From: Lachnospiraceae bacterium
Lineage (GTDB): Bacteria; Bacillota; Clostridia; Lachnospirales; Lachnospiraceae
Assembly (NCBI GenBank): GCA_014804245.1
Contig: JAAVAE010000009.1
Span: forward strand, 21,882-66,067
Direction: 5' to 3'
DNA: 44,186 nucleotides
The notes under the pieces: model-generated
Databases searched by the model: none
Told to the model about the DNA's origin: nothing
The model's input: the letters and a program-made list of their open reading frames with translations, nothing else
Position numbers and translations under genes: made by a program
In this document: positions 1-44,186 of the stretch, in pieces
How the letters are laid out: each line of letters begins with the position of its first letter
Numbering within the stretch: the stretch's first letter is position 1

Positions 1-125
1 GCAAAAATTCTTGGATACGTGGCAGTTTTTCCAAGTACTTTCGCAGTAAGTGAAAGCAGGTATAAGTCCATGACCAGATTCAATAAAAATATGCTGTCAA
101 TATAAATGGTACCTTGTAATTGCAC
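1..125 (-). CDS. spoIIGA: SpoIIGA, 5' part only (sporulation sigma-E processing peptidase)
   Basis: The gene is cut by the window edge; about 41 codons are visible from a GTG at 123-125, preceded by AAGGA seven bases upstream. The reading starts MQLQGTIYIDSIFLLNL and continues LVMDLYLLSLTAKVLG, a hydrophobic first transmembrane segment typical of SpoIIGA, the membrane aspartic protease that activates pro-sigma-E in the mother cell. Position supports this: in Bacillus and Clostridia spoIIGA lies next to ftsZ at the end of the division cluster, which is the arrangement here apart from a few intervening genes. The promoter upstream has the unusual layout known for spoIIG. The catalytic domain is outside the window, so the call rests on the N-terminus, the context and the promoter. 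Confidence 0.75.
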   Translation of the reverse strand, partial: MQLQGTIYIDSIFLLNLVMDLYLLSLTAKVLGKTATYPRIF

Positions 126-163
126 TTTGCAATCCTTCACCTCCATTTCTTATGTACTTGTTC

Positions 164-196
164 ATTATAAACATTAACGTCTTCATAATTTGTCAA
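164..196 (-). promoter_or_regulatory. spoIIGA promoter with 21-bp spacer and a Spo0A-box-like site
   Basis: On the minus strand a perfect TTGACA (191-196) and a perfect TATAAT (164-169) are separated by 21 bp instead of 17. The Bacillus subtilis spoIIG promoter is known for consensus hexamers about 22 bp apart, used by sigma-A only when Spo0A-P binds over the -35. Here TGTCAAA on the plus strand (191-197) matches the 0A box TGTCGAA at six of seven positions and overlaps the -35. A second partial box may lie at 201-207. Spo0A control is inferred. Confidence 0.65.
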
Positions 197-285
197 AACG
201 TTGTCCTTTAAGGGGGGTCATTCATCGCGGTATTGCGACATGGATTGCGGCTCATAAAGCAGGGGGGGAGGGGGAGGTTGTGGGC

Positions 286-520
286 AGCAGAAGGGGCAAG
301 AGGTAGTATGCGGTGGGGCTATGTACAGAGATAAGAAGGGCTAGGCATCCCGGGGAAGGGATTCGAGGCGGACGCAAGCGGCGCATTTGGTCATCCATGA
401 CCAAAGTTGCGCCTTGGGCGGACGTCCTGTCCGCCCATTGCTGGGAGTCGAACGGGATGCCAAGCCCTTCTAATCTCTTCCCATAAGCCCCGCCGCATAC
501 TACCTCTTGCCCCTTCTGCT
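286..520 (-). repeat. Long palindromic element, copy 1
   Basis: The outer arms are complementary over more than 25 bp (AGCAGAAGGGGCAAGAGG at 286 against CCTCTTGCCCCTTCTGCT ending at 520). Inside are a second stem (AGAAGGGCTAGGCATCCC against GGGATGCCAAGCCCTTCT) and two perfect hairpins (TTTGGTCAT/ATGACCAAA and GGGCGGAC/GTCCGCCC). The conserved core reads on the minus strand in this copy. The same core recurs at 785-1135, 16156-16468 and 18914-19254. No ORF inside is credible. Confidence 0.85.
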
Positions 521-784
521 GTTCAAAGTTATTCCCTTCGCGCTATGAGTAATGGGGTACATTAAGGCGATTCTTCACCTGCTCCTCAGTAAAGTACTGA
601 CTCACTGTGGCTTTTGTAAAGAATATACTTTAGAATGCGTGACACTAAGATTTGATATTCGATAATAAATTAGGAAATTTCTAAGAAAAAGAAGATGTTC
701 TGAACAGAATATATACATTAGAGTAAAAGCGAGAATGGACTGACACAGTCCTTTATTAGCCGGAGACAGCGTAGATTATTGGAA
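521..784. other. Intergenic stretch without a supported gene
   Basis: I find no complete gene here. On the minus strand a short open stretch reads TVSQYFTEEQVKNRL and then VPHYS followed by a stop near 547. It looks like the C-terminal remnant of a lost gene, but it is too short to assign. The stretch separates palindromes 1 and 2. Confidence 0.4.
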
Positions 785-1135
785 GCGTCGCGGTGGTTCT
801 GGATGTGGGTGCGGTATGGGGCGGATGGCGGAGTGTATTTATGGCGCGGACCGGATAAAAAAACTGCGCCGGACCTTATGGAAGGTGGTTAGAAGAATAA
901 GTATCCCTTTACGATACCCAGCAATCGTCGGACAGGACGTCCGACGAAGGCGTAACTTGGTCCATGGATGGACCAATACGCCGCTTGCGTCACTCCTGAC
1001 ACACCTACCCAAGGGATACTCTATTCTTCTTACCACCGCACATAGGTCCGAAGCAGATTTTTTATCCGGCCCGCGCCATAAATACACTCCGCCATCCGCC
1101 CCATACCGCACCCACATCCAGAACCACCGCGACGC
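785..1135 (+). repeat. Long palindromic element, copy 2
   Basis: Arms of about 65 bp are almost perfectly complementary (GCGTCGCGGTGGTTCTGG at 785 against its complement ending at 1135). The conserved core reads on the plus strand: CCCAGCAAT-like segment, hairpin CGTCGGAC/GTCCGACG with loop AGGAC, then TTGGTCC/GGACCAA with loop ATGGAT inside a GGCG/CGCC stem, then GCTTGCGTC. The arm sequence is unrelated to the other copies. The right arm ends 31 bp from the aminopeptidase stop. ORFs through this region are products of the palindrome. Confidence 0.85.
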
Positions 1136-1165
1136 CCTACCGCCTACCACCTACCATCTACCGCG

Positions 1166-2440
1166 TTACTTCTCGCAAAACCTCCTAAGCACCCGCACCA
1201 GATACTCCACATCTGCGCTTCCTGCCGTCTCCACCGCGGAATGCATAGCAAGCTGCGCCAGTCCGATATCCACAGTCGGCACAGACACCTGCCCCGCTGA
1301 AATATTGCCCAGCGTAGAACCTCCGGCGATATCCGAACGATTATGGTAATCCTGATAAGGCACCTCCGCTTCCCTGCATAAGGATTTCATAACTGCCTCC
1401 GAATACCCATCAGTAGTATACTTCTGCCCGCCATGATGCTTGATCACAATCCCCCCATTTAACATAGGTCTGTTTCCCGGGTCCGCCTTTCCCGTATGAT
1501 TTGGGTGAAGCGCATGGGCATTATCAGCAGAGATCATAAAACTGTCCGCCAAAAGTCTTAAGTAGTCGCTTCTGTTTTTTCCAAGGCTTTCCCCTATCCT
1601 TTCCATGGTGTCTTTCAGAAATGTGGAGGCTGCTCCCTGCCTGGTATGGCTCCCCACCTCTTCATTATTGAAAATGACACACATTGTACAGTAATCCTTC
1701 GGCTTTACCCCTATGACTGCCTCCATGGAAGCATAAACGCATTCCAGATCATCCAGCCTCGGCGCAATCATCAACTCCCTGCAAGCTCCAGCAATCCTTC
1801 CCTTTTCCCTGACATACACGAACAAATCATCACCAAGTATCTCATCCGCCTGTACTCCGGCAAGTCCTGCCAACTTTTCTGTCAAACTTCCCTTTGTCTG
1901 ACAGCTTCCCATAAGAGGAAGCAAATCTGTCTGGGGATTGAACTCCATCCCCTTATTGGCATCGCGACTCATGTGGATCGCAAGGCTGGGAATGACCAGC
2001 AGGTCCTCATCCACATTCACATTCATCTCTCTCAGACCATCCTCACTGTCAATCACTACCCTTCCAGCCACCGAGAGACACCGGTCAAACCATGTGGAGT
2101 AAATCGCCCCGCCATATCCTTCGGTATTCAGCTTAAGATATTGATCCTCCACCGTCATTTCAGGATTGGTCTTAAGCTGAAAGGATGGAGAATCACTGTG
2201 GGATGCTATCATGTGAAATCCCCTTAACTCCCCTTCCGGAACTCTGAATGCAATCAGAGAAGATCCGCCGCGCTTCACATAATAACTTCCTCCGCTCAAG
2301 ATTTCCCATGCATCTCTTTCCTTAAGTTCCTTAAATCCATTTTCCTTAAGCTGCTTCTCCACATTACCGACTACATGATAACAGCTCACACCTTTGTCAA
2401 TAAACGCAAGACATTTTTCTGCCCATTCCAAACTCATCAT
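1166..2440 (-). CDS. M18 family aminopeptidase
   Basis: This 424-residue protein is a complete M18 metallo-aminopeptidase, a cytosolic enzyme that removes N-terminal residues using two metal ions. Family landmarks are visible: HSDSP near residue 80 (first metal ligand), RLDDLE near residue 228, NNEEVGSHTRQGA near residue 260 (catalytic Glu pair and ligand), and a C-terminal MHSAVETAG segment carrying the last ligand His. Two adjacent ATG codons begin the frame behind AAGGGAAAA; the second, at 2437, is equally possible. The gene is downstream of and co-directional with the broken NYN gene but separated from it by a terminator, so it is probably transcribed on its own. It is not a normal dcw gene and appears to have been inserted between ftsZ and spoIIGA. 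Family assignment is firm; substrate preference cannot be read from the sequence. Confidence 0.92.
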   Translation of the reverse strand: MMSLEWAEKCLAFIDKGVSCYHVVGNVEKQLKENGFKELKERDAWEILSGGSYYVKRGGSSLIAFRVPEGELRGFHMIASHSDSPSFQLKTNPEMTVEDQYLKLNTEGYGGAIYSTWFDRCLSVAGRVVIDSEDGLREMNVNVDEDLLVIPSLAIHMSRDANKGMEFNPQTDLLPLMGSCQTKGSLTEKLAGLAGVQADEILGDDLFVYVREKGRIAGACRELMIAPRLDDLECVYASMEAVIGVKPKDYCTMCVIFNNEEVGSHTRQGAASTFLKDTMERIGESLGKNRSDYLRLLADSFMISADNAHALHPNHTGKADPGNRPMLNGGIVIKHHGGQKYTTDGYSEAVMKSLCREAEVPYQDYHNRSDIAGGSTLGNISAGQVSVPTVDIGLAQLAMHSAVETAGSADVEYLVRVLRRFCEK

Positions 2441-2478
2441 ATTTTCCCTTTCCTATAACATCTGAATTTTTTCACCAA

Positions 2479-2509
2479 AAAACTTCCGGCGGTATTCGCT
2501 GGAAGTTTT
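2479..2509 (-). terminator. Rho-independent terminator downstream of the NYN gene
   Basis: On the minus strand AAAACTTCC-A-GCG, loop AATAC, then CGC-C-GGAAGTTTT followed by TT forms a long stem with a T-run directly after the NYN stop at 2540. The A-tract on the other side could let it act in both directions. Confidence 0.75.
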
Positions 2510-2539
2510 CCATACTAATCGCACTGACAGTATATTTTG

Positions 2540-3142
2540 TTACATACGCTTTAATTTCTCTACAATCCCCTCATTGCCTCTGATAGAAGCCCGTAAACGG
2601 TTATTTTTCTCATCACTTCTGCGAAGTTCTTCCATATCAATCTCAAAATCATCACTTCCATCTATTTGAGAAATCGGAAATGTTATCATTCCCAAATCTT
2701 TTATTATTTTTACAACCCCCGCAAAATCGGCATCTCTCGAAATGAGTACTGCTATATCATACGCTCCATTATAAGCATGCTTTAGCATTTCTACAGCAAT
2801 ATTCACATCTGTTCCTTTGTCCACCTGGGTCACGAACGTGTCTATAATACTATCACCACATTTTGGACATTTAATTCCTGCCCGATTATCAATTTTTATT
2901 GTCTTATTTTGCAAGCGTCCCGTTACCACTTGAGTATAGGGTATCTTATTTATCTGTTGCAAAAAACCCGCATTATTAGCAGTCTGACTTGTAAAATAGT
3001 ATGTACGAATAAAATTAACATCTACATATTTCTTTTTCACAAGTTGAATATATTTTAAGATATCCATTTGCTTTCCTGCTGTCGCGTTTTTTCAATCATA
3101 GAAAACATTACTGCCATCAATAAAAATCATGCCCTTTTTCAT
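2540..3142 (-). pseudogene. NYN-domain (LabA/DUF88-like) nuclease gene with in-frame TGA at codon 17
   Basis: From an ATG at 3142 with AGGAG seven bases upstream, the frame reads MKKGMIFIDGSNVFYD, then TGA (3092-3094), then KNATAGKQMDILKYIQLV and on to a stop at 2540. IDGSN is the N-terminal Asp motif of NYN/PIN-like RNases. Downstream VDKGTDVNIAVEML and ISRDADFAGVV are the other acidic motifs of the fold. The TGA sits where a Trp (TGG) would fit. Translation from the later ATG at 3067 would lose the first catalytic Asp. A CPKCG motif near residue 93 of the full frame hints at a metal-binding insert. The good ribosome site and intact remainder suggest a recent nonsense mutation. Readthrough or a sequencing error are alternatives. 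Confidence 0.8.
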
Positions 3143-3159
3143 CTGTATCTCCTAAAGAT

Positions 3160-3193
3160 AAAATTACCCATCACTTTATGAAAAGCGATGGGT
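3160..3193 (-). terminator. Hairpin in the leader of the NYN gene
   Basis: On the minus strand ACCCATC...GATGGGT forms a 7-bp stem followed by AATTTTAT, 18 bases before the NYN start. ACCCAT recurs nearby at 3211 inside the palindrome ACCCATGGGT. It may terminate readthrough from ftsZ or attenuate the NYN gene. Confidence 0.4.
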
Positions 3194-3328
3194 GGTTTAA
3201 TTTCATGGTTACCCATGGGTTTAATTTAGCTTGATTATATCATAATTATTGAAATAATCAAGTAATTTTTACTATTTCATAAAAGAAATATAATATTCTG
3301 TTATTTTTCACCAGGTAGCCGAAACACA

Positions 3329-3466
3329 GCTCTGAGAGGATAAATAATCCATAAGGAGCCCTTACAAAAACACCAGCACTTGGCGAGGTTCCTCACGAGC
3401 CTAGTGTCTGCTGTGTTTTTGTAGAGCGGGAGCGCGGCGACGTTGGATTATTTATCCTCTCAGAGC
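3329..3466. repeat. Nested palindromic repeat of a second type
   Basis: A 22-23-bp arm, GCTCTGAGAGGATAAATAAT at 3329, is complementary to the arm ending at 3466. Inside is a second stem, ACAAAAACA (3366-3374) with TGTTTTTGT, enclosing a GGCGAGG/CACGAGCC apex. It is unrelated to the four large palindromes. It lies just downstream of ftsZ and looks like a small non-autonomous repeat or a strong 3' hairpin. Confidence 0.7.
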
Positions 3467-3597
3467 GTCACGTTGGTCAGCGTGTGAAAAGTAATATTAT
3501 TCTCATTCTGCTTGTTCAGAACCTATTTTGCATAAAAGGCTGCACACCTTCCGGTATACAGCCTTTGAATTTCTTTAAAAAAATATTCCTATATGTT

Positions 3598-4800
3598 TTA
3601 TCTCTTCTGCAGGAAATCCGGTATTTTAAGCGGCTTGTCCGCCACATTGCTCCTGATATCTCCAGGGCTGTTGATTCCGGAAACCGGTCTTCTGGGTGCC
3701 TGTCCGCCATTCGGAGCAGAATGACCCGGAATCACATTCACACCGTCTGATGCACCTGTTCCGCGCAGGGAAACGTTTGGTGTTACAGGCTTCATGTACT
3801 TACCGGAAAATGTACTGTAAGGTGATATCGGTTTATTGGTAGGAAGAGTCGCATCCTCAAGTCCTGTAGCAATGACTGTGATTCTGCAGCTGTCTCCTTT
3901 GGTCTCGTCATACATGGCACCGAAGATAATGTTGACATCGTCTCCTGCCAGTTCCTGCACATAGCTTGCCGCATCAGATGCATCTGCAAGTGTAATGTCA
4001 CCCGATACGTTGATGATAACATGGGTTGCTCCGGAGATCGTCGTCTCAAGAAGCGGGCTCTCCACTGCCATTTTAACAGCTTCGCTTGCCTTGTCATCAC
4101 CTTTGCCTTCGCCGATACCGATATGGGCAATTCCCTTATCCTTCATAACCGTCTGGACATCCGCAAAGTCAAGGTTGATAACTGCCGGAACGTTGATCAG
4201 GTCTGTGATACCCTGAACCGCCTGCTGAAGCACTTCATCCGCTTTCTTAAGGGCATCCGGCATGGTTGTCCTTCTGTCCACGATCTCAAGTAATTTATCA
4301 TTAGGAATTACGATTAAGGTATCAACATTATCCTTAATCTTCTCAATACCGTTTATCGCATTGACCATACGGGCTTTTGCCTCGAAACGGAAAGGCTTTG
4401 TCACAACGCCTACCGTGAGGATTCCCATATCTTTTGCCAGCTTGGCAACAACAGGTGCCGCACCGGTTCCTGTACCGCCTCCCATACCGCAGGTCACGAA
4501 TACCATATCCGCTCCCTTAAGGGCTGCCGCTATTTCCTCACTGCTCTCTTCAGCAGCTTTCTCTCCGATTTCCGGCTTTGCTCCTGCACCTAACCCTTTG
4601 GTCAGCTTCTCACCAATCTGAAGCAGTTTGGGTGCCCTGCATAACTGCAACGCCTGTTTATCTGTATTAATACCGATAAACTCAACTCCGGTAATACATT
4701 CATCTACCATTCTATTGACAGCATTATTACCTGCGCCTCCTACACCGATTACTATAATCTTGGCAGCAGATTCAGCATCGTTTGTCTTAATTTCCAGCAA
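3598..4800 (-). CDS. ftsZ: Cell division protein FtsZ
   Basis: FtsZ is the tubulin-like GTPase that forms the cytokinetic ring. The 400-residue frame shows the N-terminal [13 protein letters not shown] loop, the tubulin signature [10 protein letters not shown] near residue 100, the synergy-loop region NLDFADV near 200, and a C-terminal peptide IPDFLQKR that docks membrane anchors. I place the start at a TTG (4798-4800) giving MLEIKTND, because AAGGAGG lies eight bases upstream. The in-frame GTG at 4827 would put that ribosome site inside the gene. ftsZ has its own promoter and is separated from ftsQ by 122 bp. ftsA, often the upstream partner, is absent here, which is common in this group. 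The linker at about 320-385 is Pro/Gly rich as usual. Confidence 0.98.
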
Positions 4801-4874
4801 GGGTATGTCCTCCTTCATCATTCCCACAACGAACTGCGCACACTATATGCCAGCTTATTGAACTCATATAGACT

Positions 4875-4903
4875 ATCATATAATCTTTTTCTTGAATTAT
4901 CAA
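4875..4903 (-). promoter_or_regulatory. Sigma-A-type promoter for ftsZ
   Basis: TTGATA (4898-4903), a 17-bp spacer and TATGAT (4875-4880) read on the minus strand about 75 bp ahead of the ftsZ start. Each hexamer matches consensus at five of six positions. Confidence 0.65.
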
Positions 4904-4922
4904 CCACAAATTTTAGTTTTTT

Positions 4923-5768
4923 TTAGTTTTCAAATGCGTCATCCATCACTTTGTCCGGTTCGAAGGACGTTTTTTTCGTTTCTTCGGTATAATTTTCCAT
5001 ATGCAGAGTCCCTTTTTCCCCTGTAAGACTGGGAAGCATGTATTGAAGCTTCATAATTTTTTCATCCAGGTTATCCCCTGTTCCCAGCGCTGCCTTCACT
5101 TCGTCAAAGTACAGCGTCAACGACCCGTCACTGCCAAAATAGATTCGATCCACCGAAAGGTTGTACTTATTTACAAGCTGGGTAATGTTCAAAATGGATG
5201 CAAAGATTGCCGGATCCTCAACCGGCAGCGGATCATACACGACTACATAATCAAATTTAAGCCCTGTCACCATGGGAACTCCCTCCGTCTTTTCAAGGGA
5301 ACTCTCCACCACAATGCCATCCTTGTCAAAATACATATAACGTTCCAGATATTCCACGTACCCCGCCAGCGCTTTCTCATAAACCTCAATCTTAATGGTA
5401 TGGGGGTCCATGACCGAGACATCCATTTTTTCTACAAAAGGAACATTTGTAATACCCTTGTCCTTATACATTAAGGATAAAAGAAGGGAATTATTCCCAT
5501 AACGCCCTTCCATTACCATACCTATGATTTCTTCATTCGTATAGTGAATGTTTCCCTCTACATATACCGTAGTGACCGTATAGTTTGTTATAATGTAGGA
5601 AAAGCCAGCCGCCAGAAACACAAAAAATGCTGCCAGCATGCCGCCAATGATAAGCAGACTCTTGTGCCCCCTTATATACTCGCCCGGACTGACTTTTTCC
5701 CTTGTCTTTACTGGCACCGTATTTACTTTTTTAACCTGTTTCTTTTTTTTTGCTTTCTTTTTTGCCAT
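4923..5768 (-). CDS. ftsQ: Cell division protein FtsQ/DivIB
   Basis: FtsQ/DivIB is a bitopic membrane protein linking early and late divisome proteins through FtsL and FtsB/DivIC. The 281-residue sequence has a very basic cytoplasmic head (MAKKKAKKKKQVKK), one transmembrane segment around residues 37-60 (LLIIGGMLAAFFVFLAAGF), then a POTRA-type domain starting near VTTVYVEGNIHYTNEEI. It ends in an acidic tail. The start at ATG 5768 follows GGAAGATTTAC, 16 bp after the murA stop, so it is probably co-transcribed with murA, ftsW, murD and mraY. The family is poorly conserved in sequence; topology, the POTRA start and the position between murA and ftsZ make the call. Confidence 0.9.
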   Translation of the reverse strand: MAKKKAKKKKQVKKVNTVPVKTREKVSPGEYIRGHKSLLIIGGMLAAFFVFLAAGFSYIITNYTVTTVYVEGNIHYTNEEIIGMVMEGRYGNNSLLLSLMYKDKGITNVPFVEKMDVSVMDPHTIKIEVYEKALAGYVEYLERYMYFDKDGIVVESSLEKTEGVPMVTGLKFDYVVVYDPLPVEDPAIFASILNITQLVNKYNLSVDRIYFGSDGSLTLYFDEVKAALGTGDNLDEKIMKLQYMLPSLTGEKGTLHMENYTEETKKTSFEPDKVMDDAFEN

Positions 5769-5783
5769 GTAAATCTTCCATTC

Positions 5784-7037
5784 TTACCCGATATAGATAT
5801 TCGCACCAAGGTTCTGATAATCCCTGCAAATATCTTCATATCCCCGCTCGATGAAATGACGGTTCTTTACAATTGTCTCTCCAACTGCCATAACACCGGC
5901 AATCACAAGGGCTGCTCCTCCCCGCAGTTCCTCCGCCGTCACTTCGCAGCCTAAGAGACTATCCACTCCCGTGATCACTGCCTGACGTTTTCCTTTTATT
6001 TCGATGCACGCTCCCATCTTTTTAAGCGGTTCCACAATATGGAAACGGTTTTCAAAGATGGTTTCCTCTATGACGCTGACCCCGTTTGCAGTCGCTAAAA
6101 CAGCCATCAACGGTGACTGCATATCCGTGGGGAACCCAGGATAGATTTCTGTTTTCAGGTATGGAATCGCCCTCCGGTTTTCATCTGCAATTACATTCAG
6201 CCCTTCTCTGAAAATGTGTATCTGCGCCCCTATCTCTTCTGCTGTTCTCAACATGCTGCGCATCTGCGCCACTGGTGCATCCTCCAGAAAAATATGACCT
6301 CCGGTGCCAAGCACACTCATCAGATAGGTTCCCGCCACAATGCGGTCTGCCGGTATACGGAAACGGATCCCATGAAGCTTATGACCTCCCTGAATGATCA
6401 GCACGGAGCCGCCGATTCCTTCAATGACAGCCCCTGCTTCCCGCAAAAACTCACACAACGTGACGATTTCCGGCTCCATGGCGGCATTTTGCAGCACCGT
6501 TACCCCTTTTGCCCTGACAGATGCAAGGATTACATTTTCTGTAGCGCCCACACTGGAGATTGGCAGTCTGATTACAGTACCTTCGAGCTCCTTTACTCTT
6601 GCTGTAAAGCAGCCTTCTTTCTCATATATAGAAACTCCCATTCTGCGCAGCGCATTTAAGTGCAGGTCAATTGGCCGTTCTCCTATCACGCATCCGCCGG
6701 GATAAGCCATCGTCACCTCGCCCATCCTGGCAAGCATGGCTCCCAGCAGCGTAATGGAGGAACGCATACCTGTAACGTTTTCCCCCGACATGGTATCTTC
6801 CGACAGGTTTCTCGCGTCAATCATGAGCGTATGTTCTGTCCTGCTTATCCTGCATCCTATGCCCGAAAGCAGCTCCTGCATATGATGTACATCCGAAATA
6901 CAGGGACAGTTCTCTATCATGCAGACGTCCTCTATCAAAAGAGCGGCTGCCATTACCGGCAGCACAGCATTTTTGGAACCTTGTATTTTTGTTTCTCCAA
7001 AAAGAGCATTTCCTCCTCTAATATGAATAGCATCCAA
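5784..7037 (-). CDS. murA: UDP-N-acetylglucosamine 1-carboxyvinyltransferase (MurA)
   Basis: MurA transfers enolpyruvate from PEP to UDP-GlcNAc, the first committed step of peptidoglycan synthesis, and is the fosfomycin target. The 417-residue protein has the Lys-Asn pair in GSKNAVLPVMAAALL (near residue 22) and the catalytic Cys in PGGCVIGERPIDLHL (near 115). Gly-rich EPSP-synthase-type repeats fill both halves. A TTG at 7037 behind AAGGTGAG gives MDAIHIRGG, which fits the family start. Clostridia usually have two MurA paralogues; this one, in the division cluster, could be the main or the second copy. It lies between ftsW and ftsQ in one transcription direction. Confidence 0.95.
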   Translation of the reverse strand: MDAIHIRGGNALFGETKIQGSKNAVLPVMAAALLIEDVCMIENCPCISDVHHMQELLSGIGCRISRTEHTLMIDARNLSEDTMSGENVTGMRSSITLLGAMLARMGEVTMAYPGGCVIGERPIDLHLNALRRMGVSIYEKEGCFTARVKELEGTVIRLPISSVGATENVILASVRAKGVTVLQNAAMEPEIVTLCEFLREAGAVIEGIGGSVLIIQGGHKLHGIRFRIPADRIVAGTYLMSVLGTGGHIFLEDAPVAQMRSMLRTAEEIGAQIHIFREGLNVIADENRRAIPYLKTEIYPGFPTDMQSPLMAVLATANGVSVIEETIFENRFHIVEPLKKMGACIEIKGKRQAVITGVDSLLGCEVTAEELRGGAALVIAGVMAVGETIVKNRHFIERGYEDICRDYQNLGANIYIG

Positions 7038-7114
7038 ATTCTCACCTTCTGCCTTCCGGTTTAAAAGTTCGACCTATTCTACTATATGTATGCTCCCTTG
7101 GAATGCACCTTGTA

Positions 7115-8293
7115 CTATAAATCTTTTAGCCGTATTCCTCTTCCCACACTTAAGACAATTCCTATTTCTGTCAGCAAAAATAGAACGGAAGATCCTCCAT
7201 AACTGATAAACGGAAGGGAAATACCGGTATTGGGAATCGTATTCGTTACAACCGCCACATTCAAGATGACCTGTATCGCAATATGCCCCATAACTCCCAC
7301 CACTAAAAGCGCGCCGAACAGATCAGGTGCATTGTTGGCAATTACCATAAATCTCCATATCAGAAGGATAAATAAGAGCAAAATGGAAATCGCTCCGAAT
7401 AATCCCAGTTCTTCACAGATAATTGAAAAAATCATATCATTCTGAGCCTCCGGCAGAAATCCCAGTTTCTGCATACTCTGCCCAAGTCCTTTTCCCAAAA
7501 TTCCTCCTGAACCTATGGCATACAGCGCCTGCAGCGTCTGGAACCCCTTGCCGCTGGCATATGCCTCCGGATCCAGCCATGCCAGAATACGGGTACCGCG
7601 CACGCCAAGGCTGCCGGAATCTGCCAGACTCACAATTACAAAAACCGCCAGCACGCACACCGCCACCCCCGCCAGTCCAAGCAGGATAAACCGTTTATAG
7701 TCCGGACTTGAAACAAACAGCATCAACACTGCGATTCCGAAGATGATAATGGCAGAACTCATATTTTCCGTAACCTTCCACACCAGAAGACAAATCGGCA
7801 TAGGTATCATCAGTACTATCAAAAAGCCTTTTCCTGTTCTGATGTTCCGGCCCATTCGGCAGATCAGGCTTGCAAGAAATAGAATCATCCCCAGCTTTGC
7901 AACCTCCGCGGGCTGGATAGACATACCGGCTACCCTCAGCCACCTCTTAGCGCCGTTAGCTTCATAACCAAAAGGAATAATCAACAAAATCATTATAATG
8001 GATACCACATACCCTAATACTGCAAAATGCTCCCAGAAATGGTAGGGAATGTTCGCAACCACGATCATAGCCGCCATACCGATAATCGTGGACAAAAGCT
8101 GCCTCTTTAGGTAAAACGCCGGATCCCCCTGCTGGCTGCTTCCGTCATAGGAACTGGTTGAATACAGCATCACCAGACCAAAAGCAAGCAAAAACAATAC
8201 TATGAACAACAGGGTATAGTCAAAAAATGACTCCTGCTGCCCTCTGGTCCTCCTTCTTAGATTGTTTCCGTATCTTCTTTCTGCCAAAACCAC
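7115..8293 (-). CDS. SEDS peptidoglycan polymerase, FtsW/SpoVE type
   Basis: This 392-residue protein with about ten membrane segments belongs to the SEDS (shape, elongation, division, sporulation) family, which polymerises lipid II together with a class B PBP. Family landmarks include MLYSTSSYD after the first helix, the segment GANGAKRWL...IQPAEVAKLG, and the C-terminal PNTGISLPFISYGGSS loop. It begins at a GTG overlapping the murD stop (TAGTG at 8291-8295), which indicates translational coupling. By gene order after murD it occupies the spoVE position, whose partner in Bacillus is SpoVD, the gene interrupted in this window. Whether it serves division, cortex synthesis or both cannot be decided here. 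Confidence 0.93.
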   Translation of the reverse strand: MVLAERRYGNNLRRRTRGQQESFFDYTLLFIVLFLLAFGLVMLYSTSSYDGSSQQGDPAFYLKRQLLSTIIGMAAMIVVANIPYHFWEHFAVLGYVVSIIMILLIIPFGYEANGAKRWLRVAGMSIQPAEVAKLGMILFLASLICRMGRNIRTGKGFLIVLMIPMPICLLVWKVTENMSSAIIIFGIAVLMLFVSSPDYKRFILLGLAGVAVCVLAVFVIVSLADSGSLGVRGTRILAWLDPEAYASGKGFQTLQALYAIGSGGILGKGLGQSMQKLGFLPEAQNDMIFSIICEELGLFGAISILLLFILLIWRFMVIANNAPDLFGALLVVGVMGHIAIQVILNVAVVTNTIPNTGISLPFISYGGSSVLFLLTEIGIVLSVGRGIRLKDL

Positions 8294-9669
8294 TAAACTC
8301 CAATCTTCTCAACCAACTCTTTAAACATCTTTCCCCGCACCTCATAATTGGGAAACATTCCCCAGCTTGCACATGCCGGAGACAATAGCACCGCATCCCC
8401 AGGCTCTGCCCATTTTACGCAGAGCGCAAAAGCCTCCTCAAAGGTATCTGCAAGCAGGATATTCTGCACACCGTGAGCTTTCGCACAGGCGGCGATCTTT
8501 TCTCTCGTCTGACCAATCAGCACCAGCGCCTTCACCTTTCCCTCAAAAGCCTCTATCCATTCATCATACTCGCTCTGCTTATCATAACCGCCACCTATCA
8601 GCACCGTAGGACGGTCCATTGCACGTATCCCCTGGATTGCCGCATCTGGGTTGGTTCCCTTTGAATCATTATAATAATCCACTCCGTTCTTTGTAGCGAC
8701 AAACTCAATTCTATGTTCTACCGCCTTAAACACACGTATCGTCTTAAGAATGATATCCATAGGCACCTGCATGGCATGACAGATGGCAATGGCAGCCATC
8801 ACATTTTCCACATTGCACATCCCTACAAGATTCATATCGTGGATATTCATCAGTCTTTGCGTTTCTATTCCTTTTCCGGGAAGTTCTTCTGCCATGCAGA
8901 TTTCCTCTCCATCAAGATAAACTCCCGTTTCAAGCTTTCTTTTGGAAGAAAAGAAAACAACCTTTGCCGGGCACCTGTCTCCGAAATCCCTAGTGTAAGG
9001 ATCTTCATAGTTCAAAACACAGGTATCCTCTTTCGTCTGATATCTTGTAATCGCCTCTTTGGTCCTCACATAGCATTCCATCGTATGGTGACGGTTCAGA
9101 TGATCCGGCGTGATGTTGAGGATTGCAGATACTGCCGGTTTAAAGGTGTGGATCGTTTCCAGCTGAAAGCTGCTGATTTCCGCAACCGTTACGGTTTCAT
9201 CTTTTGTCTCCAGTGCAATTTCCGTGTAAGGATTTCCAATATTTCCTACCACATAGACAGAACGATAATACGCCTCCATGATCTGCCCTACCAAAGTAGT
9301 GGTGGTGGTTTTTCCATTGGTTCCCGTGATTGCCACTACGCTTCCCTTAGCGTATGCATAAGCCAGTTCTATTTCTCCCCAGATTGGGATTCTAAGCGCC
9401 CTGTACTCTTCAAGCATAGGTGCGTCAACCGGCACACCAGGGCTGATTACCACAAGCGCGATTTCCTTTTTTATCTCCTCCGGAACGCTTCCCAATAAAA
9501 TGGTAAGCCCCGGTATCTGTCCTGCCCTCTGCCTGATTTCTTCCTCATTTTGTTTGTCATTCCCATCAAACAGTACCGGATAAGCTCCTAAACTTCCCAG
9601 CAGGCGTGAAGCGCCGATTCCGCTTTTGCCGCTTCCTACCACCAGAACCTTTTTACCCTGTATTTCCAT
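8293..9669 (-). CDS. murD: UDP-N-acetylmuramoyl-L-alanine:D-glutamate ligase (MurD)
   Basis: MurD adds D-Glu to UDP-MurNAc-L-Ala in the cytoplasm using ATP. Visible are the N-terminal Rossmann motif VLVVGSGKSGIGASRLLG, the Mur-ligase ATP loop GTNGKTTTTTLVG near residue 115, the central ISSFQLE segment, NITPDHLNRH, and the C-terminal DSKGTNPDA and LLSPACASWGMF motifs. I choose ATG 9669 because AAGGAG lies eight bases upstream; a frame extension to 9702 has no ribosome site and would overlap mraY. The stop overlaps the GTG start of the SEDS gene by one base. It lies 22 bp after mraY, within the same operon. Confidence 0.96.
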   Translation of the reverse strand: MEIQGKKVLVVGSGKSGIGASRLLGSLGAYPVLFDGNDKQNEEEIRQRAGQIPGLTILLGSVPEEIKKEIALVVISPGVPVDAPMLEEYRALRIPIWGEIELAYAYAKGSVVAITGTNGKTTTTTLVGQIMEAYYRSVYVVGNIGNPYTEIALETKDETVTVAEISSFQLETIHTFKPAVSAILNITPDHLNRHHTMECYVRTKEAITRYQTKEDTCVLNYEDPYTRDFGDRCPAKVVFFSSKRKLETGVYLDGEEICMAEELPGKGIETQRLMNIHDMNLVGMCNVENVMAAIAICHAMQVPMDIILKTIRVFKAVEHRIEFVATKNGVDYYNDSKGTNPDAAIQGIRAMDRPTVLIGGGYDKQSEYDEWIEAFEGKVKALVLIGQTREKIAACAKAHGVQNILLADTFEEAFALCVKWAEPGDAVLLSPACASWGMFPNYEVRGKMFKELVEKIGV

Positions 9670-9691
9670 AATAAATCTCCTTGTCAGACCT

Positions 9692-10651
9692 TTATATTCC
9701 AAGCACGGCTAGAAGGCAGAGCATTGCAGTAACAATGGAAAAGACTGCCACCACCTTCGTCTCCTTCCATCCGCACAATTCAAAGTGATGATGGAGCGGC
9801 GCCATTTTAAATATTCTTTTTCCCCCGCTTATCTTATAATAAACCACTTGTATGATAACCGACAGAACCTCAACTACATAAATAAGACCTACAATAGGCA
9901 GATACAAAGGCATCTGCATCATGTACGCACAAGCTGCCACAAATCCCCCCAGTGCCAGCGACCCGGTATCTCCCATGAACACACTTGCCGGATGCACATT
10001 AAACAGCAGAAAACCCAAAAGAGCACCTGTCACCGCACAGGTAATCGGTGCGATTCCCGCCCCTGTTCCGACAGCTGCCACCGTAAAAAAGGTCGCCACC
10101 ATTACCGTCACACTGCTCGCAAGACCGTCCAGTCCATCCGTGAAATTCGTGCCGTTGACCGTGCCGATTACTACCACAAATAAAAGCGGAATATCCAGCC
10201 TGCCGAAATCCACAAAATATCCCTTCATAAAAGGAATACGCATTGTCAGTGACACATCCGCTGCATTAAGAAGGTAATAAGCAAATATTCCGGTCACCAC
10301 GATCTGCAAAAACATTTTCTGCCAGGGCTTAAGCCCCATGGAACGCCGAAGCACTACTTTGATGTAGTCATCCAAAAAGCCAATCAGTCCAAAACCTAAC
10401 GTCAGGAACAAAACCGGCGTGATCTTCGGATAATCCTTTACATATAGTACAGATGTAACTGCCACACTGACCATAATCAGGATCCCCCCCATTGTAGGTG
10501 TCCCTGACTTTTTCAGATGGGTGCTTGGTCCGTCATCTCTTACAGTCTGCCCTGCTTTCAGCCTCTTAAGCAGGGGAATGATGAAGGGTCCAAGTGCCGC
10601 GCTTAATGCAAATGAAATCAGTATGGGCACGATAATAAAACTGCCTGCCAT
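9692..10651 (-). CDS. mraY: Phospho-N-acetylmuramoyl-pentapeptide transferase (MraY)
   Basis: MraY moves phospho-MurNAc-pentapeptide onto undecaprenyl phosphate, making lipid I at the membrane. About ten membrane helices are visible, with KKSGTPTMGGILI near residue 50, the DDYIKV motif near 93, NFTDGLDGLASS near 175 and a C-terminal MAPLHHHFEL motif, all diagnostic. The ATG at 10651 is preceded by GAGAGG with eight bases between; a GTG nine bases earlier is less likely. It starts 13 bp after the stop of the 3' PBP fragment, so in the present arrangement it lies downstream of the recombinase gene, not of the mraZ promoter. Confidence 0.97.
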   Translation of the reverse strand: MAGSFIIVPILISFALSAALGPFIIPLLKRLKAGQTVRDDGPSTHLKKSGTPTMGGILIMVSVAVTSVLYVKDYPKITPVLFLTLGFGLIGFLDDYIKVVLRRSMGLKPWQKMFLQIVVTGIFAYYLLNAADVSLTMRIPFMKGYFVDFGRLDIPLLFVVVIGTVNGTNFTDGLDGLASSVTVMVATFFTVAAVGTGAGIAPITCAVTGALLGFLLFNVHPASVFMGDTGSLALGGFVAACAYMMQMPLYLPIVGLIYVVEVLSVIIQVVYYKISGGKRIFKMAPLHHHFELCGWKETKVVAVFSIVTAMLCLLAVLGI

Positions 10652-10663
10652 AGCCTGCACCTC

Positions 10664-11305
10664 TCAATTATAATCCATTTTCCCCAAATAAGGAAGAATA
10701 TTTTCAAAAAGCTGCCTTACCACTGGTGCCGCCACCTGCCCGCCGTAGTAAACTCCCTGCGGATTATGGATGATGACAAGGGCAATCACCTGCGGATCAT
10801 CTGCCGGTGCAAAACCTACAAAAGAAGCAATGTATCTTCCGCTTCCTCTGGGAAGGGTCTGGCTGGTTGCCGTCTTCCCTCCCACTCTTGCACCCTCTAC
10901 GTATCCATTTTTCCCCGAACCATTTTCCACCACCTGCTCCAGCATCATCCGCATGGTAGCAGAGGTTTCCTCTGATACAATATGCTCTTTTACCGGATAG
11001 GAGAACCTTTCAATTTCAGTTCCCTCTCTGTTGGCAGTCATGACGGCAAGATGAGGCGTGATTCGGTTTCCTCCGTTTACGATGGAAGATGCTGTAGTGA
11101 TAAGCTGTATAGGCGTAATCTGAAAAGATTGCCCGAAAGATACGGTTGCCAGTTCCACAGCTTTCATATCTTCCATCTTGTGCATGATTGTTCCCGCCTC
11201 CCCCGGCAGATCCACACCGGTCTTACTTAAGAGCCCAAACTGGGTAAAATAACGATAGTAATTTTCCACCCCCAGCCGCAGACCTACCGTAATAAATACC
11301 GGGTT
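10664..11305 (-). CDS. spoVD: SpoVD-type PBP, 3' fragment (transpeptidase C-terminal part)
   Basis: The frame is open from the Asn codon at 11303-11305 and supplies 213 residues of a class B PBP transpeptidase domain. NPVF, the end of the SxN motif, is followed by LRLGVENYY, LLSKTGVDLPGE, and the third motif region VGGKTATSQTLPRG near residue 150, then SFVGFAPADDPQV. The third motif is KTA instead of KTG, which I believe also occurs in clostridial SpoVD proteins. The fragment has no start of its own apart from an internal GTG at 11269, and lacks the nucleophile Ser (STFK), which lies in the other fragment 8 kb away. Joined at the att core, the two parts give one continuous 576-residue ORF. 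Gene order (ftsL, PBP, PBP, mraY) names it spoVD; no PASTA domain is present. Confidence 0.92.
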   Translation of the reverse strand, partial: NPVFITVGLRLGVENYYRYFTQFGLLSKTGVDLPGEAGTIMHKMEDMKAVELATVSFGQSFQITPIQLITTASSIVNGGNRITPHLAVMTANREGTEIERFSYPVKEHIVSEETSATMRMMLEQVVENGSGKNGYVEGARVGGKTATSQTLPRGSGRYIASFVGFAPADDPQVIALVIIHNPQGVYYGGQVAAPVVRQLFENILPYLGKMDYN

Positions 11306-11316
11306 ACAGGTGTTTA
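11291..11316 (-). other. Attachment site at the recombinase end of the element
   Basis: On the minus strand ATAAACACC-TGTAA-CCCGG-TATTTAT. The shared core is CTGTAA (11304-11309 on the plus strand as TTACAG). The element-side half, ATAAACACC, is the inverted partner of GGTGTTTAT at the opposite end. The recombinase stop codon lies 8 bp outside this site. Confidence 0.85.
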
Positions 11317-11323
11317 TGAAACT

Positions 11324-12898
11324 CTAACGTTTTCCTGCATAAACGGCCTCCTTCCGGCATTCCCCTTCCGGTTCAAAGGAAATCAGAAGCCTGCCGTCCT
11401 TATGTACCTCAATCTGATGAATCTGCCTTAATAATGCTTTCGTGCCTGCTTTCTTAATCAGATTTTCGTTCCGGATTACAGTTTTTATATCTTCTATACG
11501 CGCCTCATAATTATTATATTGCAGATGGTTTTGCTTTATGCCGTCTATTTTGGATTCTATCAGTCTGCACCTGTCCGCTAAGTCGGCGCTGTGCTTTTCA
11601 TAATCCAGATCGCCAAGCACACCGCCAAGCAGCTTTTCTATCAGCATATCTTTTCTGGATATCAGCCTTTTATACTCCTTTTCAAGCTTTTTCAGTTCCT
11701 TTTCCCCACTTTGCGCTTCCAGTGCCTTTCTTAAGGTGTGCATTGCCTCGGCAAGCATCTGCTCCTCCTCCCAAAGCGGTTCACAATCATTTTTAAGGGC
11801 ATCCCCCACGCACATAAGAAGCTTTTCCTCCAAAAGATTGATATTGTCACATCCCCTTGCATGCGCCTTGCCCCCCGTCCTGCCGTTTTCCAGAAAGGTG
11901 GCGCATTTCCATACCACTTTTTTTCCTGTGCCGGAGGCATAGCAGGTTCGGTAATAATATCTCCCGCACTCTGCACACTTTAGTTTCCTAGACAATTCAT
12001 ATTTTCCGCCGCGCTTATCTTCGCAGGAACTAATTCCTCTCTGGCAGCTTCCGGCTCTCTTTTTCATAACAGCAATCACTTCCTCCTGGTATTCCCTTGA
12101 AACAATGGGCGGCAGGGCACTGTCCATGATGATCCAGTCTTCCTCCGGTACCTCCTCATACTTTTTCGTATCGAAATTGTAAGTCTTCCTATTTAATATC
12201 ATGGTCCCGTGAGCTCTTGGCGTATACAGCATTTTCCTCCATTGCACCTCAGATATTTTCTGTCCCCGTCTTCCCCTGGCGCCAAGCTCATACAAAGTGT
12301 TGCTTATGGTATAAAAGCCTTTTCCCTCCTTTGCCAACGCAAATGCGGTTCTATAGTACTCTGCTTCCTCCTCATTGACCTCATAGCGATCCTTCCCCAC
12401 CTTATTCCATCCAAACATATCGCAGGTGATATTGCACCCGCTCCTTTTCTGCTGCCTCCTCCTATGAGCATTTTTAATTTTCTTGGACAACTCTCTGCTA
12501 AAGTCCTCTGCCAATATCGCCTTGATGCCGGAAATCAGATTATCATCAGGAGTGTAAAATTTTCCTTCTATATATATATACAGTTTCAATCTGTTTTCTG
12601 TAAGCCTGCTTAAGAAAAAGTACCAATCCTTTGCCGAGCGCGTAAGCCTGTCAATGGATTTGATCATAACGATATCAAATCTGTCCTTTTCCATATCCTC
12701 CAGCAGCCTTTGATATTCTCCGCGCTTATATGCCACGGTCCCCGTCTGGGATTCGATATACTGTTCCACAATCAGCCATCCCTTTTTTTCCGCTATCTCC
12801 CTGCTCTCAACAGCCTGGGTTGCAAGCGCATTCTTCTGACTTTCCTCCTCCGTACTGCATCTGTTATAAATTCCCACTCTTTCCAACTTCTTCTCCAT
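11324..12898 (-). CDS. Large serine recombinase (site-specific integrase/excisionase)
   Basis: The protein of about 524 residues has the resolvase catalytic domain (GIYNRCSTEEES near residue 10 with the nucleophile Ser, and MIKSIDRLTRSAKDWY near 80 with the active-site arginines). A recombinase domain follows (near 160-270), then a zinc ribbon (CAECGRYYYRTC and WKC) and a long coiled coil near 390-460. This is the architecture of phage and skin-element integrases. ATG 12898 lacks a clear ribosome site and lies inside the end of the upstream small ORF, suggesting coupling; a TTG at 12937 behind AAGG is the alternative. The TAG stop (11324-11326) is in frame with the 3' PBP fragment. The gene ends 8 bp from the attachment site and is the obvious catalyst of the insertion. 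Confidence 0.95.
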   Translation of the reverse strand: MEKKLERVGIYNRCSTEEESQKNALATQAVESREIAEKKGWLIVEQYIESQTGTVAYKRGEYQRLLEDMEKDRFDIVMIKSIDRLTRSAKDWYFFLSRLTENRLKLYIYIEGKFYTPDDNLISGIKAILAEDFSRELSKKIKNAHRRRQQKRSGCNITCDMFGWNKVGKDRYEVNEEEAEYYRTAFALAKEGKGFYTISNTLYELGARGRRGQKISEVQWRKMLYTPRAHGTMILNRKTYNFDTKKYEEVPEEDWIIMDSALPPIVSREYQEEVIAVMKKRAGSCQRGISSCEDKRGGKYELSRKLKCAECGRYYYRTCYASGTGKKVVWKCATFLENGRTGGKAHARGCDNINLLEEKLLMCVGDALKNDCEPLWEEEQMLAEAMHTLRKALEAQSGEKELKKLEKEYKRLISRKDMLIEKLLGGVLGDLDYEKHSADLADRCRLIESKIDGIKQNHLQYNNYEARIEDIKTVIRNENLIKKAGTKALLRQIHQIEVHKDGRLLISFEPEGECRKEAVYAGKR

Positions 12899-13043
12899 TC
12901 TGAAATGACACAAATTCCCGCATTTCCTCACGGGCAATGATAACCTTCACAGCATTTTTCTCTGAACTGCTGATAAGCCCCCTTTCTGCCAGCAATTCTG
13001 AAAGGTGAATCAATATCTGCTCTCTCATTCCGCTTTTCTCCAT
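12864..13043 (-). CDS. Small ORF overlapping the recombinase start
   Basis: An ATG at 13043 behind AAGGGA (nine bases) opens a 59-residue frame: MEKSGMREQILIHLSELLAE, then RGLISSSEKNAVKVIIAREE, ending at TAA 12864. It is predicted to be mostly alpha-helical and overlaps the first codons of the recombinase by 35 bp. Similar short helical ORFs often precede clostridial serine recombinases, but I do not recognise a named family. Its position makes it a candidate regulator or recombination directionality factor; that is inference. Overlap and ribosome site support translation. Confidence 0.6.
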   Translation of the reverse strand: MEKSGMREQILIHLSELLAERGLISSSEKNAVKVIIAREEMREFVSFQNGEEVGKSGNL

Positions 13044-13139
13044 TATGCCGATTCCCTTAAAGTTTTACTTTAATATATTCTTTTCATGTCCAAATATTGA
13101 AAAATATGTTTAAAATGCTCGTCAATCCCTTGAAAACCA

Positions 13140-13168
13140 TTGACTTTAATGCTTTAAACTAGTATAAT
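13140..13168 (+). promoter_or_regulatory. Promoter of the ABC transporter operon
   Basis: TTGACT (13140-13145), 17 bp, TATAAT (13163-13168) on the plus strand. The predicted leader is about 45 nt and contains a small hairpin CAGTGA/TCACTG before the AGG-rich ribosome site. It is back to back with the recombinase leader. I see no T-box or other aptamer. Confidence 0.8.
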
Positions 13169-13218
13169 CTGATACGCAGTGATTTATTTCACTGTAATAT
13201 TTTATGGGAGGAACCATT

Positions 13219-14271
13219 ATGAAAAAAGCACTTGTTTTACTTTTAACCGCAGCTATGGTCAGCGGTCTTGTTGCTTGCGGAAGCCCTGCTTCAACCACTC
13301 AGGATGCATCCGCCTCTGAAAGCAGCACAGAAACCACAACCGAAGCAGATTCCGCCGACAGCGGAGAAATTACAAATGTGGAGGCAGACGGCACTGTATA
13401 CACAGTAGGTATCTGCCAGCTCGTACAGCATGAAGCATTAGATGCTGCTACACAGGGCTTTATGGATGCCCTGAGCGAAGAATTAGGCGATCAGGTTACC
13501 TTTGACGTCCAGAATGCACAGGGTGACTCTAATACCTGTTCTACTATCATCAACAGCTTTGTTTCAAGCAATACAGATTTAATTCTTGCTAACGCAACTC
13601 CTGCTCTGCAGGCTGCTGCAGCCGGAACAAACGAGATTCCGATTCTCGGAACTTCTGTTACAGAATACGGCGTAGCACTTGATATCGACAACTTCAGCGG
13701 TACTGTTGGCGGCAACATCTCCGGTACTTCCGATCTTGCTCCGCTTGACGGTCAGGCTGATATGCTTGCAGAATTATTCCCTGATGCAAAGACAGTAGGT
13801 CTGCTTTACTGTTCTGCTGAGGCAAATTCTCAGTATCAGGTAGACACCATCAAAGCATTTCTGGAAGAGAAAGGTTACAGCTGTGAGTATTACTCCTTCT
13901 CTGACTCCAACGATATTTCCGCTGTAACAACGAACGCAGTTGATTCCGTTGATGTTATCTACATTCCTACAGACAATACCGCTGCTTCCAACGCAGAACT
14001 GGTTAACAACATCTGCCTTCCTGCAGGTGTTCCAATCATTGCAGGCGAAGAAGGAATCTGTGCAGGATGCGGTGTTGCTACTTTGTCAATCAGCTACTAT
14101 GACATCGGTGTTGCTACCGGTAAGATGGCTGCAAAGATTCTTGCTGAAGGCGCAGACATCTCTACGATGCCTATCGAATATGCACCTACCTTCACTAAGA
14201 AATACAATGCAGCTAACTGTGAAGCACTGAATATCACCGTTCCCGATGATTATGTAGCAATCGGTGAGTAA
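13219..14271 (+). CDS. ABC transporter substrate-binding lipoprotein, TrpX/DUF534 family
   Basis: The start is ATG 13219, seven bases after GGGAGG. The precursor has a lipoprotein signal peptide with lipobox LVAC (Cys20), then an acidic Ser/Thr linker. From about residue 60 there is a two-lobe periplasmic-type domain with VGICQLVQHEALDAATQGF, the signature start of the ABC substrate-binding family PF04392 (TrpX-like, aromatic amino acid or related ligands). Lobe features include TNEIPILGTSVTEYG and GVPIIAGEEG. The next two genes encode the permease and ATPase. A terminator-like hairpin follows the gene, which would keep the binding protein more abundant than the membrane parts. The ligand cannot be read from the sequence. 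Confidence 0.9.
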   Translation: MKKALVLLLTAAMVSGLVACGSPASTTQDASASESSTETTTEADSADSGEITNVEADGTVYTVGICQLVQHEALDAATQGFMDALSEELGDQVTFDVQNAQGDSNTCSTIINSFVSSNTDLILANATPALQAAAAGTNEIPILGTSVTEYGVALDIDNFSGTVGGNISGTSDLAPLDGQADMLAELFPDAKTVGLLYCSAEANSQYQVDTIKAFLEEKGYSCEYYSFSDSNDISAVTTNAVDSVDVIYIPTDNTAASNAELVNNICLPAGVPIIAGEEGICAGCGVATLSISYYDIGVATGKMAAKILAEGADISTMPIEYAPTFTKKYNAANCEALNITVPDDYVAIGE

Positions 14272-14290
14272 TCTATTGACTAAAACCTTG

Positions 14291-14351
14291 CAGCGGGGGA
14301 ATTTATTCTCTCGCTGTTTTTATTAAAAATCGTTGCTTGGCAACGACGATT
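14291..14351 (+). terminator. Leaky terminator and second hairpin between binding protein and permease
   Basis: CAGCGGGGGAA (14291-14301) pairs with TTCTCTCGCTG (14306-14316) and is followed by TTTTTATT. A second hairpin, CGTTGC-TTG-GCAACG, lies at 14331-14345. No new promoter is evident before the permease, so partial readthrough is likely. Confidence 0.6.
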
Positions 14352-14400
14352 CAGAGAATGCTCCGCAGACTTACAGACCGCGGACAATTGGAGGGTAATC

Positions 14401-15333
14401 ATGAATATCTTGCACTTATTGAATTCTATGCCGGGAACCGTCGCACAGGGACTTATATGGGGTATCACGGCTATCGGTATTTACATCACTTACCGGATTC
14501 TTGACCTCGCGGATCTTACCGTTGACGGTTCCTTATGTACCGGCGGTGCCGTCTGCATTATGATGATGGTTTCCGGTCAGAACGTTTTTGTATCCATGCT
14601 CGTAGCCACCTTAGCCGGTATGTTGACCGGACTGGCGACGGGAATTTTTCATACCTTTATGGGTATTCCCGCTATTTTATCTGGTATTTTAACACAATTA
14701 GGGCTTTATTCCGTAAATTTGAAAATTATGGGAAAAGCGAATCAGGCAATTAACGTTGACAAATACAACCTTTTGGTTTCTTCACGATATATTAAAGGAG
14801 TAGATTTCTTCAAAAACACCATATTTATAGTCGCCATCTGTACACTTATACTGGTAGCTCTTCTTTACTGGTTTTTCGGTACAGAACTTGGATGCGCGCT
14901 GCGCGCAACCGGATGCAACGGCAATATGTCCCGCGCGCAGGGAATCAACACAGATTTCTCCAAGGTACTGGGACTTATGATTTCAAACGGTCTTGTAGGA
15001 TTATCCGGCGCCCTGCTGGCACAATATCAGGGATTTGCCGATATCAATATGGGCCGCGGCGCGATTGTCATCGGACTTGCCGCCGTCATCATCGGCGAAG
15101 CTGTCTTCGGACGCCTCTTCCACAACTTTGCACTTAAACTGATCAGTGTTGCCCTTGGCTCTATCCTTTATTATGTAGTTCTTCAGACAGTTGTATGGAT
15201 GGGCATTGTGGACACAGACAATTTGAAATTACTGACTGCACTTATCGTTGCTGTTTTTCTTGCCATTCCCTACTGGAAAGACAAATATTTCAGCAAAGCC
15301 GTTGTAAAGAATGGAGGCGAACCCAATGCTTGA
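14401..15333 (+). CDS. ABC transporter permease, TrpY-like (branched-chain type)
   Basis: A 310-residue hydrophobic protein with eight or nine membrane segments, of the BPD_transp_2 type that accompanies TrpX-like binding proteins. Typical segments are VAQGLIWGITAIGIYITYR, ILDLADLTVDGSL near residue 40, GCALRATGCNGNMSRAQGIN near 165 (the coupling loop toward the ATPase) and GLVGLSGALLAQYQGFADI near 205. ATG 14401 follows GGAGGG by five bases. Its stop overlaps the ATPase start by 11 bp, showing translational coupling. Confidence 0.9.
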   Translation: MNILHLLNSMPGTVAQGLIWGITAIGIYITYRILDLADLTVDGSLCTGGAVCIMMMVSGQNVFVSMLVATLAGMLTGLATGIFHTFMGIPAILSGILTQLGLYSVNLKIMGKANQAINVDKYNLLVSSRYIKGVDFFKNTIFIVAICTLILVALLYWFFGTELGCALRATGCNGNMSRAQGINTDFSKVLGLMISNGLVGLSGALLAQYQGFADINMGRGAIVIGLAAVIIGEAVFGRLFHNFALKLISVALGSILYYVVLQTVVWMGIVDTDNLKLLTALIVAVFLAIPYWKDKYFSKAVVKNGGEPNA

Positions 15334-16120
15334 AATCAAGAACGTCACAAAAATATTTAATCCCGGAACTGTAAATGAAAAACTGGCTTTAGACAATTTT
15401 TCTCTTACCCTTGAGGACGGCGATTTTGTCACTGTCATCGGAGGTAACGGTGCAGGCAAATCGACCATGATGAATGCCATCGCCGGCGCATGGACCGTGG
15501 ACGCTGGTCAGATTCTGATCGACGGCATTGATGTCACAAAGCTGCCTGAGCACAAACGCGCTAAATTCCTTGGACGTGTTTTCCAGGATCCCATGACCGG
15601 AACTGCGGCAACCATGGGAATCGAAGAGAATCTCGCACTGGCTAAACGCCGCGGCCACGCCCGCTTCCTAAGACCGGGCATCACCAAAAAAGAACGGGAA
15701 GAATACAGAGAACTGTTAAAAATATTGGATTTGGGTCTGGAAACCCGCCTTACCTCCAAGGTTGGCCTCTTATCCGGCGGACAACGCCAGGCACTGACTT
15801 TGCTCATGGCAACGCTCCAGAAACCCAAACTGCTCCTTTTAGATGAGCATACGGCAGCCCTTGATCCTAAGACTGCTGCAAAGGTTTTGGAAACTACGGA
15901 GTACATCGTGGGCAAGGATCATCTGACCACCCTTATGATCACTCATAATATGAAGGATGCTATTGTTCATGGGAACCGGCTGATCATGCTGATGGATGGG
16001 AAGATTATTCTGGATATCAGAGGAGAAGAAAAGAAAAAGCTGACGGTTAAGGAACTGCTGCAGAAGTTTGAGGCGGCAAGCGGAGAGGAATTTGCTAACG
16101 ATCAGGCGATTCTTGGGTAA
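15323..16120 (+). CDS. ABC transporter ATP-binding protein, TrpZ-like
   Basis: A 265-residue ABC ATPase: Walker A GGNGAGKSTMMNAIAG near residue 40, Q-loop VFQDPMTGTAATMGIEENL near 90, signature LLSGGQRQALTLLMA near 150, Walker B LLLLDEHTAALDP near 170 and the switch His in MITHNMKDA near 205. Asp-Glu in Walker B is intact, so it should hydrolyse ATP. ATG 15323 is eight bases after GGAGG; an ATG at 15311 would put the ribosome site inside the gene. It ends the ABC operon; palindrome copy 3 begins 36 bp after the stop. Confidence 0.93.
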   Translation, partial: PMLEIKNVTKIFNPGTVNEKLALDNFSLTLEDGDFVTVIGGNGAGKSTMMNAIAGAWTVDAGQILIDGIDVTKLPEHKRAKFLGRVFQDPMTGTAATMGIEENLALAKRRGHARFLRPGITKKEREEYRELLKILDLGLETRLTSKVGLLSGGQRQALTLLMATLQKPKLLLLDEHTAALDPKTAAKVLETTEYIVGKDHLTTLMITHNMKDAIVHGNRLIMLMDGKIILDIRGEEKKKLTVKELLQKFEAASGEEFANDQAILG

Positions 16121-16155
16121 CGAAAAGATTATTCCCTAAGTGTTAGGTTGTTGAA

Positions 16156-16468
16156 GGGAATGAAGGGATGCGGCGGGAGGTTTTTGGGGCCTGAGCATCC
16201 GGCGGATATAAAAAGATACTCCGGACCTATGTCCGGCAGTAAGAAGGGCTAGGCATCTCTTGGGTAGGATGTCTATGTTGACGCAAACGGCGTATTGGTC
16301 CATCCATGGACCAAGTTACGCCTTCCGCGGACGTCCTGTCCGCGGATTGCTGGGTGTCGAGAGAGATGCCAAGTCCTTCTAACTGCCTTCCATAAGGTTC
16401 CGGGGTATCTTTTTATATCCGCCGGATGCTCAGGCCCCAAAAACCTCCCGCCGCATCCCTTCATTCCC
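16156..16468 (-). repeat. Long palindromic element, copy 3
   Basis: Arms of about 60 bp are complementary (GGGAATGAAGGGATGCGGCG at 16156 against the arm ending at 16468). The conserved core reads on the minus strand with hairpins CCGCGGAC/GTCCGCGG and TTGGTCC/GGACCAA. It lies between the 3' ends of the convergent ABC ATPase and MATE genes, where it could also act as a two-way terminator. Short ORFs within it are artefacts of the palindrome. Confidence 0.85.
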
Positions 16469-16488
16469 CCGACACTTTGCTGTTCCCC

Positions 16489-17850
16489 TTATGTTGACCG
16501 ACTCCTCTGTCTTTCTTTACGAAGCATTATGCTAAAATAGATGCCGCAGAGTGTGATTTGCACGATTGTGGAGGCGGGTATGGCAAGGCCGATGTGGAAT
16601 AAGGATACTGGGATTTGTTTGCTCATAAGCCAAGTGATTGGCATTCGCACGCCAAATGCACAAATGGTTCCTTGGAGCATGACAAAGGTTGTTCTGCCGC
16701 ATCCGTTGAAGTAGCCTATAAAGCAGAACAAGAATGAAGTAAATATGCAGTCTATCGCATATGCTTTCAGATACTCAGCAGCTGCCAAAATAATTGCAGT
16801 GTCTTTGGCAAAGATGCCTGCCAGCAAATCACCGCGGAAAAAGGTGAATAAGCACATCACTATGCCTACCACCAAAGAGGACGCGATTCCGCACCACAAC
16901 GCTTTTCTTGCCCGCTCTGGTTTTCCGGCGCCAATATTCTGTGCAACAAAGGCAGACATGGACTGCATATAGGCAGAAGCAACCAGCATCAGGAAACCGC
17001 ACATTTTCTCTGCTACGCCAACGCCTGCTGAGACAACCAGTCCCAAACCATTCATAATAGCCAGGATTACAAGGAAAGAAATGCTTGCCAATAAATCTTG
17101 AAGCGCAATGGGAATTCCAAGCTTTAGTATTTTGCTGATATATATGCCCCTCGCCCGTATATCTTTTAAGGAAAAAGTAAACGGCAGTTCACGCCTCCGG
17201 ATGATAACCAGTGAAATCAATACGCTTACTGCCTGTGCAGATACTGTGGCAATCGCAGCCCCGGCTGCTCCCATATGGAAAAGGGCTACAAGAATCAAAT
17301 CTCCTACAATATTCAGAACGCAGGCAATGAATACTGTGATAAGCGGCACTTTTGAATCGCCGATTCCTCTGAAAATACTGCCTACCAAGTTATAGGCAAC
17401 AATAAATACCGTACCGACAGAACAGATTGTAATGTATGCAGCGGTTTCCCCATAAGCTTCCTCCGGAGCGTGCATTATTTCTGCCAGGAAAGGCGCTGCT
17501 GCGACCATTATCACCGTGAGCGCTATGGCAATCACCCCAAACAGCCAGATTCCGCTTCCGATAATCTTGCCAGCCTCATCTCTTTTCCCTTCACCGATTT
17601 TTCTGCCGACAAAGACAGTCAGCCCCATCGCAAGACCTGTAATCACAATCGTAAGCGTCTGCATGACCTGACTTCCGGTAGACACTGCCGATACAAAAAC
17701 ATCAGCCCGTTCACCGCCAAACTGCCCTACAATCAGCAGGTCACCCGCACCATACATAGTCTGCAAAAATAACGCCAATAATACCGGCAGTGCAAACCGT
17801 ATCAACGGCGCAAAGATTTTTCCTTCCGTGAAATTTTGTGTCTTTTCCAT
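16489..17850 (-). CDS. MATE family multidrug/cation exporter
   Basis: This 453-residue protein has twelve predicted membrane segments and the two-fold MATE layout: an N-terminal LIRFALPVLLALFLQTMYGAG helix with a following Q-rich region, AVSTGSQVMQ, then TVFVGRKIGEGKRDEA after helix 2-3 and the matching QNIGAGKPERARKA in the second half. These are characteristic MATE motifs. It uses a Na+ or H+ gradient to expel organic cations or drugs. ATG 17850 is preceded by AAGGAGG; the longer frame to 17895 runs through the regulatory hairpin. The gene faces the ABC operon and has its own promoter and a structured leader of about 160 nt. It is cargo of the spoVD element. Confidence 0.93.
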   Translation of the reverse strand: MEKTQNFTEGKIFAPLIRFALPVLLALFLQTMYGAGDLLIVGQFGGERADVFVSAVSTGSQVMQTLTIVITGLAMGLTVFVGRKIGEGKRDEAGKIIGSGIWLFGVIAIALTVIMVAAAPFLAEIMHAPEEAYGETAAYITICSVGTVFIVAYNLVGSIFRGIGDSKVPLITVFIACVLNIVGDLILVALFHMGAAGAAIATVSAQAVSVLISLVIIRRRELPFTFSLKDIRARGIYISKILKLGIPIALQDLLASISFLVILAIMNGLGLVVSAGVGVAEKMCGFLMLVASAYMQSMSAFVAQNIGAGKPERARKALWCGIASSLVVGIVMCLFTFFRGDLLAGIFAKDTAIILAAAEYLKAYAIDCIFTSFLFCFIGYFNGCGRTTFVMLQGTICAFGVRMPITWLMSKQIPVSLFHIGLAIPASTIVQITLCGIYFSIMLRKERQRSRST

Positions 17851-17870
17851 AAAATCCTCCTTCATCCAAA

Positions 17871-17977
17871 AACGCCGGATAAGATAACCGCACAAATACT
17901 GTTATCTTATCCGGCATCACACCATACGCTGTGCTTACCCTCCGATAAAAGCCCTATGCGACATCTTATCCGGCGTT
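17871..17977 (-). promoter_or_regulatory. Structured 5' leader of the MATE gene, candidate attenuator or riboswitch
   Basis: Three segments compete on the minus strand. A (17963-17977) AACGCCGGATAAGAT and B (17901-17915) GCCGGATAAGATAAC are repeats; C (17871-17888) is GTTATCTTATCCGGCGTT. C can pair with B over 15 bp, giving a hairpin followed by TTTTT, or with A over 15 bp. The element CATCGGAGGATG upstream is echoed by TTATCGGAGGGTAA between A and B. I do not recognise a known riboswitch class. Confidence 0.65.
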
Positions 17978-18015
17978 ACATTTACGAATTGCAACATCCT
18001 CCGATGAACGTTGTA

Positions 18016-18044
18016 ATTTTACTATGCATTTTACAAAATGTCAA
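18016..18044 (-). promoter_or_regulatory. Promoter of the MATE gene
   Basis: TTGACA (18039-18044), 17 bp, TAAAAT (18016-18021) on the minus strand. This predicts a start near 18009 and a 5' leader of about 160 nt, spanning the competing hairpins. Confidence 0.8.
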
Positions 18045-18228
18045 TAACCTTCAATTTCCTCAAAATGAAGCTTTCACCTAATTTCCATCTTTTGATTTTT
18101 GCACCGTTGGTGTGTTTTTTCTTGACAAAAACTTTATTTTTAATTACTCTATATATGTAGTGGTGTACATATATACTATTACTAAAACGTAGTCAGCAAA
18201 ACTGCAATATTTGAGGTAAAGAACAACT

Positions 18229-18831
18229 ATGGATGAGAAACTATATAAAGAGCTTAGTAAGCTAACAAAAGATAAAAACATATGGAAAGAGAATATCCCC
18301 TATATAGCCTCTTTACTTAAAAATCAATCCGCCAAAATAGTAGCTAAAGCATTGTGGCTGCTTGGTGAAATGGGCTTGCGATATCCGCAAGAGGCTGCGC
18401 CATATATAGGCGAGATTGCTACATTTATTGGTTCGGACAATGACTTGTTGAGAGAGCGCTCCGCTAATGCGCTGGGGAGAATTGGCAGAGCCGATTGCAA
18501 ACTTATTATGCCCTTTATGAACGAGTTGTGTTCCTTAGCAAAAGATAAAAGTCCCAATGTACGGTTGAGTTTTATATGGGCATCTGAAAATATCGCAACA
18601 AATGCACCGACAGTATATAAGGACTGTTTAACAATATTTGCAGACCTTCTAAATGATGAAAACGAAAGAGTGAGAATAGAAGCGCCAGAGATGTTTCGAG
18701 TTTTAGGAAAGCGCGTGCCAGAGTTTGTTGAGCCGTACTTAGATAAATTAAAAGATATGGCCGACCACGACGAGGTAAACGTAGTTCGTATTCATGCCGC
18801 AGGAGCAATCAAAGCTACAATTAGCCATTAA
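18229..18831 (+). CDS. HEAT-repeat protein
   Basis: A 200-residue, fully helical protein built of about five HEAT-like helix pairs. Repeats are seen at SAKIVAKALWLLGEMG, DNDLLRERSANALGRIG, SPNVRLSFIWASENIA, NERVRIEAPEMFRVLG and EVNVVRIHAAGAIK. Each has the Arg and Ala/Leu pattern of HEAT helices. Such small proteins are usually binding scaffolds. There is no signal peptide, so it is cytosolic. A GAGG lies 12 bases before ATG 18229. Upstream, TTGACA at 18123 has no clear partner at 17 bp, and an AT-rich dyad around 18160-18180 could be an operator. Its role in the element is unknown; its codon use is more AT-rich than the ABC genes beside it. Confidence 0.75.
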   Translation: MDEKLYKELSKLTKDKNIWKENIPYIASLLKNQSAKIVAKALWLLGEMGLRYPQEAAPYIGEIATFIGSDNDLLRERSANALGRIGRADCKLIMPFMNELCSLAKDKSPNVRLSFIWASENIATNAPTVYKDCLTIFADLLNDENERVRIEAPEMFRVLGKRVPEFVEPYLDKLKDMADHDEVNVVRIHAAGAIKATISH

Positions 18832-18913
18832 TGTTACAGAGGAATCGTCAGTTACGGGAAACAGCAAAGCATCAGGGGAATGACGGGATGCGAAGGAATA
18901 TGAATAACGTAGC

Positions 18914-19254
18914 GGGCAAATTGAAGCAGTGTGGTGGGCGGATTTTGGTGTCGTGGTGCCCGCGCTGAGGGCTGACGGTACAAAAAACCTCCCCAGAACC
19001 TTATGGGAAGTGGTTAGAAGGAGCCGTATCCCTTTAAATACCCAGCAATCCGCGGACAGGATGTCCGCGGAAGGCGTAACTTGGTCCACGGATGGACCAA
19101 TACGCCGTTTGCGTCAGCCTTGATAAACCTTCCAAGGGATACGCGCTCCTTCTTACCACTGTACATAGGTTCTGAGGAGGTTTTTTGTACCGTCAGCCCT
19201 CAGCGCGGGCACCACGACACCAAAATCCGCCCACCACACTGCTTCAATTTGCCC
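18914..19254 (+). repeat. Long palindromic element, copy 4
   Basis: Arms of about 80 bp are nearly perfectly complementary (GGGCAAATTGAAGCAGTGTG at 18914 against the arm ending at 19254). The core reads on the plus strand, with hairpins CCGCGGAC/GTCCGCGG and TTGGTCC/GGACCAA. It ends only 18 bp from the attachment site and lies 3' of the HEAT gene and of the 5' PBP fragment, whose frame runs into its arm and stops at 19200. Confidence 0.85.
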
Positions 19255-20375
19255 CCTCTTCTTCTCCGTTCCATAAACACCGGTTTACAGCTGTTCATGG
19301 TTGCCTGCACAAAGTTCTCCGCCCCATGCCCCGCAATTTTATGGCATCGAATCTTCCGATCCTCCACCATAATATACCCCGGACAGCTAAACTGATCCTC
19401 CGTAGTAACCACACCGCCCTCCAGCCCGGCTGCTGCTGTGATGATTTTGAAGGTGGAACCCGGTTCATACGTATCACTGATACATCCATTTCGCCACATC
19501 CCATTCAATAACTCCTGTTTTTTTTCTTCTGTAAGTCCTGTGGTATCTGTTCCATCCTGTAATGTATAAGGCTCGTTCAGATTAAATTCCGGCACATCCA
19601 CCATTGCCATGATTTCTCCATTTTGCGGGTTCATGACAATAATCGACACTCTGTCCGCCTCCTTGGTCTCCATAACCTGTTTTGCAAGCTGGGTGGCATA
19701 GCTTTGGATGTTCATATCCAGGCTGGTATAAAGGTCATTGCCCGCAATAGGCTCAACCCTCTCCTCCCCTGCCGCGTCAAGTTCCACTCCTTTGGCGTCC
19801 GTGACAGTGAGAATCATTCCATCCTCACCCCTTAAGTACTCTTCGTATTTGACCTCCAGACCAATAATACCCTGATTATCCCCTCCTGTAAATCCCAACA
19901 CCTTTGACGCCAGCGAATCATAGGGATAATAACGCTTATAGTCTTCATCTACCTTGACCCCTTCCAGATTATAGGCACGGATGGCATCTCCTATTTCTTT
20001 ATCCACATTGCTCTTGATTTTCTCTATAGCTGAATACTTTTCAACCCTCTTCCGCACATACTCCTCCGAAAGATCCAGCTCCTTACAAAGGACTTCTACG
20101 ATTTTATCAGGATCCTTAATCTGGTTATGTATGACGGAAATCGTGCAGACTGTTTTATTATCAGCTATGACGGTTCCGTTTGCATCCAGTATCCTTCCTC
20201 TTGCCGCTTTGATACTTCTTTCTCTTTCGTGAAGCTCCTTTGCCTTTTCCGTATAGTAATCTGACTGAAATACCATCAGATATACTAATCTTCCAGCAAG
20301 AACTACGAAAATGATAAGACATGCAAAAAAAATCGTGACAATCTTTTTTCTGTTATAGGTTTTGCTTTTAGTCAT
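19200..20375 (-). CDS. spoVD: SpoVD-type PBP, 5' fragment (N-terminus, dimer domain and nucleophile Ser)
   Basis: The genuine gene covers 20375 to 19287 (363 residues); the remaining codons to the stop at 19200 are read from element DNA. It begins with a basic head, one membrane segment (about residues 12-33), the PBP dimerisation domain (RGRILDANGTVIADN near 58) and the start of the transpeptidase with the nucleophile in YEPGSTFKI (Ser307, Lys310). It ends ATMNSC followed by Lys364, where an active PBP needs Asn. As it stands, the product lacks the Asn of SxN, the third motif and the C-terminal half, so it should not be catalytic. The ATG at 20375 is five bases after GAGG, which is buried in a hairpin stem. 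By gene order this is spoVD, needed for spore cortex in Bacillus. Confidence 0.92.
   Translation of the reverse strand: MTKSKTYNRKKIVTIFFACLIIFVVLAGRLVYLMVFQSDYYTEKAKELHERERSIKAARGRILDANGTVIADNKTVCTISVIHNQIKDPDKIVEVLCKELDLSEEYVRKRVEKYSAIEKIKSNVDKEIGDAIRAYNLEGVKVDEDYKRYYPYDSLASKVLGFTGGDNQGIIGLEVKYEEYLRGEDGMILTVTDAKGVELDAAGEERVEPIAGNDLYTSLDMNIQSYATQLAKQVMETKEADRVSIIVMNPQNGEIMAMVDVPEFNLNEPYTLQDGTDTTGLTEEKKQELLNGMWRNGCISDTYEPGSTFKIITAAAGLEGGVVTTEDQFSCPGYIMVEDRKIRCHKIAGHGAENFVQATMNSCKPVFMERRRRGGKLKQCGGRILVSWCPR
19272..19297 (-). other. Attachment site at the far end of the element
   Basis: On the minus strand TGAACAGC-TGTAA-ACCGG-TGTTTAT. The core CTGTAA matches the site at 11304-11309. GGTGTTTATG on the element side is the inverted partner of CATAAACACC at the recombinase end; the chromosome side encodes MNSC of the PBP. 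Confidence 0.85.
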
Positions 20376-20378
20376 AAA

Positions 20379-20428
20379 AACCTCATAGAAAAGGTATTAT
20401 TATAATCTATTACCTATTCTATGAGGTT
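20379..20428 (-). promoter_or_regulatory. Hairpin covering the spoVD ribosome site
   Basis: On the minus strand AACCTCATAGAA (20417-20428) pairs perfectly with TTCTATGAGGTT (20379-20390), with AGGTA/TACCT extending the stem, and TTTTT then ATG follows. The GAGG ribosome site is within the stem. The structure can act as an attenuator, a terminator, or a block to translation. Confidence 0.7.
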
Positions 20429-20443
20429 ATTCTTTTAAGATAT

Positions 20444-20576
20444 GTAACTGTTCAGTACCTTCACAGTTACAATGCAAAATCCATCCTAAATTGCCTACGG
20501 CAATGGGATTTTGTATGCCTGAATCATGTTCTTACGGTCTCAGCAGTAAATGCTTCGACCTGTACTGAATAGTTAC
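20444..20576. repeat. Nested palindromic repeat (MITE-like) between the two PBP genes
   Basis: The ends are GTAACTGTTCAGTAC (20444) and GTACTGAATAGTTAC (to 20576), inverted with two mismatches. Inside, ATGCAAAATCC pairs with GGATTTTGTAT, around ATTGCC/GGCAAT. Terminal inverted repeats plus an inner hairpin and no ORF fit a small non-autonomous element. Confidence 0.7.
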
Positions 20577-20585
20577 GATATTTCT

Positions 20586-22814
20586 TTATTCTGCTGGTGT
20601 CGGTTCCGCGGAAGGCTCTGCCGTCCCCTCTTCTCCGCCGGCGCTTTGTCCCAAATCATAGCTTCCGCCAAGGGCGTGACCGGTTTCAGGATCCACATAT
20701 TCTCCGGTATTCGGATCTACCGCGTAGCCGGTAGCAGGATCAATAGGGAAAGTCTTCCATATTGCTTCCTTGGGCGCTTCTTCTTCACCTTCTCCATTGC
20801 CTTCGGGATTTTCCTCGCCGGATTCCCCATCAGGAGAGTCGCCTTCTTCCCCTTCTCCTTCCGTTACGGGAGGTGTCATGATTTCAATCTGCAGTGCTTC
20901 AAGTTCTTCAATTTCTTTTTCTGAAAGCTCTTCTGTCATGAATATCCCTTTATAAGGAAGTACTTCCGTGAGAATGTTCTTTACGATTCTGGTGGCAAAT
21001 TTTGCATCATCCATAATGCTTCCCGGAACATTCGGTCTGTCTACTACCACATATATGGCAATCTGCGGATCATCTATAGGCGCATATCCCATAAAAGATA
21101 CCACATACTCTCTGTTACCGCGGGGCAGGGTTTCGGCAGTTCCCGTTTTCCCGCCGATCAGATATCCGGCAGGTCTTGCGGTCTTTCCTGTTCCGTTTTC
21201 TCCGGATACCACCAGATTACACATTTCACGCACCTTAGCCGAAGTGCTCTCGGAAATCGTCTGCTTTAAGATTCTCGGTTCTATATTCTGTACCGTGGCC
21301 CCCGATGGGCTTACTATTTTACTGACCAGATGAGGTTCATAATAGTATCCGCCGTTTATCAGCGAACAGAATCCGCTTATCATCTGAATCATAGTGGCAT
21401 TGTATCCCTGTCCAAAGCTATTCGTCGCAAGGTCCGTCAGCCCCATGGTATCTTTGTTATAAACTACGCTTGCCGTTCTCGCCTCGCCCGCAAGATCAAT
21501 GTTTGTCTTAAGCCCGATATTAAAAATGTGCTGAAAATCCGTAAACGTATCTACCCCTGTAGCCATAGCGATATACATCATATTTACATTGCAGGATCTC
21601 TCCACTCCCTCTGCAATCGACAAATATCCATCACCATATTTATTGTGGCATTTGATATCATGGGTACCTACATGCAGCTTTCCTTCGCAATTATATTTCT
21701 CGTCTCCGATAATGCTTCCGCTTTCTATCCCTGCTGCTACGGTAAAGGGCTTTGAAACAGATCCAGGCTCATAAGTATCACTGATACAGAAATTTTTCCA
21801 CAGTGCATTCAACTGCCGGTAGAATGCCTCATTATCTTCCTCTATTGCTTTCACATTCTCTGCATTGATGTATTCCCCGGTTCTTTTTCCCTCTTCATCT
21901 AAAATAGGCATTCCAATGAGCGCATCCGTGTTTCTGGTGTCATTCAGGTCATAGACCGGATAACTCGCCATCGCCAGAATCCTTCCGGTGTTCACTTCCA
22001 TTATGATGCAGCCTGTATTTAAGGCGCCGCAGCCTTCATGCGCATTGTCTCTATACTGCTCGTCAAATTTTTTCAGATACTTTTCTACAATGCTTTGTAT
22101 ATTGATGTCAATCGTAGATACCACACTGTTGCCATCTTCGGCAGAAATCGTGGTTCTCTGCAGATTGGAATCATCGTTGAGATACCCATACTCCCTGCCG
22201 GGTGTTCCTGATAAAATATCATTATAATACTCTTCCAGTCCATAGGAGCCTATATTATCGCTTGTGGTAAATCCAATCACATCACAGGCAAGGGTATTTC
22301 CCGGATAGGTTCTCTTATATTCCTCTTCAAACCAAATTCCTTTTATCAGCGAATCTTCCGCACTCTGCATTTCCAGAAATCCTTCAATCTGCTCATATTC
22401 CAGGCGTCTTGCAAGCACGCGATAACGGGACGTATCCTTATTCGCTTCTATGTAAGCACGCACATCGGAAGTATCGATTCCCAACTGGCTCCGCAGTGCA
22501 TCAAGGGTAGGCTCAAGATATTCCTCCTTCTCTGACACTGCCACTGCATCCAGCACCACATTGTAAACCTTTTCGCTCGTTGCCAGAATGCTTCCATTGG
22601 CATCATAAATCGTACCTCTTTTAGCCGGAAGCGTGGTACTATCATATCTTTGCTGCGACAGAACCTGCTTTTTATATCGCTCGCCGTTATCTCTTGTAAT
22701 GGCAAACAACCGATAAGATAATCCCACAAAAGCCAGCAGTACCAATAAAAAAAGTACTACCAGCTTCTTTTGCATCTTAATTGTGAATTTACTATGCTTC
22801 CTTTTACTATCCAA
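20586..22814 (-). CDS. Class B penicillin-binding protein (division/sporulation transpeptidase, PbpB position)
   Basis: A complete 742-residue class B PBP that cross-links peptidoglycan. It has a short cytoplasmic head, one membrane segment (about 17-36), the dimer domain (RGTIYDANGSILATS near 66), and a transpeptidase domain with all three motifs intact: SVSK (Ser352), SCN (Ser407) and KTGTAE (Lys555). After residue 640 a low-complexity tail rich in Glu, Pro and Gly extends about 100 residues, longer than usual and without a PASTA domain. The TTG start at 22814 has only a weak AGGTG site; ATG 22775 is possible but would shorten the head. By gene order (ftsL then this gene) it matches pbpB, the essential division PBP. 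Since the next PBP is interrupted, this is probably the one in use during growth. Confidence 0.93.
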   Translation of the reverse strand: MDSKRKHSKFTIKMQKKLVVLFLLVLLAFVGLSYRLFAITRDNGERYKKQVLSQQRYDSTTLPAKRGTIYDANGSILATSEKVYNVVLDAVAVSEKEEYLEPTLDALRSQLGIDTSDVRAYIEANKDTSRYRVLARRLEYEQIEGFLEMQSAEDSLIKGIWFEEEYKRTYPGNTLACDVIGFTTSDNIGSYGLEEYYNDILSGTPGREYGYLNDDSNLQRTTISAEDGNSVVSTIDINIQSIVEKYLKKFDEQYRDNAHEGCGALNTGCIIMEVNTGRILAMASYPVYDLNDTRNTDALIGMPILDEEGKRTGEYINAENVKAIEEDNEAFYRQLNALWKNFCISDTYEPGSVSKPFTVAAGIESGSIIGDEKYNCEGKLHVGTHDIKCHNKYGDGYLSIAEGVERSCNVNMMYIAMATGVDTFTDFQHIFNIGLKTNIDLAGEARTASVVYNKDTMGLTDLATNSFGQGYNATMIQMISGFCSLINGGYYYEPHLVSKIVSPSGATVQNIEPRILKQTISESTSAKVREMCNLVVSGENGTGKTARPAGYLIGGKTGTAETLPRGNREYVVSFMGYAPIDDPQIAIYVVVDRPNVPGSIMDDAKFATRIVKNILTEVLPYKGIFMTEELSEKEIEELEALQIEIMTPPVTEGEGEEGDSPDGESGEENPEGNGEGEEEAPKEAIWKTFPIDPATGYAVDPNTGEYVDPETGHALGGSYDLGQSAGGEEGTAEPSAEPTPAE

Positions 22815-22827
22815 AACTGCACCTGCC

Positions 22828-23304
22828 CTAATCCGGAATGTCTCCTGTCTGTCTTATGTAATCGCTTCCTTCACCATTGAAGATTACAATCTGCCCTTCC
22901 TTAGCGTAACTCATACCAAGCTCCTGAATGGCAACTCTCTTTACCTCCTCCAGATTAATATCACTTGTTATCCTATTATAATTCTCATCATTATCACGCT
23001 TCAACTCATTGAGTTCACTTTCCAACGCCGCAATATGCTTGATACTGTTGGTAATATCCGACTGCAACGTTAAATACCATGTAAGGATAAAACCAGCTGC
23101 CACCATAGCGACTGCCATGGAAAGCACAGAGCCAATGTTCATATGGCGCGCACGTTCCCGGTTCTTACGGGTTCTGGTGCTCACCTTCCTTAGCGGTTCG
23201 TTCTCTCTCTCAGGCACTGCCTGCAATCTTCTGGCAGTATTTCCCTGCACATAAACGCTGTTCCTATATGCAGCTCTTCTTCTTGCTCTCTCATCTACTG
23301 CCAT
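22828..23304 (-). CDS. ftsL: Cell division protein FtsL
   Basis: A 158-residue bitopic protein that joins DivIC and FtsQ in the divisome. The N-terminal 56 residues are very basic and cytoplasmic, followed by one membrane segment (about 57-80, LSMAVAMVAAGFILTWYLTL), a coiled coil (ALESELNELKRDNDENYNRI) and the short motif AIQELGMSYAKEGQIVIF that marks FtsL/DivIC-type proteins. ATG 23304 follows AAGGAG. It sits between rsmH and the first PBP exactly as expected. Sequence conservation is low, so synteny and topology carry the call. Confidence 0.9.
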   Translation of the reverse strand: MAVDERARRRAAYRNSVYVQGNTARRLQAVPERENEPLRKVSTRTRKNRERARHMNIGSVLSMAVAMVAAGFILTWYLTLQSDITNSIKHIAALESELNELKRDNDENYNRITSDINLEEVKRVAIQELGMSYAKEGQIVIFNGEGSDYIRQTGDIPD

Positions 23305-23325
23305 TCTTTTTAGTCTCCTTATTTT

Positions 23326-24261
23326 TTATGCTTTTTCAAATATTCTCAGCTTTGCGCTTTTCGACCTGGGATTTTCTTCCCGCTCTTCTTCCCCCGGCAA
23401 AATCGGTTTTCCAGTTATGACCTTACCCTGACTTACTTTTCCGCATACACATACCGGAAATGAAGGGGGGCATGTACAAGGATTTGCCGCCTGTTTAAAT
23501 GCCATCTTTACGATCCGGTCTTCAAGCGAATGAAATGTGATGATACACAGTCTTCCTCCCGGATTTAACAAATCAATCAATTCGTTCAGGGAATCCTTCA
23601 ATACTTCAAGTTCCTTGTTGCATTCAATCCTGATTGCCTGAAACGTGCGTTTGGATGGATGCCCCCCTTCTGCACGCATCTTTGCCGGAATGGATGCCCT
23701 TATGATCTCATTCAATTCACCGGTCGTTTCTATGGGCTTCTTTTCTCTTGCTTGTACAATATGTTTTGCTATATTTTTTGCAAATTTCTCCTCGCCGTAA
23801 TCCCTGATGACTCGGAACAATTCCATCTCATCATAATGATTGACAATCTCCCTTGCTGTAAGACTCTGGCTCCTATCCATCCTCATATCAAGAGGTGTGT
23901 CAAACCGGTAGGAAAATCCTCTCTCCTGAGTGTCCAACTGATAGGATGATACGCCCAGATCCAGCATCATTCCGTCTATGCCGGTAACGCCAAGCGATGC
24001 GAGAACAGCTTTGGTATTTCGATAATTGCTTCTGACGATGGAAACCTTGTCTCCAAATTCAGAAAGCCTTTTACCCGCAGCCTCGATTGCAGCTTCATCC
24101 TGATCGATTCCAATCAGTCTTCCGCTCTCTCCAAGCCTTGCGGCAATTTCCCGGGAATGCCCCCCGCCGCCTAACGTTCCGTCCACATAAATCCCGCCCG
24201 GCTTTATGTTCAATCCTTCGATTGTCTCCTCAAGCAATACGGATGTGTGCTTAAAAGCCAT
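23326..24261 (-). CDS. rsmH: 16S rRNA (cytosine-1402-N4)-methyltransferase RsmH
   Basis: RsmH (MraW) methylates N4 of C1402 in the 16S rRNA P site using S-adenosylmethionine. The frame shows the N-terminal [13 protein letters not shown], the SAM loop [15 protein letters not shown] near residue 30, the [10 protein letters not shown] motif near 100, [11 protein letters not shown] near 210 and the C-terminal [15 protein letters not shown] 24261 lies six bases after AAAGGAG and 13 bp after the mraZ stop; an upstream frame extension to 24291 overlaps mraZ and has no site. Length of 311 residues is normal. Confidence 0.97.
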
Positions 24262-24274
24262 TGTTGCTCCTTTA

Positions 24275-24706
24275 TCAAATGCCAATTCCAAGTTCTATCA
24301 TATGCTTGGAGATTTCCTCCATATCCTGATAGGTCACAGTTCCTTCCCATCTGTCCTTACTCCAGATTTCAACCCTGCTTCCCACACCCACAAGCACTGT
24401 ATCTTTGGTGATTCCGGCAAATTCACGAAGCACTGCCGGCAAAAGGATTCTTCCCTGCTTGTCCACTTCCACACTGGCTGCACCGGCAAGAAAGAAACGG
24501 GTAAATTGTCTTGCTTCTTTATCTATCATTGGTAATCCACGCAATTTTTCTTCAAAGGCCTGCCATTCGGGCTGGTCGAACACAAACAGACAGCCATCCA
24601 TTCCCTTTGTTACCACAAATTCATCGCCCAATACCTCGCGGAACTTGGAAGGAATGATCAGTCTGCCCTTAGCATCTATTGTATGGTTGTATTCTCCCAT
24701 AAACAT
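24275..24706 (-). CDS. mraZ: Transcriptional regulator MraZ
   Basis: MraZ is the DNA-binding regulator encoded first in most dcw clusters, a ring-shaped oligomer of SpoVT/AbrB-like swapped-hairpin domains. The sequence has two such units: [20 protein letters not shown] at the start and [20 protein letters not shown] near residue 77. These carry the DxKGR and DxxGR motifs. I prefer ATG 24706 (MFMGEYNH), eight bases from GGGTG; ATG 24712 is close. Five MraZ-type boxes lie just upstream, so it probably controls its own operon. Start of the cluster on this strand. Confidence 0.96.
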
Positions 24707-24814
24707 ATGCATTCACCCGTTCCAGGCATCCGCCATTATCTGTCATTGCGGATAGCTGCTCCTGCCTTTGTCTCTTAAAATGGTCTGCCACGGAAAGAAC
24801 GGGGACGCTTTTAC

Positions 24815-24861
24815 CACTTTCACCCACTTATAAAACACTTTCTACCACTTTCCACCACTTT
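24815..24861 (-). promoter_or_regulatory. Five tandem MraZ boxes
   Basis: On the minus strand AAGTG occurs five times at about 10-bp steps (plus-strand CACTT at 24815, 24825, 24836, 24846, 24856), mostly as AAAGTGG. Published MraZ targets are AAAGTG(G/T) repeats at 10-bp spacing upstream of mraZ. The boxes lie just downstream of the promoter, as expected for repression. Confidence 0.85.
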
Positions 24862-24868
24862 TAGATAC

Positions 24869-24897
24869 ATTCTACCTCAATTTAGTAGTGAAAGCAA
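24869..24897 (-). promoter_or_regulatory. Promoter of the mraZ-led dcw operon
   Basis: TTGCTT (24892-24897), 17 bp, TAGAAT (24869-24874) on the minus strand, next to the MraZ boxes. The predicted start is near 24862. Confidence 0.7.
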
Positions 24898-24963
24898 GAA
24901 AAAAAATGCGCCCTGCATGACCCTGCAACGCGCATAAATACTGGATTTTTCGTTTTTTTTAGT

Positions 24964-25020
24964 AAATATCCCCACATCTAGTGCACAGAAAAAATTCGCA
25001 GCACTAAATATGGGGATTTT
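24964..25020. terminator. Terminator hairpin between lgt and the mraZ promoter
   Basis: AAATATCCCCACATCTAGTGC (written for 24964-24984 with its partner GCACTAAATATGGGGATTTT at 25001-25020) forms a stem of about 20 bp. On the minus strand it lies directly after lgt; the T-rich run is stronger on the plus side. Confidence 0.65.
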
Positions 25021-25044
25021 ATTTTTTAAAAAATTTTTATTTTT

Positions 25045-25902
25045 TTAGATTTTCTTTTTCATCCGCATCCGTATAACAACATCACAAATGACTGAACCTA
25101 CAAACAGTACAATGGCAAGTATCTGGGAAACCGGAAGCGTAGTCCCCGGAATCAGGAGCTGGTCCGTTCTGATTCCCTCAATCCATGCTCGGCCAAGTCC
25201 ATATCCGCCCAGATAGAGTAAGGCAATTTCCCCTTCAAATTTCTTATGCTTCCAGTAAAGCAGTAAAATAATCAATATAAGCAAGTTCCAAAGACTTTCA
25301 TAAAGGAAGGTAGGATGTACCTGAATATAATTCACACCCTCCGTGATGTGTGCCGCAATAGACTCGGAAATATCACTGCTTCTGACCGCCGCAATTGGAA
25401 GACGCATTGCCAGAAGATTATCTGTATATTCTCCAAATACCTCTCTGTTGGTAAAATTACCCCATCTTCCAATTGCCTGCCCTAAAATCAATCCCACTAC
25501 ACCTGTATCCGCCATCCGAAATGCATTCTGCTTTTTTATTTTTGCGTAGATAAATAAGGTGGTAAACGCGGCAATCACTCCTCCGTAAATGGCGAGCCCT
25601 CCCTGCCTGATGTTGAAAACAGAAAGCAAGTTGTTCTTATATTGATCCCAGGCGAACACCACATAATAAATCCTTGCCCCAATAATGGAAAAGATGACCG
25701 CATAAATAGCAAAATCCCAATACAAATCCGGATCCTGCCCCGTTTTTTCGGCGACCTTTGCCGCAATCAGTATTCCAAGCAGGACACCAATCCCGATAAT
25801 CACCCCGTAAAGGGCAATTTCAAAGCCAAACACACTGAAACTCTTAGGTACATTTCTCAGATAGATTCCCAGATTAGGAAAATCAATATCCATTATATCC
25901 AT
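25045..25902 (-). CDS. lgt: Prolipoprotein diacylglyceryl transferase (Lgt)
   Basis: Lgt transfers diacylglycerol from phosphatidylglycerol to the lipobox Cys of prolipoproteins at the membrane. Seven membrane segments and the family signature GRWGNFTNREVFGE (near residue 147) are present. The catalytic His region YGVIIGIGVLLGIL at the N-terminus and HPTFLYESLWNL near 200 also fit. I place the start at ATG 25902 after GGGTGG; an in-frame GTG nine bases earlier is possible. It lies 14 bp after the ychF stop and is probably co-transcribed with it. It would process the two lipoproteins encoded in this window. Confidence 0.95.
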   Translation of the reverse strand: MDIMDIDFPNLGIYLRNVPKSFSVFGFEIALYGVIIGIGVLLGILIAAKVAEKTGQDPDLYWDFAIYAVIFSIIGARIYYVVFAWDQYKNNLLSVFNIRQGGLAIYGGVIAAFTTLFIYAKIKKQNAFRMADTGVVGLILGQAIGRWGNFTNREVFGEYTDNLLAMRLPIAAVRSSDISESIAAHITEGVNYIQVHPTFLYESLWNLLILIILLLYWKHKKFEGEIALLYLGGYGLGRAWIEGIRTDQLLIPGTTLPVSQILAIVLFVGSVICDVVIRMRMKKKI

Positions 25903-25916
25903 TTCTGCCACCCATG

Positions 25917-27014
25917 TTATACGTTAAAACGGAATAAAATCACGTCTCCGTCTCTCACAACATAATCCTTTCCTTCCATACCGACGAGTCCTTTTTCCCT
26001 GGCTGCTGCCAAAGAGCCCTGCTCCAGCAGATCCTTATAGTTTACTACCTCTGCTTTGATAAAGCCCCTCTCGAAATCGGTATGTATTTTCCCTGCTGCC
26101 TGGGGCGCCTTGGTTCCAAGCTTGATAGTCCATGCTCTTGTCTCATCCTCCCCGGCAGTTAAAAAGCTATGCAGTCCCAGCAGATGATAACTTGCCTTGA
26201 TCAGCTTTTCAAGTCCCGACTCCTCAAGCCCTAAATCTTCCAGGAACATTTCCTTTTCTTCCTCGTCAAGTTCCGAAATCTCCTGCTCAATCTGGGCGCA
26301 GATCACAAATACTTCGCTTCCATTTTCAGCAGCGAATTCCCTGACAGCTTTCACGCCTTCATTTTCCGCCCCGTCATTAGCAAGATCATCTTCTCCTACA
26401 TTCGCCGCAAATATAACCGGCTTATACGTTAAAAGATTATAAGAGTTCAAGAGAAGCAGTTCATCCTCATCCTCTGTCTCAAAGCTTCTCGCAAGCTTTC
26501 CCTCTTCCAAATGCGCCTTAAGCGATTCCAAAAGTGCCGCTTCCTTGGCAAGAGACTTGTCCATCCTTGCCGCCTTGCCCGTTTTGGCGATTCTTCTCTC
26601 AAGAATCTCAATATCCGAAAAAATCAATTCCAGATTGATGGTTTCAATATCACGCAGGGGATCTATGGTTCCATCCACATGCACTACATTGGTGTCCTCA
26701 AAGCAACGTACCACATGTACCACCGCATCCACTTCCCTGATGTTACTTAAAAACTGGTTGCCAAGTCCCTCTCCTTTGGACGCACCCTTCACCAACCCTG
26801 CAATATCCACAAACTCAATTACAGCCGGTGTGACCTTTTTGGAATGATACATGTCCCCAAGCAGCTTTAATCTCTCATCCGGAACTGCCACCACACCTAC
26901 ATTAGGATCAATAGTGCAAAAAGGATAGTTGGCGGATTCCGCGCCTGCCTTTGTCAAAGAATTAAACAATGTGCTCTTTCCCACGTTTGGCAATCCTACG
27001 ATTCCTAGTTTCAT
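25917..27014 (-). CDS. ychF: Redox-regulated ATPase YchF (Obg-family)
   Basis: A 365-residue OLA1/YchF P-loop protein linked to ribosomes and stress responses. Motifs: [16 protein letters not shown] (P-loop, residue 8), [12 protein letters not shown] (switch I), [17 protein letters not shown] (switch II), and NVGE at about residue 204 in place of NKxD, which gives the family its ATP preference. A coiled-coil insertion follows switch II and a C-terminal TGS domain ends in [14 protein letters not shown] 27014 follows AAGGAGG. The integrated element begins within 120 bp of its start codon, so its original upstream region has been replaced. Confidence 0.96.
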
Positions 27015-27078
27015 TTCTATCTATATCCTCCTTAAAAAGCTTGATTTTATGCACTTTTTGAAAAGTTCACCTTTTTTA

Positions 27079-27100
27079 CCGCACCAATTCCGCACCAATT
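27079..27100. other. Tandem 11-bp repeat at the element boundary
   Basis: CCGCACCAATT occurs twice head to tail at 27079-27089 and 27090-27100, between the ychF start and the integrase stop. Short tandem repeats at this position commonly serve as integrase arm or core sites. The exact att core cannot be defined without the other end. Confidence 0.5.
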
Positions 27101-27132
27101 TGGTATTAAAATATATAATTTTACAGGGCATT

Positions 27133-28314
27133 TCATATGGCACGATTCAATTCAAACTGACGAACAGCCTGTGTCAATGAGTCATCAGTGACATGCACAT
27201 AGCGATCCATAGTGGTTTTAATGCTTGCATGTCCAAGAAGCTGCTGAAGCACTTTAGGCTGCATCCCGGCTTCGATTGCGCGGGTAGCATAGGTATGTCG
27301 AAGAGCGTGCATACAAAATCTCCTGATTCCCGCCTCGTCACACAGCTTATACAGATGCGTATCGTATGAACTATTTTTTGCCGGCTCTCCTGTGCGGAAG
27401 TTTATGAAAACCAAATCCTTCATAACAAGCTGTTTTGTCTTGCCAGTCCGCCGATCCATATATTCCAGAATATTTGATGCGGTTTCTGCTTCCTTTCTGG
27501 AACCACGCTCCTCATAGCAATCCTTCAAAATCTGATATGCCTTATCCGTCAATGGAATAGTTCGGTAACTATGAACAGTTTTGGGCGGTCCTGCCCTCCA
27601 TATATGTGTCTGATGCCTGTATTCCAACGTCTTGCTGATAGTCAGGGTATGTTTCTTCCAATTAATAGAATCCCATGTAAGCCCAATCATTTCTGATGTC
27701 CGAAGACCTGTTTCCAGCAACAGCGCATACTGACGATAATTGTGTGAACGCTTGGCAACCTCAAGGAACTTGTTCTGCTCATCCACTGTAAGGAAATGAA
27801 TATCACTTACAGAACGGACAGGTTTCGTATATCTCACACCGTCCATCGGATGCTTCGAAATGATGTCATTGTTTACAGCCGCCCGGAACATCGTTCCCAT
27901 TGTAATGTAAGTTTGTTTGATAGTAGAACCAGCATATTCAGCTTCCATGTGGTTTAAAATAACCTTACAATGCATTGGCTTAACATCTGATATCAACATA
28001 TCTCCAATAATAGGCTGAATATTTTGGATATATCGCTCCCTATAATTACGCCTAGTATTAGGAGCAAGACTACAAATAAGATTTTCCATCCAATAATCAA
28101 ACCATTCATCTACTTTAACATCAAATGCCACCATTACCATGTTATGCTTGTCTTCATACTGTGCATCAGCAAGCCAGTTTCTCGCTTCCGGCAACGTATT
28201 AAAATGTTTTTCTCGGCGACTGCCATCTTTGGCACAATAGCGTGCCGAATATTTTCCATCTTTCCTCTGACAGATACCTTTTCCGCATTCTTTGCCTTTT
28301 AAATTTTTACCCAT
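27133..28314 (-). CDS. int: Tyrosine recombinase/integrase
   Basis: A 393-residue phage/ICE integrase. An N-terminal arm-binding AP2-like part ([20 protein letters not shown]) is followed by a SAM-like core-binding domain (residues about 70-170) and the catalytic domain with [17 protein letters not shown] (first Arg), [16 protein letters not shown] (His-x-x-Arg), [17 protein letters not shown] (His and the nucleophile Tyr). All catalytic residues are present. ATG 28314 follows AAAGGAG. Its stop is 119 bp from the ychF start, so this is the attachment end, with a small excisionase-like gene upstream. Confidence 0.96.
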
Positions 28315-28459
28315 ATTATGAACTCCTTTCAGTGAACATCAGATGCCACGCTTCGCGAAACATCCTAATGTTAAGAAAAAGAGTCCAACACAATTAAGTA
28401 TTATATCATGACGGACTCTCTCTCTTCAACAATATTTTGAAACAATTCATGTTTGATGG

Positions 28460-28711
28460 CTATATCACAACTTTTTTGCTAATATAGCTCTCAAACTCTT
28501 TCCGTTTAACCAGTTTCCGTGTACCTATATAAAGTACAAAAGGGCATCCGGGTTGCTTAAGCAAGGTGTCAATTTTGTTGATTCCGATATTGCTGTACTC
28601 TGCCGCCTCACGGATTGTCAATGCCATCTTTTGGCAAATCGGAACTCGTTCAGATTTTGAATTTTCTATGTCACCGTTTTGCATAGTGATTCTGTTTTCG
28701 TTTGTTGTCAT
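28460..28711 (-). CDS. Excisionase-like small helix-turn-helix protein
   Basis: An 83-residue protein with a winged-helix MerR/Xis-type segment: LTIREAAEYSNIGINKIDTLL followed by PFVLYIGTRKLVKRKEFESYI, as in Tn916-family Xis and related excisionases that bend DNA at att and set direction. ATG 28711 is preceded by GAGAGGAG. The adjoining position upstream of the integrase supports this. A 16-bp perfect palindrome upstream could be its regulatory site. Confidence 0.85.
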   Translation of the reverse strand: MTTNENRITMQNGDIENSKSERVPICQKMALTIREAAEYSNIGINKIDTLLKQPGCPFVLYIGTRKLVKRKEFESYISKKVVI

Positions 28712-28780
28712 TATAATTGCTCCTCTCCACATTTTATAATGTATATCTGTTTACCTTCAATCTCACAAAGCCATTATTGT

Positions 28781-28796
28781 GTGTGATATATCACAC
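28781..28796. promoter_or_regulatory. Perfect 16-bp palindrome, candidate operator
   Basis: GTGTGATATATCACAC lies between the helicase stop and the excisionase gene, about 70 bp upstream of the latter. Its perfect symmetry suggests a dimeric regulator; none can be named. Confidence 0.5.
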
Positions 28797-28873
28797 TTAA
28801 GTTAATAATATATAAGTATTATAGTAGGATAAACAATGATACAACTGCATCCTTTACATATAATATTTTTAAA

Positions 28874-30532
28874 TTATTTAAGTTTCACCCCTTTGAATCC
28901 TCTACGTTGATTTCCTATCTTAATACGAGCAACTGTATTTGGTAAGAGTGCAAATATTTCTCTCGAAAAGCGATCTCCAGCAATGGGGGCATATTTATTT
29001 TTTTGACAAAATAACTGATATGCCTCTTGTAATTCACTTGTTGGAATGCTATAATCTTCCTCGAAACAACAACAACTATCCACAAAGCGCCGGAGGCCCA
29101 ATTCCTTGTCAATGGGAATGCCTGAACTAACCACACAGATTTCTGGTTTAAACTTATCTGCTCCTGACCACGCATATCCACCAGCAACAAGTCGCCGATA
29201 TGCTGCAAACGCATGATTGAACAATGCTGGTAGTTCTTCTTGCATTTTCACTAGGATATCTTTATCCTGCTTATGTTTAGGAATGGACTTCAAAAAAGGA
29301 ATATATACAACACGGTTAATAAAGGCTGCATCATACTCTTTAATCCGCAGCGGATGATTCGAAGCAAACAGCAACTTGCACATAGGTTTAAAGCTCGATG
29401 CCTGAACATATTTCGCCTCAGCTTCTAAGCGATTCGCATCTGAAAGCATCTTGATTTTGGAAACTGTTGTTGATGTCAACGGACTATCTGGTAAGTCCTC
29501 AGAAATATTTAGCTTTGCATTTACTAAATTGCCCAAAGCAAATTTACCACCTAAATCCTGTAAAGCAATCCTCGCCACCTTGTTTGGACCAGATGTTGGA
29601 AAGAATGAGGCTATCAAATCGCAAAACCTACTTTTTCCCGCATCCCCAACACCTTCTAAATAGAAAAATGCTTTAGCCTTCATATCATTGCTGAGTATAT
29701 ATCCTATAACCTGCAGCATCAACTCAAGCAAATCACGATCTCCGTCTGCGATAGTTTCCAGAAACTTTTTCGTATACGGCATTTCCCTACAGTTAAAATC
29801 ATAATCTATTCCTAATGCCGAGCTTGATACATCCTCTGGTGAATTTGGGCGAAATCGTCCAGTATTTACTTCTAATGTGCCGTTTTTAAAAACTATAATC
29901 TGTGCATTTATTGGGAATTCATCAATTTGTTTAACGGTACAGTATCGCAATAAAGAAACCGTATTTCTAACTAACTGCAAAGAGCTTGCACGACAGATTT
30001 CTTTATGATAAAATCGAAAAATCATTTGCCCTGCCATCTGTTCTGATAATGCACAATAAAATTCCCCATTATAAAAATAGATTTTATCATCGACTAAAAT
30101 TAGTTTTACTCGCTTTACAAAATCTTCTGCAATTGCAAGAGCCAAATCTTTCTTTTCACCATCTTCCTGTCTACTGACACTAGTTCTCTCAATAGCTGGA
30201 TAATCATGCCCTCTTGGTATCTGCTTCGTTGATACAGGCCAACTGCGAACTTTCTTTGGTTTAACTACAAGTTCTTCCTCAATATCATTGATAAAATTTC
30301 TTTTCTTGTCTACTACATATTGTGTTTTTTCGCACTTAGGCTTATTATATTCCGTAACAATAGAGACTTGATCGAGGGCTGAAGACTTACCTTTGTATAT
30401 TTTATCAAACTCAGACTGTTCAGCAGGTTGATTAAATTCATAATCCGCATCACTAAATAATGATGATACAGCATCACCATTATTTGATGAAGCTCGTTTT
30501 TTAAGAATGTTTGTCGTCTTTGTCTTGCTCAT
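28874..30532 (-). CDS. Superfamily 3 helicase of D5/P4-primase type (DUF5906-like)
   Basis: About 552 residues. The N-terminal 170 residues are low in complexity. A D5_N-like region follows (IYFYNGEFYCALSEQMAG, then NAQIIVFKNGTLEVNTGRF), then an SF3 helicase core with Walker A GVGDAGKSRFCDLIASF near residue 310, an acidic Walker B region near NISEDLPDS, and LLFASNHPLRIKEYDAAF...RVVYIPF. This is the replicative helicase part of phage, plasmid and P4-like primases; the primase half is not present. ATG 30532 lies nine bases after AGGAGG and overlaps the upstream gene by 32 bp. It suggests the element can replicate autonomously. Confidence 0.85.
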   Translation of the reverse strand: MSKTKTTNILKKRASSNNGDAVSSLFSDADYEFNQPAEQSEFDKIYKGKSSALDQVSIVTEYNKPKCEKTQYVVDKKRNFINDIEEELVVKPKKVRSWPVSTKQIPRGHDYPAIERTSVSRQEDGEKKDLALAIAEDFVKRVKLILVDDKIYFYNGEFYCALSEQMAGQMIFRFYHKEICRASSLQLVRNTVSLLRYCTVKQIDEFPINAQIIVFKNGTLEVNTGRFRPNSPEDVSSSALGIDYDFNCREMPYTKKFLETIADGDRDLLELMLQVIGYILSNDMKAKAFFYLEGVGDAGKSRFCDLIASFFPTSGPNKVARIALQDLGGKFALGNLVNAKLNISEDLPDSPLTSTTVSKIKMLSDANRLEAEAKYVQASSFKPMCKLLFASNHPLRIKEYDAAFINRVVYIPFLKSIPKHKQDKDILVKMQEELPALFNHAFAAYRRLVAGGYAWSGADKFKPEICVVSSGIPIDKELGLRRFVDSCCCFEEDYSIPTSELQEAYQLFCQKNKYAPIAGDRFSREIFALLPNTVARIKIGNQRRGFKGVKLK

Positions 30533-31223
30533 TTTCATCATCCTCCTTTTCAATCATTGGTCTCTGATTCTCAGTACCCTCAGATACAAAATTATCTGAT
30601 AATAATAAATTCTTAACGGGATTAAGACTGTAGCCCATGATGATACTGAAGTAAACCTGTGCAGGAATCCATGAATAACTGACCATTAGACCAATTTCTC
30701 TTTCCGGAGTAGAATTTTCACTAATGGAAAGCAAATGAAATTCTGTTAACTTAGTAAACAAAGTTTTTTTATCATCCTTCGTAACCAAAAAAGCCTGTGC
30801 ATCACTGCCCCCAATGAACACTAACGAACTAACCGCGTCTTCTCTTTTTATATGAAGATATACAGGTTTAGAAGCATCCATTGCAACAGCCTTAACCACT
30901 GTACTACCAAGCTCATACTTATTTCCTTTAAACCTAAGAACACCTTCAACAAAATTAATCTCGATATTATCTGGCTTGCTTTCCTTAACATTACTACGAA
31001 TTTGAAAGCACTTTTCCTGCATCTCCTCCTCCGTAAATATCTGTGTCGATTGCTCTTTCTTGACTGTTGAAAGAATCCGTGCAAAGGGATCTTCATCCGA
31101 CAAAGATTCAATATCTGCACGAATACCATCAGGATAAAACTCAGAAATTTCTTGATCCACCATTTTCTGTTCCTTTTCAAGCATTTTCAACGCAATGCTT
31201 TTCTTTTCCTTCTTTTTTCCCAT
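30501..31223 (-). CDS. Hypothetical protein preceding the helicase
   Basis: A 240-residue soluble protein that I do not recognise. It begins with a Lys-rich stretch (MGKKKEKKSIALKMLEKEQK), has a mixed alpha/beta middle (NIEINFVEGVLRFKGNKYEL, then VYLHIKREDAVSSLVFIGG) and a strongly acidic tail. ATG 31223 has an AGGAGG eight bases upstream. The stop overlaps the helicase start, so the two are translated together and it may be a helicase partner or replication accessory factor; that is inference from position. Confidence 0.75.
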   Translation of the reverse strand: MGKKKEKKSIALKMLEKEQKMVDQEISEFYPDGIRADIESLSDEDPFARILSTVKKEQSTQIFTEEEMQEKCFQIRSNVKESKPDNIEINFVEGVLRFKGNKYELGSTVVKAVAMDASKPVYLHIKREDAVSSLVFIGGSDAQAFLVTKDDKKTLFTKLTEFHLLSISENSTPEREIGLMVSYSWIPAQVYFSIIMGYSLNPVKNLLLSDNFVSEGTENQRPMIEKEDDENEQDKDDKHS

Positions 31224-31397
31224 TAGTACATCCTCCTGCTTATAAAAATGATAAATTCATAGTGTTAATTCGCAAATGGTATAATGGAACATTTTTATCC
31301 CTAATATCCTCAAATGCTCTGACCAACACTTTGTATAATTTTATTTTATTTAATCCCAAAATAATATATATGACAAATAATGTTTGCAAATCTGTCA

Positions 31398-31426
31398 TTG
31401 ACACACGAGTTGAAATAGTGTATAAT
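31398..31426 (+). promoter_or_regulatory. Perfect consensus promoter with no gene downstream, candidate small RNA
   Basis: TTGACA (31398-31403), 17 bp, TATAAT (31421-31426) on the plus strand: both hexamers and spacing are ideal. No ORF follows on this strand. The first 100 nt would contain a hairpin GAGCG/CGCTC (31460-31478) and a second GTCTT/AAGAC stem near 31494-31517. It points away from the replication genes and into the 3' end of the gene at 31564-32352. Confidence 0.65.
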
Positions 31427-31563
31427 GCACAACTTATTACATGTCTAGACTTGCACTGATGAGCGGATAAAAATTCGCTCCTATAGGAACACGTCTTAAT
31501 AAACATAAAAAAAGACACGACCGTAGCCGCATCTTCTTAAAGATAAAATATTATAATTTCACT

Positions 31564-32352
31564 TTACATATCTAATACTGCATAATTAAAAATCTCTTCT
31601 GCTCTTTTTCCAAATTTCTTTTCTATATATTGTCGAAGATCATCGTCCTCTTGTATTCTTTTAATGACTTCTTTATCTCTTTGAATATATTCGTACCTTA
31701 TCTCTTCATCATATTCATAAAAATTTTCACTGTAAATATCATCGCCAACCAGTTTTCTCCTTTCTTCAATAAGCATTCCTAATCCTTCAATATTGAGTGT
31801 TAATTCAACAAATCTTATAGCAAATTCTTTTTTAAGAATCCATTCGACTCTTTGTAAATACTTTGCTTGTTCACTATATGTCAAATCTTGTAAATTTAGT
31901 GCAAGGCAATCTATTAATGTATGACAATATTCTAATGAACGTAATGGCGATATAAGAAAAATATTACTAAAAAATTGAGCTAGATGAATCAACTCTGCTT
32001 CATTCATTCCAGTTTTATCTGCTTCATCAATCAATGCTTGTATTAACTTACGTACATCTTTTGATGAAAACGTTTTATCTCGGTTGCGCTCATTGACGAA
32101 TTCAGCAACCATACCCTCGTTATCATAAAGCTGTGAAATGATAACTTTCATGAAAGATTTTTCCGATTCTTTAAACTCAATATTCTTTCCTCCATGTTTC
32201 AGTGCTTCCTTATTACTTCCTAGCCTTTCTATCAATATATCAAACGCACGTCGTACACGTCGCATATTAGCTTCATATGATACACTATCTTTCTCACCAT
32301 GATCTTCTAGTACTTCTTTAATTATTTTTTCTAATGTAATTTTTTCTTGCAT
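31564..32352 (-). CDS. Hypothetical helical protein next to the ParB-like gene
   Basis: A 262-residue, highly charged, mostly alpha-helical protein without a recognised domain. It starts at ATG 32352 behind AAGGAGG (10 bases). Segments such as NMRRVRRAFDILIERLGSN and TLNIEGLGMLIEERRKLVG alternate charged and hydrophobic positions. It follows the ParB-like gene in the same direction, separated by an inverted repeat. A partition or maintenance role is possible from location only. Confidence 0.7.
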   Translation of the reverse strand: MQEKITLEKIIKEVLEDHGEKDSVSYEANMRRVRRAFDILIERLGSNKEALKHGGKNIEFKESEKSFMKVIISQLYDNEGMVAEFVNERNRDKTFSSKDVRKLIQALIDEADKTGMNEAELIHLAQFFSNIFLISPLRSLEYCHTLIDCLALNLQDLTYSEQAKYLQRVEWILKKEFAIRFVELTLNIEGLGMLIEERRKLVGDDIYSENFYEYDEEIRYEYIQRDKEVIKRIQEDDDLRQYIEKKFGKRAEEIFNYAVLDM

Positions 32353-32400
32353 AATTTTAAGCCCTCCTTCATAAGACAATATACCTTAAAGTTTTTCGAA

Positions 32401-32480
32401 TAGACACTAGACACAAAAATAACGTAAAATACCATTATGCAGGCACTTCTTAAGGGATTTTCTCTAGTGTCTTGTGTCTA
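32401..32480. repeat. Heptamer repeats in inverted array downstream of the ParB-like gene
   Basis: TAGACAC-TAGACAC at 32401-32414 faces TAGTGTCTTGTGTCTA at 32465-32480, that is, two more TAGACAC-like heptamers in inverse orientation, about 50 bp apart. The array could be a partition or operator site, or a terminator stem. Confidence 0.5.
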
Positions 32481-33317
32481 CTTAATTCTCCTTGGTGTTA
32501 GTAAAATATCTTCCGGTATCAGTATTTCTTTAAATTCTGTTTTAGACAGTGGCAAATGCAGTTCTATTTCTTTTCTTCTTGCACATAATTCCTTAAACTT
32601 ATCCATGTCAATCTTCCTATTTCGAGATTTACCTATATACTCCACAAACAATTTAATGTCACTCTCTTCCCAACCAGATATCCTATAAGCAACTTCAAAA
32701 CTTATTCTCTTCTGATCAAGAAACTTAGCAATGGTTTCAAGCAGCCTATCTGAGATTTTAATAATACGCCTATACTTACTAAAGGTAGCTGGTGAAATTC
32801 CAAGACTATGAGCCATCCTATCCCTAGTAGTGTCTCGTTTAGAATCTTCGTCTAACTTCTGTCTACTTTGGACATAAGTTTCATTCCCATCTTTTAACTT
32901 TTTTCTCTCTAAATCAGTTCTCTTACCTTGCCGGGAGTTCTTCCTAATAATCTTCTCATAATACTTCACTGCCTTAATCCTTTCTGAATAACTCCAATCT
33001 GAAAACGTCTGCTGGTTAAGATTGCTGTCATAATATACTTCTTCCACTTCACTCTCAGATAATCCATATCTTATATCCGCAATAATAACATTACGACCTA
33101 ATGCCTTCATTGCCTTTACTCTATTATGACCACATAAGATTTCATACTTCTCATCATCAATTGGCCTGACAATAATTGGATGCAACTGCCCTAATCTCTC
33201 AATACTATCCATAAGTTGTTCCAGTCTTTCTCCATGATATGTTTGAGACGAATAGCTATGAAAAGGAATCAGATCTTTAATTTTTATCTCTCTTATTTCA
33301 CCATGTACTTTGCTCAT
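32478..33317 (-). CDS. ParB/Spo0J-like protein
   Basis: A 279-residue ParB-family protein. The N-terminal domain has IKDLIPFHSYSSQTYHGERLEQLMDSIERLGQLHPIIVRP and the nucleotide-contacting motif CGHNRVKAMKALG. A KorB/ParB-type helix-turn-helix follows (DRMAHSLGISPATFSKYRRI near 165). The C-terminal region lacks a clear dimerisation zipper. ATG 33317 is eight bases after GGAG; an ATG six bases upstream is too close to it. No ParA is visible, so it may act as a solitary nucleoid or transcription factor, as on many conjugative elements. Confidence 0.88.
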   Translation of the reverse strand: MSKVHGEIREIKIKDLIPFHSYSSQTYHGERLEQLMDSIERLGQLHPIIVRPIDDEKYEILCGHNRVKAMKALGRNVIIADIRYGLSESEVEEVYYDSNLNQQTFSDWSYSERIKAVKYYEKIIRKNSRQGKRTDLERKKLKDGNETYVQSRQKLDEDSKRDTTRDRMAHSLGISPATFSKYRRIIKISDRLLETIAKFLDQKRISFEVAYRISGWEESDIKLFVEYIGKSRNRKIDMDKFKELCARRKEIELHLPLSKTEFKEILIPEDILLTPRRIK

Positions 33318-33323
33318 ACGCAT

Positions 33324-33631
33324 CTCTCCTTAAATTTTTTACATTATAAATCTCACCATTCTTCGATTCAAGTAATTATCAAACTATATAAATATAAATC
33401 TTCACTTAATAATCTTCATTAAGAATTATATCATTCATTTACACTTATATCAGATCATAATGTGTAGATTATAAAATACTACTTTTTATATTAATTAAAG
33501 CTACTGGAATAATAAAATATATCCAAAGTCTGAGAAATATCCAAGAAGGAAGATTTGTCAAATAAAAACTTTACAAAAAACTACTCTTATATAAATCTAT
33601 ACAAAAAAATTTATATTGGAGGAACTATATC
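33324..33631. other. AT-rich divergent region between ParB-like and Rep-like genes
   Basis: This 308-bp stretch has no gene. It separates divergent genes and is very AT-rich, with a direct repeat AATCTTCAYTTAA at about 33397 and 33410. Divergent promoters are expected, and an origin is possible next to an initiator gene, but no iterons or nick site can be shown. Confidence 0.4.
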
Positions 33632-34678
33632 ATGATTTCTATTCATACCTTGGAACTAACTTTATCAACAAATTCAAAAGAATTTAATAATCTACTGTCC
33701 CGTGCCTATAAAATGGCAAAACAGTACAAACACCGTGTAGGATATTCAACCAAACACACATCCACTGATGTCCGTGTAGATGATTTTCTTGCCCCATATG
33801 GCATCACAATCGAGTATCACAACTGCAACTACAGAAAAATGATTAAATTCCGGGTGAATCCTAGTGAGGTCCTTGGTGGCAGTGACTTAAAACTATGGAA
33901 CCCCAATAAAGAAAACATTAAAGTATTAATCAAGTTATTAGACAATCATATATCCAATTACTTTAATTCATACTACGAACTTAACGATCTCGTGCTGACT
34001 CGTGTTGAATTCACTGCTAATCTTGACGTTGGAACAGAAAATGTATCAACTTATATAAACCTTATGCACAAGATAGGCAAAGTAAAAAAATTTTCTACCA
34101 AATACAACAAGTTTGATTATACCACTGGCAAAATTAAAAAGGAACACAGCTTCGATTTAAAAGGAAACACGAATGGCATAGAATTTACAGTTTATGATAA
34201 AGAAGCTGAATTAGAAAAGAACGGAAAATGGGCTAAAGCTAAAAAAGCCAAAGGAATCTTAAGAATTGAGGTACGTTTGAAAAAGAGAACGGCTGTCGAA
34301 AAGGCTTTACACAATTTTTCTGATAAAAACGATATGACTACAAAAAAACAAATTAAACTTGTATCTCAGAAAAGCAAGGATATATTCCTAGATACTTTTA
34401 TTGCCATAATTCCATATGGCAACTTCTATCGATTAAAAGATGCAGAAGAACTTGTCTGTGCCTCTAACTACAAAAAAAATCAAAAAATTAAGATGCTCCG
34501 CCTGCTAAGGCTTATCCCCGAAAAAAAGTCTTTTTATCTTGCTCTGAAAGAATTAAATGAAAGGAATGCTAATGATATAATAGATTGGTTTGCCAGATTG
34601 GATATAGCACCTATAACTATAAGCAAACGCGAGAAAAAAAAATTTCTAAAAAATTTATATTGCTATCTAAAAGTTTAA
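33632..34678 (+). CDS. Possible replication initiator, phage gene II/X-like
   Basis: A 348-residue, basic protein and the only plus-strand gene in the replication half of the element. The pattern MISIHTLELTLSTN at the start, IEFTVYDKEAELEKN near residue 188 and ILRIEVRLKKRTA near 210 resembles rolling-circle initiators of the gene II/X type (YDK followed by an RxEVRLK strand). I cannot identify a clear HUH pair. The start ATG follows GGAGG by nine bases. A terminator hairpin follows. An alternative is another Rep_trans-like protein. Confidence 0.55.
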   Translation: MISIHTLELTLSTNSKEFNNLLSRAYKMAKQYKHRVGYSTKHTSTDVRVDDFLAPYGITIEYHNCNYRKMIKFRVNPSEVLGGSDLKLWNPNKENIKVLIKLLDNHISNYFNSYYELNDLVLTRVEFTANLDVGTENVSTYINLMHKIGKVKKFSTKYNKFDYTTGKIKKEHSFDLKGNTNGIEFTVYDKEAELEKNGKWAKAKKAKGILRIEVRLKKRTAVEKALHNFSDKNDMTTKKQIKLVSQKSKDIFLDTFIAIIPYGNFYRLKDAEELVCASNYKKNQKIKMLRLLRLIPEKKSFYLALKELNERNANDIIDWFARLDIAPITISKREKKKFLKNLYCYLKV

Positions 34679-34685
34679 AAACAAA

Positions 34686-34724
34686 TGGCATGAAGCGAAA
34701 ATAACATTCCTTCATGCCACTTTT
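34686..34724 (+). terminator. Terminator after the Rep-like gene
   Basis: TGGCATGAAG (34686-34695) pairs with CTTCATGCCA (34710-34719), followed by CTTTTCTC. It lies between two convergent genes and can serve both. Confidence 0.7.
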
Positions 34725-34777
34725 CTCTAGTAATTCAATAGAACTCACACCTATCAAAATTTTATAAATAATAATTG

Positions 34778-35692
34778 TCATGCCACCACTTTCAATGAAT
34801 TCTCATTCCCGCAGTAAACATACACATGATCGGATAACTGCTCTTCCACACTCACCTGTGTCCTATTGACCTCCTGCACCATCTCTGCCAATTTCCCATA
34901 TTCTTTTTCATTTTGGGGTGGCAATATAATGACCTCATGCACAGAACTCGGCAGCACAATGAAACCATCGCCGATTTTATCAGCAATACTATGCAAGGTA
35001 TTCTTATCAAGGATTTCAGACGCACCAAAGAACTTATGGCGGTTTGTCAGGACATACATACCCATATCCGACTGTTGCTCCCTATCTTTCCAAAATCCAG
35101 TAGCTTCCAGTATGATATTCTTTATGACAGTTTCCATACTATCAAAACAAGGCTCACCATCAGAACGCATATTGGAAATGGCTGCATGATAAAGATCCCC
35201 CTCATTCTGCCCCCACATTTCCATATGCTCGTTGCGGATAAGGATTGTTCCGGTGCCCTCTGCCGCAAAACCGCCGATTACCACATAGTATACGACAGCC
35301 ATGTCCAGAAACAGCCTGTACGGTGTCCTTTCGAGCAGTTCCTTATTCTGTCCGGCATTGACTATTTTCGCATAAATGCTTCCTTTCACAGTCTCCCAAT
35401 CCAGAAATCCGGATATGTTGATGCTCTGCGCATCATCCAGGTGTTTCTTAAGCAGCCTGTAAATCTCATCCACTGCCTCAGATAACTTCATTCCCCCATT
35501 CCCATATTCCTCATAATAATTATCCAGATATACGCATGGCGCAACGTTACATACCTCCGCTTCGGCTGTTATCCCGGTCAGCTTGATACCGTTGTTCTTT
35601 GTCACATTTTTTATAAGAACCTTAAATGCACCATCTGCTTTATTCTGGATTTCCGCTAATACAGCATCTGTAAATTCTTCAAAATTCATCAT
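34778..35692 (-). CDS. DUF5688 family protein
   Basis: A 304-residue protein of the DUF5688 type, frequent in Lachnospiraceae genomes and mobile elements; function unknown. It is recognised by the N-terminal MNFEEFTDAVLAEI, YLDNYYEEYGNGGMKLSEAV, and the C-terminal LPSSVHEVIILP. These proteins often occur in many copies per genome. ATG 35692 follows GGAGAG. It is downstream of the Rad52-like gene in the same direction and separated by 17 bp, so part of the same transcript. Confidence 0.8.
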   Translation of the reverse strand: MMNFEEFTDAVLAEIQNKADGAFKVLIKNVTKNNGIKLTGITAEAEVCNVAPCVYLDNYYEEYGNGGMKLSEAVDEIYRLLKKHLDDAQSINISGFLDWETVKGSIYAKIVNAGQNKELLERTPYRLFLDMAVVYYVVIGGFAAEGTGTILIRNEHMEMWGQNEGDLYHAAISNMRSDGEPCFDSMETVIKNIILEATGFWKDREQQSDMGMYVLTNRHKFFGASEILDKNTLHSIADKIGDGFIVLPSSVHEVIILPPQNEKEYGKLAEMVQEVNRTQVSVEEQLSDHVYVYCGNENSLKVVA

Positions 35693-35709
35693 CTAACTCT
35701 CCATCCTTT

Positions 35710-36516
35710 CTATGCCGCTTCGGCTGTTTTTGTACGTTTCAGTGCGTTCATTACTTTGCCGTAGAGTTCTTCGCTCATGTTCCCCGGCTCTTTTATCTTA
35801 TATCTTTCCTGTACTGTTTCCATTGTTACTCCCGTCCTGTCAAGTTCTGCCTGCAAAGAAGCCATCTGGTCTTTGGAAATGGAAGGTTTCCCAGATCCTT
35901 CCTGTGGCTTTTTCTGCGCCGCTTTTTTCCTATTGTTATCCGCATCAGCGGCTTTCCCTTTACCGCTATTCGCAGTTCCGCTGTCATCCTTTGGCTTCAT
36001 TGCATATACAGACTGCCCCTTATCATTTACGATTACCAGTGATGAGATTTCCCTGTCCTCATTGTATTGAATAGAAGAAACCGAAAAATGATCGTTACAG
36101 TAATAGCGTTTTTCTTTATTCAGACCCTCTTTCATCTGTATTGCCACCCTGTCTGCAGAAATCCAGATAAAAGGCGCAGTATAAAGTTCCCTGCCAATTC
36201 CCCAGTTAAAGCAGGCCCGCTTAAAGCTGTCCGATGCCTGGGATTTCTCTTTCTCTGCATATCCCGTCGTACCGACATCCTGTTTTGCTACCCACTGCCC
36301 GGATTCTTTATCTAAGATTTCTACTGTACAGTAAAGATTCCCATCTATGCACTGGTGACTTCGTTTCCAACCAAATGCCCCAAATGTTTCATCTAATATC
36401 TTCTGGTCTACCCTCGCATCCTTATAAAGAAGCAGACTTAAGCCTTTTTCATTGATAACGGAAATCCTGCATTCTATCTCTTCTGCTTTAAGCAGCCTTA
36501 TCAAATCCTTTTCCAT
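35710..36516 (-). CDS. Rad52/Rad22-like single-strand annealing protein
   Basis: This protein of 268 residues has the conserved block GTTGYAEKEKSQASDSFKRA near residue 85 and FNWGIGRELYTAPFIW, characteristic of Rad52/22-type annealases of phages and mobile elements. They coat single strands and pair homologous ends. The C-terminal half is low-complexity (Lys/Gly/Ser-rich) with a final helical segment SKDQMASLQAELDRTG. ATG 36516 is eight bases after AAAGGA; it overlaps the small upstream gene by 29 bp. A YqaJ exonuclease two genes upstream completes the usual exonuclease-annealase pair. Confidence 0.85.
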   Translation of the reverse strand: MEKDLIRLLKAEEIECRISVINEKGLSLLLYKDARVDQKILDETFGAFGWKRSHQCIDGNLYCTVEILDKESGQWVAKQDVGTTGYAEKEKSQASDSFKRACFNWGIGRELYTAPFIWISADRVAIQMKEGLNKEKRYYCNDHFSVSSIQYNEDREISSLVIVNDKGQSVYAMKPKDDSGTANSGKGKAADADNNRKKAAQKKPQEGSGKPSISKDQMASLQAELDRTGVTMETVQERYKIKEPGNMSEELYGKVMNALKRTKTAEAA

Positions 36517-36862
36517 CTTCATCATCCTTTCCGCTCTCCGGATTACCCATTACTAAAATATTTTTTAGTTCACTGCACGCATAAGTCCTTAATTCATCAA
36601 AGAAGCCGTCTTCTCTGGTTAGCCATTCCTGATAGATGAATTCCAGTATTCCAAAGTTAATATTAAGAAGCCTCCGTATGGTATCGCTTGGAAGATTGTC
36701 GACATGCACTGCAAATATCTCATAGAAATTCACATAAATTTCTATCTTATAAGAAGCTTTGAAAATATCCTCTTTTTCTTTTTGAAGCATAGAATCCTTG
36801 AAAAGCTGCAGTTCCATATGCAGCCGCTCCCGCAGTAATTCCCTCAGTTCCTTTTCATCCAT
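36488..36862 (-). CDS. Small hypothetical protein between YqaJ nuclease and annealase
   Basis: A 124-residue acidic, helical protein with no recognised domain (MDEKELRELLRERLHMELQL at the start, an acidic end). ATG 36862 lies seven bases after AGGAGG and 10 bp after the YqaJ stop; its end overlaps the annealase start. Placement in the recombination operon suggests an accessory role. Confidence 0.75.
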   Translation of the reverse strand: MDEKELRELLRERLHMELQLFKDSMLQKEKEDIFKASYKIEIYVNFYEIFAVHVDNLPSDTIRRLLNINFGILEFIYQEWLTREDGFFDELRTYACSELKNILVMGNPESGKDDEDGKGFDKAA

Positions 36863-36872
36863 GGCACGCCTC

Positions 36873-37802
36873 CTATGCTGCTTTCACTTCAAAGCGTCTG
36901 GAATGGGAAACCTTTCCGTAATCAGCATAAAGTTCCGGTTTTTCTTCCCTGATGCGCTTTGTGTCAAGTTTCGTGGAATCAATATTTTTCCATGAAACGC
37001 GGAACCGCTCACTGCTTGCGAACTCGTTATCCTGCATGAACAGCTTCACTTCCTGCTCTATCTGCTTCTGCTCTTCCTGTAACTCAGCAATAAATCCGAG
37101 GATTTCCTCGCGCCGTCTTAACTTTTCATCAAACCCGACAAGTTCAACCGCGCTCTCCTTTCTTGCCGTATGGAAATACTGCTCAATTACTTCATCACAG
37201 GCGCGGCTTCCATCTGGTGGCGGTATGATGCCCGGCATGACATGGTTATTCCAGAAATTCTTTTCTATTTCTATGAGACGGTTTATCAGCTCATCATCCC
37301 ACTCCAATTTTCGGTATGTAAATTCCCTGCCCAAGATAACCGCAGCTATATACCATGTACGTTTCCCTGTAACCGCCATGTAATGGTAGCACTGCATGAC
37401 ATAATGGAGCGGAATATCCCCGTCTGCCCATTTGTCGGCATTATAGGCACTTGCCGTCTTGCATTCCAGTCCGGCATCTTCGCCAACTATCAGACGATCA
37501 ACATCCGCAATCATGAACGGATGCTCCATGCTGCGGTACATGAAGTTGGACTTCCTTACCTTTAATCCGACAGCCTCCGTAAATCTCTGCGCCACGTAAT
37601 CCTCCAGATCATGTCCGATGCGGACTGCCTCGCTGTCCTGTTCCTCCACTCTCTCACTTGTCTTATCCTGAAATACTTTCATGGCGCTGCTGTACGGGTT
37701 AACTCCGCAGATGGCTCCTGCGTCGGAACCTCCGATACCTGATTTTCTTAAACGGAGCCAGCCTAAGTTATCGACTCCTGCTAATGATATTTTTTCAAAC
37801 AT
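36873..37802 (-). CDS. YqaJ-type viral recombinase exonuclease
   Basis: A 309-residue nuclease of the YqaJ/lambda-exonuclease fold that digests one strand of double-stranded ends. It shows LRLRKSGIGGSDAGAICGVN near residue 15, the acidic motif ADVDRLI and the GLECKTA (ExK) catalytic motif near residue 115, and MQCYHYMAVTG following. The C-terminal region ends in a coiled coil. ATG 37802 lies six bases after AAGGAGGG; extending the frame upstream to 38054 would bury that site. It works with the Rad52-like annealase. Confidence 0.92.
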   Translation of the reverse strand: MFEKISLAGVDNLGWLRLRKSGIGGSDAGAICGVNPYSSAMKVFQDKTSERVEEQDSEAVRIGHDLEDYVAQRFTEAVGLKVRKSNFMYRSMEHPFMIADVDRLIVGEDAGLECKTASAYNADKWADGDIPLHYVMQCYHYMAVTGKRTWYIAAVILGREFTYRKLEWDDELINRLIEIEKNFWNNHVMPGIIPPPDGSRACDEVIEQYFHTARKESAVELVGFDEKLRRREEILGFIAELQEEQKQIEQEVKLFMQDNEFASSERFRVSWKNIDSTKLDTKRIREEKPELYADYGKVSHSRRFEVKAA

Positions 37803-38100
37803 AATATCCCTCCTTTTCATGGTCACAAAGATAATGGGGATAGGAAAGACCAGAACAGTCTCCACTATCCCCATACCTCTGTTATTTTCATTCCGTTTTC
37901 CTTTCCACATATGCTGTCTGACACGGAAGCCCTCGTTTTTGGATGCATATATTTCCCAGATCTTGTTCCGTGATATGTTATTTTCCTTCCTGTTTTCACA
38001 AGACCAAAAGGCTTTAGACCCTTCAAAATATATCCCAACACACTTTACAACCAATAATCTCCATCATCACCGCATATACTTTTCCCATTAGATCTGCTGG

Positions 38101-39033
38101 TCAGGCAGCTTTCACAAGCTGGTATGCCTTGTCAATCAGCGGATTTCCGTCAACCGTTCGTGCGAACAGGTTCTCATTATAATTTGCAGTCCTGCGCAAC
38201 GGTGCGCTGTGTGTCGCAAAATCTGACACCGCATTGACAAACCGATATGCATTCTTCCCCACCTTCTGTAAGTCAGGTGCGTCATAATACCGTTTCATCA
38301 TATCCTGACGAAGCCGCTGGGTATTTTTAACCTGCATTACGGTAGGCTCTTCTTCCATCGGCAATAAGAGTTCAATATATTCCTTCACCTGTGCATCCGA
38401 CACCTTTTGTCTGCGGAGCTGCTCAAATTCAACGTCCAGATTGTCCATGTACTTTTCTGCCATGAAGAGTGTATCCCTTGCCTCCTGTATCTTGTCCTGC
38501 ACATTCCCTGTATGGATCATAGAAAAACTCCTTTTTGCTGTATCTAATGCTAAATTGAGCGTGTTATTGCAGACCACCCTTACCGGGGTAATGGCAACCT
38601 TTACAGAACTTGAACCGTCATGGGTATTGCTGAATACTAAGTAAGGGTTGATCCTTTCCCCTGCGATGATATATTCTTTCGGGAGTCTTGCGAGAAGCCA
38701 TACCCTTTTGCCATTCTGTAATGACCCAGCAGTCTCATAACGTACACCCTGCCCAAGTAGTCCATCAGTAAAACTAAATGCATCCACATTCTGTACTACC
38801 CTGTAGCGGTCGGATACCACACCCAGCACTTTCCTGTCAGAATCCCTTATATTTAATTTATAACCCTCCACTTTCTCTTTTGAACCGGTATAGACCGGCT
38901 CCTGCACCACGTTCCAGTCCAGCCCTGCAAGCCGGAGTGCATCCGCTGATGTTGGTGCTTCCATGACAATAGTGCCTAACCCATGCCATGGTTTTTCCCT
39001 TACAGAAAACATCTGTTCAATCATATGTGCCAT
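38101..39033 (-). CDS. DUF932 phage/plasmid-like protein
   Basis: A 310-residue DUF932 protein, widespread on phages and conjugative elements. Recognisable blocks are REKPWHGLGTIVMEAPTSAD, VVSDRYRVVQNVDAFSF and THDGSSSVKVAITPVRVVCNNTLNLAL. Its role is unproven. ATG 39033 lies nine bases after AAGGAG; the longer frame lacks a site. It heads the recombination gene group in this direction. Confidence 0.92.
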   Translation of the reverse strand: MAHMIEQMFSVREKPWHGLGTIVMEAPTSADALRLAGLDWNVVQEPVYTGSKEKVEGYKLNIRDSDRKVLGVVSDRYRVVQNVDAFSFTDGLLGQGVRYETAGSLQNGKRVWLLARLPKEYIIAGERINPYLVFSNTHDGSSSVKVAITPVRVVCNNTLNLALDTAKRSFSMIHTGNVQDKIQEARDTLFMAEKYMDNLDVEFEQLRRQKVSDAQVKEYIELLLPMEEEPTVMQVKNTQRLRQDMMKRYYDAPDLQKVGKNAYRFVNAVSDFATHSAPLRRTANYNENLFARTVDGNPLIDKAYQLVKAA

Positions 39034-39134
39034 TCCAAATCTCTCCTTATCACTTTCATTTTCCAGATTAACGCAACGGAATAATAAACAAAGGATTCCC
39101 ATATGGAAATCCTCTTGCCAAGTCATTTATTCTG

Positions 39135-39251
39135 TTACGCTTCCTTTTTTGCCTTGTTAATGGTATCAAATAATTTGACAACAGACATAATTGCGGCAAC
39201 CAGTGCCGAAATTATTTTTAAAATGCTTTCCACCACTTTTGTTTTCCCCAT
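39135..39251 (-). CDS. 38-residue amphipathic peptide
   Basis: ATG 39251 follows AGGAGG by six bases and opens 38 codons: MGKTKVVESILKIISALVAA followed by IMSVVKLFDTINKAKKEA, stop at 39135. The peptide is a single amphipathic, hydrophobic helix with basic ends. Size and composition resemble phenol-soluble-modulin or leaderless-bacteriocin peptides and also small phage membrane proteins or type I toxins. No immunity or transport gene is beside it. The very good ribosome site argues for translation. Confidence 0.65.
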   Translation of the reverse strand: MGKTKVVESILKIISALVAAIMSVVKLFDTINKAKKEA

Positions 39252-39526
39252 TAGTTCCCTCCTTCCCTTTTATATTCATTACATCATAGACTACCGTTGG
39301 CTATCTGTCATCTAGCACTATTTATATAATATATCTTTGTATACACATCATATACGGTGCAAAAAATCCCTTTTCATATATATTTTGGAAGCTATATGAA
39401 CGAGGTAATATATCTGACAATATAGTCAGTTCTTTTTTTAATTTTCTTTTTCGTAATTGTGTACCCGATAAAAATAGATTATGATTTTTCTGACCAATCA
39501 AAATTAAAGCAAAATAGTGAATTTAA

Positions 39527-39796
39527 TTGAAAATAAAAGTAAATCGAGATAATGTCTATCTGACAGACGATATTTATGAATACTTAAAAACGTACCAAAT
39601 GAATAATGCAACATATAAAAAATTAATTGATATGCTGAAAAATAAATATTTTCCTAATGCAGCCGGTAACAATGTGGTATGGATTTTAACAACAGAACAT
39701 TATAAGCGCATGTGTTTTCATTTTACAAAACGAATAAAATCCCAATTGGGTTATAGTATTTCTTTGATGCTGATTCCTTTGTCCCGTGCCACATAA
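39527..39796 (+). CDS. Small hypothetical protein
   Basis: An 89-residue frame beginning at a TTG (MKIKVNRDNVYLTDDIYEYL) without a clear ribosome site. The basic first half and a following two-way terminator at 39804-39831 favour a real gene. No family is recognised. Confidence 0.45.
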   Translation: MKIKVNRDNVYLTDDIYEYLKTYQMNNATYKKLIDMLKNKYFPNAAGNNVVWILTTEHYKRMCFHFTKRIKSQLGYSISLMLIPLSRAT

Positions 39797-39803
39797 GCAA
39801 ATA

Positions 39804-39831
39804 GGTGAGTGTTCATCAAGAACATCTCACC
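39804..39831. terminator. Bidirectional terminator
   Basis: GGTGAGTGTTC (39804-39814) pairs with GAACATCTCACC (39820-39831) with one mismatch, between the convergent ends of the small ORF and the lipoprotein gene. Confidence 0.65.
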
Positions 39832-39854
39832 CATTTCTCAATTTTATATTCTAA

Positions 39855-41366
39855 TTAACCATACTGTCTAAAGTTAGGCGTGTCTACAGAACCACTATAT
39901 ATTATTGTTCCATCATTTTTATCAATTACATAATAATAAGAAGAACCATAAGATTCTATTGAAAGAACTATTCTATCATTAATTTCCTGAGCTTGAATAA
40001 ATGAATATTCTGGAATATCATCATTGGCATCTGCTCTCCACAAAACATTTCCATCTAGCCCCATATACATAAATGCATCTGCTTTTTTATCAGAAATTGT
40101 TAATACACCATTCTCGAATTTTCTTATGTCAAGCTTGTCTCCAACATATGTACTTGCAAATGTGTCTTCCCCAGTTTCGGTATTAATTACATAGAATTCA
40201 TTATTTGCTACAAGATATATATTATTTTTTGTAACATCGTATGAAGCTGATGATGTGTTTTCAAACTCTCTTTTCCATATCTTATTCAAATTATTGTCAT
40301 AATACTCAAGAGTGAGAGTTTCCATCCCTCTATCATACATAAATAAATAAAAATGCTTGAAATCACCAGAAAATGACAATTCATAATTATCATGAACTGC
40401 ATCAGTCATCGTTCCATAACGTTCATTGAAGAAATACTTTGAAAACTTAGCATTCGACTGATTATCTAATTCACATACATAACATGGACCATTATAATTC
40501 TCTATATCAGAACCGTAGTAATCTTCAGATTCAACACCATAGTCGGCTGGTTCATCATTTCGTATCGTTATATTATCGCCAAAAATACATTTTGCAATTT
40601 CTTTCACTTGTAATTTGTCAAATCTTGAGGGTGTCTCAACATACCACCAACCTGCTTCATCATTAGGATCATACATATAAGCCTTATATACATTAATATT
40701 AGGGACAGTAATACTCTCGCCATCTACAGTTTCTGTTGTAACCCCAAGATATCGGCCATTAATCTGAATGATATCACCCTCAATAAATCTACTATCACCA
40801 GTAGTTCCAGAAATAATCATTCTACGTGATGGCATAGCAAATGTCTCCCCAGTATACTCATATGCCAATTCATTTGAATTATTTATTAGATACACAAGTA
40901 ATTTATAATCATCACCCTCATACGAAATAACCTTATCAATATATACATAACTCTGAATAAGAGAACCATCAAATATCTTATTATACCGCTGTAAAGCCTC
41001 AATGCTATTTACAAACAAATAATCTTTATTAAAGTATTCGGCTACCAGTTTTTCTGTATTACTTAAATCTCCTTTTGCTGTGTCAAACTTTATATTTTTC
41101 AAGCCAATATCGGTATCATTTTCAGTAGTACTTACCTTGTATGCAGCCTCTTTTCTTTCCTTTTCAATTATTTTCTCTTCTGCATCATTGACATCTAACT
41201 CACTATTAATTTCGACATAATGATCTGGACATAAGCCATTTTTGTATACTTGTTCAGTGCAACCATCAACTGAACATTCATACAATTCCGATTTATCATC
41301 TCCACAAGCCAATAATGATATAGCCACTCCTATTGCTAGAATTAAACATATTATTTTTTTTAACAT
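39855..41366 (-). CDS. Lipoprotein with N-terminal Cys/His motif
   Basis: A 503-residue exported lipoprotein. ATG 41366 follows AGGAGG by seven bases. The signal peptide ends at lipobox LLAC (Cys21). A short cysteine motif follows (YECSVDGCTEQVY, then GLCPDHY), like a small zinc-binding knuckle. After a charged linker come a beta-rich region (YEGDDYKLLVYLINNSNELAYE) and a C-terminal part with repeating strands (ETLTLEYYDNNLNKIWKREF, then VVANNEFYVINTETGED) suggestive of a beta-propeller. No named family is recognised. It sits with small membrane-protein genes in the AT-rich cargo region. Confidence 0.8.
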   Translation of the reverse strand: MLKKIICLILAIGVAISLLACGDDKSELYECSVDGCTEQVYKNGLCPDHYVEINSELDVNDAEEKIIEKERKEAAYKVSTTENDTDIGLKNIKFDTAKGDLSNTEKLVAEYFNKDYLFVNSIEALQRYNKIFDGSLIQSYVYIDKVISYEGDDYKLLVYLINNSNELAYEYTGETFAMPSRRMIISGTTGDSRFIEGDIIQINGRYLGVTTETVDGESITVPNINVYKAYMYDPNDEAGWWYVETPSRFDKLQVKEIAKCIFGDNITIRNDEPADYGVESEDYYGSDIENYNGPCYVCELDNQSNAKFSKYFFNERYGTMTDAVHDNYELSFSGDFKHFYLFMYDRGMETLTLEYYDNNLNKIWKREFENTSSASYDVTKNNIYLVANNEFYVINTETGEDTFASTYVGDKLDIRKFENGVLTISDKKADAFMYMGLDGNVLWRADANDDIPEYSFIQAQEINDRIVLSIESYGSSYYYVIDKNDGTIIYSGSVDTPNFRQYG

Positions 41367-41426
41367 CTTTCTTCTTCCTCCTAATATAATAAGTTTGTAG
41401 GCAAAAGTCATTGCTTATGAACTAAC

Positions 41427-41623
41427 TTATTCTTTTTTATGTGTATAGTGGTAAGGACATCTAAGAATAACTCCCTTCAACCCAATTCGCATCTGTATAT
41501 CAATAGTTGCATATAAATATTGGTAATCCTGTGGCATGATACCAAGCAAAGCCTGATGTTCGAAGGCATTGCCTATTCTCTATAAGTACAGCTATTTCTC
41601 TGTGTAATAACATCAATTTCCAT
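41427..41623 (-). pseudogene. Small ORF (about 65 residues) with a one-base deletion
   Basis: ATG 41623 follows GGAGAGGAG. The frame reads MEIDVITQRNSCTYRE and then TAG. One base later in phase, the second part continues NAFEHQALLGIMPQDYQYLY and then ATIDIQMRIGLKGVILRCPY to TAA at 41427. Restoring a single A in GAA(A)TAGG would give one 65-codon gene. The feature length is one base short of a multiple of three. Confidence 0.6.
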
Positions 41624-41693
41624 TATCTCCTCTCCTGTTCGTTTCTCATATCCTTTCGGATACTCTGATCTTCAATACTAACTTTGAAATTAT

Positions 41694-42131
41694 CTAAGAG
41701 AATAAGTTCAAAAATTTAAATAGCTTTTTATATTTCAATAGCATTATTACCACCGATAAAGGTAGAAAAATTGTACCAATCTTCAAACAAGAAATAACTA
41801 TACTGTGAACTTCCATGAATGGACTTATACCCATATAATAATCTTCTTTAAAAATTAAAGATGAAATCAGTCTCATAATCAAACATGCAATGCCTGTATA
41901 AAAAAGTAGGCTAATTACACGTTCAATTTTTTTACCAGTAAAATATGTAATATGATGCAATATAATATATACTATCCCCACTAACATTACAGCACAGCAG
42001 GCAAAATAACTTAATTCTCCCCAAAATGTCCAATCAAGGATATGTAGTACTATTCCAACAATTAGAAATACCATACTAATTTTAAAGAAGAAGCTAAATT
42101 TCTTATGTTGCTTTTTATAGGTTACCACCAT
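41694..42131 (-). CDS. Small four-helix membrane protein
   Basis: A 145-residue protein with four hydrophobic segments (ISMVFLIVGIVLHIL, LSYFACCAVMLVGIVYIIL, VISLLFYTGIACLIMRLI, and a last near IGTIFLPLSVVIMLL), basic at both ends. ATG 42131 follows CGAGGAG. No family recognised; AT-rich like its neighbours. Confidence 0.7.
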   Translation of the reverse strand: MVVTYKKQHKKFSFFFKISMVFLIVGIVLHILDWTFWGELSYFACCAVMLVGIVYIILHHITYFTGKKIERVISLLFYTGIACLIMRLISSLIFKEDYYMGISPFMEVHSIVISCLKIGTIFLPLSVVIMLLKYKKLFKFLNLFS

Positions 42132-42288
42132 AATATTTTCTCCTCGCTGTAACATAATTTCTATGCCAGTTTTAGACTATGCTGATTTAATCTCTACCAA
42201 AAATATTTCTTTATCACAATATAGCATTTACAAAATAATTATCCAGTCTATACTTTTCATTATTTATATGATACTGCTCTTGTTTCAT

Positions 42289-42519
42289 CTACATTATTTC
42301 AGCCTGCATCTCTCGTTCTTCCTTTTTCGTTTTCAACATTTCAGACTGCACTTGCAACATAGCTGCCTTCATTCTCATTTCATCTGCCGATACAGAATGC
42401 CTTTTTTCAAGTTCTTCATCGCTCATATTATTAATTTGCTTTGCGGTCTGCTCCCCTACTTTAGCCATAAGATCGCTTGTTCCATTAATAAATTTATCTA
42501 ACTTATCAAAAAATCCCAT
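42289..42519 (-). CDS. Small helical protein
   Basis: A 76-residue helical protein beginning MGFFDKLDKFINGTSDLMAK at ATG 42519 behind AGAAGGGA. The second half is a charged amphipathic helix with many Met, Glu and Lys. Function unknown; the start resembles small surface-binding or coiled-coil proteins. Confidence 0.6.
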   Translation of the reverse strand: MGFFDKLDKFINGTSDLMAKVGEQTAKQINNMSDEELEKRHSVSADEMRMKAAMLQVQSEMLKTKKEEREMQAEIM

Positions 42520-42628
42520 ATATCTGTCCCTTCTTCCATAATTTAGGGAATAGCACATTGGCATGCCAATCAAGTCATTCCTTCTCATTAGATTGATCTT
42601 AACCCAATTTCTGTTTCTTTCTCCACAT

Positions 42629-42937
42629 CTACTCTATAATTGATTTGTGTTTAATTAGCACATTATCATTGCTAACCTCTATAATTTTATATTTTGACAT
42701 ATCCTTCGTTAGCAATTTTCCCGCAACACTTGCTACAAAAAGTGGAGTGCAGAGGAGACCAAGTACCATTCCAGCATTGGCTAGCGCATTTCCTGTATTA
42801 TTATGTCTAATATTTCCTGCAATTTCGTTTGCACAATCTCCTCTGATATAAATGGTTCCATATCCAGCTTTTATTGCATTCTTTAAAGCATCCTCCGTCG
42901 TTACGACAATATCCTCGTTTAGTTTATCCTCTTTCAT
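42629..42937 (-). CDS. Small protein with a hydrophobic centre
   Basis: A 102-residue protein: soluble N-terminal half (VVTTEDALKNAIKAGYGTIY), then a glycine-containing hydrophobic segment (GMVLGLLCTPLFVASVAG), then a short beta-like end (KIIEVSNDNVLIKHK). AAGGAG lies 12 bases before ATG 42937. No family recognised. Confidence 0.6.
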   Translation of the reverse strand: MKEDKLNEDIVVTTEDALKNAIKAGYGTIYIRGDCANEIAGNIRHNNTGNALANAGMVLGLLCTPLFVASVAGKLLTKDMSKYKIIEVSNDNVLIKHKSIIE

Positions 42938-43630
42938 GTTTGTAAATAATCTCCTTCCTAATTTTATAGATATAATCCAAATAGAGAAGTATTATATTGA
43001 GTAATATCAACAATTACCAAACTCGAAAATACTCAATCTTCAACTTATCTTTTGTCCAGATTATTCTAGAGCTTTTTTAAATCTAAACTTGATTTTCAAT
43101 TACCTTAATATGTATAACTTGTACTTTACACCTGCTTTGGTTCATATTCCAAATGCATTACCACCATACTCATACTAAACGGCAGTATTGACAAACTTCA
43201 TTTTGGTATTTCCAATCCAGTTATTGCCAAATACACAGCGCTTATTATTTCTGGGATGATGCTTGTACATAGTCATTTTTCCATTTTCCTTATTACAAGA
43301 CTCTCAATTTCAAAAGCCTCTTCAATATAGAATGTGGCTTATTTGTTTTGATTACATCACCAATCACCAAATTCCTTTTTTATTAATTGAATTGCTATTG
43401 CCATGCTATACCAATCAAATTTTCTATAATTTTATGAGTAAATCAGATACTTCATTTGCTTTTCTGGAATACAATTCTTTGTCACATTATTCTTAACTTT
43501 ATTCAAGATACGCCTTTAATAGCTTATTCGCATTTCTTTTCTCTAAATCATTGTGCCTTGTATACATCAAAATACTTTGTTTATTGCATATGCATACTAT
43601 ATCTACACAAAACTTAACTGCAAAATTAAT
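42938..43630. other. AT-rich stretch without a supported gene
   Basis: About 690 bp with no gene I can support on either strand. Short open frames on the plus strand (for instance IAKYTALIISGMMLVHSH near 43227) lack starts and ribosome sites and may be remnants. Confidence 0.45.
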
Positions 43631-43679
43631 TATAGGGAATTATTTTCCTTACGTCAATAGTTATAGGGATAGTATTTCC
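43631..43679. promoter_or_regulatory. Paired 18-bp repeats upstream of the XRE gene, candidate operators
   Basis: TATAGGGAATTATTTTCC (43631-43648) and TATAGGGATAGTATTTCC (43662-43679) are 31 bp apart, about three helical turns, so both lie on one DNA face. Each has partial dyad symmetry. They precede the regulator gene by 55 bp and are probable self-binding sites. Confidence 0.6.
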
Positions 43680-43733
43680 TCAAATATACGTTATGCATAG
43701 AATACAATAATAGAAAAAGGATGGTATAGCATC

Positions 43734-44039
43734 ATGGAAGAATTTTTTCGGCAAAGATTAACTCAACTACGGATCCAGAAGGGCATCTCTGCAAGAGATA
43801 TGAGTTTATCATTAGGGCAAAGTGAGAGTTACATCAATAAAATTGAAAATGGAAAAGCCTTTCCTTCCATGCAGGTTTTCTTTTACATTTGCGAATATTT
43901 TAACATTGCCCCGAAAGATTTTTTTGATACAGAAAACCATAATCCAGCAATAATAGATGCATTGGTTAATGATATGAAAGTACTAACAGATAATCAGATT
44001 GCTTGCATTGCCTGCATTATCAAGGAACTAAAACGGTAA
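43734..44039 (+). CDS. XRE-family transcriptional regulator
   Basis: A 101-residue protein with a Cro/CI-type helix-turn-helix (LTQLRIQKGISARDMSLSLG, then QSESYINKIENGKAFPSMQVF), followed by a short helical tail (AIIDALVNDMKVLTDNQIAC). The last part is typical of the small regulators of mobile elements. An AAAGGA lies 12 bases upstream of ATG. Two repeats in front suggest autoregulation. Confidence 0.9.
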   Translation: MEEFFRQRLTQLRIQKGISARDMSLSLGQSESYINKIENGKAFPSMQVFFYICEYFNIAPKDFFDTENHNPAIIDALVNDMKVLTDNQIACIACIIKELKR

Positions 44040-44132
44040 ACTATTACCCTTTACATCATCCAGTCCTATCATAACCTTCCCTTATCATTATAAAATTTTC
44101 CATTATGCCAAATCCTCCTGTAAACTGAACCA

Positions 44133-44175
44133 CTACCGGCTAAAGCCGGTAGATTCGGTATGCTGCTAAAGCAGC
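44133..44175. mobile_element. Two TAAA-loop hairpins, probable IS200/IS605-type end
   Basis: CTACCGGC-TAAA-GCCGGTAG (44133-44152) and GCTGC-TAAA-GCAGC (44162-44175) are tandem hairpins with the same loop. Subterminal hairpins of this kind mark ends recognised by Y1 transposases. The window stops before any transposase. Confidence 0.4.
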
Positions 44176-44186
44176 CTAAAGTGTGC

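Follow-up and report, generated by a model that had tools for sequence, protein, structure and literature searches.

The sporulation gene spoVD of this Lachnospiraceae bacterium is split at the Ser-Cys-Asn motif by a block of 7,981 bp that carries a large serine recombinase. The split is confirmed as real and beyond chance, because the same break at the same codon, with a related recombinase alongside, recurs in many other assemblies, two of which belong to named strains. The block is very probably a skin-like gene-intervening element, excised by its recombinase in the mother cell during sporulation. The window, i.e. the whole 44,186-nt stretch of DNA that was analysed, comes from a 59.7% complete assembly of 59 contigs; the single spoVD match in that assembly is the split form, and neither a joined junction nor an excised circle was observed.

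In the window, spoVD is read from the minus strand. Its 5′ part (19285..20375; codons 1–363 plus a shared AA dinucleotide) matched positions 2–349 of the NCBIfam spoVD profile TIGR02214 with 316 bits, and the 3′ part (10664..11305; from the shared AA to the stop codon) matched the adjacent stretch, positions 349–559, with 234 bits. Scored separately in this way, the halves cover positions 2–559 of the 636-position profile, for which the curated cut-off of 688 bits corresponds to a full-length match; the neighbouring 742-aa PBP scored 394 bits over positions 3–573. Both parts lie between the gene for this PBP (20586–22814) on one side and mraY (9692–10660) on the other. The fragment ends, given as MNSC-Lys and Thr-Cys-Asn-Pro in the first-pass annotation, are seen directly in the sequence: the 5′ part, starting at 20375, reads ...ATM-N-S-C-K (AAC AGC TGT AAA, with the AAA at 19286–19284), and the 3′ part reads N-T-C-N-P (AAC ACC TGT AAC CCG) from 11314 and ends at 10664. 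The frame of the 5′ part stays open past the junction and into the element as far as 19200, and the 3′ part has a stop codon close upstream in the same frame.

What had been described as an 8-kb serine-recombinase element splitting spoVD measures 7,981 bp (11306..19286, one AA counted). Exchange at the shared AA (19286–19285 and 11305–11304) removes exactly this block and leaves 576 codons, so that the computed joining agrees with the single 576-codon frame containing Ser-Cys-Asn that the annotation had proposed. Joining at AA restored an in-frame Asn-Ser-Cys-Asn-Pro in all 18 carriers with both ends read (G427 and G227, read on the 5′ side only, were excluded from junction counts). The joined length was 576 aa in 14 of the 17 carriers measured and 574, 578 and 586 aa in the remaining three (G430, read from two contigs, L088 and L035, is absent from these 17), as compared with 576 aa in 13 of 14 intact congeners and 599 aa in one.

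Putative recombination sites with a shared core are present at both ends of the element. The 5′-side junction (19269..19286, minus strand) consists of AA followed by ACCGGTGTTTATGGAA, the right half of the predicted circle junction, with 14 of 16 inverted-repeat matches to 11306–11321 across AA; the 3′-side junction (11304..11321, minus strand) consists of the left half, TTTCATAAACACCTGT, followed by AA. Across loci, the predicted circle junction forms an inverted repeat centred on AA with 8 to 15 of 16 matches (mean 0.76), the weakest being that of G435 (8/16). The AA axis was the best among 75 axes tried; the second-best score (0.71) came from this axis with another centre, a truly distinct axis reached 0.39 at most, and the joined chromosomal site was less symmetric at the same axis (0.49). 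When compared with approximately 4,900 other positions per locus (4,133 for the G430 pair), no other position was as good in six of 11 loci, and one to ten positions were in the other five. The symmetry axis places the exchange at AA independently of the reading frame, which gives the same answer; AA, one of several dinucleotides within the shared CTGTAA, is therefore now chosen on independent grounds. The accompanying proposal that integration turns Asn into Lys is specific to the window and does not generalise, as the 5′-side crossover codon is still AAC (Asn) in nine of 18 carriers, with AAA in four and AAG in five.

The recombinase gene (11324..12898, minus strand; 524 aa from the ATG of MEKKLERVGIYNRCSTEEE, the ORF-list start being a TTG at 12937) sits at the edge of the element beside the 3′ part of spoVD. 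Its product matched PF00239 (resolvase catalytic domain) and PF07508 (recombinase domain) over cut-off and PF13408 (zinc ribbon) just below it (24.7 versus 25.3 bits). In heterocyst-forming cyanobacteria, the fdxN element undergoes developmental excision by a serine recombinase, XisF; the window recombinase is of the same type and XisF (NF041201) is its best NCBIfam match, but with 72 bits against a cut-off of 375 it is not a member of that family. A small ORF of 59 aa overlaps the recombinase start (12864..13043, minus strand) and is a candidate directionality factor; a counterpart was located upstream of the recombinase in all 18 carriers (11 by script, seven by eye), and the examples scanned received no confident Pfam or PHROG assignment.

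An ABC-transporter operon occupies the opposite strand, with genes for a substrate-binding protein (13204..14271, plus strand; TrpX-like but below the TrpX cut-off), a permease (14401..15333, plus strand) and an ATPase (15311..16120, plus strand). Additional cargo in the window comprises a MATE-family transporter (16489..17895, minus strand) and a HEAT-repeat protein (18229..18831, plus strand), together with two large palindromic repeats, one belonging to a dispersed repeat family (16156..16468) and the second adjoining the 5′ junction (18911..19257). Pfam revealed no phage structural or replication family among six element proteins of the window and eight from the elements of G122 and G064 (see below). 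The element proteins scanned included no recognised phage gene besides the recombinase, and no recognised transfer or replication gene; the PHROGs search covered the recombinase and two small ORFs. Viral contigs yielded no match to the circle-junction pattern and, in a pattern-limited search, no relatives of the recombinase.

The arrangement is common to about half of the related species examined. A spoVD match was obtained in 35 of 37 congeneric genomes (G413 and G414 gave none), of which 17 were split at this codon and 18 intact, 15 of the latter being read across the site and three (G436, G410 and G415) classified by frame length only. The intact relatives that the annotation had suggested looking for thus exist, and these congeners provide natural empty sites. 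Carriers include the named strains Parablautia muri strain D42-62 and Lachnospiraceae bacterium IMSAGC_005, and the nearest relatives of the window are Lachnospiraceae records, in line with the host assignment made from sequence alone. All 17 congeneric elements carry ABC-transporter genes (the contig of G427 stops within them), with a single permease match per genome in the nine genus carriers tested. A recombinase scan using one genome per species returned seven relatives, all of them adjoining a spoVD part and all from Lachnospiraceae or unplaced Bacillota records; in six, a single contig held the ABC operon together with both spoVD parts, and the seventh was interrupted by a contig end, its other half being found as well. 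Loci L031–L037 are taken to correspond, in order, to genomes G412, G422, G409, G437, G430, G423 and G404, as judged from agreeing contig numbers and positions.

Of 397 genomes sampled more widely across the family, 257 passed the threshold set for a spoVD match; a short spoVD frame was seen, among the matches listed, in at least five: the genome of the window, that of a congener, and G064, G122 and G227. The genomes G064 and G122, which belong to other genera, have a recombinase of the same lineage with a different block at the same codon, the cargo being a glycerol kinase and oxidoreductase set in one of these genera and an Hsp70 and chemoreceptor pair in the other. In G227 the break is at the same codon and the contig ends 425 bp later; this genome was absent from those matching the recombinase. 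In a class sample, none of 390 other genomes gave a recombinase match that reached E 1e-110, a threshold which the G064 and G122 recombinases would clear. In the family and class searches, up to three candidates per genome were scored for the recombinase and up to five for spoVD, among the matches listed.

Recombinases with at least 49% identity were found in 16 of 17 congeneric carriers, the exception being a carrier whose contig breaks off within the element; none was found in the other 20 congeners. The recombinase frame is open from the catalytic motif over 510 to 611 codons in all 18 carriers; in four of these no ATG was found before the motif, and another start was assumed. In the tree, eleven spoVD-site recombinases were separated by a 100/100 branch from 21 other recombinases of the family, a pattern best read as a putative recombinase lineage specific for spoVD. 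Within the genus, supported recombinase groups coincided with supported host groups. The G423 recombinase was unusually divergent: in one tree it joined its G122 and G064 counterparts (93/96), and in a second it fell outside the other 15 genus recombinases (92/92), while the ABC genes of G423 fell among those of the genus. The divergence could stem from replacement, from a separate insertion or from fast change.

The first host tree had shown nine carriers as one exclusive clade. This exclusivity was overstated, as the fuller tree with added intact congeners, in which G122 and G064 are included, requires five changes of the split state. Four intact genomes are nested among carriers (G429, G408, G431 and G438, the last only 59% complete) and all four are without an ABC match, as clean loss of the whole element predicts. 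As a loss marker the ABC operon has to be read alongside a permease match elsewhere in ten of 20 non-carriers, with unlike contexts in the four examined. The element seems to be vertically inherited within the genus, with probable clean loss in some lineages.

Both halves of the split gene are under purifying selection like that acting on intact relatives. Median dN/dS for the 5′ part was 0.027 in split (nine pairs) versus 0.024 in intact genes (five pairs), and for the 3′ part 0.041 (74 pairs) versus 0.058 (49 pairs), values which show constraint and do not serve as between-group tests, as the pairs are non-independent and many too-diverged pairs were dropped. In pairwise comparisons of carriers, dN/dS did not exceed 0.064 in either fragment. 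The corresponding medians were 0.121 for the recombinase (seven pairs) and 0.107, 0.062 and 0.039 for the three ABC genes; all of these medians were taken from pairs with pS up to 0.65 only.

The annotation had also taken the host for a spore former, and this is supported by matches to sigma-E and spoIVA genes in all 11 carriers tested (sigma-E over cut-off in 11, spoIVA in ten); in the window genome the spoIVA match is partial, at a contig start. No paper linking Parablautia with spores was found in the literature searched. According to the text available for the sources cited, spoVD of Bacillus subtilis is a sigma-E cortex gene and spoIVA is likewise listed as a sigma-E gene (PMC517825), the transpeptidase activity of SpoVD is needed for the cortex in B. 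subtilis (PMC3906833), and Clostridioides difficile without spoVD grows normally and forms no cortex (PMC10693644). The Cys residue between Ser and Asn is described as coordinating zinc in SpoVD of C. difficile, and the B. subtilis protein has the motif and binds zinc too (available text of PMC9334274). As the crossover falls on this motif, imprecise excision would be expected to damage the active site.

Upstream of spoVD in the window, a sigma-E-like GAATAAC-N14-AATAGATT is present (20404..20432, minus strand), and 29 of 31 genomes have a site matching a loose pattern composed of a GAATAAC-like box, N14 and a [CA]ATA-like box. Upstream of spoIVA in the same bacteria, TAATAAA, N14 and CATACATT or close variants were seen in ten of ten. 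A promoter-like CAATATT-N13-AATATATT lies upstream of the small ORF (13072..13099, minus strand). The −10-like box [CA]ATATA[TCA]T occurs in the scanned region upstream of the small ORF and recombinase in 17 of 18 loci, far upstream in two, and a −35 sequence fitting it was seen by eye in about half. Scored against spoIVA promoters, the 18 loci reached a sum of 181, with a shuffled maximum of 140 (200 shuffles); an earlier score of 11 loci, with a B. subtilis consensus as the reference, gave 134, with a shuffled maximum of 126. Taken singly, six of 18 loci reached p 0.05, the window not included; of three control regions, one (ABC permease) likewise exceeded its own shuffles. In a spoIVA-derived scan of the window, the best hit was not at the proposed box. 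Because of the excess in the ABC-permease control and the position of the best hit in the window, the sigma-E-like promoter upstream of the small ORF and recombinase is kept as suggestive.

We propose that the large serine recombinase encoded at the edge of the element recombines the two sites that share the central AA, so that the block leaves as a circle and the 576-codon spoVD is restored, with Ser-Cys-Asn completed at the crossover. As the halves are kept intact by selection though apart in the inherited chromosome, excision is most likely a regular event of sporulation, and would take place in the mother cell, the site of SpoVD's work on the cortex; SpoVD would be made for this purpose once the block is gone, and loss of the block from the mother cell would not be inherited. 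The small ORF that opens the recombinase operon would be a possible directionality factor, and the ABC-transporter operon would ride as a passenger. The skin-like reading of the first-pass annotation is supported by the empty sites, the in-frame rejoining in 18 of 18 carriers, the symmetry about AA, the open recombinase and the purifying selection; for mother-cell control by sigma-E the evidence is the suggestive promoter described above. One published observation counts against mother-cell timing: SpoVD of C. difficile also aids the polar septum, according to the available text of PMC10693644, a contribution for which the protein would be needed before mother-cell sigma-E acts. In the present organism there is a second PBP gene beside spoVD, so the septum part may not apply.

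Excision could instead be a rare event of vegetative growth, a form of phase variation in which a small spoVD-plus subpopulation alone sporulates. Split and intact forms are both fixed states in the genus, the nested intact genomes look like clean losses, and the evidence for developmental control is weak, all of which would suit such a scheme. Frequent vegetative excision should, however, cure the element, among whose proteins no replication gene was recognised, and the match between recombinase and host subclades points to stable inheritance; we consider this explanation unlikely, with some real probability left to it. The block might also be a mobile element with a preferred site, to which spoVD offers no more than a place to land and for which excision is a means of transfer. 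Repeated insertion at one codon is suggested by the carriers from outside the genus, two of which were fully read and have different cargo, whereas the element proteins scanned include no recognised transfer or replication gene and inheritance within the genus looks vertical, which leaves this explanation improbable.

That SpoVD works as two polypeptides, as conservation of both halves while separated might suggest, is very improbable and was rejected: many carriers have a stop codon just upstream of the 3′ part and in frame with it, and the in-frame junction, the site symmetry and the recombinase would all go unexplained. An 8-kb insertion in an active-site motif, seen in a 60% complete assembly, could also be a dead insertion in a lineage past sporulating, but the low dN/dS of carriers, the frame kept in 18 of 18 and the sigma-E and spoIVA matches in all 11 carriers tested speak against such a pseudogene, which was rejected and which we regard as scarcely credible. 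Although the window belongs to an incomplete draft assembly, an assembly artefact or chimera is contradicted by the same arrangement in many other assemblies, including those of P. muri D42-62 and IMSAGC_005, and has a negligible probability.

A skin-like, recombinase-excised element in spoVD can be set against several described systems, here as given in the available text of the sources cited. Sporulation genes on record as interrupted are sigK, spsM, spoVFB, spoVR, gerE and yabG (PMC5025042, PMC4191935, PMC5595907, PMC10747680). Like skinCd in sigK of C. difficile, the present element contains a large serine recombinase, and its predicted excision would restore a sporulation gene; unlike it, the present element lies in spoVD and carries ordinary cargo and a candidate factor, whereas skinCd is prophage-like and has a known directionality factor, CD1234 (PMC5025042). 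The skin element in sigK of B. subtilis is likewise an intervening element with a large serine recombinase, which is made in the mother cell under sigma-E, but skin is prophage-like, resides in another gene, and its recombinase gene also needs SpoIIID (PMC5025042, PMC4191935, PMC517825). The gin element in gerE of Bacillus cereus ATCC10987 is a non-prophage intervening element in a sporulation gene, as the present one appears to be, with a different gene and host (PMC5595907). The elements vfbin (spoVFB), vrin (spoVR), SP-beta (spsM) and yin (yabG) also lie inside sporulation genes, but these are prophages or have phage-related genes, and none is in spoVD (PMC4191935, PMC10747680). In experiments with ICEBs1, spoVD has served as a secondary site, and no excision from it could be detected (available text of PMC3715440). 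No natural element in spoVD was found in the literature searched, the scope of which excluded preprints and most subscription papers; within it, the statement of the annotation that no element had been described at this site stands.

With this finding, spoVD joins the sporulation genes in which an interrupting element has been seen, and the phenomenon extends to gut Lachnospiraceae, with intervening elements that, the recombinase apart, have no recognised phage genes and bear ordinary operons. As a broader and more tentative proposal, to which we give slightly less than an even chance, spoVD-targeting recombinases may have built gene cassettes, in which ordinary operons nested in a cortex gene would be discarded by every mother cell. 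This would amount to the programmed elimination of normal genes from a terminal cell line, run by a recombinase with a new kind of small directionality factor. With split and naturally empty states within one genus, and named strains among the carriers, these bacteria offer a ready comparative system for the persistence of such elements. Carrier cells probably must cut the block out in order to form spores.

The cargo carried within spoVD varied between genera. At L040, the spoVD locus of G064, the element (5326-13018) had other cargo in place of the ABC operon, encoding a protein of the glycerol kinase type (FGGY) and FAD oxidoreductases, along with a DUF1667 protein and one resembling VanW. 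The spoVD element of G122, likewise from another genus (L039, 6008-9910), encoded an Hsp70-family protein and a chemoreceptor; a further protein of this element matched DUF4870 weakly. In four congeners with intact spoVD (L146, L147, L148 and L149), the ABC operon occupied unlike chromosomal contexts, and no recombinase relative was found within the 11-12 kb examined at these loci. The spoVD of G227 (L073, 5770-6228) was broken at the same codon as in the carriers, the contig ending 425 bp past the match.

The recombinase of the L036 carrier was 49% identical to that of the window, yet the ABC genes of this carrier fell among those of the genus; replacement of the recombinase, a separate insertion and fast change are alternative explanations for its divergence. 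In the G405 element, the gene for the ABC permease was separated from that for the ATPase by an IS110-type transposase gene (L121, 9063-10274).

Immediately upstream of the spoVD start, and overlapping the promoter-like site, lies a hairpin-like sequence, AACCTCATAGA...TCTATGAGGTTTTT (window 20376-20432). A similar sequence, as judged by eye, was present in most aligned relatives, and a role as terminator or in leader control is possible.

The MATE and HEAT genes of the window element were flanked by two large palindromic repeats (16156-16468 and 18911-19257). A search of the window's own genome with the first of these returned 36 matches (in some cases the two strands, or separate pieces, of a single copy), so the repeat belongs to a dispersed, MITE-like family. 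This family may have introduced the extra cargo (MATE, HEAT) into the window element.
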